Below, one piece after another: positions 1 through 64,000 of a stretch of 64,000 nucleotides of DNA (within the stretch, counting starts at the first letter, position 1; the number at the start of each line of letters is the position of its first letter). Under the pieces are notes generated by a model. It made no database searches, was not told the DNA's origin, and saw only the letters and a list, made by a program, of their open reading frames with translations. The stretch is from Williamsia limnetica (GTDB lineage: Bacteria; Actinomycetota; Actinomycetes; Mycobacteriales; Mycobacteriaceae). Where the stretch lies: NCBI RefSeq assembly GCF_003217475.1, contig NZ_QJSP01000006.1:111878-175877 (forward strand). Direction: 5' to 3'. Both the position numbers and the translations under genes were made by a program.

Positions 1-222
1 GTGCCCTCCTCGCGCCCATGGAGTCCGGGCGAGAGCCCGTTCTTCGTCTCTGTCCGGGGCACCGACGAGACCGAGATCTCAGCCTATTGGGAGCGTCTGA
101 GCATTGGGGCAAACACCGCGGTCCCACTCGGCCCCGCAGGCTGGTCACCGCTCTACGGCATGCTCACCGACAAGTTCGGGGTGACCTGGGTTCTCGACAT
201 CGCCGTCGCCTACAGCGCCTGA
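1..222 (+). CDS. VOC/PhnB-like protein, 5'-truncated
   Basis: This is the C-terminal half of a PhnB-type VOC (glyoxalase/bleomycin-resistance fold) protein. The visible 73 residues contain the pattern SPFFVSV, a YWERLS helix and the signature YGMLTDKFGVTW followed by VLDI, which are typical of the second beta-alpha-beta-beta-beta repeat. Family members are about 140-160 residues, so the first half lies before the window and the GTG at position 1 is probably internal. The gene converges with the WYL regulator 21 bp away. PhnB proteins are often found near DGPF/ECF sigma genes, such as those 1.2 kb downstream, but a functional link here is only inference. Confidence 0.65.
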   Translation: MPSSRPWSPGESPFFVSVRGTDETEISAYWERLSIGANTAVPLGPAGWSPLYGMLTDKFGVTWVLDIAVAYSA

Positions 223-243
223 CGTCGGCGGCTCGCGGCGACG

Positions 244-1230
244 CTACGGCGCCGCGGGCCCGCCCGCGCGGGCATATCGGCGGGCCAGCCGGGCAAAGGC
301 GTCGGCGAGTTCGGGCGGGCCGACGACCTCGATGTCGGTGTCGAACCGTCCGATCGATGCGGCCAGGGCGGCCCACGACCAAGAGCCCTGGATGAGCCGG
401 CACCGCCCGGGTCCGGCCGCTTCGACGATGCCGTCCGGCACATGGGTCGATACGTCGGCCGCGGGCAGGTCCAGGATGACCTCCCCTCGGCACGGCCAAT
501 CGACGCCGCCGGTGGGGTCGGCACCACGGAAGGTGGCGGCAACAAAAGTCGAGACGTCACCGCCCGGTATCCCGCGCGGTTCGAAATGCCGCCCGTTGGG
601 GATGCGCGGCGTGATGCGGTCGGCGCGATACGTCCGCCAGGCGTGACGGTCGAGATCCCAGCCCACGAGGTACCACCGACCGTCCCACGTGATGAGGTGA
701 TGCGGTTCGACGCTGCGCGGCTGTTCGTCGGTCGCCGAGCCTGCGCTCGCGTAGCCGAACCGCAGTGTCTCGCGAGCATGGATGGCGGCGCTGAGGGTGA
801 TCAGCACATCGTTGCCCACCCGGGCTTCGGGCCGGATCGACGGTCGCCGTATCGCCGTGACCTCGAGGGTGTCGATGCGGTGACGCAACCGGGACGGCAA
901 CACCTGCCTGATGGTGCCCAATGCGCGCACCGCGCCCTCTTCGATACCTGCGGCATTACTCGTCGCCGTCTGTAGTGCGACGGAGATCGCGATCACCTGC
1001 TCGTCGTCGAACAGCAATGGCGGCAGCTCGCTGCCCGCGCCCAGTCGGTAGCCGCCGTCGGGACCCTTGATCGCTGCGATCGGGTAACCGAGTTCGCGCA
1101 GGCGGTCGACATCGCGGCGGACCGTGCGTGGGCTGATGTCGAGGCGCTCCGCGAGTAGGGCTCCCGGCCAGTCTCGCCGGGCTTGCAGCAGCGACAGCAG
1201 CGACAGCAGCCGTTCGGAAGTCCTCAACAT
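244..1230 (-). CDS. YafY/DeoR-type HTH regulator with WYL domain
   Basis: A 328-residue transcriptional regulator. Residues about 5-60 form a winged HTH (pattern SPRTVRRDVDRLRELGYPI). The middle and C-terminal parts carry a WYL ligand-sensing domain, seen as the core RWYLVGWDLD at about residue 185, and a WCX-like C-terminal region. WYL regulators bind DNA and sense a small ligand or nucleic acid. The ATG start is divergent from the DGPF/sigma operon, with 170 bp between them, so it could control that operon or itself; this is inference from position. Length is normal for the family. Confidence 0.88.
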   Translation of the reverse strand: MLRTSERLLSLLSLLQARRDWPGALLAERLDISPRTVRRDVDRLRELGYPIAAIKGPDGGYRLGAGSELPPLLFDDEQVIAISVALQTATSNAAGIEEGAVRALGTIRQVLPSRLRHRIDTLEVTAIRRPSIRPEARVGNDVLITLSAAIHARETLRFGYASAGSATDEQPRSVEPHHLITWDGRWYLVGWDLDRHAWRTYRADRITPRIPNGRHFEPRGIPGGDVSTFVAATFRGADPTGGVDWPCRGEVILDLPAADVSTHVPDGIVEAAGPGRCRLIQGSWSWAALAASIGRFDTDIEVVGPPELADAFARLARRYARAGGPAAP

Positions 1231-1324
1231 GCGCCCATCTTCTCAGGAGTAGAGGACGCTTTCCGGCCGCTACTGTGCGGGCGAGCACGTTCGCGGGACT
1301 TGGCACAAACTTTTTCGCCGACCA

Positions 1325-1351
1325 TGTCGAGAATGGGGAGTCGGTTCCGTC
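1325..1351 (+). promoter_or_regulatory. Candidate ECF42-type promoter
   Basis: TGTCGA lies at 1325-1330 and CGTC at 1348-1351, separated by exactly 17 bp and ending 49 bp before the DGPF start codon. From memory of published work on the ECF42 sigma group, its promoters carry TGTCGA at -35 and CGA/TC at -10 and drive DGPF-sigma operons. The match and spacing are seen directly. Autoregulation by the sigma factor encoded downstream is inference. Confidence 0.6.
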
Positions 1352-1400
1352 CCAGTGGTACGAGCGGCCATGAGGGCCGCGAAGACGAAGGAGAATCACC

Positions 1401-1802
1401 ATGAAGTACCTGATGCTGAAGCACTATCGCGGTGGCCCGGGCATGAACTTCACCCCGATGGATCAGTGGACTCCAGACGAGGTCGATGCCCACATGCAGT
1501 ACATGAACGACTTCGCGGATCGTCTGCGGAACTCAGGGGAGTTCGTCGATGCGCAGGCGCTGTCGCAAGAAGGCACGTTCGTGCGGCATGACGGTGAAGG
1601 TCGCCCGCCGGTGACCGATGGCCCGTTCGCCGAGACCAAAGACCTCATCGCCGGCTGGATGGTCATCGATGTGGAGTCGCAGGAACGCGCTTACCAGCTG
1701 GCAGGGGAGCTGTCTGCCGCCCCCGGCGCCGGCGGCGAGCCGATCCGCGAGTGGCTAGAGGTTCGGCCCTTCCTCACGGCCCCGACGACTGTCACCGAGT
1801 GA
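1401..1802 (+). CDS. DGPF/YCII-related domain protein
   Basis: A 133-residue protein of the YCII-related DGPF family, a small ferredoxin-like fold often co-encoded with ECF sigma factors. The hallmark TDGPFAETKDLIAGW is at about residues 72-86. The ATG start has a well-placed GAAGGAGAA ribosome site. Its stop codon overlaps the GTG start of the sigma factor gene in a GTGA, so the two are translationally coupled. Family members are co-expressed partners of ECF42 sigma factors and their biochemical role is unknown. The candidate ECF42 promoter lies 49 bp upstream. Confidence 0.92.
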   Translation: MKYLMLKHYRGGPGMNFTPMDQWTPDEVDAHMQYMNDFADRLRNSGEFVDAQALSQEGTFVRHDGEGRPPVTDGPFAETKDLIAGWMVIDVESQERAYQLAGELSAAPGAGGEPIREWLEVRPFLTAPTTVTE

Positions 1803-2944
1803 ACTCCGCTTTGCTGCGGGAACTGGTTCCCGCAGTGATCGGTGTCCTCGTCCGGCGCGGAGCAGACTTCGCATCGGCCGAGGACGCCGTGCAGGAGGCG
1901 CTGATCCAGGCGCTGGAGGCTTGGCCCGATGATCCGCCGCGCGATCCGAAGGCGTGGCTGGTCTCGGTGTCCTGGCGCAGGTTCATCGACGCCGCCCGTT
2001 CCGAGTCGTCACGCCGTGGACGGGAGATCGCCATGGATCTCGAGCCCCCGCCCGGGCCGTCCTCTGCTGTCGACGACACACTCGCGCTCTACTTCCTCTG
2101 CGCACATCCGGCGTTGTCGCCCGCGTCGGCCGTGGCGTTGACGTTGCGGGCGATCGGTGGGCTGACGACCCGACAGATCGCGTTGGCATATCTGATCCCG
2201 GAAGCGACGATGGCGCAGCGGATCAGTCGGGCCAAGCGGCGGATCGCAGATCGCCGGCTCAATGAGCCCGGTGACCTCCACACCGTGCTGCGCGTCCTCT
2301 ATCTGGTGTTCAACGAGGGCTATGGCGGGGATGTGGATCTGTCGGCCGAGGCCATCCGGCTCACTCGCCAGCTCGTCGCACTGACAGACGAGCCCGAGGT
2401 TGCCGGCCTACTGGCGTTGATGCTCCTGCATCACGCCCGCCGCGAGACCCGTACGGGGGCCGGGGGTCGTCTCGTGCCGCTCGCCGAGCAAGACAGGTCG
2501 CGGTGGGACTCGCGACTGATCGCCGAGGGTGTGACGATCCTGCAGACGGCCCTGGCTCGCGACCGCCTCGGCGAGTACCAGGCGCAGGCAGCGATCGCGG
2601 CGCTGCACGCCGACGCCGCGACCACGACCGAGACCGACTGGGTCCAGATCGTCGAGTGGTACGACGAATTGCTCGATCTCACCGACAGTCCGGTGGTCCG
2701 GCTCAATCGTGCGGTCGCGGTCGGAGAAGCCGACGGTCCCCAGGCGGGGCTGGCCGCACTGTCCGACGTGAGCCCAGACCTGCCGAGACATACCGCAGCC
2801 CAGGCCTATCTGCACGAACGGGCGGGTGACCTCGGCCAGGCAGCCGTCCTGTACTCAGAGGCGTCCCGTCTCGCGACCAGTACACACGAACGCGATCACC
2901 TCACGCGAGAGGCCGCGCGGGTGCGGCAGTTGCTGCCACCGTGA
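1799..2944 (+). CDS. ECF sigma factor, ECF42 group, with C-terminal TPR-like extension
   Basis: An RNA polymerase sigma factor of about 381 residues. Sigma region 2 is near residues 10-75 (EDAVQEALIQALEAWP, then WLVSVSWRRFID) and region 4 near 110-165 (ALAYLIPEATMAQRISRAKRRI). It is followed by a roughly 200-residue helical C-terminal extension (FNEGYGGDVDLSAEAIRLTRQL, then a repeat-like EWYDELLDLTDSPVVRLNRAVAVGEADG). This architecture defines the ECF42 group, where the extension replaces an anti-sigma factor. I chose the GTG at 1799 because it overlaps the DGPF stop; an upstream start at 1751 would lie inside the DGPF gene. No anti-sigma gene is adjacent. Confidence 0.92.
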   Translation: MNSALLRELVPAVIGVLVRRGADFASAEDAVQEALIQALEAWPDDPPRDPKAWLVSVSWRRFIDAARSESSRRGREIAMDLEPPPGPSSAVDDTLALYFLCAHPALSPASAVALTLRAIGGLTTRQIALAYLIPEATMAQRISRAKRRIADRRLNEPGDLHTVLRVLYLVFNEGYGGDVDLSAEAIRLTRQLVALTDEPEVAGLLALMLLHHARRETRTGAGGRLVPLAEQDRSRWDSRLIAEGVTILQTALARDRLGEYQAQAAIAALHADAATTTETDWVQIVEWYDELLDLTDSPVVRLNRAVAVGEADGPQAGLAALSDVSPDLPRHTAAQAYLHERAGDLGQAAVLYSEASRLATSTHERDHLTREAARVRQLLPP

Positions 2945-3024
2945 CCACCCGACTGCGTTGATCACAAAGTTTCCGGCGTGTTCGCTTGCGCGACATCCGG
3001 TGTTCCCCATATTGTTGGCGAGTT

Positions 3025-3042
3025 GGTTCGCCCAGGCGAACC
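3025..3042. terminator. Weak hairpin between convergent genes
   Basis: An 8-bp inverted repeat (GGTTCGCC / GGCGAACC) separated by 2 bases sits between the convergent sigma factor and LLM oxidoreductase genes. It has no T-tract. It could terminate both transcripts, but the short stem and tight loop make this a weak call. Confidence 0.25.
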
Positions 3043-3123
3043 CGAGGGGGATGCGTCGGTTGGGACGCCTTCGATACGTTCGATCCGTATGTCCTCCACC
3101 ACGATCGGCCGGTCTCCCGGCTA

Positions 3124-3984
3124 TCAGTTCAGAGCTGTTGCCAGCCGCCTCCACTGCTCACGCGGGTATGCCTGTGGGTCGGCGTCGAGCACCTGGATGC
3201 ACACGTGATCGGCGCCTGCCGCGCGGTGTTCCTCCACCCGGCGTGCGATGGCGGCTTCGTCGCCCCACGCGATGATCGCGTCGAACAGGCGGTCCGAGAC
3301 CGAATCGATGTCTTCCTGGGTGAACCCCGACCGCAGCAGATTGTTGGCGTAATTGGGTAGCTGCAGGTAGCTGCGCAACCATTCGGTGCCGATGGAGCGG
3401 GCGTGGTCGGCGTCGGTGGTCAAGATCGCGGTCTGCTCCGGCAGCAGCAGCGGACCCGCGCCGAGGGTCTCCCGGGCCGAAGCGGTGAAGTCGGGGGTGA
3501 CCAGGTACGGATGCGATCCATTCGCGCGGGTCGCGGACAGCTGCAGCATCTTCGGGCCCAACGCGGCCAACACACGTGACTCGACGGGCACGGTCTTCTC
3601 CGCGGCATCGAGTCCCTCGAGAAATGCAGCGGTGGCCGCAAGAGGCTTCTTGTACCGGCCCGGATTGCCCGAGTCGACCAACGGCGCGTGCGAAACCCCG
3701 ATGCCGAGCAGCAGTCGGTCACCGTGTTTGTCGGTCAGGTTGTTGTACTGCGCAGCGACATCGGCCGGTTCGTGCATCCAGAGATTGAGGATGCCCGTCG
3801 CGATGACCGTCTTGGTGGTTGCTTGCAGGCGGTTGGCGACGGCATCGAACACCGGTCCGCCGACGTCGGGAATCCACAACGCGGTGAATCCCAGCTCATC
3901 GAGCTCTGCCGCTGCCTCCGCGGACTGGGCGAGATCGCCGTAACGCAACTGCGAACTCCAAATTCCTACGCCTGCAAGCTTCAA
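3124..3984 (-). CDS. LLM-class F420-dependent oxidoreductase (TIGR03620-like)
   Basis: A 286-residue TIM-barrel oxidoreductase of the luciferase-like monooxygenase class that in actinobacteria typically uses coenzyme F420. The N-terminus (GVGIWSSQLRYGD), the LGFTALWIPDVGGP segment and the LLLGIGVSHAPLVD segment match the TIGR03620-type branch. The start is TTG at 3984, preceded by an AGGAGG at 3991-3996; no better start is visible. Substrate is unknown. It lies downstream of the GAF-ANTAR gene on the same strand, separated by a 16-bp palindrome and a 19-bp tandem repeat, and converges with the sigma factor gene. Confidence 0.87.
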   Translation of the reverse strand: MKLAGVGIWSSQLRYGDLAQSAEAAAELDELGFTALWIPDVGGPVFDAVANRLQATTKTVIATGILNLWMHEPADVAAQYNNLTDKHGDRLLLGIGVSHAPLVDSGNPGRYKKPLAATAAFLEGLDAAEKTVPVESRVLAALGPKMLQLSATRANGSHPYLVTPDFTASARETLGAGPLLLPEQTAILTTDADHARSIGTEWLRSYLQLPNYANNLLRSGFTQEDIDSVSDRLFDAIIAWGDEAAIARRVEEHRAAGADHVCIQVLDADPQAYPREQWRRLATALN

Positions 3985-4003
3985 GACTGTCCTCCTCGGA
4001 TGA

Positions 4004-4019
4004 CGCCGACATGTCGGCG
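4004..4019. promoter_or_regulatory. 16-bp perfect palindrome before LLM gene
   Basis: CGCCGACATGTCGGCG is a perfect 16-bp inverted repeat whose near edge is 19 bp upstream of the LLM start codon. Position and symmetry suit an operator for a dimeric regulator. A short RNA hairpin is the alternative. No regulator can be assigned from the sequence. Confidence 0.4.
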
Positions 4020-4113
4020 CCCTGCTGGTACTTGTGTGCCCTACTGGTTTTCGTGTGCCCTGCTGGTCCTCGTCTGCCCTGCTGGTCCTCGTCTACGCTG
4101 CTGGTCTACTCCG
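4019..4113. repeat. 19-bp tandem repeat (about 5 units)
   Basis: Units begin at 4019, 4038, 4057, 4076 and, degenerate, 4095. The consensus is GCCCTGCTGGTCCTCGTCT. Units 3 and 4 are identical; units 1 and 2 carry 4 to 5 changes each. The period is not a multiple of three and the array begins at the stop codon of the GAF-ANTAR gene, so it is noncoding. It resembles a minisatellite that could vary in copy number between strains. Confidence 0.9.
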
Positions 4114-4813
4114 GCGGGTGATCCTTGTGCACGAGGTCTTGGGCTAGTTTCGCGAGCGGAATGTTGCTGTCCTGCGACAGCTTTCGCAGCAGATTGAAGG
4201 CTTGGACGGCGTTGATGTCGAAGCGCTCCATGATCATGCCCTTCGCCTGCCCGATGATGTCGCGACTGGCCAGTGCGCTACGGAACTGAACACCACGCTC
4301 GGTCGCCGACCACGCGACAGCGGCGTGCGCCGCGTACAGCAGCCCGATCTCTTCGGATTCCTCCGGGAAGGAGTCAGGGGTCAGCGAGTACAGCGTCATC
4401 GACCCCAAGGTCTCGCTGTGGGTGTAGAGGCGGAACGACAAAATGGACCGGAACGGTGTCAGGGAGACGGCGTCTTCGGTGTATCTGGGCCACCGCGTTT
4501 CAGTCGTCAGATCGTTGACGCGCACCACCGGCTGTTCCCACGCGGCTTGCAAGCAGGGCCCCTGCTGGTGGGTCACCTGGATCTTGTTGTGGGTATCGAC
4601 CAGCGGATCGGTCGATACCTGGGTGCTCAACGAGTCCCGATTGGTGGTGACGGTGATCCCGGCGTGTTCAGCACCCTCGACGTTTTCTACCGCAGCCGTG
4701 ACGACGGCTCCGAGTACGTCGTCCAGCGCTTGCTGGTCGCTCCCGTGCAGGCCACGAGCCAGATCGGCGATTGCCATGTGGATATCGGTCATGGTCTGGT
4801 CGTCGTCGGGCAT
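4106..4813 (-). CDS. GAF-ANTAR RNA-binding regulator
   Basis: A sensor-regulator of about 235 residues. A GAF domain covers residues about 20-160 (HQQGPCLQAAWEQPVVRVND is a typical GAF core). The C-terminal 60 residues form an ANTAR helix bundle (SRDIIGQAKGMIMERFDINAVQAFNLLRKLSQD), known to bind dual-hexaloop RNA and prevent termination. I placed the start at the ATG at 4813, which has GGAG seven bases upstream; an in-frame upstream start at 4873 is possible. It is a close paralogue of the gene at 17951-18655, with nearly identical ANTAR tails. Confidence 0.9.
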   Translation of the reverse strand: MPDDDQTMTDIHMAIADLARGLHGSDQQALDDVLGAVVTAAVENVEGAEHAGITVTTNRDSLSTQVSTDPLVDTHNKIQVTHQQGPCLQAAWEQPVVRVNDLTTETRWPRYTEDAVSLTPFRSILSFRLYTHSETLGSMTLYSLTPDSFPEESEEIGLLYAAHAAVAWSATERGVQFRSALASRDIIGQAKGMIMERFDINAVQAFNLLRKLSQDSNIPLAKLAQDLVHKDHPPE

Positions 4814-5031
4814 GGGACTCCAAATAACGGGTGCTAGGGATGACGCATCAACGTGTGGCTTGGTCTCCACCAACGGCCCATCATAGCCACCCCCTGCGTT
4901 CGGCGGGTCAGAGATGGCGGCGGCCGCGCTTGCCCCCGCCGGGTCCGAAACAGCAAAAGGGCACTGGTGACGGTGTCCTATGGGACGTGTTGTCTGGTTT
5001 GGGATAGGGACGGGGTTGGTACTCGGCGTCC

Positions 5032-5733
5032 ATGACGTCGACGTTTTCCCGTGAGGATGCTTTTGCGGGGTGGTCGCGATTGCACGGCGGGATCGATCCG
5101 GCGACTTCGGTGTGGATCAGGGGGTGGGTTCGCATCGCGCATGCCTGCGCCGGCCCGCTGGTGCGGATTGGTGTCGGTCCGAGCGCCGCGACGGTTCTCG
5201 GGGTCATGGTGACAGCGGCGGTTCCGGTGGTCGCGTTGGCCGGGGGCGCCTGGCCGTTGCTCGCGCTGATGTTGGTGCTGCTGGGCGCGGTACTCGACGG
5301 TGTCGACGGGGCGATCGCCCTGCGAACGGGAACCGCATCTCGTTGGGGCCGGGTTCTCGATCCGTTCGCCGATCGCTGCTCTGATCTGCTGTTGATACTG
5401 ACTCTCGTGATCCTCGGGGCCCCGATGTGGCTCGGAGTTGCACTCGCCTTGACGACGTTGATGCTCGAGTCGGTACGCGCCAGTGCTCAGGCGGCCGGGA
5501 TGGAAGGTCCCGGCGCATTGACGTGGTGGGAGCGCCCGTCCCGGGTGATCGTCACCGCGTTCGCGACGGCCAGTAGCGGAATCGTCTGGTGCGCAAGAGA
5601 ACTCGGTGTCACGGTGCTGCCTTGGATCGACGGCGCAAGCCTGGCGACGCTGTACGCGATCGTCGCCGGGATACTGGCGGTCGTCGGGCTGGTACATCTA
5701 CTCGTCGCCGTGCACATGCAACTGCGCCGATAG
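5032..5733 (+). CDS. CDP-alcohol phosphatidyltransferase-family membrane protein
   Basis: A 233-residue multi-pass membrane protein of the CDP-alcohol phosphotransferase superfamily, which joins a CDP-linked lipid or alcohol to an acceptor alcohol. The active-site motif is at residues 89-114: D89, D92, G93, A96, G106, D110 and D114 are in register. The Arg of the usual AR pair is Leu97 here. Several hydrophobic helices flank the motif. The gene converges with the CrtI-like gene 6 bp away. The substrate is not predictable, and the Arg-to-Leu change may mean altered substrate or reduced activity. Confidence 0.87.
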   Translation: MTSTFSREDAFAGWSRLHGGIDPATSVWIRGWVRIAHACAGPLVRIGVGPSAATVLGVMVTAAVPVVALAGGAWPLLALMLVLLGAVLDGVDGAIALRTGTASRWGRVLDPFADRCSDLLLILTLVILGAPMWLGVALALTTLMLESVRASAQAAGMEGPGALTWWERPSRVIVTAFATASSGIVWCARELGVTVLPWIDGASLATLYAIVAGILAVVGLVHLLVAVHMQLRR

Positions 5734-5739
5734 CGGCGA

Positions 5740-7239
5740 TCAGCCTGCCGCGCCGATCATGTCGGCGACGATCTTCGCGGACATCATCACCAGTGGCAAT
5801 CCGCCGCCGGGATGTGAGGATCCGCCGACGAGGTAGAGGCCGGGCACCGGACTTCGGTTGGACGGCCGCAGGAACGCCGCCAGCGCACCGTTCGACGACG
5901 TGCCGTAGATCGATCCACCCGGGGTCAGGGTGCGCCGCTCCAGGTCGGCCGGACTGATGATCACGCGGTGCCGGATCCGGTCGGACACGTCCAGGCCGCG
6001 GGCGGCCATCAGGTCCAGGACCTGATCGGCATAGTGCTCGCGCAGACCTGGCGCGTCCCAGTCGACGCCTTCGGCGGGGTCGTGTGGTGGTGCATTGACC
6101 AGCACAAACCACGCTCCGGTCTGATCATCGGGGGTGATCGCAGGATCAGATGGTGCACTCACGTAGATGGTGGGTCGGGGGACAGGACGCGCCCTGCCCT
6201 TGCGTCCGAACACCGCGTCGAACTCGTCGTCGTAGTCCTCGGCGAACAGCACGTGGTGATGCGGTTGGTCGCCGGGTGGATTGTCGAGTGCCAGCAACAG
6301 GACGAACCCCGACAGCGAACGCGTGGTGCGGCGGAGCCGTCGCGCTGCGCTGCGTGCCCCCGGTTGATCGGGGGTGAGCAGGTCGTTGAAGACCTGCTGG
6401 GCGTCTGCATTCGCCACCACGAAGTCGGCGTCGACCACCGAACCATCCGACAGCTGGACCCCGCGCACACCCGTTGCGTCGGTGAGAATTTCAGACACAC
6501 GAGTGTCCAGGCGGACCTCTACACCCAGGGCCTGCGCGCGGCTCAGCAATACGGATGCGATGCGGCCGAGGCCGCCGTCGATGTACCAGGACCCGAAGGC
6601 CTGCTCCGCGTACGGAACGCTCGCCAGGGCGGCGGGTGCCCGGCGAGGATCGGATCCCGTATAGGTCGCGTACCTGTCCAGCAGCATGCGCAGCCTGGGG
6701 TCGGACAGGTATGAGGTGCCGAGTCCGCGCAGCGATTTCCACGGCGCGATGGTGGTCAGGTCGCGTAGCCGGCGGGAGAGGCGGAGCATCGTCCGGAGAT
6801 CGATCGGCGATTGCAGAAACGGTGTCAGGGTGGCGTCCCAGATTCTTTCGGCCCGCTCCATGAACGAGCTCCACTGCGCCCCTCGGCCGGGGCCGAGTGC
6901 GCTGTCGAGGGCGCCCGGGATCTCGCGCGGGTCGCCGGGTAGATCGAGGACCACCCCGTCAGGGAAGGTGTAGCGGCAGGCGATCTCCAGTTGCCGCACC
7001 GGCAGGTCGTCGGCCATGGGTGGACCGCCGATCGCTGTGAACAGGTCCTCGAGCACCTGCGGAAGCGTCAGCAGTGAGGGTCCCGTGTCGAAGACGAATC
7101 CGTCGACGTGCTCGACGCCGAGTTTCCCACCGACCACTGGTGCCTGCTCGATCAGCGTGACCGAATGGCCTTGTGCCGCCAACCGGGCTGCCACCGCCAA
7201 CCCCCCGACACCGGCACCGATCACGACAATCTTGCTCAA
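5740..7239 (-). CDS. FAD-dependent phytoene desaturase-like oxidoreductase (CrtI family)
   Basis: A 499-residue flavoprotein. The N-terminal dinucleotide-binding motif VVIGAGVGGLAVAARLAAQGHSV is followed by an acidic residue and the VGGKLG segment. The C-terminus has the FAD-binding GLYLVGGSSHPGGGLPLVMMSAKIVADMI signature of CrtI-type carotenoid desaturases and isomerases. The start is TTG at 7239, with AAAGGGAG just upstream. It overlaps the YihY stop codon as TTGA, so the pair is coupled. No phytoene synthase or other carotenoid gene is in the window, so the polyisoprenoid or lipid substrate is unknown. Some CrtI-like enzymes act on non-carotenoid substrates. Confidence 0.88.
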   Translation of the reverse strand: MSKIVVIGAGVGGLAVAARLAAQGHSVTLIEQAPVVGGKLGVEHVDGFVFDTGPSLLTLPQVLEDLFTAIGGPPMADDLPVRQLEIACRYTFPDGVVLDLPGDPREIPGALDSALGPGRGAQWSSFMERAERIWDATLTPFLQSPIDLRTMLRLSRRLRDLTTIAPWKSLRGLGTSYLSDPRLRMLLDRYATYTGSDPRRAPAALASVPYAEQAFGSWYIDGGLGRIASVLLSRAQALGVEVRLDTRVSEILTDATGVRGVQLSDGSVVDADFVVANADAQQVFNDLLTPDQPGARSAARRLRRTTRSLSGFVLLLALDNPPGDQPHHHVLFAEDYDDEFDAVFGRKGRARPVPRPTIYVSAPSDPAITPDDQTGAWFVLVNAPPHDPAEGVDWDAPGLREHYADQVLDLMAARGLDVSDRIRHRVIISPADLERRTLTPGGSIYGTSSNGALAAFLRPSNRSPVPGLYLVGGSSHPGGGLPLVMMSAKIVADMIGAAG

Positions 7240-8243
7240 GATCTCCCTTTCGTAGTCGGTGTACCGACCCAACTGTCCACCCTGGAGTCCATCGACAGTG
7301 TCAACGACCATCCCGTGATGAGCACCATATGCAGTATCCAGAGCCACAGGCCCACCGCGACGACCCCACCGACCACGGTCAAGCCTGCGAACGGCAGCCC
7401 GACGTCCATGGGGATGGAGAGGAACAGGGCGAATCCCTGGAGAAAACCTGCGAGCATCGACGCCGTGGTCAACGCCCCGACAAGCGCGACCCGCCACCGC
7501 GGACTTCCCGGCATGACGTAACGGAAGACCCAGATCAGCAGCAACGACAGGACGAGCCAGGTCGTCAGGAAACCGAGGTAGTAGCGCAGCGCGAGGTCGC
7601 CGATACCGCCGCCGCCGCCTTCTGGGGCGAGCCCGACCAACCGTTCACCGACTCTCGCGTAGACCCAGGCCAGCGGCGGTACCACGATGAACAGGGCGAG
7701 GATGGAGCCGCGCGCCCGCCACGCATCACCGAGCGAGCTCCTCGGCGCTGTGTCGTCGCTGCGGGCGTGGGGGGCGCCGTCGCCGGCGATCCGGTCCGAC
7801 TCGGCCGACACCAGTCGGGCCGACCGTCGCAGACCCTCGCCATAGAACGATGCAGGGAACAGCAGCACCACCGCGCTCAGCAGGCCTGCACCGACCCCCG
7901 CGTTGATGAGAGCGTCGTAAGCCGGACGGGCACCCATGTCGGGTGGGATCAGGACGCGTAGCGCGAGCAGACGACGCCGGACCTCGCCGGTGTCGTCGAA
8001 CCAGCTGATGCTCCAGACCGCGAACAGCAACCACGGCACGATGGCTATCGCGGAAAAGTAGGTCAGGGTGGCGGCGGTGCCTGCGATATCGCCTCGTGAG
8101 AGCCGCCGCCTGGCATCGCCAGCGATGGCGCGGACTTCGTCGGTGACCCGTCGGAGAGGGCTCGTGGGCACCGATTCTCCGGCCGGCTTGTCGGGCACCG
8201 GGTCAGGATGCCCCGGAGCCGCGATCTCAAACCCGCTGACCAC
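7236..8243 (-). CDS. YihY/BrkB-family inner-membrane protein
   Basis: A 335-residue polytopic membrane protein. It contains the family core DIAGTAATLTYFSAIAIVPWLLF near residue 55 and the C-terminal PFAGLTVVGGVVAVGLWLWILHMVLITGWSL. The family is conserved but of uncertain role in envelope lipid or cell-wall processes. The start is GTG at 8243; a shorter start inside the first 40 residues is possible because the early region is hydrophilic. It is translationally coupled to the CrtI-like gene downstream, suggesting a common membrane-lipid function. A second, larger YihY gene is at 18669-20219. Confidence 0.9.
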   Translation of the reverse strand: MVSGFEIAAPGHPDPVPDKPAGESVPTSPLRRVTDEVRAIAGDARRRLSRGDIAGTAATLTYFSAIAIVPWLLFAVWSISWFDDTGEVRRRLLALRVLIPPDMGARPAYDALINAGVGAGLLSAVVLLFPASFYGEGLRRSARLVSAESDRIAGDGAPHARSDDTAPRSSLGDAWRARGSILALFIVVPPLAWVYARVGERLVGLAPEGGGGGIGDLALRYYLGFLTTWLVLSLLLIWVFRYVMPGSPRWRVALVGALTTASMLAGFLQGFALFLSIPMDVGLPFAGLTVVGGVVAVGLWLWILHMVLITGWSLTLSMDSRVDSWVGTPTTKGRS

Positions 8244-8406
8244 TCCTAGCGCCGGTTCCAGGTTTGAGAGCGCAGCCGGCTGGGAACACTGGACCAGCAG
8301 TCGACCGCTTGTCGGTTCGACGCGGTGACGTGCTTGCCGTGGGCTGCCGTTCTACGCCCCCAGACAAGCGGGCCCGCACTTTTGTCGATGAGTCCTGCTG
8401 GAAGGC

Positions 8407-8604
8407 GTGAAGATGGTTGCTCTGACGAGTAGGTACAACGACACCGGGCGCGAGGCGTGGACGGTGCGGTGCGACCGGTGTGAACATCGGTTCAGGGTCG
8501 CCGCTGTATTGGTTCGCGCCGACGCGGAACTTGTTGCCGCAGCTAATGGTTGGGACATCGCCGACCACCGGACACTGTGCCCGGCGTGCGCGTCGGTTCG
8601 TTGA
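8407..8604 (+). CDS. Small zinc-ribbon-like protein
   Basis: A 65-residue protein with two Cys pairs, CDRC near residue 22 and CPAC near residue 58, separated by a hydrophobic and charged stretch. This fits a single zinc ribbon. Codon use shows the GC-rich third positions of the neighbourhood. The start is GTG at 8407, with an ATG at 8413 as an alternative. It is divergent from the YihY gene. The product is unknown; a small RNA- or DNA-binding role would be a guess. Confidence 0.55.
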   Translation: MKMVALTSRYNDTGREAWTVRCDRCEHRFRVAAVLVRADAELVAAANGWDIADHRTLCPACASVR

Positions 8605-8900
8605 CGGGCAGCGGTGTTTGCGGTCAGTGGTGACTGTCCTGCAGCAACCGTGGCCGATGTGGTTTGTGTTTCCCGATTCGACTGACGCTGTTGTTAGTGC
8701 GACGTAAGGTCACACGTAGCCCGTCACAAGCGGGCACACTGTTTGTTGCAGCCACACCTGTCGAGCCCCGACGCAGGTGACCGATATGCCGTGCATCATG
8801 CAGATGCGCGGACTTGGCCTGGGAGTTGTCCACGTGAACGTTCTCCTCAACATGACTCTGTCCCGCCCAGCGCGGTGCGACAACGCAGTCAGGTGCCCCA
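8605..8900. other. Intergenic region upstream of reductase-desaturase operon
   Basis: No convincing gene is present. The stretch contains an imperfect inverted repeat with CACCTG at 8755-8760 and CAGGTG at 8774-8779, and a short CCCG/CGGG hairpin near 8720. Either could belong to the promoter region of the reductase-desaturase pair. No sigma-factor consensus is clear. Confidence 0.4.
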
Positions 8901-9998
8901 ATGGCTGAACGCGGAGCCAAACCCAACGTCCCGACATTGCGACGCGGGGCTCTGAAGGCGATCAGCCATCTCTTCAGCCCGTTGGAGCCCGACGACTACC
9001 TCGAGATGATCAACCCGCTGTGGACCACCAAAGAACTGCGCGGGCGTATCGAAGAGGTCCGACCCGAGGGCGCCGACGCTGCCACCGTCTGGATCAGACC
9101 GGGATACCAGTGGCCGGGCCACAAGCCGGGGCAGTATGTCCGGCTGGGCCTGGTGATCGACGGTGTCTTCCACTGGCGGGCGTATTCGCTGACCTCTGAC
9201 CCTGAGCCGCGTGACGGTCTCATCGCCGTCACGCCCAAACTGGTCGAGAACGGCGTGGTGTCGCCCTATCTCGTTCGCAAGATCCGACCGGGCGAGATCG
9301 TCCGGCTCGGCGAGATCGAAGGCGTCTTCACGTTGCCTGATCCGCATCCGGAGAAAATGCTGTTCATCAGCGCCGGCAGTGGCATCACGCCGATCATGAG
9401 CATGTTGCGGAGTCTGGATCACAACGACGCGATGAACGACGTGGTGGTGATCCACTCTGCTCATACCGAAGACCAGGTCATGTTCCATCGGGATCTCAAG
9501 GAGATGGACAGTCGGCAGCAGGGATTGCAGCTGACCGTTCGCCTGACCGGCGACGACGGGCGGATCAAACCCGAGGATCTCGACGAGCTGTGTCCGGACT
9601 GGCGTGAGCGGGAGGCCCTGTGCTCGGGGCCCGAGCAACTACTGGACTCACTGGTCGAACACTGGGAGAAGAACGACCTCTCCGACCACATCCACTTCGA
9701 ACGGTTCCAGCCGGTCATCGGTGGCAACGCCGGCGATGGTGAGGGCGGCGGGGTCCGGTTCGTGAAGAGCAAGGCCGACGCCAAATGTGAACCCGGACAG
9801 ACCATCCTCGCCGCCGGCGAAGATGCCGGACTCGAACTCAAGTACGGCTGCCGGATCGGTATCTGCCACACCTGTGTCGGAACCCTGAAATCGGGGCAAC
9901 TCAGAGACCTGCGCACCGGTGAAGTCAGCGAGCCGGCCGGAGCCTCGGTGCGGATCTGTGTGAACAGCGCCGAAGGCGATGTCGAAATCGACCTGTAG
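8901..9998 (+). CDS. Ferredoxin/flavin reductase for fatty acid desaturase (Rv3230c-like)
   Basis: A 365-residue electron-transfer protein. An FAD-binding domain with R93-A-Y-S96 is followed by an NAD(P)-binding domain with GSGITP at 159-164, and a C-terminal plant-type 2Fe-2S ferredoxin domain with Cys317, Cys322, Cys325 and Cys353. This is the architecture of M. tuberculosis Rv3230c, which passes electrons from NADPH to the DesA3 desaturase. The desaturase gene starts 15 bp downstream, so the two form an operon. The start is an ATG with AGGTG upstream. Confidence 0.93.
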   Translation: MAERGAKPNVPTLRRGALKAISHLFSPLEPDDYLEMINPLWTTKELRGRIEEVRPEGADAATVWIRPGYQWPGHKPGQYVRLGLVIDGVFHWRAYSLTSDPEPRDGLIAVTPKLVENGVVSPYLVRKIRPGEIVRLGEIEGVFTLPDPHPEKMLFISAGSGITPIMSMLRSLDHNDAMNDVVVIHSAHTEDQVMFHRDLKEMDSRQQGLQLTVRLTGDDGRIKPEDLDELCPDWREREALCSGPEQLLDSLVEHWEKNDLSDHIHFERFQPVIGGNAGDGEGGGVRFVKSKADAKCEPGQTILAAGEDAGLELKYGCRIGICHTCVGTLKSGQLRDLRTGEVSEPAGASVRICVNSAEGDVEIDL

Positions 9999-10013
9999 AT
10001 CGAAGGAGAATCA

Positions 10014-11447
10014 ATGACGATCCACGAAGCGAAGCGAGAAACCCGAACAACCAGCAAGCCGGACCCGCGAAGTCCGCTCGCCCATCTGTCCGAAGAGACG
10101 ATCGAGGCGCTGGGCAAGGAATTCGATGCCATCCACGACGAGGTCTACGGCGACCTCGGCGATGCCGATCGCCGTTACATCAAGACGGTGATCGCCACCC
10201 AGCGCAACCTCGCGGTCGCGGGCCGGGTCCTGCTCCTCGGGTCACGATCGAAGGTGGCGTGGATTGCCGGCACCTCCTGCCTGGGCATGGCCAAGATTCT
10301 CGAGAACATGGAGATCGGCCACAACGTCATGCACGGACAGTGGGACTGGATGAACGATCCGGACATCCACTCGTCGGTGTGGGACTGGGACACCGCGTCC
10401 ACCGCCGAGGCGTGGAAGCACTCGCACAACTACATCCACCACACGTTCACCAACATCCGCGGCAAGGACAAGGACCTCGGCTACGAGATCATGCGGATCG
10501 ACCCGCATCAGCCGTGGAACCCCGTCTACCTCGCGCAGCCGTTCTACAACTTCCTGCTCACCGCATTCTTCGAATGGGGTGTCGCGCTGCACGACCTCGA
10601 CCTCGACGCCATCCGCAAGGGTGAGAAGCCGATGTCCGACCTGTGGCACGACCTCAAGGGAATCGGCGTCAAGGTGCGCCGGCAGGTGATCAAGGACTAC
10701 ATCGGCTGGCCGGTGATCAGCGCGGGCGCGTTCGCGCTGACCCAGCTGGCGTCGGGCGGCAACATCAAGCAGCCCAAGACGTCCCGGCTGGCGAGTCGGT
10801 TGCGTCGCGCGCCCCGGGCGGGCAAGCGATCGAAGTCGGTCGCTGCCGTCATGGATCGCACACTGCCGGGTGTGGAGCAGACGTTCTTGGCCACGTTCGC
10901 TGCAGACTTCACCGCCAACATCATCCGGAACGTGTGGGCACACGCGATCATCTTCTGCGGCCACTTCCCCGACCAGACGTACACGTTCAGCAAGGCGGAG
11001 ACAGAAAACGAGACGCGCGGTGGCTGGTACCTGCGGCAGCTGCTCGGATCGGCGAACATCGAAGGCAGTCCGCTGTTCCACGTCATCGCCGGAAACCTGG
11101 GTTACCAGGTCGAGCACCATCTCTACCCGGATATGCCGAGCACCCGGTACTCGCAGGTCGCCCCGAAGGTGAAGGACATCTGCGAACGGTACGAGTTGCC
11201 TTACAACTCAGGTCCTTTCGGGCAGCAGTGGGGTCAGGTGCATCGCACCATCTTCCGCCTCGCCCTACCGGGTGGGCGTCCGCGTCCGAAGCCTGACCCG
11301 TACCACCGGGCGCCACACAGCGCGGCCGATCCGGAGCGGATCAGCGAGGCGGCCCGCTTCCGGTCGCGGGTGCCTGCGAGTCATCCTGATGCCGGGCCTG
11401 AACACGAGTCCGGCGGCGTCAACGTGGAGCCACCTCCCCGCGACTGA
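10014..11447 (+). CDS. desA3: Membrane acyl-CoA delta-9 desaturase (DesA3-like)
   Basis: A 477-residue membrane di-iron desaturase. The three histidine boxes are visible: GHNVMH at about 103-108, HSHNYIHH at about 139-146 and QVEHHLYP near 366-373. A strong GAAGGAG precedes the ATG. With the adjacent reductase it matches the Rv3229c/Rv3230c system that introduces a double bond into stearoyl-CoA for oleate and membrane phospholipid synthesis. The C-terminal 60 residues are proline-rich and hydrophilic, beyond the catalytic core. A long hairpin follows 19 bp after the stop. Confidence 0.93.
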   Translation: MTIHEAKRETRTTSKPDPRSPLAHLSEETIEALGKEFDAIHDEVYGDLGDADRRYIKTVIATQRNLAVAGRVLLLGSRSKVAWIAGTSCLGMAKILENMEIGHNVMHGQWDWMNDPDIHSSVWDWDTASTAEAWKHSHNYIHHTFTNIRGKDKDLGYEIMRIDPHQPWNPVYLAQPFYNFLLTAFFEWGVALHDLDLDAIRKGEKPMSDLWHDLKGIGVKVRRQVIKDYIGWPVISAGAFALTQLASGGNIKQPKTSRLASRLRRAPRAGKRSKSVAAVMDRTLPGVEQTFLATFAADFTANIIRNVWAHAIIFCGHFPDQTYTFSKAETENETRGGWYLRQLLGSANIEGSPLFHVIAGNLGYQVEHHLYPDMPSTRYSQVAPKVKDICERYELPYNSGPFGQQWGQVHRTIFRLALPGGRPRPKPDPYHRAPHSAADPERISEAARFRSRVPASHPDAGPEHESGGVNVEPPPRD

Positions 11448-11466
11448 TCAACCGACAGACCCACCC

Positions 11467-11512
11467 GTTGCAGGCAAACCCAGGTGTTGCGACACCTGGG
11501 TTTGCCTGCAAC
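11467..11512. terminator. 46-bp perfect palindrome, probable bidirectional terminator
   Basis: A 21-bp stem with no mismatch (left arm 11467-11487, right arm 11492-11512) encloses a 4-base TGCG loop. It lies between the convergent desaturase and GGDEF-EAL genes, where a two-way terminator is expected. No U-tract follows, as is usual in actinobacteria. The stem is unusually long and perfect, so a small repeat element is the alternative. Confidence 0.75.
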
Positions 11513-11547
11513 GCATGGTTTTACGGGGCAGAGGCAATCCGCCAGCG

Positions 11548-13983
11548 CTAGTGGAGTCGAGCCGCTGCCGCGGTCGCTGATTCGGGGGAGTGTAGATACG
11601 GTCCCTGCGCGTGCTGGCACCCAGCTGCGGCGACCGCCTCGAGCTGTGTTGCTGTCTCGACACCGGTGGCGACCACGGTCATGTCCGCAGCGCGGGCGAT
11701 CGCCACGATGCTCTGGACCACCGTGTCCGCGAAGTGCGAAGTCGTGAGATCGCGGATGAACGCCGGGGCGATCTTGATGGCGTCGACCTGCTGTAGCTGG
11801 GCCAGCGAGCAATGGCCCGCCCCGAAATTGTCGATCGCGACCTCGACCCCGAGCTCACGGAGTCGTCGCAGTTGCTCGAGCGGCCGGATGCCCTCGGAGT
11901 ATTCGTCTGCGGCGAACGTGTTTTCGGTGACATTGATCTGCAGATCGTCTGGGAGGATGCCGGATTCTGCGAGGGCCGTTGCCACCCGGTGTGCCAGCCG
12001 GTCGTCGCAGAACTGTCGGGGCGAGAGGGTGAGGGCGAGCGTGAGTTCGCTGGTGCGGTAATCGAAGGCATCGTTCAGATCGCTCAGTGCGGTGGTGAGG
12101 TTCAGGCTGCCGAGGGCATCGCCGAGACCGATGTGATCGGCCAGCGGATTGAACGTGCTCGGTTCGATCTCCTCGTGGACGGGGTGATGCCAGCAGAGCT
12201 TGGCCTCTGTGCCCACCACCCGGCCGGTCGTGGTGTCGTAGATCAGCTCGTATCGATTGCTGAGCTGCCCGTTGCCCGGGGCAGCGATTGCCGACCTCAG
12301 ATCCTGCTCGAGTTGCTGCCGGAACTGGAACTCGCGCCGGAGACGCACGTCGAAGACCGCGGTACGCGCCCGACCGGACTGCTTTGCGTAGTACAGCGCG
12401 ATGTCGGCGTCGCGCAGGAGGTCACCGCCTGTGCGGTTCTCGCCGTCGGTCGTGGACACCGATCCGACGCTCGCGGTCATCCGGACGCTGGAGATGCCGG
12501 TGTCGATCGGGGAGGCGGTGATCGCAGCGAGCAACTGTTCGGCCTGTGCGCGCGCCGAGACCGGACTGGCCGCACCCGGGCTGACGATGCTGAACTCGTC
12601 GCCCCCGATACGACCCACGGAGGATCCCGGCCCGGCGGCCGCTGCGAGCCGGCCGGCCACGACGCGGAGCACCTGGTCCCCATAACTGTGACCGAGGGAA
12701 TCGTTGATGATCTTGAAGCGGTCGAGGTCGAGAAAGTGCACATTGATCGAGCTGCGCGGTTCGTCGATCGACGCCAGCTGGGTATCGAGCTGTTGCAGTA
12801 GACCGTCGTGGTTGAGCAACCCGGTGAGGCTGTCATGACTGGCGCGGTGACGCTGTTGTTCGGCATCGACGACCTGCTGGGTGATGTCGGTGTACGAGGC
12901 GATTGCCCGTGGTTCGTCGAGATCGACGTCGAATGCCTTGCAGGTCACCGATAACCATCGATGTTCGCCGTCGGTACGGGTGGCCAGCTTGCCGGTGAAC
13001 CCGTCTCCGGTCTGTCGCATGTGCTCGACCAGTGTCCGGATGTCGTCGTTGGGGAACACGACGGGAAGGCTGCTGAGGTGGGCCCCGGGCACCGTGGACG
13101 GATCCAGCCCCAGGAGGGTGGCCGAGGCGGGATTGGCCATCTCGATGTACCCGCCGGGGTTCAGGACGAGAACCGCCTCTGTCAGCTCGGACACCACCGT
13201 TCCGAACAACTCGATCGCGCGGCGCGCGGCCGTCAGGTCGGCACACAGCAGCACGTACCCGGCGCCCATCGCGGTGACCGATACCCGGATGTTCCGGATG
13301 GCGCCGTCTCGATGTCGGTGCACGCTCTCGATCGCTCCACCCAGGGCAAGGGCCTCGCGTGGGCTGAAGGCGGCTCCGATCACGTCGGTGAGGTCGCGGC
13401 CGAGTGCGTGGGATGCCGACGTGCCGTACACCTTCTCGGCCGCTGGATTCCACGCCTGGATCACGCCGTCCGCGGAGATGGCGATCACGGCGTCGCTCAC
13501 GTGGTCGACCAGGGCGGCTTGGTACTTCAGGGCGTCTTCCGCGGCCTTCTTGGTCGAGATGTCGCGCATGATCACCTGGAACGCCGGACGGCCCTGCCAT
13601 TCGGTCCGGACAGAGACTATCTCCGCGAGTTTTGTGGTGCCATCGGTCAACAGCATGAGGGCTTCGGCGGGCTCGGTTGCGTTGTCTTCCTCACCCAGGC
13701 TCGCGAGCCTCTCGAGCATTCCCGGAATCGAATCGGGGTGCACGAACTCGGTGATCCAATGCCCGACCATCTGGTCGATGGATTGTGCCCGCGCCAGCCG
13801 AAGACCGGCGGGATTCACGTAGACGACCACGCCACCTTCGTGGACGCAGATCGCGTCGGGACTGAGTTCGACGAGCAGTCGGTACCGCTTGGCGAGTGCC
13901 TCTGCGGAGTCCGGTTCGACGGGGACGACAAGTGGTTCTGCACCGTCGGTGGGCGGCGGCGACGTGTCGTGATCGTCGGTCAC
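11548..13983 (-). CDS. PAS-PAS-PAS-GGDEF-(degenerate EAL) cyclic-di-GMP protein
   Basis: A protein of about 811 residues. Three PAS-type sensor regions occupy roughly residues 20-375 and lead into a GGDEF domain with intact RIGGDEF and the LDLDRFKIINDSLGH segment, consistent with diguanylate cyclase activity. The EAL half lacks key residues: EAL reads EAK (TEAKLCW), the usual DDFG reads DNFG, KID reads KIA and EGVET reads TGVET. It is therefore probably not a phosphodiesterase and may bind c-di-GMP or be purely structural. I chose the GTG at 13983, preceded by GGGAGG, over a start at 14046. Confidence 0.9.
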   Translation of the reverse strand: MTDDHDTSPPPTDGAEPLVVPVEPDSAEALAKRYRLLVELSPDAICVHEGGVVVYVNPAGLRLARAQSIDQMVGHWITEFVHPDSIPGMLERLASLGEEDNATEPAEALMLLTDGTTKLAEIVSVRTEWQGRPAFQVIMRDISTKKAAEDALKYQAALVDHVSDAVIAISADGVIQAWNPAAEKVYGTSASHALGRDLTDVIGAAFSPREALALGGAIESVHRHRDGAIRNIRVSVTAMGAGYVLLCADLTAARRAIELFGTVVSELTEAVLVLNPGGYIEMANPASATLLGLDPSTVPGAHLSSLPVVFPNDDIRTLVEHMRQTGDGFTGKLATRTDGEHRWLSVTCKAFDVDLDEPRAIASYTDITQQVVDAEQQRHRASHDSLTGLLNHDGLLQQLDTQLASIDEPRSSINVHFLDLDRFKIINDSLGHSYGDQVLRVVAGRLAAAAGPGSSVGRIGGDEFSIVSPGAASPVSARAQAEQLLAAITASPIDTGISSVRMTASVGSVSTTDGENRTGGDLLRDADIALYYAKQSGRARTAVFDVRLRREFQFRQQLEQDLRSAIAAPGNGQLSNRYELIYDTTTGRVVGTEAKLCWHHPVHEEIEPSTFNPLADHIGLGDALGSLNLTTALSDLNDAFDYRTSELTLALTLSPRQFCDDRLAHRVATALAESGILPDDLQINVTENTFAADEYSEGIRPLEQLRRLRELGVEVAIDNFGAGHCSLAQLQQVDAIKIAPAFIRDLTTSHFADTVVQSIVAIARAADMTVVATGVETATQLEAVAAAGCQHAQGPYLHSPESATAAAARLH

Positions 13984-14163
13984 CTGCACCTCCCTACCGG
14001 TTTTCGAACGCGGCGTCCCGCCCTCACTTCGTTCCGGCGGCGCCACAATTCAAACATATTTAACGAATGAAATTAACCATAGCCGTTCGCGCAAATCATG
14101 CAGGTCAGGGACCGTATAGGAGCACGCATTTGTGCGCACTTCATTTCACGGAAAGAGACCAGA

Positions 14164-15327
14164 ATGAATTCTATTGCTAATGCCAGGATCGCGGGGCTGG
14201 GTGCTGTCACCGGGTACGGCTGGGGACGGCAGGCGCTGTGGGCAGGCCTGGCCTCAGGGAAACCCGCTGCCGAACTGACAGCGGGGTTCGGCGGCAGCCC
14301 GAGCGAGTCGGGTTGGGTGTCGCGGATCCCTTCTGGCGGCAACCTCGACGACGGATCGACGCGGTTTGCGCGGGCCATGCGGTGGGCCGCACGAGAGGCC
14401 ATCGACGATGCATTGGAGCGCGGCTGGACTCCGGGCAAGCGGGTCGGCCTCGTCCATGCCACGGTCTTGGGTGACCTGGAGTTGAGCCGTGCATTCACGC
14501 CCGGCCACGGCGCGGGCCTGTCGGTCCGCCAGTACCTGGGCATGGCCCCGTCGACTCCGGCGTCACTGTTGATGCGGGACTACGGATTCCACGGTCCCGC
14601 GGTCACTGTGTCCGCGATGTGCACGTCCGGCACCGTCGCGTTGCTGACCGCGAAGATGTGGCTGGACACCGACACCGTCGATGACGTCATCGTGGTGGCG
14701 ACGGATCTGTCTGCCACTCCCGAGGTCGTGTCGCAGTTCGTGCGACTCGGGGTGGCCATCACCGATGCCGAGCCACTCGACGCGTGCCGGCCGTTCCAGT
14801 CCGGTAGTCGTGGGTTCGTCTTCGGGGAGGGCGCAGTCGGTTTCGTCCTGACCGGGCAGGACACCGACGGCTATCTCGATCTGCTGGGTGGAGCCATGAC
14901 GCACGACGGCTTCCATGTCACTTCGGTCGACCCGTCGCTCGAGCAGGTCACGAGGTGCTTCACCGATGCTCTGGCCGATGCCGGCGTCGAAGCCGCCGAG
15001 GTGGCGTACCTCAACGCACACGGTCCGGGTACCGCGCAATGCGATGCCGCAGAAGCCGCCGCGGCGACTGCGCTGCTGCCGAGTGATATCGGTATCTACT
15101 CGGTCAAACCGCTGGCCGGGCATTGCCAAGGGGCAGCGGCAGCCGTCGAGATCGCGGCTGCTGCCATGGGCTACGCCGGCGGCGTGGTGCCGGGCACACC
15201 GTCGGTAGCCGAAGCGGATCCTCGTCTCGTCGACGGGCTCGTTGCGATGGTGCCGGGTATCACCGTGAAGTCATCGCTGGGAATGGGAGGTCACAACTCT
15301 GTGGCAGTGCTCGGCGCAATTCGCTGA
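14164..15327 (+). CDS. Stand-alone beta-ketoacyl synthase
   Basis: A 387-residue thiolase-fold condensing enzyme. The catalytic triad is in place: Cys153 (SAMCTSG), His286 (NAHGPGT) and His320 (LAGH), with Lys315 before it. GMGGHNSVAVLG gives the C-terminal glycine loop. The ATG at 14164 has GGAAAGAG upstream; an in-frame ATG at 14098 lacks a ribosome site. No acyl carrier protein, ketoreductase or PKS module is nearby, so it may serve fatty acid or mycolate elongation or a separate lipid. Sequence around the Cys (SAMC rather than TACS) is divergent from FabF. Confidence 0.88.
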   Translation: MNSIANARIAGLGAVTGYGWGRQALWAGLASGKPAAELTAGFGGSPSESGWVSRIPSGGNLDDGSTRFARAMRWAAREAIDDALERGWTPGKRVGLVHATVLGDLELSRAFTPGHGAGLSVRQYLGMAPSTPASLLMRDYGFHGPAVTVSAMCTSGTVALLTAKMWLDTDTVDDVIVVATDLSATPEVVSQFVRLGVAITDAEPLDACRPFQSGSRGFVFGEGAVGFVLTGQDTDGYLDLLGGAMTHDGFHVTSVDPSLEQVTRCFTDALADAGVEAAEVAYLNAHGPGTAQCDAAEAAAATALLPSDIGIYSVKPLAGHCQGAAAAVEIAAAAMGYAGGVVPGTPSVAEADPRLVDGLVAMVPGITVKSSLGMGGHNSVAVLGAIR

Positions 15328-15346
15328 ACCGCGAGTGGCGTTCTGT

Positions 15347-15381
15347 CGGTGACACGGGGCCGGCGAGGCCCCGTGTCACCG
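15347..15381. terminator. Bidirectional hairpin terminator
   Basis: A perfect 15-bp stem (15347-15361 with 15367-15381) around a 5-base loop lies 20 bp past the ketosynthase stop and 27 bp before the stop of the convergent NmrA-like gene. It has no T-tract. Position between convergent genes supports use in both directions. Confidence 0.82.
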
Positions 15382-15407
15382 CGAAGCCGTGACCCGTCGG
15401 TACCGCC

Positions 15408-16340
15408 TCAGGTCGGGTCCGCCCGGTCAGCGGTCTGGTGATCGCCGCCGATATCGGTCCCGGACTCGACGGGATTCAACGAGCGCCTGACCGCATCGCG
15501 GGTCGACAGCCGTTGCTCGCTGCGGGGGTCCGGATCACAGACCATGTCGTGGCGCAGGCTGTCGACGAGTTCGACGACGGTGTTGGTGGGTATCCCGGTG
15601 ATGGGACCGGCAACACGGCCGATGAGCCCGGTGGGAACACCGGGCACCGACAGCCGGGGCCGCCGCAGTCCGAGTTCGTCGGCGATCAAGGCGATGAGTT
15701 CGGGGTAGGCGAGGCGGTCGGGGCCGCCGAGGTCATGGTGACCATTGCTCGGGTCGGCAGCGCCGACCTCGACCAGCGCCGCCACGACGTCTTCGGTGGC
15801 AATCGGCTGCACCTGGGTGTTCATCCACTTCGGGATCGGCAGGACGGGAAGTCGCTCGACGAGCCGCCGGACGAGTTCGAACGACGTCGATCCGGCGCCG
15901 ATGATCATCGCAGCGCGTTGCACGTTCGCAGGGGTGTCGGCGTCGAGGAAGATCTGCTCGACCTGCTGTCGTGAGGCAAGGTGGTCAGAGAGTTCGACGC
16001 CTGGCGGGATGAGCCCGGACAGGTAGACGATCTGGCCCACCTCGGCCTTGTCGCAGGCATCCGCGAACGCGTGCGCGCCGGCGGCATCTCTCTCCTCGAA
16101 TCCTTTGTCGTCCATGGAGTGGACCAGAAAGTACGCCACGTCGGTGTCGGCTATCGCGGCGGAAATGGCGTCCGGGTCTTGCAGATCGAAACGCCGGACC
16201 TGCACCGCGTCTGCCCACCCGAACTCGGACGCGCGGTCCGGATCACGCATTCCGGCGATGACGTCGTGACCCGACTCCAGTAACGCCGGAATGAGACGAG
16301 AACCGATGTATCCGGTGGAGCCGGTGACAAAAGCACGCAT
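15408..16340 (-). CDS. NmrA-like atypical SDR, NAD(P)-binding protein
   Basis: A 310-residue Rossmann protein. The N-terminal AFVTGSTGYIGSRLIPALLESGHDV carries the atypical SDR glycine motif TGxxGxxG. Segments such as VAYFLVHSMDD and QIVYLSGLIPPGVELSDHLASRQQVE match NmrA/NAD(P)H-binding proteins, and the classical YxxxK is not apparent. Such proteins act as redox sensors or isoflavone-reductase-like enzymes. The ATG start is divergent from the GAF-ANTAR gene. The substrate is unknown. The last 40 residues are polar and probably disordered. Confidence 0.85.
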   Translation of the reverse strand: MRAFVTGSTGYIGSRLIPALLESGHDVIAGMRDPDRASEFGWADAVQVRRFDLQDPDAISAAIADTDVAYFLVHSMDDKGFEERDAAGAHAFADACDKAEVGQIVYLSGLIPPGVELSDHLASRQQVEQIFLDADTPANVQRAAMIIGAGSTSFELVRRLVERLPVLPIPKWMNTQVQPIATEDVVAALVEVGAADPSNGHHDLGGPDRLAYPELIALIADELGLRRPRLSVPGVPTGLIGRVAGPITGIPTNTVVELVDSLRHDMVCDPDPRSEQRLSTRDAVRRSLNPVESGTDIGGDHQTADRADPT

Positions 16341-16577
16341 GGTGGGATCTTCCTGCTGTGCGCCCGACGACTACGGGCTGCGCGATCAGTGCCCGGGTAG
16401 GAACTGAAGTGAATGCCTCGCAGGCAGATCGGCCACGGGCTCGCACCTCACAGGCCCAGCCCCGAGCACTCGGCATTCTTTTCGGCGATACCCACTGGGG
16501 CCGTCTCGAAAACGCACGTATGGGATTCGTTCAATCGGGGTATCACCTACGCGTTTTCGATAGGGAAGGGATTGTTG

Positions 16578-17315
16578 GTGCAAGATCAGTGGGGTCAGGA
16601 CGGGGACCCAGCACAGCGTGCCGTCGCAGCGGACGCATGTCTACCCGTCACGAAGAGTTTGACGGCGCTGTGCGTCGATGATGTCGGTGTCGACGGTGCA
16701 GCCGTGGCGATCATGACCGACGCCGCGCGGTCGCGGGATCTGCTGTGCGCGACCGATTCTGTCGCGGCACGAATCGATGAACTGCAGTTCACCATCGGTG
16801 AAGGGCCCTGTATGGACGCTTTCGTCGGTGGCGAGTCGATCACCACGTCCGACGTCGGGGAGCAGACCGCCGCGGCGAGGTGGCCGGCGTTCAGTTCAGA
16901 GCTCCTCGACGAGGTCGGTGTCCGAGGGATTTTCGCCTACCCGATTTTCGCCGGGGGTGCCCAGCTGGGTGTGCTCGAGCTGTATCGACGGCAGAACACC
17001 GCACTCACGTCGTCGCAGAACACTGCCGCGCACGTGCTCACCATCCGCCTCGGTGCGGTGGTGCTGAGCGAACTCGAGACCTACCGGTGGTCGCTCGACC
17101 CGACGCAGTACCCGCGGTGGGAGGGGAGTTACCGATTCGCGCGCGCCGACGTGCACGCTGCCGTGGGCATGCTGTCCGTTCGATGGAAGACGTCGCCGGC
17201 CGATGCGGGTCTGCGGCTGCGTGCCCGGGCGTACGCGGAGTCGCGGTCGATCTCGTCGATGGCGCGGGACATAGTGCACCGCCACGGCCAACTCGCGGAC
17301 GAGGACGCGTCGTGA
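16578..17315 (+). CDS. GAF-ANTAR regulator (second type)
   Basis: A protein of about 245 residues with an N-terminal GAF domain (ATDSVAARIDELQFTIGEGP, then GIFAYPIFAGGAQLGVLELY) and a C-terminal ANTAR domain (ADVHAAVGMLSVRWKTSPADAGLRLRARAYAESRSI). It belongs to a different subfamily from the pair at 4106 and 17951. Its ANTAR helix lacks the QAKGM pattern and reads AVGMLSV. I chose GTG at 16578 because GGGAAGGG lies seven bases before it; TTG at 16572 or 16575 and a start at 16413 are alternatives. It converges with the STAS gene 9 bp away. Confidence 0.82.
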   Translation: MQDQWGQDGDPAQRAVAADACLPVTKSLTALCVDDVGVDGAAVAIMTDAARSRDLLCATDSVAARIDELQFTIGEGPCMDAFVGGESITTSDVGEQTAAARWPAFSSELLDEVGVRGIFAYPIFAGGAQLGVLELYRRQNTALTSSQNTAAHVLTIRLGAVVLSELETYRWSLDPTQYPRWEGSYRFARADVHAAVGMLSVRWKTSPADAGLRLRARAYAESRSISSMARDIVHRHGQLADEDAS

Positions 17316-17324
17316 CCGAGATGC

Positions 17325-17723
17325 TCAGGTCATCGCGGCGATGGCCTGCTCGAGGGTCGGGTAGAGAGTGAGCGTCTGATCGAGTCCGACGAGTTGTATC
17401 GGTCGCGATGTCGACGGGCCGTCGGCGACGACGCCGAACAAGCCGCCCGGTGCGATGGCCTCGTACGCGGTGACCAACGCACTCATACCGGCGGAGGCCA
17501 GGAACTCGGTGGTGGTGAGGTCGATGATCAGTCCGCGGGGCTCGCCGCCGAGCGCATCGGTGACCGCCTCCGACAGTTGCGGTGCGGTCAGTACATCGAT
17601 GCTGCCCTGCACGGTGAGGATTGCCAGCTCCGCATGTTGGACCGTCACGATCGTCAATGCCGGGTTTCCGCCGGCAGAACTCTGACCATCGGTGAAAATC
17701 GCATCGGCATCTTCGGAGTGCAC
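17325..17723 (-). CDS. STAS-domain anti-sigma-factor-antagonist-like protein
   Basis: A STAS protein of about 132 residues with the core ILTVQGSIDVLTAPQLSEAV and LIIDLTTTEFLASAGMSALV. The Ser in the ASAGM loop is where SpoIIAA-type antagonists are phosphorylated. Such proteins release sigma factors by binding anti-sigma kinases, or act in stressosome-like signalling. The GTG at 17723 has an AAAGGGA upstream; a longer start at 17804 is possible. Together with the flanking GAF-ANTAR genes it forms a small signalling island. No RsbW-like kinase is in the window. Confidence 0.82.
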   Translation of the reverse strand: MHSEDADAIFTDGQSSAGGNPALTIVTVQHAELAILTVQGSIDVLTAPQLSEAVTDALGGEPRGLIIDLTTTEFLASAGMSALVTAYEAIAPGGLFGVVADGPSTSRPIQLVGLDQTLTLYPTLEQAIAAMT

Positions 17724-17950
17724 GGCGGTGTGTCCCTTTCGACAGGTTGTCTCATCAACGCCCGGAGTGCAGTTGCCCAACGAGCGCTGCGGCGACGTCT
17801 TCACCGACGAGTGTCATTGTTTCATGGCCGCGACAGCCATGGTCTCAGCGGGACGCGGAGGTCCACGGGGTAGCGGTTCGTCGAGGTGAACGGCTGTGCG
17901 CATTCTTGTAGAATCCACGGTTGACCAGTCAGAAAGTGAGAGGAAGCGAC

Positions 17951-18655
17951 GTGGGTACCCGCGGCGACGGCGACGTATACGTGAAGATGGCTGAACTGGT
18001 TCGGGACATGAGCGCGAAAGTGCCCGAAGATCCGACCGACGTGCTGCAGGAGCTCCTCGAGAGCGCGGTCCTGCACATACCGGGATGCGCTTACGCGAGT
18101 ATCACGACGATGGTGGGACGTAACGAGGCCGCCACTGCCGTGACAACGCACGCCTACGCCGAAATGCTCGATTTGCTACAGGTCACACATGGTGAGGGCC
18201 CATTCCTGGAGGCTGCTTCCGAAACCGAGTTCGTTCACATCCCTGACCTGCGGTCCGAAGTCCGCTGGCCGCGGTTCGCGGCAGCGGCGTGTGATCGGAC
18301 TCCGGTCCGGTCTGTGGCGATCTTCCAGTTGTATATCGCGCGCGGCGGCCTCGGCACCCTGAACCTCTACGCCGATGAGCCTCACGCATTCGACGACGAG
18401 GCCCGCGATCTCGGGTACGTGTATGCATCGCACGCCGCCGTTGTCTGGGGTACCGCACGACGCGGCGACCAGTTTCGCAGCGCGCTCGCCAGCCGGGACA
18501 TCATCGGGCAGGCCAAGGGGATGCTGATGGAGCGGTTCGGCATCGACGCCGTGCAGGCGTTCGACCTGCTGCGGCGGCTATCTCAGGACACCAACGTGCG
18601 TCTTGCCGACATCGCCGCCGAGCTGGTGCACAAGGACCACCCGGCCGAGGATTGA
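17951..18655 (+). CDS. GAF-ANTAR RNA-binding regulator, paralogue of 4106-4813
   Basis: A protein of about 234 residues with a GAF domain (residues about 25-150, core HGEGPFLEAASETEFVHIPD) and an ANTAR tail (SRDIIGQAKGMLMERFGIDAVQAFDLLRRLSQDTN) ending in LVHKDHPAED. The tail is almost the same as that of the protein encoded at 4106-4813 (ending LVHKDHPPE), so the two may recognise similar RNA hairpins. The GTG at 17951 has AGAGGA seven bases upstream; TTG at 17921 is an alternative. It converges with the YihY-holin gene 13 bp away. Confidence 0.9.
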   Translation: MGTRGDGDVYVKMAELVRDMSAKVPEDPTDVLQELLESAVLHIPGCAYASITTMVGRNEAATAVTTHAYAEMLDLLQVTHGEGPFLEAASETEFVHIPDLRSEVRWPRFAAAACDRTPVRSVAIFQLYIARGGLGTLNLYADEPHAFDDEARDLGYVYASHAAVVWGTARRGDQFRSALASRDIIGQAKGMLMERFGIDAVQAFDLLRRLSQDTNVRLADIAAELVHKDHPAED

Positions 18656-18668
18656 TCCACGCTGACGC

Positions 18669-20219
18669 TCAGGTCGTACGGATGGCGGACAGGTCGCGCT
18701 GGATGCTCCGAGCGGCTCGTTCGGGTGTTGGCGGAACGGCTGCTGTGGCCCGTCGCGCCCCGACATGGGCCGCGCCGGCGCCGACGGCGACCAGCGCCAG
18801 TCCCACGGCCAGCGCAGCTGACCACGCCGGTACCACCGTGGCCAGTGCGAGAACGCAGACAGCGACAGCTGTCGCGCCGCCGAACACCAGAATGCCCAGC
18901 CCCACTGTCGAGATGCCGAGACCCACCCCGAGTCTCGTTCCTTTGCCTTTGATCTCTGCCAGGGCGTCCGCGATCTCGGTGCGCACCAGAGTCCGCAGCT
19001 GCACCTGAAGTCGGTCGATCAGCTGGACTGTGCTGAGATCGGCTGCTGCCGAACGAGTTTCGAAATTTGATGACTGTTGACGATGTGACGGCCCATTCGT
19101 CGACGTGGCTGGAACAGCGGGTTTGGTGGGGTTGCTCTCCGAACCCTGCCCGGGGGGCGTGGTGTCGTCGTCGTCACCGTGGGTGCGTCGCAATTGTCGT
19201 GCGCGCTCGACGAACTCGGCGTCTTTTTCTGCGTTCTTGTCCGACACCTTGGTGTCGCGGGGAGGGAGCTGCAACGACTTCTCCGCGTGCATACCCGCCT
19301 GCAGTTGGCGTCCCCGCTCGAGTTCGGCATCGACCTCGGCGCCGAACAGCAGCGCCAGGTTGGTGATCCACAGCCACAGGAGGAACACGATCACGCCGGC
19401 GAGCGCGCCGTAGGTCTTGTTGTAGCTGCTGAAGTTCGACACATACAGGGCGAACAGGACCGAGGCGACTATCCAGGTCACGATGGCCACACCGGCTCCG
19501 ACGCTGATCCACCGGAACTTCGGCTGCTGCACATTGGGCGTGGCCCAGTAGAGGATCGCGACGATCAGTACCACGAAGATCACTACGATCGGCCACCGTG
19601 CGATGTTCCAGACCAGCAGAGCGGAGTCCCCGAGCCCGATGGTGTCGCCGATGGCCCGTGCGACGGGTCCGCTGACAGCGAGCATCAACGCCACAGACGC
19701 TGCCATGACGAGCGCGATCACCGTGACCACGAGCATCACCGGCCGCAGTTTCCAGACCGGGCGACCTTCCTCCACCTCGTACATGCGGTTCATGGCCCGT
19801 CCAAAGGCGCCGACGTAGCCCGACGCCGACCAGATCGCACCGACCAGACCGATGATGAGGGTCAGGCCTGCCGAGGGGGCATCGACGAGTTGTTCGACCG
19901 GACCGCGCAACGTGTCGACAGCGGAGGACGGACCGAGATCGTCGACCATCTGCAACACCGAGTCGACCGTCTTCTGCCCTTGGCCGAAGATGCCGAGCAG
20001 CGACACCATCGCAAGCAATGCAGGGAACAGCGAAAGGACGGCGTAGTAGGTGAGCGCCGCGGCGAGATCAGTGCACTGGTCTTTGGAGAACTCACGAACG
20101 ACCTTGCGCAGCACGAAGAGGAACGACGGTTTGGTCAGGTCCATCGGTGAGTCGGGCTTGCGCGGATCGTTCGGATCTGGGGTGTCCACTCCGGTTTTCC
20201 CCGCCTGAGATTCGGTCAT
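18669..20219 (-). CDS. YihY/BrkB protein fused to a holin-X-like membrane domain
   Basis: A fusion protein of about 516 residues. Residues about 20-310 form a YihY/BrkB core (CTDLAAALTYYAVLSLFPALLAM, then YGALAGVIVFLLWLWITNLALLFGAEVDAELER). A charged, Pro/Gln-rich linker of about 80 residues follows. The last 130 residues (QLIDRLQVQLRTLVRTEIADALAEIK, then two glycine-rich membrane helices) match the actinobacterial holin-X/phage-holin-superfamily domain, usually a separate small protein. The ATG at 20219 is preferred; a GTG at 20267 lacks a ribosome site. Function is unknown; envelope lipid or stress role is inference. Confidence 0.9.
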   Translation of the reverse strand: MTESQAGKTGVDTPDPNDPRKPDSPMDLTKPSFLFVLRKVVREFSKDQCTDLAAALTYYAVLSLFPALLAMVSLLGIFGQGQKTVDSVLQMVDDLGPSSAVDTLRGPVEQLVDAPSAGLTLIIGLVGAIWSASGYVGAFGRAMNRMYEVEEGRPVWKLRPVMLVVTVIALVMAASVALMLAVSGPVARAIGDTIGLGDSALLVWNIARWPIVVIFVVLIVAILYWATPNVQQPKFRWISVGAGVAIVTWIVASVLFALYVSNFSSYNKTYGALAGVIVFLLWLWITNLALLFGAEVDAELERGRQLQAGMHAEKSLQLPPRDTKVSDKNAEKDAEFVERARQLRRTHGDDDDTTPPGQGSESNPTKPAVPATSTNGPSHRQQSSNFETRSAAADLSTVQLIDRLQVQLRTLVRTEIADALAEIKGKGTRLGVGLGISTVGLGILVFGGATAVAVCVLALATVVPAWSAALAVGLALVAVGAGAAHVGARRATAAVPPTPERAARSIQRDLSAIRTT

Positions 20220-20299
20220 GCCGGCGAGTACCCCCCGGGCTCCGGCCAGAAACCACCGAACCCTCACTCGTTTTCAGCGAGGTCGATGGTAGTGGGTGA

Positions 20300-20551
20300 T
20301 CAGTCGATCTCGAAGTCGACCAATCGAGCCTCGGCTGCTGCGAAATCATCGATGGCAGCCAGGACGAAGGTGGTGAGAACATCTTCGACGGGAGCCGCTG
20401 GATCGCTGAGTTTGCTGTCGAGTACCTCGACCGGTGAGACGGGTCGTGGTTCCTCCCTGATACGTGGGTGCCGCCGCCACAGCGACACCTTGAACGCTGG
20501 AAATCGCGGCCCTCTGCGAGCCTCCCGCTTCATGGTGGGCAATCCTGTCAT
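20300..20551 (-). CDS. Small hypothetical protein coupled to the P450 gene
   Basis: An 83-residue basic-then-acidic protein whose ATG overlaps the P450 stop codon as ATGA, so it is probably translated by coupling. It has a basic N-terminal half (MKREARRGPRFPAFKVSLWRR) and an acidic C-terminus (LAAIDDFAAAEARLVDFEID). No membrane segment, Cys pair or known domain is seen, and it is not a ferredoxin. I do not recognise the family. The coupling is the main evidence that it is real. Confidence 0.55.
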   Translation of the reverse strand: MTGLPTMKREARRGPRFPAFKVSLWRRHPRIREEPRPVSPVEVLDSKLSDPAAPVEDVLTTFVLAAIDDFAAAEARLVDFEID

Positions 20552-21939
20552 GCGTCGGAGACCGTTCTTATCCGATCCGCCGCATCGCGTATGGCGAACT
20601 CGAGCCCGAAGTTGTTCAGGGTGATCGGTAGCGGTTCTGCCGGCGACAGGGTGGGAGAGGAGACGAGGTCGCAGTCGGTGAGGGTGAGCAACACCGCCAA
20701 GGTGGTGCTGGTCAGGTGAAGGACCAGATTCTGCCCAGGGCATACAGCCGGCCCCGCGCTGAACGGGATCAGCGCGGGCTCCTCTTGCGCCCGCCCGTCG
20801 AGCCAGATCTCCGGGGCGAAGCGATCGGCGAAGTCGAATGTGTCTCCGTCTCGGTGAAACGCGGGTGCCAGGATCAGGAACGCAGCGCCGGCGGGAATCT
20901 CATAGGTGCCGTGTTCGCCGGACCAGGTGGTCGGTGCCGTGGAGTCGCGTAACACGGCCGGAGTGGTGGGCCACAACCTCACCGATTCGAGCACGCACGC
21001 CCGCAGGTATGAATACTGCTGTGGCTCGGCGACGTTCACGGCATCGATCTCTTCCTGCGCCTTGCCTTGCTGGTCCGGATGGGTGGCCAGCAGGGCCATG
21101 GCCCTGGAGGCGGCGATGCCGGCAGCATCGAAGGCGAAGAGCCAGTGAGGTATCTGGCCGACCGGATCCACGGCGCCCCCGGCCGGCGTCGCGGCCAGGG
21201 CGCTGATCAAAGTGTTTGCGGGTGCACTGTCGACGTAGGCGTAGAGCTTGTCGTAGAAACGGTCCCGTACTTTGCGTCTCTTGGGGTGAAAGTACGTCCA
21301 GTTGCCGTTCGACCGAAGAGTCCACAACGCGTCGGTGATGCTGTCGTCGTCTCGTGCGGCGTCGCCGAGGGTGACGCGCCGGGCGATACGCCACCACATC
21401 ACCGTGAAGTCGGCAGCCGACAACGTGCCCTTGGGCCGGGCCTGTTGCAGCGCCTTGGTGACCTCGTCGGTGATGACATCGACGAACGGGGACGCGAGAT
21501 GGTGCAGGGGTCGGTCGGTATCGAGTGCGTTCTCGTTGACCCGCCGTCGCGCGTTTCGGACCGGTCCTTTGGAGATCAGTACTCCGTGCGGCTGGAAAGG
21601 GGAAAGGGCACCGATCTTCTCGCGGTTCGCGGGAGTGAACGGGTCGGGCGATTGGTCGAGCACCCGAGCCACATCGTTCGCATCGAGGACCACGACCAAG
21701 GTGCGACCGGGCAGTACCAGACGCAGAGGTCCGTTGCCGTACTTCTGCCGCAGTTCACGGACGGTGTCGACGGGGGCCTGATCGGCGCCCAGCCGCTCGA
21801 GCAAGCCCATCATCGCTCGCCTGCGGGCTATGACACCGGCAGCCACAGAAGGGAAGCCGAGTACGGTGGCGACCCGGATGGCAGCCAGGCCGGTCAGCTG
21901 CGGGGCAGAGGCCGTGACGCTGGTGTGGTGGCTCGTCAT
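20548..21939 (-). CDS. Cytochrome P450 with atypical I-helix
   Basis: A 463-residue P450. The K-helix ExxR (ESVRLWPTTP) and the heme loop FSAGPAVCPGQNL, with the axial Cys, are intact. The I-helix reads DAAGIAASRAMAL, so the acid-alcohol pair (usually D/E-T) that helps proton delivery to oxygen is replaced by Ala-Ala. P450s lacking this pair often work as peroxygenases, isomerases or with unusual substrates. No ferredoxin or reductase is adjacent. It is coupled to an 83-residue protein downstream and follows the PRC gene by 52 bp on the same strand. Confidence 0.92.
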   Translation of the reverse strand: MTSHHTSVTASAPQLTGLAAIRVATVLGFPSVAAGVIARRRAMMGLLERLGADQAPVDTVRELRQKYGNGPLRLVLPGRTLVVVLDANDVARVLDQSPDPFTPANREKIGALSPFQPHGVLISKGPVRNARRRVNENALDTDRPLHHLASPFVDVITDEVTKALQQARPKGTLSAADFTVMWWRIARRVTLGDAARDDDSITDALWTLRSNGNWTYFHPKRRKVRDRFYDKLYAYVDSAPANTLISALAATPAGGAVDPVGQIPHWLFAFDAAGIAASRAMALLATHPDQQGKAQEEIDAVNVAEPQQYSYLRACVLESVRLWPTTPAVLRDSTAPTTWSGEHGTYEIPAGAAFLILAPAFHRDGDTFDFADRFAPEIWLDGRAQEEPALIPFSAGPAVCPGQNLVLHLTSTTLAVLLTLTDCDLVSSPTLSPAEPLPITLNNFGLEFAIRDAADRIRTVSDA

Positions 21940-21991
21940 GGAACAGAACTACCCTGACCGGCTGTCCCGGAAACAACTGCGCTCATGGCGA

Positions 21992-22369
21992 TCAGGTGTC
22001 GGCGGTGCGCATCTCACCGGTTCGACGCCGCGGATCCGGTGGCAGTGCTGCTCGGTAGCGCTGGTACCCGGGTCGCAGGTGCACTCTCCCGTCGACGATC
22101 AGCTCGACGTCTGCCCACAGCACCAAGAAAGTTCCCCGGTGGTGCCACCTCATGAAGCGGTCGACGATCCATGGCGCCCTCGTCGTCTCGCGTTCGTAGC
22201 CGAGGAACGAGGTACTGCTGTGCGGGCCGACTATCAATCCGTAGATATGGGTGGGGAGACATCCACCCGTCTCACCGACCGTGGCACTCAAGCGGGCGTC
22301 GATGATGTGACCTACGAACGTCGTATCCGCGTCATACGCGGAACACCGCAGCAGATCACCGAGGATCAT
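21992..22369 (-). CDS. PRC-barrel-like protein
   Basis: A 125-residue protein beginning MILGDLLRCSAYDADTTFVG, followed by a beta-rich region (HIIDARLSATVGE, IYGLIVGPHSSTSFLGYERE) that fits a PRC-type beta-barrel. The ATG at 22369 has AGGAGG five bases upstream and lies 14 bp inside the end of the previous gene. It is the last of three overlapping genes headed by an NRAMP-like transporter. PRC domains recur in proteins linked to RNA processing or metal transport, so a regulatory role for the carrier is inferred. Confidence 0.7.
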   Translation of the reverse strand: MILGDLLRCSAYDADTTFVGHIIDARLSATVGETGGCLPTHIYGLIVGPHSSTSFLGYERETTRAPWIVDRFMRWHHRGTFLVLWADVELIVDGRVHLRPGYQRYRAALPPDPRRRTGEMRTADT

Positions 22370-22775
22370 GAGAGCCTCCTGGGATCCGCCGAATGAGTTG
22401 ATCGCGCACCCATCGTTCGGCCCAGGTGCGGTCCAGTTCATCGTGATGGCGGGTCAGCCGTACGGCGATCGCGAAATCACCGACGTCGCTCATGTCGATT
22501 CGGGTGAGCCGGCTCGTCGGCGGTTGCCCACCGAAGATGCGAGACGGCAACGTATTCCCGGTCAGCAGTGCGACGACGCGAGGCGACCGGGACGTCGGGA
22601 CGTCATTCTCGTCCAGCGCGTCGTCGAGTTCCAGGTCGTCGACAACGCCCACCGGCCGACCGTCGACGTCCACGATCTGACGGTCGAGGGCGTGCAAACG
22701 CGCGTCGAGCAGGCAGTCCGCCTCCGGGTAGGGTGCGTCGGGAAGCGATGTCCGTGGTGGTCGGTGCAATCTCAT
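22356..22775 (-). CDS. PRC-barrel/MgtE-accessory-like small protein
   Basis: A 139-residue acidic protein. A PRC-like beta segment is visible near residues 25-50 (LHALDRQIVDVDGRPVGVVDD), with a later repeat-like DVGDFAIAVRLTRH and a WAERWVRDQLIRRIPGG tail. Its ATG overlaps the stop of the NRAMP-like gene as ATGA, and its end overlaps the next PRC gene by 14 bp. The HALDRQIVD-type segment is common to actinobacterial proteins next to Mg or Mn carriers. Its role is inferred, not known. Confidence 0.68.
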   Translation of the reverse strand: MRLHRPPRTSLPDAPYPEADCLLDARLHALDRQIVDVDGRPVGVVDDLELDDALDENDVPTSRSPRVVALLTGNTLPSRIFGGQPPTSRLTRIDMSDVGDFAIAVRLTRHHDELDRTWAERWVRDQLIRRIPGGSHDPR

Positions 22776-24001
22776 TGGCCTGCTCCCGTGATGACCATCA
22801 GTGGAATGGCAGACAACGAGGCCGCCAAAATGATGACCAGATAGATCTGGGCCACGGCGTTCACCTTTCTCGTGTTCACCCGTTCTCCCATGTACTCGGG
22901 ATCGTTCGACACGATCAGGATGGGGAGATAGGTCAGCGGCAGAGCGATGGCCGAGAACACCACCGAGTACTCGGTCACCAGTATGGGATCGACTCCTGTC
23001 GCCAAGATCATGGCGCCGACGAACAACGAGATGATCATGACGAGATGGAAACGGGCGGCGGCGGCGGGTCGGCGGAACTTGCCCCACGACCAGCCGAAGA
23101 ACTGTGCGAGTGTGTATCCGCTCGACAGGGTGGTCTCCAGCGCCGCACCGAACGTCGCTGCCACCAATCCGACGATGAGGAATGCCACCGCCAGTTTTCC
23201 GCCCGCCTCGGCCACCGGCAAAGCCACTTGGGACAGACTTTCGACCTGGATCTGCTGCGGCAACAGGGTGATGGTGGCCAGGGCCGCAATCGCGATGGAC
23301 AGGATCCCGCCGAGCGGAAAACCGACGAGCACATTCATCCGCGAGCGCGCCAGATCTTTGACCGTCCACCCTTCTTCGACTGCTCCCGACGAGAAGAAGA
23401 ACACCTCGTAGGGAGTCATGGCGGCGCCGAAGATCGCAATGGCGTAATACCAGTAGACCGGCAGTGATTCGGTGTCCGGGATTGCCGGCAGGACCGCTGC
23501 GTGGGCCAGTGCACCCCAGTCCGGTTTCAGTAGGAAGACCGCCACCGCGAAAACGATCAGCGAAAGGCCGACGATTCCGGCCACGTTCTCCATGATGGAG
23601 AACCGGACCCGCCAGATGACCAGCCACACTGCGAAAGCCGCCACCGGTACCCACATCAGGGGGCCGATACCGCTGGCCAGTTGGAGTGCGAGCGCAATTC
23701 CGCCGATCTCTGCGGTGAGGGTCATCAGATTGATGAAGAACGACGCGCCCAGGTTGACCACCGCCCACCGGGCTCCGAGTCGTTCGCGGATGATCTCGAA
23801 CGTCGCCCGGCCGCTGACCGCGGCAACGCGGCCCGCCATGTTGGCGAACAGACAAATTCCCAGGACGCCGACCGGTATCACCCAGACCAGCGCCATCCCG
23901 AACCGGGACCCCACAACAGCATTGGTGACGATGTCCCCGATGTCGAGGAATCCGCCGATCGCCGTGAGGACGCCCAGCGCAACCCCGACAAGGCGTTTCA
24001 T
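22772..24001 (-). CDS. NRAMP-like divalent metal transporter with altered metal site
   Basis: A carrier of about 409 residues with around 11 hydrophobic helices. Where NRAMP proteins have the metal-binding DPGN in helix 1, this one has D20-I-G-D23. In helix 6 the usual MPH becomes TPY (GAAMTPYEVFFFS), so the metal-coordinating Met is absent. This argues against ordinary Mn/Fe selectivity and for a different ion or a transport-inactive protein. The ATG at 24001 was chosen over an upstream start at 24058. It is coupled to two PRC-like genes downstream and follows a lipoprotein gene by 13 bp. Confidence 0.88.
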   Translation of the reverse strand: MKRLVGVALGVLTAIGGFLDIGDIVTNAVVGSRFGMALVWVIPVGVLGICLFANMAGRVAAVSGRATFEIIRERLGARWAVVNLGASFFINLMTLTAEIGGIALALQLASGIGPLMWVPVAAFAVWLVIWRVRFSIMENVAGIVGLSLIVFAVAVFLLKPDWGALAHAAVLPAIPDTESLPVYWYYAIAIFGAAMTPYEVFFFSSGAVEEGWTVKDLARSRMNVLVGFPLGGILSIAIAALATITLLPQQIQVESLSQVALPVAEAGGKLAVAFLIVGLVAATFGAALETTLSSGYTLAQFFGWSWGKFRRPAAAARFHLVMIISLFVGAMILATGVDPILVTEYSVVFSAIALPLTYLPILIVSNDPEYMGERVNTRKVNAVAQIYLVIILAASLSAIPLMVITGAGQ

Positions 24002-24014
24002 GATGCGCCGCCGA

Positions 24015-24470
24015 TCACGGCGGCACCGGTGTCTGGGAGAGGGTCGAGAATTCGTCACCGAGGGCCCTGAGGCCGACGATCAATCCATCGCTCTCTCGGA
24101 TTGGCCCACCGCCGACCACCTGCCGGGATCGGGTGATCATATCGATCGCAGCGGTGAGCCTGTCCAACATGTTTCGCAGGCTGTCGTTGATCCGGCGATC
24201 ATCGACATCGAGTTCGGCGACACTGGTATAGGCGTCGATCACTTGCTCGGCGGCGTCGCCGAGTAGCACGGTCGTCTGATTGGTGGTCGCATCACCGGCG
24301 CTCCAGAGTTGCAAACCGTAGGCGGCAGATATGACCGCCGATCCGCCGTCACCAGCGGCTTGCGACAGCTGTCCGGGAACGCCGCCCTCGCCACGTGCGC
24401 AGCCCGCGATCGCCAGCAGCGTGACGAGACACCCGACAAGGACTTGTCCCCTCCATGTTGATGCCGACAT
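24015..24470 (-). CDS. Putative lipoprotein
   Basis: A 151-residue protein with an N-terminal signal ending in a lipobox (LLAIAGC, Cys at about residue 24), so it should be lipidated and held at the outer face of the plasma membrane. The mature part is helical and polar (AAEQVIDAYTSVAELDVDDR). I do not recognise a domain. It is 9 bp downstream of the UDP-glucose dehydrogenase gene and 13 bp upstream of the NRAMP-like gene, suggesting co-expression with either. Confidence 0.75.
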   Translation of the reverse strand: MSASTWRGQVLVGCLVTLLAIAGCARGEGGVPGQLSQAAGDGGSAVISAAYGLQLWSAGDATTNQTTVLLGDAAEQVIDAYTSVAELDVDDRRINDSLRNMLDRLTAAIDMITRSRQVVGGGPIRESDGLIVGLRALGDEFSTLSQTPVPP

Positions 24471-24479
24471 CGTCGCTGA

Positions 24480-25835
24480 TCACCAGCTCGACGTGGGGTG
24501 AAGAACGCCCGTAGGGGCAATCCCGTTACTGTACAACCGAATTCCACATCGACTCAGCTGGCCTGGGTCGAGAAACGTGCGTGTATCGATCACGACCGGG
24601 TCGTCGGCCACGTCGGCGATTGCCGCCCAATCAAGCTCGGTGAACTCTGGCCATTCGGTTGCGACGATCACTGCAGCAGCATCTTTGGCTGCCAGCAGTG
24701 GGTCGTCGACCAGCTCCATTTCGTCCGGCAGGCCGGCTACGGGCTGGGGGATGGCCGGATCATAGGCGGCGACGGTGGCACCCTCGTCGATGAGAGAGCG
24801 ACAGATATCCAGGGCGGGTGAGAAGCGTAGGTCGCCGGTACCCGCTTTGAATGCCAGACCCAACAACGCTATCCGCCGCCCATGCAGGTTCCCCTGAGCG
24901 GAACCGGTGACGCCGCGGCGCACTGTGTCGATCACCCGCCCGGTCGCACCGGTGTTCGCTGCGACGGCGGCATCGAGCACACCGAGCTCGATACCGGCCT
25001 CCCGGCCGCTGTGCAGCAGAGCGCGAGCGTCTTTCGGCAGGCATGAGCCACCCCAGCCCGGGCCCGGCGACAGAAATGCCTCACCGATTCGGTGATCGTG
25101 GGCCATCGCCGCAGTGACCTCTCGGATGTCGGCGCCCGTCCGTTCACACAAGGCCGCGAGTTCGTTGACAAAAGAGAGCTTGGTGGCGAGGAACGCGTTG
25201 CTGGCGTGCTTGGCCAACTCGGCGCTCTCGAGGCTGACCCGCTCGAGCGGGGCCTCGATTCCGCGGTACAGCGCCGCGATCCGGTCACCGGCGACGCGGT
25301 CGGAATCACCGATGACGATGCGATCGGGGTCGAGGAAGTCGGTGACGATGTGGCTCTCCCGCAGGAACTCCGGATTGCTGACAACTGCCATCGCCGACGG
25401 GCGTAGCAAACGTTCTGCCCGGCTCGCCGTCCCCACCGGGACGGTCGACTTGATGACGACGATGCAGATGTCCCCTCCGATCCGGATCAGTTTGCCGATC
25501 ACGTCGAATACGGCGCTCAGATCGGAGTGTCCGGCTCCGTCGACAGGGGTGGGGACGCAGATGAACACCGCTTCGCATCGCGAGAGCTCCGCGAAGTCGG
25601 TGCTCAGGGTGAGGCGTCCCGAATCGAGGCCCGACTGCAGAACCGAATCGAGACCGGGCTCTGTGAGATCGCTGTGGCCACTGCGCAACCGGTCGATACG
25701 CGTGGTATCCCGATCGACCGCGACGACCCGATGGCCCAGGTGACAGAATCCGGTTGCGGTGGCGAGTCCGACATATCCGGCCCCCACGACGCCGACCGCG
25801 CCGGCTGCGAGTATGCCATCGACGGACATGGTCAC
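24480..25835 (-). CDS. ugd: UDP-glucose 6-dehydrogenase
   Basis: A 451-residue enzyme that oxidises UDP-glucose to UDP-glucuronate with NAD. The N-terminal Rossmann motif GVVGAGYVGLATATGF, the SNPEFLRE segment and the catalytic-Cys loop GPGWGGSCLPKD are all present, as is the C-terminal LGLAFKAGTGDLRFSPAL. GTG at 25835 or ATG at 25829 may start it. It lies 18 bp downstream of a GT9 gene in the glycan operon and feeds the decarboxylase-like enzyme encoded at 33765-34736. Confidence 0.93.
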   Translation of the reverse strand: MTMSVDGILAAGAVGVVGAGYVGLATATGFCHLGHRVVAVDRDTTRIDRLRSGHSDLTEPGLDSVLQSGLDSGRLTLSTDFAELSRCEAVFICVPTPVDGAGHSDLSAVFDVIGKLIRIGGDICIVVIKSTVPVGTASRAERLLRPSAMAVVSNPEFLRESHIVTDFLDPDRIVIGDSDRVAGDRIAALYRGIEAPLERVSLESAELAKHASNAFLATKLSFVNELAALCERTGADIREVTAAMAHDHRIGEAFLSPGPGWGGSCLPKDARALLHSGREAGIELGVLDAAVAANTGATGRVIDTVRRGVTGSAQGNLHGRRIALLGLAFKAGTGDLRFSPALDICRSLIDEGATVAAYDPAIPQPVAGLPDEMELVDDPLLAAKDAAAVIVATEWPEFTELDWAAIADVADDPVVIDTRTFLDPGQLSRCGIRLYSNGIAPTGVLHPTSSW

Positions 25836-25853
25836 CGCCCCCGTTCGGCTACG

Positions 25854-26786
25854 TCACACATGAGCGATCGCCAGGTGCGAGTCGGCTGCCTCGATCACTT
25901 CGGCGACAGAAATCTCCAGCAGTCCCGGATCGGCGTGATCGGCGTGTGGGTCTCCGGTACGGCCGTGCCAGAGCACGCGATGCCGGCGGTCGCCGGCGGG
26001 TGGGCCCCAACGCTGCGGCGCCGTCGGACCGAAGAGCAACACCGAGGGAGTGTTCACGGCGGTGGCCAGATGCGCTACCCCGGTATCGCCGCAGATGACG
26101 AGTCGTGCGTTGGCCACCCGCTGCGCCAGTTGACCCAGCGACAAGTCGCCTGCGGTGATCGATGACATCGGCAGCCCCGCGTTCTCGGCGATGTTCTGCG
26201 CGAGCTCACGCTCGGCAGCGTTTCCGGTGATGGCCACCGGATGCCGGTGACGACGAAGGTGGGCTGCCAGCGTCGCAAACCTGTCGGCGGGCCACCGCCG
26301 TGCTGCTGATGCAGCCCCCGGGTGGATGATGATCTCACCTCCACCCTGATCGATGTCCGGGACGGACAGTGCGAGGTCCGTCGGATCTGTTGGGAAGCCG
26401 CCGTATTCGATCAGGCGGCACCAGCGGCGCACCTCGTGGAGGCTGCCGTCCCAGACCGGTCCGGGCAGGTGCGGGAATTTGTCGTGGCGATGTGTCAGAA
26501 CTCGCGCCGGACCTGTCGCGAGCACATCGACGATGCTTTCCGGGCCACTGCCGTGGAGGTTGACCGCAAGGTCGGGAGATCCCCCCTTCCAACGGATTCC
26601 GCCCAGCCCCGGCGTGTCGATGACGTCGTCGACGGTCCCCGTCCACACCGCGAGCTCGGCCATGGATCCCGGCGCCGCCAATACGATCCGGTCGTCGGGA
26701 CGCCCTGCCCGGAGCGCGCGCAGCGCGGGCACGGCGGTGAGCAGGTCGCCGAGACCGAGTGCACGCAAGACAAGTGTTACGGCCAC
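25854..26786 (-). CDS. GT9 family (heptosyltransferase-like) glycosyltransferase 1
   Basis: A GT-B fold enzyme of about 310 residues of family GT9, which in Gram-negatives transfers ADP-heptose to LPS core. It shows ALGLGDLLTAVPALRALR at the N-terminus and, in the C-terminal domain, IIIHPGAASAARRWPADRFA and GDTGVAHLATAVNTPSVLLFGPT, the donor-binding part. The GTG at 26786 has GGAGGGG upstream and lies 10 bp inside the end of the SDR gene. NDP-heptose genes lie just upstream, making heptose the likely donor sugar. Confidence 0.88.
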   Translation of the reverse strand: MAVTLVLRALGLGDLLTAVPALRALRAGRPDDRIVLAAPGSMAELAVWTGTVDDVIDTPGLGGIRWKGGSPDLAVNLHGSGPESIVDVLATGPARVLTHRHDKFPHLPGPVWDGSLHEVRRWCRLIEYGGFPTDPTDLALSVPDIDQGGGEIIIHPGAASAARRWPADRFATLAAHLRRHRHPVAITGNAAERELAQNIAENAGLPMSSITAGDLSLGQLAQRVANARLVICGDTGVAHLATAVNTPSVLLFGPTAPQRWGPPAGDRRHRVLWHGRTGDPHADHADPGLLEISVAEVIEAADSHLAIAHV

Positions 26787-27484
26787 GACCCCTCCGTCGA
26801 CGCACACACCACCATTTCGCGGACTTCGCATCCCGGTGGCTGAGACAGTGCGAACACCACGGTTCTGGCGACGTCGGCGGGCTGGTTCAGTTTCGCGTCC
26901 GGTGGCGGCTTGTACTGCTCGGCACGGTCGTCGAAGAACGCGGTGTGCATCCCACCTGGAATCAGTGTGGTCACTCCGACCTCACCCGCGAGCTCAGCCG
27001 CCAGGGCGCGGCTGAAGCCGATGACACCGAACTTCGACGCGCAGTAGGCGGTCGCATCACTGACGGCTTTGATGCCCAGGGTCGATGCGCAGGTGACGAC
27101 CTTGCCATGAGATCGCTTCAGGTAGGGCAGTGCAGCGCGAACCACGGCGACGGTTCCGAGCAGGTTGACGTGGATGACCCGCTCCCAGTCCTTGGCGTCG
27201 ATGTCTTCGAGGCGGCCGCAGGCATCGGTTCCGGCTGCGGTGAACACGCCGTCGAGGCCACCGGCCTGGGCGGCGAGCTCGCGGACGGCCGCGGCCGTGG
27301 CCTCGGTGTCGACGAGGTCTGCCTGCACGAACGCGACACCGTCGGCGGGACGATTGCGGTCGATGACCAGTGGGGTGCCACCGGCCCGGCGCACCGCATC
27401 AACCGTCGCCGCACCGAGTCCTGATGCGCCTCCGGTGATCAGGACATTGCCGACCGCGGTGGTCGGGGAGTTGTCGGCTGTCAT
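26777..27484 (-). CDS. Short-chain dehydrogenase/reductase
   Basis: A 235-residue classical SDR with TGGASGLGAATV at residues 16-27, a truncated Asn-Leu region (HVNLLGTVAVVRAALPYL) and YCASK as the catalytic Tyr/Lys. It is in the middle of the heptose operon, between hldE (37 bp gap) and a GT9 gene (10 bp overlap). A role in sugar modification is likely, but which NDP-sugar it reduces is unknown. GAGG lies before the ATG start. Confidence 0.9.
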   Translation of the reverse strand: MTADNSPTTAVGNVLITGGASGLGAATVDAVRRAGGTPLVIDRNRPADGVAFVQADLVDTEATAAAVRELAAQAGGLDGVFTAAGTDACGRLEDIDAKDWERVIHVNLLGTVAVVRAALPYLKRSHGKVVTCASTLGIKAVSDATAYCASKFGVIGFSRALAAELAGEVGVTTLIPGGMHTAFFDDRAEQYKPPPDAKLNQPADVARTVVFALSQPPGCEVREMVVCASTEGSWP

Positions 27485-27521
27485 CGTGTGAACCTCATTT
27501 CGCTTCTCGGATGTGCACGTG

Positions 27522-28907
27522 CTACGCGATGGATCGGGCGGCTGCCACGAGTCGTGTGGTGGAGTACCCCGGCAGGACCGGAGCGAAATGCACCTCGCCG
27601 CCATGCTGCCGAACGGTCGCGGCCTCGGGCAGGTCCTGCTCGGTGTAGTCGCTGCCCTTGACCCAGATCGCCGGGCGTAACCGATCGAGAATTGCTGTGG
27701 GAGTCGCCTCGTCGAAGATCGCCACCGCGTCGACGGACTCGAGTTCGAGGAGGATGTGAGCTCGGTCGGTGTGCGACACCACCGGCCGGCCCTCCCCTTT
27801 GGCGCGCCTGACCGAGTCGTCGGAGTTGAGGCAGACGACAAGGGCGTCACCGAGTTGGCGGGCATATCGCAGCAGGCTCACGTGTCCGGGATGCAGCAGG
27901 TCGAAGCAACCTCCGGTGGCCACGACACGTCCGCCCCGTCGACGGACCCGGGCCGCGAACTCGACAGCGTCACGATCGACCGAGGCAACGGTGCGCGGAG
28001 GGCGGGCTATGGACGCGACTCCGCCGGTGTGGACGTACTCGGTGGCCCGGCCGATGGCGAACCGGATGCAGTCGTCGATCGGCATGCCACGACGCAGGCC
28101 TTCGGCGGCCGCGGTTGCGAAACAGTCACCGGCGCCGCAGGTGTCGTGAGATCCGGGAGCGGCGATACGAGGTACGTCGACGGCCACCGTGGTGTCGGAA
28201 TCGGTGCTGTGGAGCTGTGCAGACCGCGACCCGCGAGTGATGACGACGTGTGCTGCCCGCCAGGCGCGCGCAAGGTGGGCAGCCCTCATCCCATCGTCGG
28301 TACTGTCCGATTCGGTTGTGAAGCGGGCGGCTTCGGCGTCGTTGGGCGTCACCAGCGTCACACCAGCGGTGGGCACCGAGCCGCGGGGGTGGGGGTCCCA
28401 CACGATCGGGACATCGGGGGCCACGCGTTCGAGGAGACGACGGATTTCGGGGTGCCCAGACACTCCGAGGCCATAGTCTGCCACCAAGATTGCTCCGGCC
28501 GAGTTGATGGCCTCGGCGACTCCGGAGGGCAGTTCTCGATGATCGGCGGTACCGTCGCCCGAGTCGAACCGGACGATGGACTGCCCGCCCGCTCGGACTC
28601 GCGTCTTCGCCACCGTGGTGCCGCGCAACGAAAGCGAGTGGATTGCCGCATAGGGCCACAGCATCTCTCGCAGTTCATGGCCCTGGGCATCATCGCCGAA
28701 CGCACTGATGAGGACGATCTCCTCGGCCAGATCGGCAGCGAGCACGGCAGCCAGGCCGGCGCCACCGGGCCGCCGCAGCTGGTCCCGCACATCCACCACC
28801 GGAACCGGTGCATCCGGGCACAGCCGCTCGGCGGATCCGTTGATGTCCACGTCGAGTAGGACGTCGCCGATCACGACCAGGGGACCCCGCGACGCCGCGG
28901 CCGTCAC
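27522..28907 (-). CDS. hldE: Bifunctional heptose-7-phosphate kinase / heptose-1-phosphate adenylyltransferase
   Basis: A 461-residue two-domain enzyme. The N-terminal PfkB kinase domain (VVIGDVLLDVDI, then GSHDTCGAGDCFATAAAEG) phosphorylates D-glycero-beta-D-manno-heptose 7-phosphate at C1. The C-terminal nucleotidyltransferase (GGCFDLLHPGHVSLLRYAR, with the HxGH motif) adds the nucleotide. Its GTG start overlaps the gmhA stop codon as GTGA; an in-frame start at 29021 would lie well inside gmhA. Length and domain order match E. coli HldE (477). Together with GmhA and GmhB it completes NDP-heptose synthesis. Confidence 0.93.
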   Translation of the reverse strand: MTAAASRGPLVVIGDVLLDVDINGSAERLCPDAPVPVVDVRDQLRRPGGAGLAAVLAADLAEEIVLISAFGDDAQGHELREMLWPYAAIHSLSLRGTTVAKTRVRAGGQSIVRFDSGDGTADHRELPSGVAEAINSAGAILVADYGLGVSGHPEIRRLLERVAPDVPIVWDPHPRGSVPTAGVTLVTPNDAEAARFTTESDSTDDGMRAAHLARAWRAAHVVITRGSRSAQLHSTDSDTTVAVDVPRIAAPGSHDTCGAGDCFATAAAEGLRRGMPIDDCIRFAIGRATEYVHTGGVASIARPPRTVASVDRDAVEFAARVRRRGGRVVATGGCFDLLHPGHVSLLRYARQLGDALVVCLNSDDSVRRAKGEGRPVVSHTDRAHILLELESVDAVAIFDEATPTAILDRLRPAIWVKGSDYTEQDLPEAATVRQHGGEVHFAPVLPGYSTTRLVAAARSIA

Positions 28908-29521
28908 GATCGCCCTGCCAACGTCGTATCGAGACTCATGCACAACGAGTGGATCAGTACGAGGTGCATCTCTTGGATTGTGGCTACCGTAGGCGCCTCG
29001 ACGGTGATCGCGTCGGAACACATGGCGGCAAGGGGATTCGGTCCGGGCCCCGTCAACGCCCAGGTCTCGATGTCCAACTCCTGGGCCGCTTTCACTGCGG
29101 CCAGGACGTTTCTGCTCGTCCCACTGGTGGACAGTGCGACCAGGACATCGCGTGGGCGACCGTAGGCACGAACCGGTCGTGCAAAGACCTCGTCTTCGCC
29201 ATAGTCGTTGCCGACCGCGGTGAATGCCGAGGTGTCGGCGTGCAGTGCGATCGCAGGCAATGGTCGCCGTTCGTCTTTGAACCGGCCGACCAGTTCACCG
29301 GTGAGGTGCTGGGCCTCGGCAGCGCTGCCTCCGTTACCGGCAGCAAGTAGTTGGCCGCCGGCGTCGAAGATGTCTGCCAGGCGTGCGCCCCACGAGGCGA
29401 TGGTGGTCATCGCCTCACCGTTGCGCTGCAACGCCTCCTGCAACGCGGAGAAGTGTTCGACGATTCTGCCGGCGTCGTGCCCGGGAGCGGTGTCGCCTGA
29501 TGACGAGCTGATGGCGGTCAT
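28904..29521 (-). CDS. gmhA: Sedoheptulose-7-phosphate isomerase
   Basis: A 205-residue SIS-domain enzyme making D-glycero-D-manno-heptose 7-phosphate from sedoheptulose 7-phosphate, the first step to NDP-heptose. It contains LLAAGNGGSAAEAQHLTGEL and STSGTSRNVLAAVKAA, as in GmhA proteins, and the length is normal. The ATG at 29521 overlaps the GT9 stop (ATGA), and its stop overlaps the hldE start (GTGA), so three genes are coupled. Confidence 0.93.
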   Translation of the reverse strand: MTAISSSSGDTAPGHDAGRIVEHFSALQEALQRNGEAMTTIASWGARLADIFDAGGQLLAAGNGGSAAEAQHLTGELVGRFKDERRPLPAIALHADTSAFTAVGNDYGEDEVFARPVRAYGRPRDVLVALSTSGTSRNVLAAVKAAQELDIETWALTGPGPNPLAAMCSDAITVEAPTVATIQEMHLVLIHSLCMSLDTTLAGRS

Positions 29522-30564
29522 GGTCGCCCTCCTCGTTGTGTCGGCCCGTGCGCGGCGCTGTGGCTCAGGTCTGCCACGGCCGACACGATGTCGGTGTCGG
29601 AGATGTTCTCGAGACAGGGGTGGCCAGGTATCGGGCACTCTCGAGCCCTCGTGTTCGCGCAACCCGCCTGTTGGTCGCCGAGAACGACCTTCGGTACTCG
29701 GTGCGGTGCCCAACGCACGGCGGGCACCACGGGTGCGAACAGAGAGACCACGGGGGTGCCGACCGCTGCCGCGAGGTGCGCCGGACCGGTGTTCGGGACC
29801 ACCACCACCCGAGCGCGGTCCAGCACCGCAGCCAGCGTCGCGAAATCCAGGGCGGCGCTCAGCGGCTGGGCGCAGTCGTCTGCGACGAAGCGGCCCAATT
29901 CGCGCTCCGACTCGCCGGCGGTGACCAGCACCCGGTGGCCGGCGTCGGCCAGAGCCCGCACCGCTCGCCGGCTGCGTTCTGCGGTCATTCGCCGAGCGGG
30001 AACCGCGGCACCCGGATGGAAGACGATGTAGTCGCCGTTGCCGACGAGTTCGGTGACGTCGGGCAGCGGACGACGGACCGCCAACTCCCCGTCGTCACCG
30101 GCCGGCGCCGGGAAATCGCAGGCCGCAGTGAGCGACAGGGCGCGCTCTGCTTCGGGGAAGTCGTCGGGGACCTGGTGTCGCACATCGAGCAGCGAACCCG
30201 GGTAATCGACGCTGATGGCACCGATGTGGCCGACACCGGCCATGCGGAGTACCAACGCGAGCGGCAACGGCGACTGGTGGAACGAGGTGAAGATCACGGC
30301 ATGCGTGAGGCGGAGGTCCTGGATCTGTTTGATCAGGTTGTCGATCCCGCCCGCGGTCAATTCCGGCGGCTCCAAATCCACCCACGGAGCGTTGTATTCG
30401 ATGACCTCGTCGACGCCGGGGAGCAACTCTGCTGCCGCCCGACCCCGCGGCCCGGCGAGAACGGTCACGGACTCGGCGGCGGCCGCCAGGGACCGGATCG
30501 CCGGACCCATCAACAGGACGTCCCCGGCGCTGTCGAGACGCGCGGCGAGTACCCGGCGACTCAT
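29518..30564 (-). CDS. GT9 family (heptosyltransferase-like) glycosyltransferase 2
   Basis: A 348-residue GT9 enzyme. The N-terminal RLDSAGDVLLMGPAIRSL and C-terminal IVFHPGAAVPARRMTAER and VVVPNTGPAHLAAAVGTPVVSLF segments are typical. It has an extra Cys-rich insertion near the end (AGCANTRARECPIPGHPC), as seen in some GT9 proteins. Both ends overlap neighbours by ATGA. Two distinct GT9 enzymes suggest two heptosyl additions, or one heptosyl and one related transfer. Confidence 0.9.
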   Translation of the reverse strand: MSRRVLAARLDSAGDVLLMGPAIRSLAAAAESVTVLAGPRGRAAAELLPGVDEVIEYNAPWVDLEPPELTAGGIDNLIKQIQDLRLTHAVIFTSFHQSPLPLALVLRMAGVGHIGAISVDYPGSLLDVRHQVPDDFPEAERALSLTAACDFPAPAGDDGELAVRRPLPDVTELVGNGDYIVFHPGAAVPARRMTAERSRRAVRALADAGHRVLVTAGESERELGRFVADDCAQPLSAALDFATLAAVLDRARVVVVPNTGPAHLAAAVGTPVVSLFAPVVPAVRWAPHRVPKVVLGDQQAGCANTRARECPIPGHPCLENISDTDIVSAVADLSHSAAHGPTQRGGRP

Positions 30565-32075
30565 CGCGCACCCACCGTCGCGAGGGCCACGGCAGAGCGC
30601 AGATCCGGTGCGACCAGCGCACGCTCACGCGCCCTGTCGATTTCGTCAGACCTGGTCTTGCCTGTCGGCACCAGAATTGCTGATGCACCGGCGCTCAAGG
30701 CTGCCTCGACGTCGGCGCCGATGTCACCGATCATCACGCAGTCGCGGGTGTCGATGCCGAGTTCGGCGGCGGCTGCCTTGATCATTCCCGGAGCTGGTTT
30801 GCGGCAGTCGCACCCCGCACTGTCGTCGTGGACGCAGGTCTGCCAGGTGTCGAAATCGCCGAGTATCGCGTGCACGCGTTCGTTCACCGCGGTGAGTTGG
30901 TCAGGCGTGATCAGCCCGCGGGCCACGCCGGATTGGTTGCTGACCACACCGATCCGGTAGCCAGCTGCGCGCAGTTCGTCGAGCAGTGCAGCAGCTCCAG
31001 GCATCGGTTCCACGAGATCGGGGTCTGCGAGATACGGCACGTCACGGATCAGTGTGTCATCGCGGTCGAACAGCAGGGCCAGGGGTTTGTTCGAGACGGG
31101 TGCGGTGTGCCAACCTGTCCGCACCCTCAGTTCACCGTGCGCGCGATGCCGGCACGCCAGCGGTGGGATGACGACGCTGGTCACGAGCATCCGGAGGACC
31201 TCGGCGCGATCGCGTGGACCGGGAGCGATACGACGCCAGGCGAACTCTGTGGTGAGTGCCGTCCACAGGGACGCGGCCACCACCGACGTGGTTCGCCGGC
31301 CCGTGACCGCTGCACCGAAAGCGGTGGCCGCAGCCAGGCAGGTGAGTGCGTATCTGGGTATGCGCCCGCGTGATTCACCGATCTTCGTGCGCCACCGTGC
31401 GCCGTGCTTGTACCGCATCAAGGCGTTGTCGGCGTTACCGATCTGCTCTCGCGCACTCGTCCAGAAGTCGCCGGCGGCGGCAGGATGAACGGTGCGACGG
31501 GCACCGTCGACTATCCGTCCACCCGCCTCGGTCAATCGAAGTGCGAGGTCGGCATCTTCACGAAATGCCCGCCGGAAGCGTTCATCGAAGCCGCCCGTGT
31601 CGACGAGAGCCTCTCTGCGGACAGCCATGTCGGCAGTGATCCACTGAGCGCTTGCAAGGGACGCGGTACCTCGTTCGGCGTCGGTGGGTTTCCGCCCCGC
31701 CGGTGGCGGGACGATGATCCGGCCTGTGCTGGCGACCACGTCGGAGGGTTGGCCCATGAGGTCGCTGACGAGGACGTCGCGCCACTGGTCGGTGGTGATC
31801 ACATCGTCATCGAGGAAAGCGATCCATTCGGCACCTGTGCTGTGCCAGCCGACGTTTCGCGCGGCAGCGGGGCCTCGCCCGCCGGATCGGACGACCCGGA
31901 CTCGCAGGTCCATCTCGGGCAACACCAGTGGTGGCAGCCCGTCCGCACCGGGCCTGTCATCGACAACCACCACCTCGGAGGGTGCTTGTCCGGACCCGGC
32001 CGCGAACTCCTGCAGCAAGCGCCCCAGATTGTCCCGGCCGATCGTCGGGATGACCACCGCATAGTCGATTGTCAT
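30561..32075 (-). CDS. Fusion: GT2 glycosyltransferase + heptose-1,7-bisphosphate phosphatase (GmhB)
   Basis: A 504-residue two-function protein. Residues about 1-310 form a GT2 domain (AVVIPTIGRDNLGRLL, then a FLDDDVIT metal site and FREDADLALRLTEAGG). Residues about 325-500 form a HAD phosphatase of the GmhB type (LLFDRDDTLIRDVP, VVSNQSGVARG, and the zinc loop CVH...CDCRKP), which removes the C7 phosphate before nucleotidyl transfer. The ATG at 32075 overlaps the carbamoyltransferase stop (ATGA), and its end overlaps the GT9 start. Having both activities in one chain is unusual and ties the GT2 to heptose supply. Confidence 0.93.
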   Translation of the reverse strand: MTIDYAVVIPTIGRDNLGRLLQEFAAGSGQAPSEVVVVDDRPGADGLPPLVLPEMDLRVRVVRSGGRGPAAARNVGWHSTGAEWIAFLDDDVITTDQWRDVLVSDLMGQPSDVVASTGRIIVPPPAGRKPTDAERGTASLASAQWITADMAVRREALVDTGGFDERFRRAFREDADLALRLTEAGGRIVDGARRTVHPAAAGDFWTSAREQIGNADNALMRYKHGARWRTKIGESRGRIPRYALTCLAAATAFGAAVTGRRTTSVVAASLWTALTTEFAWRRIAPGPRDRAEVLRMLVTSVVIPPLACRHRAHGELRVRTGWHTAPVSNKPLALLFDRDDTLIRDVPYLADPDLVEPMPGAAALLDELRAAGYRIGVVSNQSGVARGLITPDQLTAVNERVHAILGDFDTWQTCVHDDSAGCDCRKPAPGMIKAAAAELGIDTRDCVMIGDIGADVEAALSAGASAILVPTGKTRSDEIDRARERALVAPDLRSAVALATVGAR

Positions 32076-33697
32076 GGTCGGCGCACCACAAACGGCCCGA
32101 TGGCGAGGAGGTCGATCGGAGCGGATCCAAAGCACTCGAGCGCATCCCGCGGACTGTCGACCATCGGCCGACCAGCCGTGTTCAAACTGGTGTTCACCAC
32201 CACCGGCAGACCGGTGCGCTCTGCGAATCCACCGATCATCGCGGCGAGGAGGGGGTGATCGTCAGGGTCGACGGTCTGGATCCGGGCGGTGCCATCGACG
32301 TGGGTGACCACCGGAAGGCGTTCGCGCCATTCCTCGGCCACGTCGTGCACGAACAGCATGTACGGGCTCGGCAGCGGTCCGCGTCCGAAGATCTCCCCGG
32401 CTCGCTCGGCCAGCACCATCGGCGCCACGGGACGGAACTGTTCGCGTCCCTTGACCTCGTTGAGGCGTTCCAGGTTCTCCGGCTTGCCGGGATGGGCCAT
32501 CAGCGAACGCTGTCCGAGTGCACGCGGCCCGAACTCCGAACGACCCTGGAACCACGCGACGATCTGGTCATCTGCCAGCGCGGAGGCGACCGTCGCGGCG
32601 AGGTCGTCGGGCCTTTCGTAATGGACATGTGCCTGACGCAGTTGGGCTTCGATCTCTTGGTCGCTGAAACCACGGCCCAGTGCCGCAGAGGTCATCGGAA
32701 GGACCCGGTCACCGTTCTCGGTTGCGATCGCCGCGGCCGCGCCCAGCGCTGTGCCGGCATCACCGGCCGCCGGTTGCACCCAGATGTCGGTGAAAGGTCC
32801 CTCGGCATGCAGGCGAGTGGATGCGACGCAGTTCAGCGCGATACCGCCTGCCATGGTCAGCCTCTGCGCGCCGGTGCGGTCGTGAAGCCAGCGGCTGATG
32901 TGCAGCAGCACTTCTTCGAGACATTGTTGTACCGACGATGCAAGGTTGGCGTGGGCAGCGGTCATCTCGCCGTCGGCGGCACGTCTCGGTGCCAGCGCGT
33001 CCCAGTCGATCGGCTCCGTCCGGAACCCACCATCATCGGTGGCGTACACACGTTCTCGGAGTTGATCGATGAATTCAGGCCGACCATATGAGGCAAGGGC
33101 CATGACCTTGTACTCGTCGCTCGACCGGGCGAAGCCTACGTGCTCTGTCATGGCTTCGTAGAACAGGCCCAGCGAATGGGGCAACTGTTGTTCGGCCAGG
33201 ACGTCGAGCTTGCCGTCCCGGTATTCGCCGGCGAGCATCGATGTCTGCTCGCCCCGCCCGTCGAGGGTCAGCACCGCGCCATCCCCTGAAGGTGCCACAA
33301 GTCCACACGACGCAGCATGTGCGACATGGTGTTTGACGAATCTGACCTTTGCGGGGTCCAGACCCGGCAGGGCAGTGGCAAGAAAGTACGGCGCGCGGCG
33401 GGCAAAGGTGGTCCGCAATTCTTCCCACCGGGGGTCCAGTGCACCGAGCCCGTGGTCCACCTGATCGGGATCGTAGGAGTATGCAACGGCGTCCAGATCT
33501 TCTGGGCTCAGTCCCGCCTGCTGCAGACACCATGCGGCTGCCAACTCTGGTTGTTCCCACGCGGAGAAAGGAACCGGCTTCTTCGCGTGCTTTCGACGCG
33601 AGAAGCGCTCCTCTTCGGCTGCGGCAACAATCTTTCCGTCCACCAGTAATGCGGCAGAGGAATCATGGAATACCGCGTTGATGCCCAATACACGCAC
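32072..33697 (-). CDS. O-carbamoyltransferase (NodU/CmcH family)
   Basis: A 541-residue carbamoyltransferase. The N-terminal LGINAVFHDSSAALLVDGKI and KHHVAHAAS sequences contain the metal/ATP site, and the C-terminal half has the NodU/CmcH FGPRALGQRSLMAHP motif. The family transfers carbamoyl from carbamoyl phosphate to a sugar or antibiotic hydroxyl. The GTG at 33697 has GGAGG upstream, giving a better start than the codon at 33730. Within this operon it most likely carbamoylates the glycan, a rare decoration. Confidence 0.93.
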   Translation of the reverse strand: MRVLGINAVFHDSSAALLVDGKIVAAAEEERFSRRKHAKKPVPFSAWEQPELAAAWCLQQAGLSPEDLDAVAYSYDPDQVDHGLGALDPRWEELRTTFARRAPYFLATALPGLDPAKVRFVKHHVAHAASCGLVAPSGDGAVLTLDGRGEQTSMLAGEYRDGKLDVLAEQQLPHSLGLFYEAMTEHVGFARSSDEYKVMALASYGRPEFIDQLRERVYATDDGGFRTEPIDWDALAPRRAADGEMTAAHANLASSVQQCLEEVLLHISRWLHDRTGAQRLTMAGGIALNCVASTRLHAEGPFTDIWVQPAAGDAGTALGAAAAIATENGDRVLPMTSAALGRGFSDQEIEAQLRQAHVHYERPDDLAATVASALADDQIVAWFQGRSEFGPRALGQRSLMAHPGKPENLERLNEVKGREQFRPVAPMVLAERAGEIFGRGPLPSPYMLFVHDVAEEWRERLPVVTHVDGTARIQTVDPDDHPLLAAMIGGFAERTGLPVVVNTSLNTAGRPMVDSPRDALECFGSAPIDLLAIGPFVVRRP

Positions 33698-33764
33698 TCG
33701 GCCTCCCCGGCAGTGGTTGTGTCTGACCACTGCGAAGTACCCACGACCCGACGAGTTAAACCAC

Positions 33765-34736
33765 CTATAGGTGATTTGACTCGAGAGCTGAAACAGCCAG
33801 TCCTGACCTGAACCATTCGATCGTGGAGGCGAGACCTTCGTCGGCGCCGATCAGCGGCTCCCAACCCAGCTCGGATCGCGCCAAAGTAATATCTGGACAA
33901 CGTTTTTGAGGATCATCGATGACGGCGTCGTGGTACTCGATGGGGCTCGATGATCCCGTCGATTCCAGTATCTTTGTCGCTACGTTCCACACACTCAATT
34001 CGATCGGGTTTCCGATGTTGACCGGACCCTCGTGATGCGAGTGGGCGAGCGCCGACAATCCCCGTACGGTATCGGTCACGTGACAGATCGATCTCGTCTG
34101 TTGTCCGCTACCACTGACCGTCAATGGTCTGTTCGTCAAAGCCTGATGAATGAACGTGGGAATCATTCTGCCGTCGTCCGGTCGCATACGCGGACCATAG
34201 GTGTTGAAGATCCTGGCGATGGTGGTGTCGACTCCGTGATAGCGGCGATAAGCCACCGTGATCGCCTCGGAGAATCTTTTCGACTCGTCATAGACACTGC
34301 GTGGGCCGATGGAATTGACGTTTCCCCAGTAGGTCTCGCGCTGCGGATGTTCGGTGGGATCTCCGTACACCTCGCTGGTGGAGGCCAGCAGGAAGCGTGC
34401 GCCCTTGGCCAGCGCGACGTCGAGGGCGTGCCGGGTACCCTCGGATCCCACGCGGAGCGTCTCGATTCCCAATTCGGCGTAGTCGACCGGGGAAGCCGGG
34501 CACGCGAGGTGTGCGACGAGATCGAAGTCGCCGAGTTCGGGCCACGGCTCGACAGCGTCGTGATCGACCCATCGAAAATCGGGATGCTCCTCCAAGAGCT
34601 TTATGTTCGAACGCAATCCGGTGCACAGGTTGTCGAGGCAGACGACACTGACACCATCGCGGAGCAACTGCTCGCACAGATGTGATCCGACGAAGCCTGC
34701 TCCACCGCTGATCAGTGCGCGTTTGATCGTTCTCAT
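33765..34736 (-). CDS. UDP-glucuronate decarboxylase-like extended SDR
   Basis: A 323-residue NAD-dependent epimerase/dehydratase-type enzyme. GGAGFVGSHLCEQLL is the Rossmann motif, TSEVYGDP the catalytic Thr/Ser region, and YDESKR the Tyr-x3-Lys pair. ARIFNTYGPRMRPDDGRMIPTF fits the UXS/RmlB family. With ugd in the same operon, conversion of UDP-glucuronate to UDP-xylose is the best guess; epimerase or 4-keto activity is possible. The ATG at 34736 overlaps the stop of the GT4 gene (ATGA). A 12-bp palindrome (CACCTATAGGTG) at 33762-33773 overlaps its stop codon. Confidence 0.88.
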   Translation of the reverse strand: MRTIKRALISGGAGFVGSHLCEQLLRDGVSVVCLDNLCTGLRSNIKLLEEHPDFRWVDHDAVEPWPELGDFDLVAHLACPASPVDYAELGIETLRVGSEGTRHALDVALAKGARFLLASTSEVYGDPTEHPQRETYWGNVNSIGPRSVYDESKRFSEAITVAYRRYHGVDTTIARIFNTYGPRMRPDDGRMIPTFIHQALTNRPLTVSGSGQQTRSICHVTDTVRGLSALAHSHHEGPVNIGNPIELSVWNVATKILESTGSSSPIEYHDAVIDDPQKRCPDITLARSELGWEPLIGADEGLASTIEWFRSGLAVSALESNHL

Positions 34737-35941
34737 CGGGCATCCCTTGCTACCGCCGAGTCGGGTATGGCTTTCCGGTAGAGGCGAAGGGTCTCGGCCG
34801 CCACCCGGTCCCACGAGTATCGCTTACATGCGCGAGCGCGCGCGGCGTTACCGAATTCACGCCGTTCGTCTTCGGCTGCCAGCAACGCGGAGGCCGACGC
34901 GGCAAGTGACTGCGGGTCTCGAGCGGGGACCAGTCGGCCGGTGCGGCCGTCGACCACGGTGTCGAGCATCCCCCCGACCGCAGCTGCGATCACCGGTCGA
35001 CCGCAGGCCATCGCCTCGATCGGGACCATCCCGAAAGGCTCGTACCAGGGCACACACACGACCGCATCTGCTGAGCGGAACAAGGCAGGAATGTCTGCCC
35101 GAGAGACCGAGCCGGGCATGATGACCCGGTCACGGACACCGACTTCGGTGGCGACATCCAGAAGCCGGCGAGCCTCGGCATCATCTTCGAGTTCGCCATC
35201 CATCGGGCCGCCGGCGATGACCAGCTCGGTGTCCGGGATGTCGGCGAGGGCGCGGATCGCGATGTCGAATCCCTTGCGAGGCACCAACCGCCCCGCAGTG
35301 ACCAACCGGTGCCGGCGGTTGCGCTCGGCCACCGGGCCTGTCGGGGTGAAGGCATTGACATCGACTCCACACGGAACCACCACCGCCTGGGAACGGGGCA
35401 AGCCCATCCGGACGAGTTCGAAGACCTCGTCGCTGCACGTTGCGGCGACGTATGCCGCATCTCGGGCCAGTTGCTCTTCTGTTGCCAACCGAGACTGCGG
35501 ACTGGTGTCGGCGGCGCCTTGAAAACGCTTCTTCACCGATCCGAGAGCATGGAAGGTCTGGATGACGGGTAGGGACGTTCGCCGGGCCGCGATGTGTGCC
35601 GCGACGCCGGACATCCAGAAATGCGCGTGGACGATATCGGGACGCTCGTGTTCCCAATGATCTGCGATGAAGGCGCTGAACTCAGGCATGTGCTCGAGCA
35701 GTTGATCTTTCGGCAGATACGACGCCGGTCCCGCGGGCACATGCACGACCCGGTAGCCGGCGGGCGCGATGACCTCGGTCTCCAGCTGTGGATCATCCCG
35801 GCGGGTGTAGACGAGCACGTCGTGACCTGACCGGCACAGCGCTGCAGACAGTTCGGCGACATGCACGTTCTGGCCACCGGCGTCGACGCCGCGCAGGGTT
35901 GCCAAGGGGCTGGCGTGTTCGGAGATCATGGCGATCTTCAT
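34733..35941 (-). CDS. GT4 family glycosyltransferase
   Basis: A 402-residue GT-B enzyme. The N-terminal domain has GGQNVHVAELSAALCRSGH and the C-terminal domain has AGRLVPRKGFDIAIRAL and EPFGMVPIEAMACGRPV, the EX7E donor site of GT4 retaining transferases. Donor and acceptor are unknown. The ATG at 35941 lies 35 bp after the stop of the next upstream gene, and its stop overlaps the decarboxylase-like gene by ATGA. The arrangement fits sequential addition of sugars to the same glycan. Confidence 0.92.
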   Translation of the reverse strand: MKIAMISEHASPLATLRGVDAGGQNVHVAELSAALCRSGHDVLVYTRRDDPQLETEVIAPAGYRVVHVPAGPASYLPKDQLLEHMPEFSAFIADHWEHERPDIVHAHFWMSGVAAHIAARRTSLPVIQTFHALGSVKKRFQGAADTSPQSRLATEEQLARDAAYVAATCSDEVFELVRMGLPRSQAVVVPCGVDVNAFTPTGPVAERNRRHRLVTAGRLVPRKGFDIAIRALADIPDTELVIAGGPMDGELEDDAEARRLLDVATEVGVRDRVIMPGSVSRADIPALFRSADAVVCVPWYEPFGMVPIEAMACGRPVIAAAVGGMLDTVVDGRTGRLVPARDPQSLAASASALLAAEDERREFGNAARARACKRYSWDRVAAETLRLYRKAIPDSAVARDAR

Positions 35942-35976
35942 GTGAGACACCGCTTTCAGTAGTAGCCAGCACGACG

Positions 35977-36939
35977 TCACCTGGTGACATCGTGCAATAG
36001 ATCCTCCCAACGGGATACGAATGCGCCGAGCCCGTATTCGCGCAGGGCCCACTCGCGTGCCGCCTTGCCCGCGAGTTGTGCATCCGTGAGGTCGTGGGCG
36101 AAACGTGCGATCGCCTGCCCCAGTACTTCGGGATCCGCCGACACGATGCCGGCTGCTGAGGGCACCGCCCTCGGTGCTTCGGTCGAGGCAACCGCGACCA
36201 CGGGCATACCCAGGTGCATGGCCTCGATCAAAGAGAGGCCGAGCGACGTCCACCTCGCGGTGTGGACGAAGACACGTCGGCGAGCGACTTCCGCATGAAG
36301 GGTGTGGAGGTCGAGATCGCCGATGCCGACGACCTCCCCGCCGGTCTGTAGGCGGGGATCATCGAGGTCGGAGCAACCGATACCGAAGACGTCGATGGGT
36401 GCAGCGTTCGACAACACCGGGAGCAGATCCGTCCCGGTGATACGCCACCGCCGGATCGGTTCGTTGATCATCGTCGCCGCGCGTGACAGCTCGCCGGTGT
36501 ATTGCGGCCCGGGGTCGACGACGCCATGGGGCACAACCGTTGTCGGGCAACGTCCGTTGTCCCACATCAATCGGTTGAAATGCGTCACGTGCACGAGTGG
36601 GATGTCGGACCGTCCGGCCAGTACGTGTTCGGTGCGTGCGGCGTGTTCGTGGGGCGTGTTGTGCTCGACGTAGATGGCGGGGAGGTCTCTACCCGGTCGG
36701 CGACCGGTCCATCGCTCGGTCAGTTCGATTTCGTGGGGGCGCTGCAAGACCACCACATCGATGTCCGCCGTTGCCAGCTGGTCAGCCTGTACCTCGATTG
36801 CGGAGGCCGGCCACGGTCGGCCCATCCGCCCCCGTCCCCACTCGTCGAGGTCCGGGGTGACAGGGATGAGATAGGTGTGTCTTCCCTGAACGAAGGACGT
36901 TGACCACGATCCGTGCACATGCCACACCAGCACTCGCAA
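35977..36939 (-). CDS. GT-B glycosyltransferase (GT4-like)
   Basis: A protein of about 320 residues with an unusual N-terminus, RVLVWHVHGSWSTSFVQGRHT, seen in a family of actinobacterial glycosyltransferases. EHNTPHEHAARTEHVL and SLGLSLIEAMHLGMPVVAVAST form the C-terminal donor site. I chose the TTG at 36939 because family members begin at this point; an ATG at 37035 would add a poorly conserved 32-residue leader. It is first in the minus-strand operon and divergent from the pyruvyl-transferase-like gene. Confidence 0.78.
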   Translation of the reverse strand: MRVLVWHVHGSWSTSFVQGRHTYLIPVTPDLDEWGRGRMGRPWPASAIEVQADQLATADIDVVVLQRPHEIELTERWTGRRPGRDLPAIYVEHNTPHEHAARTEHVLAGRSDIPLVHVTHFNRLMWDNGRCPTTVVPHGVVDPGPQYTGELSRAATMINEPIRRWRITGTDLLPVLSNAAPIDVFGIGCSDLDDPRLQTGGEVVGIGDLDLHTLHAEVARRRVFVHTARWTSLGLSLIEAMHLGMPVVAVASTEAPRAVPSAAGIVSADPEVLGQAIARFAHDLTDAQLAGKAAREWALREYGLGAFVSRWEDLLHDVTR

Positions 36940-37062
36940 GGCTGGTGGAAGCAGTTGTGCACCCGACACTTCGACCACGCCGAATCTGTTCCCGTTGACG
37001 ACGCTTTTCAAACATGCGAACACGACGCTTAGCATGTTGCTTTTTCGGCTACCCGACAGCCC

Positions 37063-37941
37063 ATGAAGGTTCTCCTGGTCAGCTGGGCCACGTTCACCCA
37101 CGGTGAGGCGACTGCCGGGGATGTCCTCGCAGTCCGTCGTGTCGAGAACGAATTGACCGAGCAGGCAATAGATTTCGATACTGCGTGGAGTCCGGTGTTT
37201 CGGCCGGGTGAGTTGTGTCTGGACGACGTCGCACCAGAGGATTACACGCATCTGGTTTTCATCTGCGGACCCTGCCACGGGGAGCAGGTGGAGAGTTTGC
37301 ATCACCGTTTTCCGGACGCGGTGCGCATCGCGGTCGGGGTGTCGGTCATCGACGCCGACGACCCTGCTGTCACCGGGTTCGATCGGGTGATCGCTCGCGA
37401 CGGAGACGGGCGGGAGCGCCACGACCTCGCGACGTTTGCTCCTCTCGGAAGGGTGCCGGTCGTCGCGGTGATCCTGGCTCCGGGGCAGGGCGAATACGGT
37501 GACCGCAGGCGACACGAGCGGACGCATGCGCAGATCCTCGAGGCTTTGGCCGAACGCGACGTTGCTGTGCTGCCGGTCGACACCCGGCTCGACACCCGCG
37601 ACGCCACGGCGCCGTCCACTCCGGAACAGTTGTGTTCAGTGCTCAGCCGCGCCGACGCCGTGGTGAGCACCCGTCTGCACGGGTTGGTGCTCGGACTGCG
37701 GATGGGTGTGCCGGTACTGGCCATCGACCCCGTGGACGGCGGAGCAAAGGTGAGCGCACAGGCGCGCATCGCCCACTGGCCCGCGGCGCTGACTGCCGGA
37801 GAGTTCGAGTCCGATAGAGCTCGTTTCGATGAGCTGCTCACGTGGTGCCTGGGTCCGCGTGGCCGATGGGCGGCGCGGGCCACGACTGGCTACGAGAATG
37901 CAGATCCCACAACTGAACTGGTCAAGGAGTTATCGATATGA
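37063..37941 (+). CDS. Polysaccharide pyruvyl transferase-like protein
   Basis: A 292-residue protein. Its C-terminal half matches the polysaccharide pyruvyl transferase family (RADAVVSTRLHGLVLGLRMGVPVLAIDP, then KVSAQA). The N-terminal half is shorter and more divergent than usual. Such enzymes attach a pyruvate ketal from PEP to a sugar. It starts at an ATG, diverges from the 12 kb glycan operon, and overlaps the tandem GT2 gene by ATGA. Confidence 0.82.
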   Translation: MKVLLVSWATFTHGEATAGDVLAVRRVENELTEQAIDFDTAWSPVFRPGELCLDDVAPEDYTHLVFICGPCHGEQVESLHHRFPDAVRIAVGVSVIDADDPAVTGFDRVIARDGDGRERHDLATFAPLGRVPVVAVILAPGQGEYGDRRRHERTHAQILEALAERDVAVLPVDTRLDTRDATAPSTPEQLCSVLSRADAVVSTRLHGLVLGLRMGVPVLAIDPVDGGAKVSAQARIAHWPAALTAGEFESDRARFDELLTWCLGPRGRWAARATTGYENADPTTELVKELSI

Positions 37942-39749
37942 CGAGCTCGGATATCAGCGTGGTGGTACTGAGCCACGACCGCGCTGCGGAACTGACCACC
38001 ACACTCCGGCATCTGTTGCACCTGCCAGAGAGGCCCCCGATCATCGTCGTCGACAACAACTCGTCTTTCGACGTCAGGCAGCTCGTATCGGAGCTCGACG
38101 GCGAGGAGAATCGCATCGAGGTCGTGTGTCTGGAGTCCAACCAAGGCGCCGCCGCTCGCACGGTAGGTGTACGGCACGCGGCGACCAGGTACGTCGCTTT
38201 CTCGGATGATGATTCGTGGTGGGAACCGGGGGCATTGGCGCGCGCAGTAGAGCACCTGGACCGGAGTCCGACTCTCGGAGCTCTGGTGGCGCGAACACGC
38301 ATCGACGACAGCGGCCGGGAGGACCCGATCACCGCGGATCTGGAGGGGAGTCCGCTCGGCTGGCGCCCAGGCTTGCCAGGGCCGTCGGTGCTTGGCTTTT
38401 TGGCCTGCTCGGCCGTGGTCCGCGTCGGGGCCTATCTGGATGCCGGGGGCTTCAATCCTCTTCTTTGGTTCGGCGCCGAAGAGCGCTTACTGTCAATGGA
38501 TCTCGCGGCCAAAGGGTGGGATGTCTGCTACGTGGCGGACGTAGTCGCCGAGCACCGGCCATCGTCGTTACGCCCGCCGGGTGCTTGGCGTCGCGCGCTG
38601 GAGGCCCGCAACAACCTGTTGATCACCTGGATGCGGCGACCGCTTCGCAGGTGCCTCACGGAGACAGTCGCGGTGGCGACGGCTGCCAGGTCCGATCAGG
38701 ACGCGCGTCGGGCTGTGGCGGGAGCCCTGCGGCGTATCCCTCGCGTGTTGGCGGCTCGAGAGGTGCTACCGCATCATGTCGATCGCAAGGTGGGTTTACT
38801 CGAGCGGCACGATCAGGGTGTTGGTGGTGCGGTGGCGGCGCCTGCCGAGCGGTCGGGGCCGCCGGCGACGGTCGTGGTGATCACCCACAACAGGATCGAT
38901 GAACTGCGAGCCACTCTCAAGCACATGACGGCTCTACCCGATGCGATGCCGATCATTCTCGTGGACAACGCCTCTGAAGACGGCAGCGCGGACATGGTCG
39001 AGTCCGAGTTCCCGGGCGTGCAGCTGCTGCGCAGCAAAGTGAACCTCGGCGCAGCCGCGCGAAATCTCGCGGTGGCCGAGGCCAAGACGCCCTACGTCGC
39101 CTTCTGCGACGACGACACCACCTGGCAGCCCGGCTCGTTGACCCGCGCAGCCGGGGTGCTCGATCGTTTTCCGGGGGTCGGGTCGGTGACCGGCAAGTGC
39201 CTGGTGGAGCCCACACTGGTCGAAGATCCACTGACACCGGAACTCCGGAACTCTCCGATCGAGGGCCCTGACTGGCTACCGGGGCCGCCGCTGCTGGGCA
39301 TCATGGCGGGTCTGACGATGATCCGCGTGTCGGTGTTCGACGAGGTCGGTGGATTCTGTGAGCGGATGTGGTTGGGCGGTGAAGAAGAGCTGCTCGCTCT
39401 CGACGTGGCAGCGAATGGTTGGTGGATGGTGTGGATCGAGGACGTCGTGATCCACCACGCGCCCTCCCGGGCGCGCGATTCCAAGCGCAGACGTCAACTG
39501 GGTATCCGGAACACCCTGTGGACATTGTGGCTGCGCAGACCGATCCGTAGTGCGTTGCGTCGCAGTGCGATTGTGCTCGGATCGGCGCCACTCGATCGCG
39601 CCACCCTCTCCGCGGTTGGGGAGGCCGTCGCTGCTGCCCCGTGGGTCGTCGGCAACCGCCGCGTAGTCGATCGCACCATCGAGAAGGGGCTGCGTTCGTT
39701 GGAAGCCGACCAGCGCAACTCGAAGGCGCGGAGGTACGTCGACGGCTGA
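37938..39749 (+). CDS. Tandem GT2 protein with two glycosyltransferase domains
   Basis: A 603-residue protein made of two homologous GT2 domains, roughly residues 1-290 and 310-600. Each has its own nucleotide-sugar site (SDDDSWWEPG in the first, CDDDTTWQPG in the second), matching NQGAAART/NLGAAARN upstream segments, an acceptor loop (FGAEERLLSMDLA versus GGEEELLALDVA) and a similar closing tail. The parallel layout shows internal duplication. It could add two sugars in turn or polymerise a disaccharide. Its ATG overlaps the previous stop codon. Confidence 0.92.
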   Translation: MTSSDISVVVLSHDRAAELTTTLRHLLHLPERPPIIVVDNNSSFDVRQLVSELDGEENRIEVVCLESNQGAAARTVGVRHAATRYVAFSDDDSWWEPGALARAVEHLDRSPTLGALVARTRIDDSGREDPITADLEGSPLGWRPGLPGPSVLGFLACSAVVRVGAYLDAGGFNPLLWFGAEERLLSMDLAAKGWDVCYVADVVAEHRPSSLRPPGAWRRALEARNNLLITWMRRPLRRCLTETVAVATAARSDQDARRAVAGALRRIPRVLAAREVLPHHVDRKVGLLERHDQGVGGAVAAPAERSGPPATVVVITHNRIDELRATLKHMTALPDAMPIILVDNASEDGSADMVESEFPGVQLLRSKVNLGAAARNLAVAEAKTPYVAFCDDDTTWQPGSLTRAAGVLDRFPGVGSVTGKCLVEPTLVEDPLTPELRNSPIEGPDWLPGPPLLGIMAGLTMIRVSVFDEVGGFCERMWLGGEEELLALDVAANGWWMVWIEDVVIHHAPSRARDSKRRRQLGIRNTLWTLWLRRPIRSALRRSAIVLGSAPLDRATLSAVGEAVAAAPWVVGNRRVVDRTIEKGLRSLEADQRNSKARRYVDG

Positions 39750-39884
39750 GGCTGCCGACTCTTGCGCCGACCCGCGTCACGTTCTATTCTGTCCTTGCGG
39801 TTCATACCCAGCCGCATCGGAACGTTCCTGGTCCTTCCCAGCGTATCCGGGCCTGCTGCGGTCATCCGTCCCATTGATTGGACG

Positions 39885-39924
39885 CCAGATTCCGCTCTCA
39901 TGTCCCAGATTCCGCTCTCATGTC
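39885..39924. repeat. 20-bp direct tandem duplication
   Basis: CCAGATTCCGCTCTCATGTC occurs twice in a row (39885-39904 and 39905-39924) with no difference. It lies in noncoding sequence between the tandem GT2 gene and a small membrane protein gene, and looks recent. Confidence 0.92.
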
Positions 39925-40033
39925 ACGGAGTCGGGTTGCCAGAACCGTTCTCGGCCATGGATGGCACCTGCAAATACCCGGGTTCGTGCCTGGCCCTCAT
40001 CACTTGCGCTGTCAACGTGTTCTGGGGTGGATC

Positions 40034-40321
40034 ATGGCTGAAGGCTATCAATTGGGCGTACGGGACGATTCCGGCTATCCGGTGATCGCCACGCAAAGAA
40101 TCGTGGGGTCCGCCAGCGGACCTGACCGGGCGGAATTGCCCACGGCTTTGGGTGATTACGGTGCAGACGCGAACTCTGATGCCGTGTTCGCGTGCACGCT
40201 CGCAGTGGGGATGGGCGCAGTTACGTTGGTGCTTGGCCTGATGCTCGGTGGCCTCGTGACAGCGATCCTGTGTTCGATCATCGCCATCTGTGCGGTGGGC
40301 CTGGCTGCCGCTATGTTGTAG
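40034..40321 (+). CDS. Small two-helix membrane protein
   Basis: A 95-residue hypothetical protein. Residues about 50-95 form two hydrophobic helices (AVFACTLAVGMGAVTLVLGL, then a GLVTAILCSIIAICAVGL stretch). The first 45 residues are polar. The ATG at 40034 follows GGGGTGG; upstream in-frame starts are in low-quality sequence next to the 20-bp duplication. I do not recognise the family. It precedes the small conserved gene at 40384. Confidence 0.5.
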   Translation: MAEGYQLGVRDDSGYPVIATQRIVGSASGPDRAELPTALGDYGADANSDAVFACTLAVGMGAVTLVLGLMLGGLVTAILCSIIAICAVGLAAAML

Positions 40322-40383
40322 AGCGAAATTGGCTGCAGCGCAACCGGACCGCGGCTCGATGATCGATCGGACAGCGGTGAGAT

Positions 40384-40596
40384 ATGGCAGTTGTGTCGAT
40401 GGGCCATGGTCGTTTGTCACGTGAGCCTGGCATACTGCGGATCGATCTTCCGGGCGGCGCCGGTGAAGACACCCTCGAGCACATCGACTGGGACGCCTGG
40501 TTCAGCAAGTTCGACGAGTCGTCGCTCGCCTTCCTCTACCAGCAAGAAAAGTCGGACGGCGAGGACAGCACCCTCTTCAAACTGGTCAGTCGCTGA
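40384..40596 (+). CDS. Conserved actinobacterial small protein
   Basis: A 70-residue protein with a recognisable C-terminal half: EHIDWDAWFSKFDESSLAFL, then QEKSDGEDSTLFKLVSR. From memory this pattern recurs in short hypothetical proteins across actinobacteria, often annotated only as hypothetical. The ATG at 40384 has GGTGAG upstream; an ATG at 40399 is an alternative. Function unknown. Confidence 0.72.
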   Translation: MAVVSMGHGRLSREPGILRIDLPGGAGEDTLEHIDWDAWFSKFDESSLAFLYQQEKSDGEDSTLFKLVSR

Positions 40597-40613
40597 CCGG
40601 GCCTACCGGGTGT

Positions 40614-40625
40614 GGGGGGGGGGGG
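40614..40625. repeat. Poly-G tract of 12
   Basis: Twelve consecutive G bases lie between the small conserved gene and furA. Runs this long are slippage-prone in replication and in sequencing, and are a possible assembly-error site. The tract is 17 bp past a stop codon, so it does not affect a frame here. Confidence 0.9.
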
Positions 40626-40695
40626 CTTTCGGACGGATTCGGCGCCTGCACCCGTGACTGATCGGCACGACTGTTCAGCGGTTCGTCTGGATTTG

Positions 40696-40729
40696 TTCTT
40701 TTGACTGATTCAAGAAAACTGCTGACAAC
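40696..40729 (+). promoter_or_regulatory. Candidate furA promoter/FurA operator
   Basis: An AT-rich stretch has TTCTT at 40696-40700 and AAGAA at 40712-40716, flanking TTGACT at 40701-40706, a good -35. A weak -10-like GACAAC is at 40724-40729. In mycobacteria FurA binds an AT-rich dyad at the furA-katG promoter and represses it. The layout here is consistent with that. Confidence 0.45.
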
Positions 40730-40756
40730 GGCCGTGCCTTCTGTTTATCGTTGGGT

Positions 40757-43458
<2,702 letters not shown>

Positions 43459-43495
43459 TCCCCCGAGGCCGACGCCTCTGACGTCGCTCGCAACG

Positions 43496-43526
43496 GCACC
43501 CCGCTCACCATCGGTGAGCGGGGTGC
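43496..43526 (+). terminator. katG terminator hairpin
   Basis: A perfect 14-bp stem (43496-43509 with 43513-43526) encloses a 3-base loop and is followed by TGTCGTTT. It begins 37 bp past the katG stop codon and is a good intrinsic-type terminator. Confidence 0.87.
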
Positions 43527-43630
43527 TGTCGTTTGCGGTGGTTTGCCACACCCGGTTGGTTAGGCGTCGTCGCCCCTGCGTGATGGGAGGATGGGTGCGG
43601 CGGATCACCGGCGAGCGGCAGGAACGGAAC

Positions 43631-43915
43631 ATGGCGGACGGAACACCGGGCAGGGCCGAGCGATTGGCCGCGGCGCAGGCGGCGGGCAGGGTTCCGACGT
43701 CCGGTGGGCGTTACGCGCTGTTGGTGCTCGCGTGTGTCCTCCAGGCGCTCGTCGCGGTGTTCGCGCTGCTCGTGCTCGTGGACACCACGATGAACTCCAC
43801 CAGCGCAGCCGGCACCAAGGCCGTTGTTTTCGTCGTCTTGTTGGCGGTGATCGTGGCCTTCGCCGCAGGGACGGTGATCACGGCCCGCTCGCTGTCGCGG
43901 CGCGCCATCGTCTGA
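43631..43915 (+). CDS. Small two-helix membrane protein
   Basis: A 94-residue protein beginning MADGTPGRAERLAAAQAAG, followed by two membrane helices (LLVLACVLQALVAVFALLVL and AVVFVVLLAVIVAFAAGTVI). AGGAACGGAAC precedes the ATG at 43631; longer in-frame starts lie in the katG terminator region. Family not recognised. It converges with the GlxA-type gene 52 bp away. Confidence 0.68.
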   Translation: MADGTPGRAERLAAAQAAGRVPTSGGRYALLVLACVLQALVAVFALLVLVDTTMNSTSAAGTKAVVFVVLLAVIVAFAAGTVITARSLSRRAIV

Positions 43916-43967
43916 ATCGATCTGGCCCGGGAGCGCAACAGTATCGCCCATCGCGCAAAAAATTGGT

Positions 43968-44942
43968 TCAAGCTGGTGGGGCCGCGGCCGTGCCGGGGAC
44001 TACTGCGAACTGTCGCCGGTACGCCGTCGGGGTGGTGGAATACGCCGTCATGAAGTTCTGCCGGAGGGTCACGGCACTTCCGAAGCCGCAGGCGGTCGCG
44101 ATCTCGTCGACGCTCCAGTCCGTCGTTTCCAAGATCACGCGCGCCGAGTTGAGTCGCTGCTCGAGAATCCACCGAGCCGGAGTTGTTGCGGTGGCGTTCC
44201 GGAACTGGCGCACGAAGCTTCGCCTGCTCATCTTTGCCTCGGAGGCGAGTCTGTCGACCGTGAGCGGTTCGTTCAAACGGCTCAAGGCCCACTCCTGAAC
44301 TCTGGAGATGGCGGTGTCTGTGGCGGCGCGGGCGAGCGGGCGCTCGATGTACTGGGCTTGTCCGCCATCGCGGTGTGGCGCAATGACCAGGCTGCGTGCC
44401 ACCCGTGTCGCGGCGGCCGAACCGAGATGCTTGCGGACGAGGTGAAGGCAGGCGTCGATCGCGGATACGGTGCCTGCGGAGGTCAGCACGTCCCCGTGGT
44501 CGATGTACAAGACGGATTCGTCCGACGTCATGCCCGGACGACGTTCGGCGAGCTGCGGCATCATCTCCCAGTGGGTCACTGCCGAGCGGTCGTCGAGGAG
44601 CCCGGTATCTGCGACGGCGAACGCACCGAGGCACAGTCCGGCGATGGTCGCGCCGCGGCCATGTGCGGCCGAGATGTGTTCGCGCAGTGACTCGCTGACC
44701 GGAGGTAGGGGAATCGGCCAGGACGGGATCACGACGATGTCAGCCCAGTCAACCGCTTCCGGACCGGCCACTTCGCCGACCGGATATCCCTCGACGGTTC
44801 GGACAGAACCTGGATGATCGGACCACAGCCGGGTCTCCCAGTCGGCGGCCAACTCGAGCCGTCCCACCTCTCCGAACACCATCATCGGTGCGGCGAGATG
44901 GAACATGGTGATGCCGTCGAAAGCGTAGATGGCTATGCGCAT
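43968..44942 (-). CDS. GlxA-type AraC regulator (DJ-1/PfpI domain)
   Basis: A 324-residue transcription factor. Residues about 1-165 form a DJ-1/PfpI-like sensor domain (IAIYAFDGITMFHLAAPMMVFGEVGRLEL, then IAGLCLGAFAVADTGLLDD). Residues about 205-315 form an AraC HTH pair (RLASEAKMSRRSFVRQFRNATATTPARWILEQRL, VDEIATACGFGSAVTLRQNF). The ATG at 44942 has GGAAGAAG upstream. It is divergent from the cysteine hydrolase gene with 140 bp between, so it may regulate that gene. Confidence 0.93.
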   Translation of the reverse strand: MRIAIYAFDGITMFHLAAPMMVFGEVGRLELAADWETRLWSDHPGSVRTVEGYPVGEVAGPEAVDWADIVVIPSWPIPLPPVSESLREHISAAHGRGATIAGLCLGAFAVADTGLLDDRSAVTHWEMMPQLAERRPGMTSDESVLYIDHGDVLTSAGTVSAIDACLHLVRKHLGSAAATRVARSLVIAPHRDGGQAQYIERPLARAATDTAISRVQEWALSRLNEPLTVDRLASEAKMSRRSFVRQFRNATATTPARWILEQRLNSARVILETTDWSVDEIATACGFGSAVTLRQNFMTAYSTTPTAYRRQFAVVPGTAAAPPA

Positions 44943-45082
44943 GACTTCTTCCGGTTGGCCCGATCTCATCGAAAGTATGCATTCATGCCACTGTCGGCGC
45001 AACCGGTCCTGCACAACAATCAAAGGGAACGCGCCGGTCCAAGGCGCGAGACCGAGTCCGATCCCAGTTTGAGGAGTGAACA

Positions 45083-45718
45083 ATGACTGCACCCCGCCGT
45101 GCGTTGATCGTCGTAGACATCCAGCAGGAGTACTTCGAGGGGCCTCTGGAAATCCAGTACCCACCGCGTGAGGAGTCGCTCGCCAACACGGTGAAGGCGA
45201 TCTCGGTGGCCCGCGAGAACGATGTGCCGGTGGTCGTCGTTCAGCACCAGATGCCAGAGGGAGCCCCCGTGTTCGTCGAAGGCTCGAAAGGCTGGTCCCT
45301 GCACCCCGACATCGAGGCGGGTGTCGATCCGGCCTCCAAGCGCGTCCACAAGGTCTATGGCAGTGTTTTCGCCGGTACAGACGTCGCAGAATGGCTGCGC
45401 GAGAACAACATCGACACCATCACGATTGCCGGTTTCATGACGAACAACTGTGACCTGGCAACAGCTGTCGAAGCCGAGGGTCTGGGCTTCGCGGCAGAAA
45501 TCCTCTCTGACGCCAGCGGAGCGATACACCTCGCGAACGAAGCCGGCAACGTATCCGCCGAGACGCTCCACTCGACGTTGATGGTTCTGCTGCAATCGAA
45601 CTTCGCAGCGGTCGCCACCACGTCGCAGTGGTCTGACGCAGTCCGGGGCGAAACGGAGTTGCCGAAGAGCAACTTGGTCGTATCCGCTATGGAAGGCCGC
45701 TCGGTGGCGGTTGGCTGA
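45083..45718 (+). CDS. Cysteine hydrolase (isochorismatase-like)
   Basis: A 211-residue isochorismatase-superfamily amidohydrolase. The triad is Asp12 (VVDIQQEY), Lys90 and Cys123 (GFMTNNCDLAT). Superfamily members hydrolyse nicotinamide, N-carbamoylsarcosine, ureidoacrylate or similar amides. The ATG is preceded by GAGGAG. Being divergent from a GlxA-type regulator suggests inducible breakdown of a small nitrogenous compound, with the substrate unknown. A hairpin follows the stop. Confidence 0.92.
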   Translation: MTAPRRALIVVDIQQEYFEGPLEIQYPPREESLANTVKAISVARENDVPVVVVQHQMPEGAPVFVEGSKGWSLHPDIEAGVDPASKRVHKVYGSVFAGTDVAEWLRENNIDTITIAGFMTNNCDLATAVEAEGLGFAAEILSDASGAIHLANEAGNVSAETLHSTLMVLLQSNFAAVATTSQWSDAVRGETELPKSNLVVSAMEGRSVAVG

Positions 45719-45743
45719 ACGTCGGTTGCTGTAACCAAGGGGA

Positions 45744-45764
45744 GAGTCGCCATCACGGCGACTC
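45744..45764. terminator. Short hairpin between convergent genes
   Basis: An 8-bp stem (GAGTCGCC / GGCGACTC) with a 5-base loop lies 25 bp past the cysteine hydrolase stop and overlaps the stop codon of the convergent hypothetical gene. It could end both transcripts. No T-tract. Confidence 0.45.
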
Positions 45765-46043
45765 GGGCCGGGCGACGTCGGTCTCCCAGCGAGCGCGCCG
45801 TTCTTCGTCGGTCTGCTCCCACCACGGGGTGCCGCGCTCACCGAGCGCAACCTTCGCCGCCTGCACGCCCGCGCGTGACTGCGGTGCACCTTCCGTTCGT
45901 CGGACCTCTCGGCGCCACGCCATGAGGATGGACCTGAGTTCAGCGCTGCGATCTTCGGGAATCGCGGGATCGGTCGCGCGCCAACGGCGCCCTTTCACCA
46001 CGATGTAGCGTCCATCTGCTGTGTGCTCGGGGCCATCCGACAT
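45753..46043 (-). CDS. Conserved hypothetical protein
   Basis: A 96-residue protein with the N-terminal pattern DGRYIVVKGRRWRATDPAIPE and a helical tail (RSILMAWRREVRRTEGAPQS, WWEQTDEERRARWE). From memory, similar short proteins occur widely in actinobacteria and proteobacteria as hypotheticals with a conserved GRRWRATDP core. The ATG start is in good coding sequence. Function unknown. Confidence 0.72.
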   Translation of the reverse strand: MSDGPEHTADGRYIVVKGRRWRATDPAIPEDRSAELRSILMAWRREVRRTEGAPQSRAGVQAAKVALGERGTPWWEQTDEERRARWETDVARPESP

Positions 46044-46205
46044 GACTCCAGGTTGCCAGAAGCGGAAGCGCCCGGTCGAGCGTGCCTATGCTGCCGCCGA
46101 GCGTGCCGTAAAAACCGTTGACCGGGCTCTTGTTTCGATCGATCGTGCCGTTGTCGACAGGGTGGGTGCAAGGGACGCCTGACTTTCGCATCCACCAGTC
46201 GACAC

Positions 46206-46267
46206 AAGCACACCGTTCAGTCATAAGCACATGTTGCAACAGGTGCCTTTGACTGGACGGTGTGCTT
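46206..46267. repeat. 62-bp near-perfect inverted repeat
   Basis: Two 31-base halves meet at 46236/46237. By hand pairing, 27 of 31 positions are Watson-Crick, one is T-G and three are mismatches. Outer arms 46206-46223 and 46250-46267 pair over 18 bases with only the T-G wobble. This could form a long RNA hairpin or a DNA cruciform. It is not next to a gene end within 160 bp on either side. Confidence 0.85.
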
Positions 46268-46512
46268 TTGTTGTCGGCAGGGTTGGCCGTCGATCGGCGC
46301 CAAGCCCGTTGTCCGAGGGTGCTGATATCCTGGCGCCGAAGGTGCTGTGTTGTCGATCTATTCGCTCATAGAGTTGCGTAATTGGTTGCGCACCAGCGAA
46401 AGTCATTCATTCGTACGGTTGTGAACATGTGTTCGAAGCACTAGTATTGGCCGTAGTTGATCGAACGGACGCGAGGGGGTCGCGAGCGAACAATAAAGCG
46501 CAGGGGGACGTG

Positions 46513-46617
46513 ATGGGATCCGATGGGCACCCGTGGTTGATTCCGCCGGTCGAGATGGACCCACAGCAGCGACCGCTACCGGCCTACAACCGAAGAACCA
46601 TGACGCTCGCCGCCTGA
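46513..46617 (+). CDS. Possible 34-residue peptide
   Basis: An ATG at 46513 follows GGGGGACGTG and opens 34 codons with Pro- and Met-rich sequence. No homologue or domain is recognised and codon use is not strongly biased. Listed only because of the good ribosome site; it may not be translated. Confidence 0.25.
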   Translation: MGSDGHPWLIPPVEMDPQQRPLPAYNRRTMTLAA

Positions 46618-46730
46618 ATCGTCTTACTGAACGACTCTGATTGATCTCTACAGACTTTCGGCCCAGTCGCACCCGCTCACTCCGGGACCGCGCATGCAAC
46701 CTTGACAACTCCATAGTGTGAAAAGCGCAC

Positions 46731-46765
46731 GGTGTTGCCGCCCAGATGGGCTGGGCGGCAACACC
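46731..46765. terminator. Hairpin terminator after tetR
   Basis: A perfect 15-bp stem (46731-46745 with 46751-46765) and a 5-base loop lie 19 bp past the stop codon of the TetR gene. It can serve TetR on the minus strand and any transcript from the gene-poor region on the plus strand. Confidence 0.82.
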
Positions 46766-46784
46766 ACTGGTCCTTAGGTCACGG

Positions 46785-47468
46785 TCACGTGCGGGGCGAG
46801 TCACCATCGGTAAGTCGTCTGCTGAAGCCCGCGATGAAGACGTCGATCGACAACTCCAGCTGGGCCTTGTCGTAGGTATCGACCTTCAGTTCGGCAATTC
46901 GGGCGAGCAGGGGTATCTCGGGGGAGTGCCCAGACATCGCTCTGCGGAGCAACTCCGGACGCGGCGGTACATCGGTGGTTGCAATCGCGATCACATCCCT
47001 GGCGTGGGCCAGGCAGATGTTCGTCAGCAGCACGAGGCCCCGAAGGGCGGTCTCGTCATCAGCGCCTGCCTCGATCAGCTTGCGGACGATGACTTCGGAA
47101 GCCTCGAGCATGGTCGTCACGAATGGGTTGCCCAGTTGCAGATGATCGGCAAGTGGTCCGACGGCGATCACGGCCTCCGCGAATCCCATTGCGTAGGTGC
47201 GGCAAGCCTCCTGCCAGTGGCTCCGGGTGGCGAACCGGACTTCGGAAAAGCTTTCCGCGAAGGCGTCCATCGCGACGAGGCCGAGCAGTGTTTCTCGGTC
47301 ACTGACATGATGATTGACGGCCTTTCGGTCGACACCCAGAACTCCGGCAACGGCCTGCATCGTGACAGCCGCAGGATCAAGCGTCTTGGCCGCTGCGATG
47401 ATCTGGTCTCTGTCGAGGCCGGCTCGGACTCCTCGCGGACGGCGAACGGTGGGTTCTTTGTTGACCAC
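46785..47468 (-). CDS. TetR-family repressor
   Basis: A 227-residue regulator. The N-terminal HTH (VTMQAVAGVLGVDRKAVNHHVSDRETLLGLV) is followed by a helical ligand-binding domain with a TetR_C-type ending (ELSIDVFIAGFSRRL). The GTG start at 47468 has AGGAGG eight bases upstream. It is divergent from the MpaB-family gene with a 14-bp palindrome between, so it probably controls that gene and itself. Confidence 0.9.
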   Translation of the reverse strand: MVNKEPTVRRPRGVRAGLDRDQIIAAAKTLDPAAVTMQAVAGVLGVDRKAVNHHVSDRETLLGLVAMDAFAESFSEVRFATRSHWQEACRTYAMGFAEAVIAVGPLADHLQLGNPFVTTMLEASEVIVRKLIEAGADDETALRGLVLLTNICLAHARDVIAIATTDVPPRPELLRRAMSGHSPEIPLLARIAELKVDTYDKAQLELSIDVFIAGFSRRLTDGDSPRT

Positions 47469-47520
47469 GAGCGCTGCCTCCTAGGGGGTTGACGACCTCC
47501 GAATGGTCAGCTTACAGTCG

Positions 47521-47552
47521 CTCCAGCAGTAATTCCCGGCCGGGAACTGGAG
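47521..47552. promoter_or_regulatory. Candidate TetR operator
   Basis: TTCCCGGCCGGGAA at 47533-47546 is a perfect 14-bp palindrome, and CTCCAG (47521-47526) with CTGGAG (47547-47552) forms flanking arms of unequal spacing. It lies in the 98-bp space between the divergent tetR and mpaB-like genes, the usual place of a TetR operator. Confidence 0.55.
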
Positions 47553-47566
47553 TTCAAGGGGTGGGT

Positions 47567-48667
47567 ATGCGTCACGTCGCGAATGATCGAAGCGTCACGT
47601 CCGTGCAGCACGTCCTCACAAAAGAGCGTCTTCTCGGTACGGAGCGACGATGGCGGCGATTCGGAGAGCCGACACCGGCGGGTGTGTCGCTCACAGCGGA
47701 CGGGACACCCGACTACGGGATCTTCGGTCCGGGAAGCGAGGTGTGGGAGGTTCTGCTCCATCCGGCGACGATTGTCTTCCACAACTCCATCCAGAGTTTC
47801 ATGCAGACGATCTACAAACCGATCGAGGCCGGTATCCGTGACCGCGATCCGATCTCGCTCAAGGGCCGCGAAGGCACCCTGACGTTCTTCGACTCGTTCG
47901 AACGGCTACAACGCAATGCGGGCATGCACGCGCCGATGTGGCTGGGTGACACCGAAACTGCCGAAAAGATGGCGAAACACCTGCGTACGATCCACAGGCG
48001 GGTGGCCGGCGACATCATCGACGTCGGCGAACCAGAACTGGGTGGCTACGCCGCGACCGACTCGCGCGAGGTGATGTGGGCGGCGCTGACCGAGATGCAT
48101 CCGATGCTTCGGGTGTATGAGGCTTTTGCCTTTCGGGAAGGCAAGCTGCCGCATCGACTCCCATCCGAGGCCCGCGACCGATTCATGGGCGAGTCCGCAC
48201 GCTATGTGCGTCTGCATGGTGTGCCCGAGGACGAAATACCTACCACGATGGCTCAGCTCGCGGTGCTCTACGAAAAGTACGACGACCTGTTTCGCCACAG
48301 TTCGACGATGAAGCTCATTCCCGAGACCGGTGAGGACTTCGAAAAAGTCATGGGCAAGGCCATGATCAAGAACTTCCACATCACACAGATCCGAGCAATT
48401 CTACCTCTGATGATCCAGGCCATCATCTTCAATCTGCCCATGGCCGGGGTGCTTTCGGGAAAGGCGCGCCGTGCCTTGGGATTGGGTCGCGCGCGGGCGG
48501 GACTTGCGGTGCTGTCGAGCAAGGCGGTCCTGCCGATCGTCTGGCTCATGCAGCAGCCGCCGATCGAACGTCAGTTCATGAGACTGATGTGGGGACCCGA
48601 CGGTGTCATGCTCATCGAATCGGCACGCCGTCTACACCGGGATGCGATGGCAGCTCAGTCCAGTTGA
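47567..48667 (+). CDS. MpaB-family oxygenase (DUF2236)
   Basis: A 366-residue protein of the oxygenase MpaB/latex-clearing-protein-like family. The pattern YGIFGPGSEVWEVLLHPATIVF and later MHAPMWLGDTETAEKMAKHL, with HPMLRVYEAFAFREG, match family members that bind heme b in related rubber oxygenases. Possible substrates are hydrocarbons or lipids. The ATG at 47567 follows AAGGGGTGGG; GTG at 47561 is in frame. Its end overlaps the convergent GGDEF-EAL gene by 13 bp. Confidence 0.87.
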   Translation: MRHVANDRSVTSVQHVLTKERLLGTERRWRRFGEPTPAGVSLTADGTPDYGIFGPGSEVWEVLLHPATIVFHNSIQSFMQTIYKPIEAGIRDRDPISLKGREGTLTFFDSFERLQRNAGMHAPMWLGDTETAEKMAKHLRTIHRRVAGDIIDVGEPELGGYAATDSREVMWAALTEMHPMLRVYEAFAFREGKLPHRLPSEARDRFMGESARYVRLHGVPEDEIPTTMAQLAVLYEKYDDLFRHSSTMKLIPETGEDFEKVMGKAMIKNFHITQIRAILPLMIQAIIFNLPMAGVLSGKARRALGLGRARAGLAVLSSKAVLPIVWLMQQPPIERQFMRLMWGPDGVMLIESARRLHRDAMAAQSS

Positions 48668-50853
48668 GCGTTCAGCAGCGCGGTTGTGTCGTCACCGGAT
48701 ATAGGTCGGCCGAGCAGATACCCCTGCGCCAGGTGGCACCCGCACTTCCGGAGAGCTTCGAGCTGCTCGGACGTCTCGACCCCCTCGCCGACGACGGTTA
48801 CGTCAAAGGCGGTCGCGAGCGAGACGATCGCGGTGATGATGGCCTCGCCGCGTGGGCTGGGTAGCTTGGCGATGAACGACTGGTCGATCTTGAAGCACTC
48901 GAACAGCGGGTAGCGATCGAGGTAAGAGATGGAACTGTGCCCGACACCGATGTCGTCGAGGAGGATTCCCACACCCATCCGGTGTAGTTCGGTGAGCGTG
49001 TCGGCGACCCGCTCGGTGTCCTCGACCCAGACGGTTTCGGTGATCTCCAGGCCGAGGGCCGTCGGGGGCAGCCCGGTCGCCGCGAGCACCAACGCGACCT
49101 GACTCGGTAGCTTTGCATCCCGTAGTTGCAGAGCGCTCACATTGACGCGGATGGTGACGTCGCGGGTTTGGCGCCAGACGGCGGCCTGAGTACACGCAGT
49201 TCGCAGAGCCCACGTGCCGAGTTCGGTGGAGAGGCCGGTGCGTTCGGCGACGGCGACGAACTCTGTCGGCCCGATCGACCCAAGCGTCGGGTGGTTCCAC
49301 CGCGCCAGCGCCTCGACCGCGACGATCCGGTTGCTGTCGATGTCGACGATGGGCTGGTACACCATGTGCATCTGATCGCCGCGAATCAGCGCTTTCCGCA
49401 ATGCCAGCGACAGAGTCCGGATGCGTTCGGCGTCGTACACATCGGCATTGTCGAACACGGCGTGACCGCCGGTGCCGGTGCTCTTCGCGCGGTACATCGC
49501 CAGGTCGGCCTGGTGGATGAGGTCTCGTCTGGTCGACGATCGGTCGGACACTGCGACCCCGATGCTGGCGCTCCGCGGCGTCGGAGAGTTGTCGTCGACC
49601 AGTGGCTGTCTGATTTCCTCGGTGATCGCACGAGCGATCTCCTGGGCATGCGCAACGTCCTCGACGCCCTCGCAGATGATCAGGAACTCATCTCCACCCA
49701 GACGGGCCACGGTGTCCTGCGGGCGGGTCGCCGAGTTGAGTCGGCGGGCGAAATGGCGCAACGCGATGTCGCCGGTGTCATGGCCGAGACTGTCGTTGAT
49801 GATCTTGAAGTCGTCGATGTCGAGCAGCAGTATGGCCACCAGGGATCCGTTGAGTCGCGCGCGTGCGAGCGCTTCATCAATACACTCGTAGGCCACCTCC
49901 CGGTTGGGCAGACCCGTCAACTGATCACTCATTCGACGGTGCCGCAGCCGCCGGTCGAGTTCGATGCGACGAATTGCCGTGGACAGCACACCCGCCACTG
50001 TTTGCAGGAATGCGATCTCGCGCGGGCCGTACGGGCGAGCGCGGACACTGTGCACCGACAGCGCACCCCACGGCCCGGAACTGCCGGCGATCGGAACCGA
50101 CGCCCCGCTCTTCATGTCGGCGGTGGCCATGGCGCTGGTGTCGAAGCGGGTTTCCCCCGCGATGTCAACGCAGACGATCGGCGTATTGCGCAAGATCGTG
50201 TAACCCATCAGGGAATAGGTACCCGCGGGTATGCGGCCCAACTTCCAGGGCGTTCCGGTGAACGCCTCGAGGACCAGAACGGAGTCGTCGCGGACATCGG
50301 CGCGGGTGATCGTCGACCGCTCGACGCCCATCATCGTGGCGGCCGCGTCGGTCGCGATGGGGAGTAGCTGGGGAAGGTCGCCGCTGATGGCGAACCGGCT
50401 GAGTTCGGCCACCGACTGCTGCTCCGCGGCAAACTGCGACGCGCTGGCGGCCGCGTCGAGGAGCTGTAGGTCCCGGTCATGGCCCGCGCGGCGGTCGCGG
50501 ACATAGGACGCGATCAACTGCGGATTGTCGCCGTCGCTCTCCACCACGAACGTCGAGATGGCGACCGGGATGGCCTCTCCCGTGCCGAAGTGGCGCATCT
50601 CGCTGCGACCTTGCCAATGTCCTACGGTGCTCAGCCCTTCTTCTACTTCGCCTGCCACCCGCAAACCTTCTGGGGTGAAGAAGTCCTGGGTGGTGAGGGG
50701 GCCGTCGGTCGGCAGCGCGTTCAGTCCCAGCAACTCGAGGCCGGCCGGGTTGATGTACCGCACCAGGCCGGAGAACTCCGACAGGGAGATGAGATCGGGC
50801 GAACGCTCCATCAGCGCTTGCAGGATGGGCAATTCGTGCTCGGGTCCTGGCAT
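48655..50853 (-). CDS. PAS-GAF-GGDEF-EAL cyclic-di-GMP enzyme, intact
   Basis: A 732-residue protein. PAS (residues about 5-115) and GAF (about 160-310) sensor domains precede GGDEF with an intact RLGGDEF and EAL with AVEALARW, NVSALQL, ITETVW, LDDIGVG, KIDQSF and EGVET. Both synthesis and breakdown of c-di-GMP are possible, and one activity may dominate. This contrasts with the degenerate EAL protein at 11548-13983. The ATG at 50853 has GGAGGAGG upstream. It converges with mpaB-like and diverges from a GT4 gene. Confidence 0.93.
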   Translation of the reverse strand: MPGPEHELPILQALMERSPDLISLSEFSGLVRYINPAGLELLGLNALPTDGPLTTQDFFTPEGLRVAGEVEEGLSTVGHWQGRSEMRHFGTGEAIPVAISTFVVESDGDNPQLIASYVRDRRAGHDRDLQLLDAAASASQFAAEQQSVAELSRFAISGDLPQLLPIATDAAATMMGVERSTITRADVRDDSVLVLEAFTGTPWKLGRIPAGTYSLMGYTILRNTPIVCVDIAGETRFDTSAMATADMKSGASVPIAGSSGPWGALSVHSVRARPYGPREIAFLQTVAGVLSTAIRRIELDRRLRHRRMSDQLTGLPNREVAYECIDEALARARLNGSLVAILLLDIDDFKIINDSLGHDTGDIALRHFARRLNSATRPQDTVARLGGDEFLIICEGVEDVAHAQEIARAITEEIRQPLVDDNSPTPRSASIGVAVSDRSSTRRDLIHQADLAMYRAKSTGTGGHAVFDNADVYDAERIRTLSLALRKALIRGDQMHMVYQPIVDIDSNRIVAVEALARWNHPTLGSIGPTEFVAVAERTGLSTELGTWALRTACTQAAVWRQTRDVTIRVNVSALQLRDAKLPSQVALVLAATGLPPTALGLEITETVWVEDTERVADTLTELHRMGVGILLDDIGVGHSSISYLDRYPLFECFKIDQSFIAKLPSPRGEAIITAIVSLATAFDVTVVGEGVETSEQLEALRKCGCHLAQGYLLGRPISGDDTTALLNAQLD

Positions 50854-51094
50854 CGTTGTCCTCCTCCCGGAGCCGTGGCGTCGGCCGGGGCAGGCGGGGC
50901 TTGACCTCAGGCTGCCTATGAATCTACTGCGGTACGTCGGGTGGCGGACGCATTTGACCACCGAAGCGCTCGCGCGTTCAGCAGTTCAGAGCCCAGGGAT
51001 GCCACCGCGATACCGGGCAGGTGTTCTCACGGAGTTCACCGCGGTGCCACCGTGTGTTCTGTCAACGGGTCTGGCAGACGCCGACACTGCGACC

Positions 51095-52198
51095 ATGCGA
51101 ATACTGCAGGTCGCCAACTTCTACGGTCCACGGTCGGGGGGACTCCGTACCGCGGTCGACGAACTGGGGTCCGGATACGTCCGGCGCGGCCACCACGTGA
51201 CGTTGATCGTTCCTGGACCGGCTGCCGAGCGTGAAGTTCTCACCTCGGGAGTTGTCCGGGTGACGGTGCCCGCCCCGGTGCTTCCGTTCACCGGCGGATA
51301 CCGTGTCGCTCGCTTCACATCCGTTGCTGCGGTGGCCGCGTCGCTGGATCCTGACGTCATCGAGGTGTCCGACCGCCTGACATTGCGGCGCATGGGGGCC
51401 TGGGCGCGAGAACGGGATGTGGGCAGCGTGATGATCGCCCACGAGCGACTCGACCGGCTACTCGGCCAGGTTCTTCCACGTTCCATGGCGCAATCACTCG
51501 CCGACGTTGCCAATCGGGCGACCGCTCGTGCCTACGACACAGTGGTGTGTACCACCGCGTTCGCCGGTGAGGAGTTCGACCGCATCGGCGCGAGCAACCT
51601 CTGCCGAGTTCCGCTCGGCGTCGACCTCGAGGTGTTCCATCCGAAGCGACACGACGACGCAGTACGTCACCGGGCCCGACGAGGAGCTGAGCATCTGCTG
51701 ATTCACTGTGGACGGCTGTCGGTGGAAAAGCACGTACACCGCAGTATCGATGCCGTTGCGCTGCTTCGTGACTCGGGGATGTCCGTACGACTGCTGGTCG
51801 TCGGCGACGGTCCTGGGATGCGCAAGCTCACGCGGCGTGCGGAGGGGCTTCCGGTCGACTTCGCGGGCTACCTGGGCAGTCGGTCCGAGGTTGCCGCCTT
51901 GATGGCGTCCGCAGACGTGGCGCTGGCGCCGGGACCCCACGAGACGTTCGGGCTTGCCGCTGTCGAAGCGCTCGCGGCAGGCACCCCGGTGGTGGTGTCG
52001 CGCAGTTCGGCGCTGGCAGAGATCGTGACGCCCGAGTCCGGTGCGCTGGCGTCGGATTCGGCGGATGGTGTGGCCCGCGCGGTCATGGCCGTATTGGACT
52101 CACCCGTCGCTCAACGGCGGTCCAGTGCCCGCGAGCGCGCGGAACAGTTCAGTTGGCCGCACGCCGTCGACGGCATGCTGGCAGCTCTCGTCGGCTGA
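51095..52198 (+). CDS. GT4 family glycosyltransferase
   Basis: A 367-residue GT-B enzyme. RILQVANFYGPRSGGLRTAVDEL is an N-terminal signature; CGRLSVEKHVHRSIDAVAL and ETFGLAAVEALAAGTPV provide the donor site (EX7E). It could add mannose or a related sugar to a phosphatidylinositol-type or other lipid acceptor, but I cannot assign a product. The ATG at 51095 is the likely start. It converges with nadE (8 bp gap). Confidence 0.9.
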   Translation: MRILQVANFYGPRSGGLRTAVDELGSGYVRRGHHVTLIVPGPAAEREVLTSGVVRVTVPAPVLPFTGGYRVARFTSVAAVAASLDPDVIEVSDRLTLRRMGAWARERDVGSVMIAHERLDRLLGQVLPRSMAQSLADVANRATARAYDTVVCTTAFAGEEFDRIGASNLCRVPLGVDLEVFHPKRHDDAVRHRARRGAEHLLIHCGRLSVEKHVHRSIDAVALLRDSGMSVRLLVVGDGPGMRKLTRRAEGLPVDFAGYLGSRSEVAALMASADVALAPGPHETFGLAAVEALAAGTPVVVSRSSALAEIVTPESGALASDSADGVARAVMAVLDSPVAQRRSSARERAEQFSWPHAVDGMLAALVG

Positions 52199-52205
52199 CC
52201 AACGG

Positions 52206-53030
52206 TCACTGCCACCACGTGTCGGAAGGCGCAACCGGTAGATGACGCTTGTGCCGGGTGCGCAGGTAGGCGGTCTCGATCGTCTCGGCGGCCTCGGCAG
52301 AGACCGACTCGCCTTGCAGGTAACGGTCGATCTCCGAGTACGTCACCCCGAGCGCTTCTTCGTCGGGCAGCGCGGGCCGGTCGTCCTCGAGGTCGGCTGT
52401 CGGTACCTTCTGCCACGTCGACTCCGGAGCGCCCAAGGAGCGAAGAATCTGCGCACCTTGGCTTTTCGTCAAGCCCGCCAGGGGATTGATGTCGGTCCCG
52501 CCGTCCCCGTATTTGGTGTAGAACCCGGTGACGGCCTCGGCGGCATGGTCGGTTCCGACCACGAGTAGGTTGCGCTCGCCGGCCACTGCGTACTGCGCAA
52601 CCATGCGGGCGCGAGCTTTGACATTCCCTCGTACGAAATCCCGCAAACGGTCGACCCCGAGACCGTCGGCGATCGCGGTGGACTCGGCGTCCACGCCTGG
52701 TTTGATGTCGATGCTGATCACCCGGGATGGCTTGATGAATTCGAGAGCGATGTCGACGTCGGATTGGTCGGACTGCTTGCCGTGCGGCAATTGCACGCCC
52801 ACGAACTCAGCGTCACCCCCGGCCTCATTGACCTGGTCGACGGCCATCTGGCTCAATTTTCCCGCCAGCGTGCTGTCTTGACCCCCACTGATGCCGAGCA
52901 CCAATCCTTGTGTGCCGGTGGCAGAGAGATACGAGACAAGAAACTGCACTCGCGATTTTGTCTCGGCCTCGGGGTCGATCGTCGGTGACACCTGCAGTGA
53001 ATTGATGATCTCGTCACGGAGTGAGGTCAT
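52206..53030 (-). CDS. nadE: NH3-dependent NAD(+) synthetase
   Basis: A 274-residue N-type ATP pyrophosphatase that converts nicotinate adenine dinucleotide to NAD using ammonia. The P-loop-like [18 protein letters not shown], the [41 protein letters not shown] core and the C-terminal RHKRHLP are characteristic. It lacks a glutaminase domain, unlike the larger M. tuberculosis enzyme. The ATG at 53030 overlaps the stop of pncC (ATGA). Confidence 0.96.
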
Positions 53031-53575
53031 GAGGCCTGCTCCCCGGGTCGCGGGGTCTGTTCCTCCGGATTGCCGACACCCGCCTTCGCGTGCTGGATGA
53101 GCAGATCCACGCCGGTCGCGATCGTCGCAGCGAGAACGTCTGGTGGTTCTCCCTCGAACACGCGGTGCAGTGTCTGGACCGATCCGTTGTCGTAGACCCC
53201 GAACCACACGGTCCCCGGTGGCACGTCTTCCTGCGTTTCGGGTCCGGCTTCACCGGTCACCGCGACTGTCAGGTCGGCACCGAGCAGCGCCGCAGTGCTA
53301 CGCGCCATCGCTGTGGCTGCCGCTTCGCTGACCACCGGTCCGTCTGGGACGTGCAAGACGTCATGTTTGACCTGCTTGCGGTAGGCGATGATGCCTCCGC
53401 TGTACCAGTCGCCCGACTCGGATGCGCGTCCCAGCTCGGCGGCGATGTTACCGGCGGTGAGCGATTCGGCGGTGGCGATCACCCGGTCGTTCTGTTCGGC
53501 CAACTCTGCCAGTTGCTCGCACCATTGCGCGAGCTCCGAATCAGTGGGTACCCGGTCGTCGGGATCGGCGATCAT
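53027..53575 (-). CDS. pncC: NMN amidohydrolase / CinA C-terminal family
   Basis: A 182-residue CinA-family amidohydrolase. [15 protein letters not shown] carries the catalytic Ser, [15 protein letters not shown] the conserved Lys region and AVTGEAGPE the third motif. In bacteria PncC deamidates NMN to nicotinate mononucleotide, which feeds NAD synthesis. Coupling to nadE, the last step of that pathway, strongly supports this role. The ATG is at 53575. Confidence 0.9.
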
Positions 53576-53621
53576 CGGCTCCTCCGTACTCGAATGATGC
53601 TGTGTTGCAGGTCTTCAGGCG

Positions 53622-53795
53622 TCAGTTCTTGTCTTGCGCGTCGTCCACCAGCTGCTGCTCGTGCTCGGCCCGTTCGTTCAGGGCGTCGTCATCAAGGTGC
53701 TTGGGCGACTTGGCGTGTTCGCGGTGATCGGGGTTCACGGTCTCGGTAGGGACCATCACCTCATCGAGCCCTGTTTCATTGTCTGATTTCGGCAT
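53622..53795 (-). CDS. Small acidic hypothetical protein
   Basis: A 57-residue protein, rich in Asp/Glu and His, with the parts TGLDEVMVPTETVNPDHREH and LDDDALNERAEHEQQLVDDA. Codons have GC-rich third positions, as in real genes here, after a less biased start. The ATG at 53795 has no strong ribosome site. It lies 46 bp before pncC on the same strand. I recognise no domain; it could be a small regulator or unstructured accessory. Confidence 0.5.
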   Translation of the reverse strand: MPKSDNETGLDEVMVPTETVNPDHREHAKSPKHLDDDALNERAEHEQQLVDDAQDKN

Positions 53796-53851
53796 GCCTG
53801 GAACGTAGCCATTCTGGGCGGCCCTGAAACGTGGGTGGCCGCGAAGCCCGA

Positions 53852-54691
53852 TCAGTCCTCGGAAGCCACCCAGTCGTCGGTGCGCGGATCAAACGCGATC
53901 AGACCTCGGTCGCGGAAGCCGTCGAGCCAACCCTGCATCGGCCACCATCCCCACCGGGAGTGAAAGATCCGGGCATTCCGCAGGATGTCGTCGAGGTGTT
54001 CCACCGGAGGGTCGGACACCGGGTGGTACTGGTGATAGGCGTGCGCGCCTCCGACCCAGGCGATACGAAAGTCATTCGCCGCAGCAGACATGGCGAAATC
54101 GGTGTCCTCACCGCCGTAGCCCTCGTATGCGGTCGAGAATCCGCCGATGATCTGCCAGTTCGCCGCGGTCGTCGCGAACGACAACGACCAGAACAGGGTC
54201 ATCTCGGTTCCGAGGACGATGTCGCCGGACTCCGGGTCGGGGCGTGCACCGTGCGGATGTGTCAGCGCCGCGAGGTCGGACAGGTCCGCCTGCGGAGGCA
54301 GGTAGGTGACGGGACCGCAGTAGAGCAGTCGCTCGCCCACCCTGCGCTCGGCGGCAGCGCCGTAGTACCGGAACAACTCGGGACCGGGTACGCAGTCGAC
54401 GTCCAGGAAGACCAGTAACTCAGCGCCGGCATTGATCGCGGTCTGCGCGCCGAGGTTGCGCGCGAGCGCCAGAGGCAGGTGCGCGCCTGTGCGTTCGACG
54501 TCGATGACCCTGGTGTCGGTGTACTGCGAGGCGATGTCGTGTACCGCAGCATCATCCATCGCAACGATGAGGTGTTCTGCAGGCGGCGTCATGGCTGCCC
54601 TCACCCCGTCGAGCTGGCGCGCCAGGTGATCATGGCGACCGGAGACGATGGTGATGGCGACGACCTTCGGTGACCGGGGTGCCGAGGTCAT
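53852..54691 (-). CDS. GT2/galactosyltransferase-like glycosyltransferase
   Basis: A 279-residue enzyme. TIVSGRHDHLARQLDGVRAA and FLDVDCVPGPELFRYY give the GT2 core; GGFSTAYEGYGGEDTDFAMSA is the hallmark of the galactosyltransferase C-terminal domain (Glyco_transf_7C). Donor and acceptor are unknown. The ATG at 54691 overlaps the stop of the previous gene (ATGA). It is the last gene of a four-glycosyltransferase operon running from 57819. Confidence 0.9.
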   Translation of the reverse strand: MTSAPRSPKVVAITIVSGRHDHLARQLDGVRAAMTPPAEHLIVAMDDAAVHDIASQYTDTRVIDVERTGAHLPLALARNLGAQTAINAGAELLVFLDVDCVPGPELFRYYGAAAERRVGERLLYCGPVTYLPPQADLSDLAALTHPHGARPDPESGDIVLGTEMTLFWSLSFATTAANWQIIGGFSTAYEGYGGEDTDFAMSAAANDFRIAWVGGAHAYHQYHPVSDPPVEHLDDILRNARIFHSRWGWWPMQGWLDGFRDRGLIAFDPRTDDWVASED

Positions 54692-55665
54692 CCGAGCACT
54701 GCCTCGATGGCCGCCGCTGCCCGTCGCGCGGCGCCTGCTGTGCGCCACCGCGACCAGGACGACGCCGACTTCGGTATCGAGGCCAGGATGGTCGCCCATT
54801 CACCGGCGGAAGGCCACGCCGGGGCGACGTGCGCCAGACCCGCACGGGCGACGGTTCTCCCGGTGCGTAGCTGTTCGTCGAATGGGCGGTCCTGGGGCAG
54901 GAGTACCGCAGGCTTGCGGGCGGCGGCCACGTCGGCGACGCTGCCCTGTCCGGCGTTGGTGATCACGAGTCTGGTGCTGCACAACTGCAGCCATGGATCG
55001 TCGCTCCACGTTCCGAACGCCGGTCCAAGCCCGCGAATGGTGAGGTCGGGGTGGTCGGCGGCCAACCGCGTCACCGCCTCCTGCGAGGTCGTGGCTCCGC
55101 CGGTCCCCGTCATGATCAGGACGTCGGACTCGCAGTCGGTGGCCACGTCCAACGGCCGCCCGTCGAACCTGCTGATGCCACCCGTGAACGTCGTCTTGTG
55201 CAGGTGCGGGATTAGCCAGTCCGGTTGGTAGAGCTCCTGCGGCCACGGGGCGATGATGGCGTCGGCCAATTGATATGCCAGCAGATGAGGTGGGTCGGTC
55301 CGTTCCCCCGGCATCGCGGTGACGATCACGGGAACACCGAGCAGTCGTACGAAGGCTGCGACCTCGACGGAGACGTCGACCACCATCGCGTCGGGGCGGT
55401 GCACGGACACGAACTCCGCGATCTGGGCCATCCGCGCCCGCAGTCCGCTGTCCAGGCGTGGCGCCCAATGCAGCGCTCCTCCTGCGGCGACGTCAAGGGG
55501 GTTCTCCGACAGATCATCTCGCATGAGCCTGATCAGGTCGGCGTACCCGGTGCTGTCGATGTCGGCGCTGCTGAGCGCGACAACCGGTACCGAGAGCTGA
55601 CCGGTGATCGCCTCCGCGCGCATGCGGTGGCCGCTGCCCTGGTGGTGGATGTAGTAGCCGATCAT
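54688..55665 (-). CDS. GT28/MurG-like glycosyltransferase
   Basis: A 325-residue GT-B enzyme. It begins MIGYYIHHQGSGHRMRAEAI, and the C-terminal NAGQGSVADVAAARKPAVLLP and RPFDEQ are the UDP-sugar site seen in MurG/UGT-type transferases. Small size and the N-terminal GSGHR pattern resemble a family next to GT4 and GT2 genes in actinobacteria. The ATG at 55665 and the stop overlap the neighbours as ATGA. Confidence 0.87.
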   Translation of the reverse strand: MIGYYIHHQGSGHRMRAEAITGQLSVPVVALSSADIDSTGYADLIRLMRDDLSENPLDVAAGGALHWAPRLDSGLRARMAQIAEFVSVHRPDAMVVDVSVEVAAFVRLLGVPVIVTAMPGERTDPPHLLAYQLADAIIAPWPQELYQPDWLIPHLHKTTFTGGISRFDGRPLDVATDCESDVLIMTGTGGATTSQEAVTRLAADHPDLTIRGLGPAFGTWSDDPWLQLCSTRLVITNAGQGSVADVAAARKPAVLLPQDRPFDEQLRTGRTVARAGLAHVAPAWPSAGEWATILASIPKSASSWSRWRTAGAARRAAAAIEAVLG

Positions 55666-56756
55666 GCCGGGATGTTCTCGCGGCCGGCCATCTCCGAGTA
55701 GAGCACGTGGTACTGCTGCATCATGGCGTCTTCGCTGCAGTGGGTCAGCGCGCGCTGCCGGACGCTGCAGCGGTCGTACCGCGCTGCCGCGAGCGCCGCC
55801 GACGCCAGCGCCGCAACGTCTCCGGGTGGGACGAGGATTCCGCCGTCGGCGCCGACGATCTCGGGAATGCCACCGCGGTCGAACGAGGCCACGGGTGTGC
55901 CGCACGCCAGTGACTCGGCGACCACGAGCCCGTACGGTTCGTCCCACATCGGAGTGACGAGGGTGGCCGCCGACGAGCCGACGAGTTCGGCCAGGGCACT
56001 GTGCCCGAGATGCCCGACGTAGCGGATCTGGTCGTCGAGCGCAGGCTCGATCATGGTGGTGAAGTAGTGCTCGTCGCTCCGGGGGCCGGCAAGTCGCAGC
56101 GGCTTCCCGGCCAGGCGGGCGGCCTCGATCGCCAGGTGTGCGCCCTTCTCGGGGACCAGCCGTCCGAACCAGACCAGGTCGGTGCCGCCCGTGCCTTCGG
56201 GCCAGTGCTCGATCCGAACCCCGTTGCGGACCACGGGCGTCGGGCCCAGCACATGTTCCCACAGCCGGGCTGTGTGACCGCTGACGGCCACACAGCGAGG
56301 ATGGGGCGCGGCGGTCATCGCCGACTCCAGCCAGGGCGTGGGTGGGGTGTGCAGAGTGGTCACCATCGGGGTGGACAGAGCGGGGGCCATCGCAATGGGC
56401 AGGTAATGCAGGCTGTGGTTGTGAATCACATCGAACCGGCCCGGATCGGCGGCGAGTTCGAGCATCAACGTCAGGTACGCGTGATGATCGCGCATCGCTG
56501 TCTCGGACGGCATCGACACATCACCCCGTGCCACCTCGGAAGGCTCGAAGATGTTGACGTGCATCACATGCACGCCGGGGCCGACGTCCGATCCCGGTCC
56601 AGCGAACAGGGTGACCTCGTGTCCCGCGGCGGTCAGCGCCCGGGTCAGGTGCCACACGTGGGCTTCGAGACCGCCGGCGAACGGCTCTGCGATGGGGTGG
56701 CGGCTCGAAGCGATGACCGCGATCTGCAAGGGGCGTTCCGTCGTTCCGTCAGGCAT
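55662..56756 (-). CDS. GT4 family glycosyltransferase
   Basis: A 364-residue GT-B enzyme. N-terminal FAGGLEAHVWHLTRALTAAGH and C-terminal WFGRLVPEKGAHLAIEAARLA, with EPYGLVVAESLACGTPV (EX7E), are clear GT4 features. The ATG is at 56756, 8 bp inside the end of the previous gene. It and the downstream GT28-like gene are translationally coupled, which suggests sequential steps. Confidence 0.92.
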   Translation of the reverse strand: MPDGTTERPLQIAVIASSRHPIAEPFAGGLEAHVWHLTRALTAAGHEVTLFAGPGSDVGPGVHVMHVNIFEPSEVARGDVSMPSETAMRDHHAYLTLMLELAADPGRFDVIHNHSLHYLPIAMAPALSTPMVTTLHTPPTPWLESAMTAAPHPRCVAVSGHTARLWEHVLGPTPVVRNGVRIEHWPEGTGGTDLVWFGRLVPEKGAHLAIEAARLAGKPLRLAGPRSDEHYFTTMIEPALDDQIRYVGHLGHSALAELVGSSAATLVTPMWDEPYGLVVAESLACGTPVASFDRGGIPEIVGADGGILVPPGDVAALASAALAAARYDRCSVRQRALTHCSEDAMMQQYHVLYSEMAGRENIPA

Positions 56757-57819
56757 CGAGGCACCTGCTGTAGATGGCGGAGTGTTGCTGGGCCAGCCAT
56801 TGTCGCTGTGCCAACCGCTCCGACCAGGACGGTGCCGGCGCGGGAGTCTCGTATGCCGATTTCAGTGCTGCAGCCAGGGTCTCGGGGTCGAAATGGTTCT
56901 CGTCGAGGTCGAATCCGAAACACTCCTGCTGTTGACCGTAGAAACCGCAGCTGGGGGCGAGGACTTTTGTGCCGAGATCGTGGCATGCCTCGAGCCAGCC
57001 GGAGTGTGTCCCGAAGCGGTACGGAAGCACCGATACGGACAGTCCCTGCAGATACGTCCACAACTGGTCATCGGTGAACCGTCGATGCTCGACCAGCCGC
57101 GCGTGACGGTTCGCGCCGAGCGTGCGCAAGGCCTTTCCGAGGTCGGGGTCGAACCCGTGACTGCTGCGATCGAAGATGTCGTCGTGCACGTTGATCTGCA
57201 CCACCATGTTGTCGTACGACGCGGCGATCTCCACCAGGGCCTGCGCCACGGTCAGCGGATCGCAGTTCGCTCGTGCGCTTTTGGCGTGTACGCCGACGGT
57301 GAACTCGGGGGAGTCGGTCGGGCGTCGGGTGAACCACCGCGGCGGAACCACATGAGGGTGGGGCAAGACAGTGGCGGTGCGGTTCCAGCTGCCCTGGATG
57401 CGCTCGGCCGCACCCGGGGTCAGCGTGATGATCTCGTCGGCCTCCGGAACGAGGATGTCGAGTATCTCCTCGTGCGCTCCAGGCTCCGGATGGTGCGGAT
57501 TGCGCAGATCGTGCAGCGTGTAGACGATCGGTTTGCCGTGCGATCGAAGCTCGGAGATCACGTCGATCATGGTCGCCGGTGTGACGTCGTCGAATCCGAA
57601 ATGGATGTGAAAGACATCGAACTCGGCGTGGTGGTCGCGGATCCACTGCGGATCGAACATGCGGGGCGGCCACCACACGCCCGGCTCGTCCGTGCCGTCG
57701 GCAGGGAGAGGATCAGGAAGCCGGATGACATTCGTCTCCTCCGGCATCAGTGGCGAGATGTGCCGGACGTACACATGAGAGTTCGGCACCGACGCGACCC
57801 TGATACTGCTCCGCTTCAC
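56749..57819 (-). CDS. GT-B glycosyltransferase
   Basis: A protein of about 356 residues. The N-terminal RVASVPNSHVYVRHISPLMP and VFHIHFGFDDVTPATMIDVI form the acceptor domain; VSVLPYRFGTHSGWLEACHDLG and later KVLAPSCGFYGQQ are in the donor half. It lacks a clear EX7E and resembles GT4-like enzymes of unassigned activity. The GTG at 57819 has GTGAGG upstream; GTG at 57846 does not. It heads the second glycosyltransferase operon. Confidence 0.85.
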   Translation of the reverse strand: MKRSSIRVASVPNSHVYVRHISPLMPEETNVIRLPDPLPADGTDEPGVWWPPRMFDPQWIRDHHAEFDVFHIHFGFDDVTPATMIDVISELRSHGKPIVYTLHDLRNPHHPEPGAHEEILDILVPEADEIITLTPGAAERIQGSWNRTATVLPHPHVVPPRWFTRRPTDSPEFTVGVHAKSARANCDPLTVAQALVEIAASYDNMVVQINVHDDIFDRSSHGFDPDLGKALRTLGANRHARLVEHRRFTDDQLWTYLQGLSVSVLPYRFGTHSGWLEACHDLGTKVLAPSCGFYGQQQECFGFDLDENHFDPETLAAALKSAYETPAPAPSWSERLAQRQWLAQQHSAIYSRCLDA

Positions 57820-58185
57820 GCACGACCTCACTTCACCATCGCTCACGGGCGTTCAGGGCTGACTACTCAACCAAAGACAGGCACGGCGCGGCGGTCCCGC
57901 CGCCTCGCCATGCCGAAGGAACTTGTACCCAGCAATGAGGGCGGCTAATCGTCTGGGAAGGAAATGGACGATCAGTCCCGGAGCGCGCGGAACAGTTTGG
58001 TCAGCCAGAGTGCGGCGGGTTCTCCGCTGTCAACGTCGGGTGCGCGCAAAGATCCCGTAAAGATGCAGGCTGCGCGCGTATAGAGGTCGTCAACGATCTG
58101 GTGGCGGACGGCGGACGGTGACCATGCTGAATCCACAGGCCGGACCCGACCGAGTGGTCCGGCTCCCTCATCTTCAGGAGTGGGC
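57820..58185. other. Divergent promoter region before kdp
   Basis: A stretch of about 366 bp between the second glycosyltransferase operon and the kdp genes. A TATAGA-like -10 is at 58079-58084, but no good -35 is at the right distance. I saw no c-di-AMP riboswitch or clear KdpE box. A minus-strand reading frame here lacks a start and is not accepted as a gene. Confidence 0.4.
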
Positions 58186-58278
58186 GTGGCAGATCTGTAT
58201 TTCGTGCCGGCGATCATCGGCGGCTTCGGAGTGTGCGCACTCGTCCTGCGCCTCGTGGCCGCCAGGACCCGCAGGTGA
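58186..58278 (+). CDS. 30-residue membrane peptide preceding kdpF
   Basis: A GTG-started peptide with CAGGAGTGG just upstream. It is one hydrophobic helix (LYFVPAIIGGFGVCALVLRL) ending in a basic tail with four Arg. Its TGA overlaps the kdpF GTG start as GTGA, the same coupling used elsewhere in the window. KdpF itself is a similar single-helix peptide, so this may be a second small Kdp subunit or regulator. It is too short for most gene finders and I know of no name for it. Confidence 0.58.
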   Translation: MADLYFVPAIIGGFGVCALVLRLVAARTRR

Positions 58279-58373
58279 CCGCCGACGGCGCGACGAACGT
58301 CGTATTGCTGATCATCGCGGTCGTGGTGGTGCTCTACCTCTGCGCCGCCCTGGTGTTTCCCGAAAGGTTCTAG
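58275..58373 (+). CDS. kdpF: K+-transporting ATPase small subunit
   Basis: A 32-residue single-helix peptide with the core NVVLLIIAVVVVLYLCAALV and the ending FPERF, as in KdpF, which stabilises the KdpABC complex. The GTG start overlaps the preceding peptide's stop, and kdpA starts 6 bp after its TAG. Confidence 0.83.
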   Translation: MTADGATNVVLLIIAVVVVLYLCAALVFPERF

Positions 58374-58379
58374 GCAAAC

Positions 58380-60065
58380 GTGAACTCTTCTCTGGCCGCC
58401 GCCCTCCAGGTCGGGCTGGTGGTCTTCATCCTCGCGGCGGCGTACGTCCCGCTCGGCGACTACATGGCTCGCGTCTTCTCCACCCAGCGCGATCGTGCGC
58501 CGGAACGGATCCTCTACAAGATCGCGAGGGTCGATCCGCACCGGTCCCAGACATGGACGGGTTACGCCACCGCGGTGTTGGCGTTCTCCTTCGTCGGGGT
58601 GCTGTTCCTCTACGCGCTGCAGCGAGTGCAGGGCGTGCTGCCCTGGAGCGACGGTCGCGACGCGGTCTCGCCGTCGATGGCCTTCAACACCGCCATCTCC
58701 TTCGTCACCAACACCAACTGGCAATCCTTCTCACCCGAGGTGGTGATGAGCAACCTCACCCAGATGATCGGGTTTGCGGTCCAGAACTTCCTCTCGGCCG
58801 CGGTCGGCCTCGCGGTGGCGATCGCGCTCGTCCGGGGCATCATCGCCAAGAAGGGTGACGGTGAACTCGGCAACTTCTGGGTGGACCTGACCCGCGCAAC
58901 GCTGCGGATCTTGTTGCCACTGAGTCTCATCGTCGCGGTACTGCTGCTCAGCCAGGGCGTGGTGCAGTCGTTCAAGAGCGGTTTCGACTTCATCGGTCTC
59001 GACGGTACGAGCGGGTCCGGCGTGGTCGGGCCGTTCGCATCTCAGGAAGCGATCAAAGAACTCGGCACCAACGGCGGTGGAACCCTGTCGGCCAATGCAG
59101 CCCACCCGTTCTCCAATCCCACACCGCTGAGCAACATCGTCGAAATCATCGCCTTGCTGATCATCCCGGTATGCCTGACCCGCACCTACGGCACCATGGT
59201 CGGCGACCGCCGGCAGGGCCTGGCCATTCTCGGGGTCATGGCGACGATCTGGTCCGGCATGGTCGCCGTCGTCTGGGCGTTCGAATCGCACACCAATGGG
59301 CTGGCGGCGCAGGCGGCAGGCGCGATGATGGAAGGCAAAGAACAGCGCTTCGGGGTCGCCGGGTCCGCGCTGTTCGCGGTCTCGACCACGGGCACGTCCA
59401 CCGGGGCGGTGAATTCTGCCCACGACTCGTATTCCGCGGGCGGCGGCGGCGCTCTGATCTGGAACATGCTGTTGGGTGAAGTCGCACCCGGCGGCGTCGG
59501 CACCGGGCTGTACGGGATGCTGGTGCTGGCCATCATCGCGGTGTTCGTCGGCGGCCTGCTCGTGGGTCGAAGCCCGCAGTTCCTGGGTAAGAAGATCGGC
59601 CAGCACGAGATCACGATGGCGGCGTTGTCGATCCTGGTGATGCCGGCGCTGGTGCTCATCGGCACCTCGATCACCGTGGTTCTGTCATCCACCACCGGTT
59701 TCCAGGGAAACGGCGGCGACCCCGGGACTCCGGGATCGATTCACGGATTCTCAGAGGTGCTGTACGCGTTCGCCTCTGCGGCGAACAACAACGGTAGTGC
59801 GTTCGGCGGACTGACCGTCACCAGTGACTGGTTCCAGACAGCGCTGGGCATCGCCATGCTGCTCGGCCGGTTCCTGCCGATCATCTTCGTCCTCGCACTG
59901 GCAGGACTGCTGGCCTCGTCGAAGCCCCGACCTTCCAGTTCGGCCACCCTTCCGACCCACGGCCTGCTCTACGGCGGCCTGCTCACCGGCACAGTTCTTC
60001 TCGTCGCCGGACTCACCTTCTTCCCGGCCATGGCGCTGGGACCCATAGCAGAGGCATTGTCATGA
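58380..60065 (+). CDS. kdpA: K+-transporting ATPase, K+-channel subunit
   Basis: A 561-residue membrane protein with 10 helices that forms the K+ selectivity filter. Filter loops are visible as [46 protein letters not shown] and [14 protein letters not shown]. It starts at GTG 58380 and its end overlaps kdpB as ATGA. It works with KdpB, C and F as a high-affinity ATP-driven K+ pump under K+ limitation. Confidence 0.98.
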
Positions 60066-62164
60066 CCGCAGTCGCCGAGCGCGACCCCTCACCCGTCCGA
60101 CCCGACGATGACCTGGCGGGTAGCGGAGCATTCGACCCCCGGCAGCTGATCACCTCGGTACCCCAGGCCCTTCGTAAGCTCAACCCACGAGATCAGGCCC
60201 GCAATCCGGTGATGTTCGTCGTCTATCTGGGCGCGATCATCACGACGGTCCTCGCGGTGTGGCAGCCCTCGTGGTTCTCGTTCGCCGTGGTGTTCTGGCT
60301 CTGGTTCACGGTGCTGTTCGCAAACCTCGCCGAAGCGGTCGCCGAGGGTCGCGGCCGTGCACAGGCCGCGAGCCTCCGGAAGGTCAAGCAGGACACCACC
60401 GCCCGGCGTCTGGACGCAGACGGCGCGATCACCGAGATCTCGGGCAGCGCGCTGGTGATCGGCGACCTGATCGTCGTCGAAGCCGGGGAAGTGATCGCCG
60501 GAGACGGCGACGTGGTCGACGGCATCGCCACGGTCGACGAATCGGCGATCACCGGCGAATCCGCACCGGTGATCCGGGAGTCGGGCGGTGACCGCAGCGC
60601 GGTGACGGGTGGCACGGTGGTGTTGTCCGACAAGATCATCGTGAAGATCACGACCTCGCCGGGTGAATCGTTCGTGGACCGGATGATCGCTCTCGTCGAA
60701 GGGGCGTCGCGGAAGAAGACCCCCAACGAGATCGCTCTCGACATCCTGCTCTCGAGCCTGACCATCATCTTCCTGTTGGCTGTCGTGGCCGTCGGGCCGA
60801 TGCAGCAGTACGCGGGACAGACGCCGGATGCGGTGAAACTCATTGCCTTGCTGGTCTGTTTGATACCGACGACCATCGGCGCGCTGCTTTCGTCGATCGG
60901 GATCGCCGGCATGGACAGACTCGTGCAACGCAACGTGCTCGCGATGTCGGGGCGTGCGGTGGAGGCGGCAGGTGACATCGACACGCTGCTCATGGACAAG
61001 ACCGGAACCATCACCTTCGGCAACCGTCAGGCGACTGCGTTGGTGCCGGCTCCCGGTGTGACACTGCCGGAATTGGCGCTGGCAGCATGTCAATCGAGCC
61101 TGGCCGACGACACCCCGGAAGGCCGCAGCATCGTGGAACTGTGTCGGGTCGAGTTCGGTCAGGACCCGGCGGCGCTCGACGCCGCGGATCGCGCCACCCG
61201 GGAGATCGTGCCCTTCACCGCCCAGACGCGGATGAGCGGGATGGATGTGCCGGGTACCGCGGGGACGGTCAGGATCCGCAAGGGCGCGGCCGACGCGCTG
61301 TTGCGGTGGGTCGCCGACAACCACGGGGACACCCCGAGCGAGGTGAGCGACGAGGTCGCGAACATCTCGCGAGCAGGCGGCACACCGCTGGTCGTCGGCA
61401 CCCAGACCGGCGACGACCGTGCGGTCATCCTGGGGACCGTCGCACTCTCCGACGTCGTGAAGCCGGGTATGGCCGAGCGTTTCGCGCAGCTGCGTGCGAT
61501 GGGGATCCGGACGGTGATGGTCACCGGCGACAACCCGCTCACCGCGACGGCGATCGCTGCGGAAGCCGGTGTCGACGACTTCGTCGCCGAGGCGACGCCG
61601 GAGGACAAACTGGCACTGATCCGCAAGGAGCAGGCCGGTGGGCGGTTGGTCGCCATGACCGGCGACGGCACCAACGACGCCCCGGCCCTCGCGCAGGCCG
61701 ATGTCGGGTTGGCGATGAACACCGGTACCTCAGCCGCCAAAGAGGCGGGCAACATGGTGGATCTGGACTCCGACCCCACCAAGCTGATCGATGTGGTGGC
61801 GATCGGCAAGCAACTGCTGATCACCCGTGGAGCGCTGACCACGTTCTCGCTGGCCAACGATCTGGCGAAGTACTTCGCCATCCTGCCTGCGCTGTTCAGT
61901 GGCATCTATCCGCAACTCGACAAACTCAACATCATGGGATTGCACTCGTCGGAGTCAGCGATCACATCGGCGGTGATCTTCAACGCCCTGATCATCGTGG
62001 CCCTCATCCCGTTGTCATTGCGCGGTGTCCGCTACCGGCCCAGTTCGGCATCGAAACTGTTGGGCCGCAATCTGTTGATCTACGGGCTCGGGGGTGTGAT
62101 CACGCCGTTCCTCGGGATCTGGCTGATCGACCTGGTGGTCCGTTTTCTCCCGGGAATGGGGTAG
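60062..62164 (+). CDS. kdpB: K+-transporting P-type ATPase, catalytic subunit
   Basis: A 700-residue P-type ATPase. The actuator TGES is near residue 176, the phosphorylation motif DKTGTIT has Asp312, and the hinge [14 protein letters not shown] is present, as expected for KdpB. It drives K+ import through KdpA. The TGES Ser, phosphorylated in E. coli to inhibit the pump, is retained. The ATG overlaps the kdpA stop. Confidence 0.98.
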
Positions 62165-62168
62165 GCGC

Positions 62169-62795
62169 ATGAGAACCATGACGATGTGGATACGGCAGTG
62201 CACGGTGGCCGTCGCCGTCCTCGCGGCGATGACGGTGATCCTGGGGATCGCCTATCCGGCCGTCGTGTGGGGGGTTTCGCGCCTCGGCACCACCTCGGCC
62301 GAGGGGTCGCAGGTCACCGACCGCAACGGCTGCGTGGTCGGATCGACCCTGATCGGCATCGACCCGCAGGTGGCCCCCGGCGAGCCTGACCGGTATCTAC
62401 ACGCCCGCGTGCTGGGGTCGGCGGACGATCCGATGGCGCCCGGTGATCCGGCGGCGTCCGCGGCGAGCAATCAGGGCCCGAACAGCGAGAAGCTGGCCGG
62501 CTGGATAACCGAACGCCGGGATTTGATCGCGACCCGGGAGGGCGTGGCCCCTGACCAGGTGCCTGCCGATGCGGTCACCGGGTCCGGATCGGGTCTCGAC
62601 CCTCAGATCAGTGAGGCCTACGCACGGCTCCAGGTTCCGCGGCTGGCCAGGGAGAACGGTAAGTCCGTCGAGGAGATCGAGCAGGTCATCTCCGAGCACA
62701 CCGCGGGCCGTCAGCTGGGCTTCCTCGGCCAGGCCAGGGTGAACGTACTCGAGGTGAACCTAGATCTGGGGCTGACCGCTCCTGGCTGCGACTAA
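62169..62795 (+). CDS. kdpC: K+-transporting ATPase, KdpC subunit
   Basis: A 208-residue subunit with one N-terminal membrane helix (VAVAVLAAMTVILGIAYPAV) and a periplasm-side soluble domain containing the family segments ASAASNQGPNSEKLAGWI, SGLDPQISEAYARLQVPRLA and HTAGRQLGFLGQARVNVLEVN. It assists K+ capture and ATP affinity in KdpFABC. ATG at 62169, 4 bp after kdpB. Confidence 0.96.
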   Translation: MRTMTMWIRQCTVAVAVLAAMTVILGIAYPAVVWGVSRLGTTSAEGSQVTDRNGCVVGSTLIGIDPQVAPGEPDRYLHARVLGSADDPMAPGDPAASAASNQGPNSEKLAGWITERRDLIATREGVAPDQVPADAVTGSGSGLDPQISEAYARLQVPRLARENGKSVEEIEQVISEHTAGRQLGFLGQARVNVLEVNLDLGLTAPGCD

Positions 62796-62805
62796 GGTCG
62801 GCGCA

Positions 62806-64000
62806 GTGACCGGCGAAACCAGAGGGCGTCTCGAGGTGTTCCTCGGCTGCGCTCCCGGTGTGGGTAAGACGTACGAGATGCTGGCTCAGGCCCACGCTCT
62901 GCTCGGTGAAGACGTCGACGTGGTGGTCGCGGTGGTGGAGACACACGGGCGGTCTGTGACGGCGGCCATGACCGACGGGCTCGAGATCGTCGCTCGCCGG
63001 GACGTCGAGCATCGTGGGGCCGTCCTCGCCGAGATGGACATCGATGCGGTGCTGGCCCGCCGCCCGCAGGTGGCCCTGGTCGACGAACTCGCCCACACCA
63101 ACGCACCCGGTTCACGGAACGCCAAGCGGTGGCAGGACATCGACGAGCTGCGTGCCGCAGGCATCGATGTCCTGTCCACGATCAACATCCAGCATCTCGA
63201 GAGCCTGAACGACGTGGTGCAGGAGATCACCGGGATCGTGCAGCGCGAGACCGTACCCGATGACGTGGTGCGCGCCGCCGACGAGATCGAACTCGTCGAC
63301 ATCGCGCCGCAGGCACTGCGCCAACGTCTTTCGGCGGGCAAGGTGTACCCCGGCGATCGGGTGGGCGGTGCGCTGGCTAACTATTTCCGCGAAGGCAACC
63401 TGACCGCGCTGCGCGAACTGGCGTTGCTGTGGCTGGCGGATCAGGTCGACGACAACCTCGCGACCTATCGCGCCGCGCATCAGATCACCGCGACCTGGGA
63501 GGCCCGCGAACGGGTCGTCGTGGCGCTGACCGGAGGTCCCGAGTCGGCGACCCTGCTGCGCCGCGCAGGCCGGATCGCGTCGAGGTCGAGCGCCGAACTC
63601 GTCGTGGTGCACATCGCGGCAGCCGACGGTCTCTCCGATCCCGCCGCGGTGGACATCGCCAAACTCACCGAACTGGCCAAAGGATTCGGTGCACAAACGC
63701 ACACGATCGTCGGTGACGACGTTCCCGGCGCGCTGCTCGAGTTCGCCCGCGGGGTCAACGCCACCCAGCTGGTCATCGGTACCTCCAGGCGTAGTCGCTG
63801 GCAACGGATCCTCGACGAGGGCGTCGGGTCGACCGTGGTGCGGAATTCCGGGAAGATCGACGTCCACATGGTGACCCATGATCAGACGCGCGCGCGAAAC
63901 CCCCTCGACATCAGGCAGACCCGCTTCCACCGTCCGTTGAGCTGGGTGTTCGCCGTCCTGGTCCCGGCCGCGGCGGCGGGACTGCTCGCTTTTCTGGATC
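62806..64000 (+). CDS. kdpD: Sensor kinase KdpD, 3' end outside window
   Basis: The N-terminal 398 residues of the KdpD sensor. A KdpD-type Walker A (CAPGVGKTYEML) and the VALVDELAHTNAPGS segment form the N-terminal ATP-binding domain, then a Usp-like domain (VVVALTGGPESATLLRRAGR, QLVIGTSRRSRWQ) and the start of the membrane region (WVFAVLVPAAAAGLLAF). GTG at 62806 follows AAGG, 10 bp after kdpC. The histidine kinase part and kdpE lie beyond the window. Confidence 0.96.
   Translation, partial: MTGETRGRLEVFLGCAPGVGKTYEMLAQAHALLGEDVDVVVAVVETHGRSVTAAMTDGLEIVARRDVEHRGAVLAEMDIDAVLARRPQVALVDELAHTNAPGSRNAKRWQDIDELRAAGIDVLSTINIQHLESLNDVVQEITGIVQRETVPDDVVRAADEIELVDIAPQALRQRLSAGKVYPGDRVGGALANYFREGNLTALRELALLWLADQVDDNLATYRAAHQITATWEARERVVVALTGGPESATLLRRAGRIASRSSAELVVVHIAAADGLSDPAAVDIAKLTELAKGFGAQTHTIVGDDVPGALLEFARGVNATQLVIGTSRRSRWQRILDEGVGSTVVRNSGKIDVHMVTHDQTRARNPLDIRQTRFHRPLSWVFAVLVPAAAAGLLAFLD

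Follow-up and report, generated by a model that had tools for sequence, protein, structure and literature searches.

Described systems for comparison

The cwg operon of Streptomyces coelicolor is reported to be a sigma-E target that is induced by vancomycin (PMC6767563), which hints at a role of the operon in the cell envelope. Its gene SCO6183 has been labelled a GT1 in one paper. No identification of the cwg product was found in the literature searched.

Heptose is a constituent of actinomycete natural products such as hygromycin B. Septacidin likewise represents heptose of an actinomycete devoid of lipopolysaccharide (LPS), but as part of a natural product (PMC11573728). Heptose in an organism without LPS is also described for the R. 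ruber capsule, where gmhD reportedly encodes a guanosyltransferase of a GDP-heptose route, unlike the locus considered here (PMC12298843). For bleomycin, one paper names blmC-blmG as sugar synthase, carbamoyltransferase, sugar transferase and epimerase and calls BlmF a hydroxylase (PMC7017467), and another gives L-gulose and 3-O-carbamoyl-mannose as the sugars, attached to a peptide (PMC8787198); the likeness to the present locus is one of gene names.

The Gram-negative ADP-heptose pathway with its heptosyltransferases WaaC and WaaF has GmhA, the bifunctional HldE, a GmhB-type domain and the GT9 fold in common with the locus described below. On the other hand, the genome studied here features no HldD above the cut-off, its GmhB is fused to a GT2, and its heptose enzymes score below equivalog level.

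Organization of the locus

The window, i.e. the whole analysed stretch of 64,000 nucleotides from Williamsia limnetica, carries at 24480-39749 all gene families that an earlier note had named there: Ugd, two GT9 enzymes, HldE, GmhA, a GmhB-type HAD, a carbamoyltransferase, a decarboxylase, two GT4 enzymes and GT2. Most of them belong to one minus-strand operon (24480-36933), which begins with GT4b (35977-36933; Pfam Glycos_transf_1) and also comprises a classical short-chain dehydrogenase/reductase (SDR; 26777-27484). Divergent from it, on the plus strand (37063-39749), lie a polysaccharide pyruvyltransferase-like gene (37063-37941) and a tandem GT2-GT2 gene (37938-39749; two PF00535 stretches). 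The SDR, the pyruvyltransferase-like gene and the two-domain make-up of the GT2 gene go beyond the families previously listed. The locus is not a chance grouping, since many genera share both its gene content and its gene order. Alignment to relatives showed intact catalytic motifs.

In the list of open reading frames, several genes start upstream of their likely starts; those used here were chosen, not mapped, and comprise ATG 29521 for GmhA (preceded by AGGAGGG), GTG 28907 for HldE, 33697 for the carbamoyltransferase, ATG 34736 for the decarboxylase, ATG 35941 for GT4a and about 36933 for GT4b. A search of 20-44 kb of the window against Rfam returned no RNA element.

Putative enzymes of ADP-heptose formation and transfer

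The isomerase, kinase, phosphatase and nucleotidyltransferase of the ADP-heptose pathway are all encoded with their catalytic residues kept, and the residues scored in these domains are those that we take to be catalytic. GmhA (28904-29521, minus strand) matches SIS_2 (E 9e-23) and the phosphoheptose isomerase 5i01 (E 1e-44), and retains Q183, H186 and H191 in 109 of 109 aligned relatives. HldE (27522-28907, minus strand) combines a PfkB kinase with a CTP_transf_like nucleotidyltransferase domain; the GAGD and HxGH motifs of the protein are present in 105/105 and 108/108 relatives, respectively; the residue at the STT motif is Y here, as in 76 of 108 aligned sequences, the others having R (25), H (4) or Q (3). 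The GmhB domain reported earlier is indeed present, though not as a free-standing protein: it is fused to a GT2 and makes up the C-terminal half of the resulting protein (30561-32075, minus strand), in which the DxD motif (97/97) and the C/H/C/C zinc-type residues (98/98) are conserved.

Of the two heptosyltransferase-like enzymes, GT9A (25854-26786, minus strand) clears the Pfam GT9 cut-off (PF01075, E 7e-28) and features both the N-terminal catalytic aspartate (D14, 95/95 aligned relatives) and the DTG donor motif (D234, 105/105). GT9B (29518-30564, minus strand) also exceeds the PF01075 cut-off; its donor motif reads NTG in place of DTG, with N258 in 101/101 relatives, and its predicted model (pLDDT 91.8) finds WaaF (1psw), 3tov and WaaC as top fold matches. 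Both enzymes clear the Pfam cut-off, though they score under the NCBIfam equivalog cut-offs.

In the scan of the window proteins, HldE and GmhA likewise fell short of the strict equivalog thresholds of NCBIfam (TIGR02199, 175 versus 181.5; TIGR02198, 126 versus 345; TIGR00441, 159 versus 209), so that heptose as the substrate is a prediction; the TIGR02199 cut-off is exceeded in 46 of 396 Actinomycetota genomes. For the 6-epimerase HldD, which yields L,D-heptose, the best match in the whole genome reached 112 bits against a cut-off of 274.6. HldD is dispensable for D,D-heptose. The low scores, together with N258 of GT9B, could mean that the substrate is a different sugar phosphate, for instance that of a hexose, and that no heptose is formed. 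This is judged improbable, given that isomerase, kinase/nucleotidyltransferase and 7-phosphatase-type domains are conserved jointly with their catalytic residues, and that gmhA, hldE, the SDR gene and GT9A are consecutive in 71 of 84 related loci, a sample picked by SDR or HldE hits and therefore biased in its counts of these two genes. The earlier reading is supported as far as it concerns a four-step ADP-heptose gene set with two GT9 heptosyltransferase-like enzymes; these lie in one conserved actinomycete operon.

Further sugar enzymes and the conserved SDR

The Ugd-like nucleotide-sugar (UDP-glucose) dehydrogenase (24480-25829, minus strand) reaches 395 bits with TIGR03026, above its cut-off of 189.8. 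The UDP-glucuronate decarboxylase (33765-34736, minus strand), a UDP-xylose synthase, matches 4gll/2b69 with E 5e-93, the next class being weaker (E 1e-30). The O-carbamoyltransferase of the TobZ/NodU family (32072-33697, minus strand) possesses both N- and C-terminal domains (PF02543, PF16861) and matches TobZ (7xb6), while GT4a (34733-35941, minus strand) is closest to MshA (3c48) and Tll1590 (6kih) among solved structures. The pyruvyltransferase-like protein shows a short C-terminal match to PF04230 (E 2e-10) and none in NCBIfam.

The main novelty of the locus is its conserved SDR, which lacks a counterpart in the cwg loci. This protein of 235 amino acids is 67-81% identical to 23 aligned relatives and keeps its YxxxK motif in 107/107. 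Its nearest solved structure is 2jah, clavulanic acid dehydrogenase, which led a fold search that otherwise returned generic SDRs and gave no clue to the substrate.

Correspondence with the cwg operon

Six of 392 genomes carry the published cwg promoter, and four of five extended cwg-promoter loci (L174-L178) contain relatives of all window genes except ugd and the SDR gene; across the five, no SDR counterpart and no Ugd relative at E<=1e-8 was detected. In locus L174 (genome G817), the exact published promoter lies 147 bases ahead of the decarboxylase gene, followed by the gene set, and twelve clustered coding units match ten window genes, two of which are fusions. Relatives of the decarboxylase, carbamoyltransferase, GT2, GmhB-type HAD, GT9B, GT4b, GT4a, GmhA, HldE, GT9A, two GT2 enzymes and, on the opposite strand, the pyruvyltransferase-like protein share 45-67% identity. 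Differences concern ugd and the SDR gene, which are extra in the window (no hidden SDR was seen in the hldE-GT9A gap of L174), the GT2-GmhB and GT2-GT2 fusions, which are separate units in L174, and the gene order, with the GT2 pair of the window on the other strand.

We infer that L174 represents SCO6179-6190, and its source S. coelicolor or near kin, since the promoter is an exact match, lies 147 bases away and is accompanied by fitting gene names. In the gene-name comparison, made without SCO6179, 6184, 6189 and 6190, the 5th, 8th, 9th and 10th genes (GT9B, gmhA, hldE, GT9A) fit the published names of SCO6183, 6186, 6187 and 6188, and "transferase" suits the 2nd, 3rd and 7th, whereas the 4th is a "putative dehydratase" in print versus a GmhB-type HAD phosphatase here. 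The locus appears, from the genes shared with L174, to be a counterpart of the stress-induced Streptomyces operon and not a new kind. The former view that such a locus is undescribed is not supported, although the open-access literature, among the matches listed, contained no description of one in Mycobacteriales. An orphan stress-induced operon thereby becomes linked to a cassette found in a large share of actinomycetes.

The regulatory signal does not seem to be shared: the divergent gap of the window contains no sigma-E promoter motif, and sigma-E-like motifs occurred upstream of GT4b, taken as the first gene (which is untrue for some loci), in 2 of 48 related loci versus 11% of random stretches, i.e. 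without excess. Sigma-E control outside Streptomyces is disfavoured by this negative test.

Predicted pathway and product

The gene content suggests, with a probability of roughly 0.6, a cwg-type operon on an island that was gained or retained, which would make ADP-heptose and an envelope glycoconjugate that is carbamoylated and contains heptose and xylose. GmhA would isomerise sedoheptulose 7-phosphate, the kinase of HldE would form heptose 1,7-bisphosphate, the GmhB half of the fusion would remove the 7-phosphate, and the transferase of HldE would yield ADP-heptose, to be used by GT9A and probably GT9B. Ugd and the decarboxylase would supply UDP-GlcA and UDP-xylose for the GT4 and GT2 enzymes, and the carbamoyltransferase would decorate a hydroxyl, possibly on heptose. 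A ketal may be introduced by the pyruvyltransferase-like protein. In a step without cwg counterpart, the SDR probably oxidises, reduces or epimerises heptose or its nucleotide. The assembled oligosaccharide, probably bound to a lipid carrier, would reach the cell envelope via an exporter encoded elsewhere. Against this reading, no polymerase, flippase, priming transferase or export gene was found among the scanned open reading frames of the locus, and none of its proteins showed a likely transmembrane helix above the hydropathy limit. The lack of excess sigma-E-like motifs in relatives, the scores under the equivalog cut-offs, N258 of GT9B and the printed name of the fourth cwg gene also count against it.

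MshA and Tll1590, the structural neighbours of GT4a, use soluble acceptors, and BlmC/E presumably resemble HldE/GT9. These similarities, the missing transmembrane proteins and the comparable bleomycin set (PMC7017467) would suit a small soluble glycoside, a blmC-G-like secreted natural product or cytosolic oligosaccharide, instead of an envelope glycan. Such a product is considered rather unlikely: within about 10 kb of the cassette no recurring natural-product scaffold gene was recognised in a survey that used rough gene calls, missed some window genes and other real genes, and judged neighbours by eye (topoisomerase IB, sigma/anti-sigma factors, catalase), which disfavours a natural-product cluster; moreover, cwg is an envelope-stress target (PMC6767563), and presence in many families fits an envelope role better. 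A surface glycan is a plausible product, and the gene content translates into a falsifiable chemical prediction of carbamate, heptose, xylose and perhaps a pyruvate ketal.

Heptose is thereby predicted in bacteria without LPS. Since ADP-heptose is an agonist of ALPK1 (PMC11573728), this prediction touches innate sensing of LPS-free bacteria. A further-reaching proposal, which we regard as tentative, is that Mycobacteriales and Streptosporangiales added the short SDR, as a dedicated enzyme, to the cwg-type pathway, and in many loci Ugd as well. ADP-heptose would then be turned into a modified heptose that LPS is not known to contain, giving a carbamoylated-heptose envelope glycoconjugate of LPS-free bacteria, with an ADP-heptose pool in acid-fast bacteria that host ALPK1 could sense.

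Distribution and island character

A search among relatives, as the earlier note had advised, detected the carbamoyltransferase in 128 genomes out of 298 at the level of the order. At family level the count is 22 out of 201, and there it never occurs without HldE (22/22). The 84 related loci, picked by SDR or HldE hits, remained from 102 after removal of 18 that were shorter than 19 kb, with at least two genomes counted twice; an eight-gene set is present in 67 of them and a ten-gene set in 60. Relatives of the cassette are common across Actinomycetota, including some non-tuberculous mycobacteria and Nocardia.

Within the genus, only one of nine genomes has the carbamoyltransferase, and a sister genome (L148) lacks 24393-40698, with 1.24 kb of other sequence replacing 16.3 kb between flanks of 81-87% identity (blastn). 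The island lies between an Nramp gene and furA-katG, and its ends show only weak, chance-like repeats. This patchiness and the LPS-like enzyme names could point to the recent arrival, in an actinobacterium, of an LPS-core cluster from a Gram-negative donor, a scenario that is highly improbable: the best 80 SDR loci in a scan of one genome for each of 84,980 species of bacteria and archaea are all actinobacterial, and the carbamoyltransferase tree, for which only actinobacterial rows were used, agrees with taxonomy and places the window next to Nocardia kruczakiae (SH-aLRT 90). The searches for the heptose enzymes themselves covered Actinomycetota and control genomes. Among plasmid records, relatives of the SDR were seen in two, from Nonomuraea and an Arthrobacter megaplasmid, in stretches without gene annotation.

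Gene content of the locus

Positions 24480-36933 of the minus strand accommodate eleven closely spaced genes, neighbours of which overlap by a few bases at six of ten junctions with the starts chosen. Starting from 24480, these encode a Ugd-like dehydrogenase, a first heptosyltransferase-like protein (GT9A), a 235-aa classical SDR, HldE, GmhA and a second heptosyltransferase-like protein (GT9B), followed up to 36933 by a GT2-GmhB fusion, an O-carbamoyltransferase, a UDP-glucuronate decarboxylase and two GT4 proteins (GT4a and GT4b). Hence, GmhA, HldE, a GmhB domain, two GT9 enzymes, ugd, the decarboxylase and the carbamoyltransferase, which the earlier note had assigned to one locus, are all encountered within this stretch. 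On the opposite strand, 37063-39749 holds two genes, one pyruvyltransferase-like and the other encoding two GT2 units in tandem. Genome-wide, GmhA and HldE yield one match each and GT9 two, every one within this locus (E ≤ 0.001), while no HldD scores above its cut-off in the genome.

Relation to the cwg operon of Streptomyces

In the cwg operon of Streptomyces coelicolor, SCO6186 is described as phosphoheptose isomerase and SCO6187 as bifunctional synthase/transferase (PMC5839063), and PMC5882110 lists SCO6183 as a GT1 putative heptosyl transferase. The published cwg promoter is matched with at most two mismatches in 6 of 392 genomes, all of one genus, presumably Streptomyces, and the reversed control gave none. 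Five of these six loci were extended, four of which share the order decarboxylase, carbamoyltransferase, GT2, HAD, GT9B, GT4b, GT4a, gmhA, hldE, GT9A, GT2 and GT2, the opposite strand carrying a pyruvyltransferase-like gene. In the genome matching the promoter exactly, 147 bases separate promoter and first gene, equal to the published distance. Because relatives of its genes follow the published promoter at this spacing, the window locus is, by sequence, a cwg-type locus. The fifth promoter locus, with one promoter mismatch, contains only GT2 and GT4a relatives within 19 kb behind the promoter and represents a reduced cwg locus.

The correspondence is not complete, however. The fourth cwg gene is a "putative dehydratase" in the table of PMC5839063 but a GmhB-type HAD gene in the promoter loci, which constitutes a misfit. 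Moreover, the window locus differs from cwg by two fusions, another gene order and a GT2 pair on the other strand, and only the window features ugd and the SDR, neither of which has a relative in any of the five promoter loci; the SDR was also searched for in the hldE-GT9A gap of the exact-match locus and is absent there. The proposal that this locus type has gone undescribed is not supported in that form: it is of the same kind as Streptomyces cwg. For Mycobacteriales, a limited survey of open-access literature yielded no description of such a locus.

Distribution among actinomycetes

Searching named genomes with the SDR revealed at least 522 encoding stretches (E ≤ 1e-3, a threshold that may include unrelated SDRs), the best 80 of which share 67-81% identity and belong to Mycobacterium, Nocardia, Amycolatopsis, Saccharopolyspora, Microbispora, Streptosporangium, Nocardiopsis, Actinomadura and other genera. 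Within Mycobacteriales, bearers of the cassette include some non-tuberculous mycobacteria and Nocardia. A set of 102 loci was picked by matches to the SDR (80), HldE (20) or a plasmid-borne SDR (2), with at least two genomes (N. carnea and N. flavorosea) entering twice. Among the 84 loci of at least 19 kb, 71 have gmhA-hldE-SDR-GT9A in direct succession, 67 contain an eight-gene and 60 a ten-gene set, and 53 include ugd, the SDR and HldE frequencies being partly due to construction since these proteins served to pick the loci.

Carbamoyltransferase counts are independent of this choice: the enzyme is encoded in 1 of 9 genus, 22 of 201 family and 128 of 298 order genomes (E ≤ 1e-100), the sole relative in three of the latter having 44-47% identity. 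HldE domain II is found in all 22 carbamoyltransferase-bearing family genomes (E ≤ 1.1e-50) and in 25 of 201 overall, the remaining three belonging to one genus, apparently Nocardia; the hypergeometric value for this co-occurrence is tiny, though it ignores kinship. Across Actinomycetota, 46 of 396 genomes exceed the cut-off for this domain.

In some Nocardia (L083, L091, L096 and L115), SDR, GT4 and GT9B genes are arranged differently around HldE, and L096 combines parts of two gene sets. Relatives of part of the cassette also reside on a 1.0-Mb megaplasmid of Arthrobacter sp. StoSoilB13, where carbamoyltransferase and decarboxylase were not detected in the 36.7 kb fetched. NZ_LT559118.1 of Nonomuraea gerenzanensis is catalogued as a plasmid, while its size of 11.85 Mb suggests a chromosome.

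Enzyme motifs and the predicted sugar

In alignments that included fragments of relatives and were filtered by scripted identity thresholds, the GAGD and HxGH motifs of HldE, Q/H/H of GmhA, DxD and the zinc-type Cys/His residues of GmhB, YxxxK of the SDR and the N-terminal Asp of GT9, which we take to be catalytic residues, are invariant among relatives where aligned. GT9A retains DTG in 105 of 105 aligned relatives and GT9B exhibits NTG in 101 of 101, both motifs aligning by phmmer with DTG in WaaC of E. coli. Since its NTG takes the place of DTG, GT9B may bind its donor differently; its structure model is nearest to WaaF, 3tov and WaaC.

According to PMC11573728 and PMC11461863, Arg at the fifth position of the STT motif marks NTP-promiscuous heptose nucleotidyltransferases, though promiscuity can arise without it (PMC11461863). 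At this position the window HldE features Tyr, and 108 relatives Tyr (76), Arg (25), His (4) or Gln (3). Because Tyr replaces Arg, ADP-heptose is the simplest prediction for the nucleotide sugar, against which speaks that HldE, GmhA and both GT9 proteins score under strict equivalog cut-offs.

Proposed product and its destination

In the proposed route, the four heptose steps would be complemented by a supply of UDP-xylose. Two transfers by the GT9 enzymes, a carbamoylation and additional GT reactions would then yield a carbamoylated oligosaccharide with heptose and xylose. Since Pseudomonas LPS carries a carbamoylated heptose, heptose is a plausible carbamoylation site.

By analogy with cwg regulation, the product would be destined for the envelope. 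A soluble compound is a real rival to this reading, as no convincing membrane segment emerged in the thirteen products, a few hydropathy peaks of 1.66-1.84 looking, in our judgement, like buried segments of soluble folds. Furthermore, a rough neighbourhood survey recognised no recurring exporter or polymerase beside the cassette, and a sigma-E-like motif upstream of GT4b is not enriched (2 of 48 relatives versus 11% of random stretches). Going by the gene names in PMC7017467, bleomycin sugar genes may resemble the cassette.

The island and its origin

The locus lies on an island (24393-40698), the flanks of which match a sister genome with 81-87% identity up to 24392 and again from 40699, the sister holding 1.24 kb of other sequence (L148 11678-12913) in place of 16.3 kb. 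In two further genus members the match stops at 20538 and resumes at 40699, while in a fourth it begins only at 40696. No tRNA genes were found in the window, no clear repeat at the island ends and no integrase in Pfam scans of island ORFs, which covered it up to 39749. Gain by homologous recombination and loss in the sisters are both possible. A carbamoyltransferase tree of 93 exclusively actinobacterial rows, built by a quick method, is broadly in line with taxonomy and places the window next to Nocardia kruczakiae, which shares 77% identity (SH-aLRT 90, not starred); a donor, if any, was therefore probably another actinomycete.

Neighbours of the island are an Nramp transporter and katG preceded by furA (named by eye), furA-katG at 40757-43458 directly adjoining it. 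In other genera, genes for a catalase, sigma/anti-sigma factors or topoisomerase IB were noted by eye near the cassette, which may be a chance arrangement. Outside the island, the nearest NCBIfam entry for a GT4 gene at 50525-52198 is N-acetylglucosaminyl phosphatidylglycerol synthase (184 bits versus a cut-off of 480), and the island is flanked by two proteins of GGDEF-EAL type, at 11548-14046 and 48655-50961, one of which has PAS and the other GAF domains.
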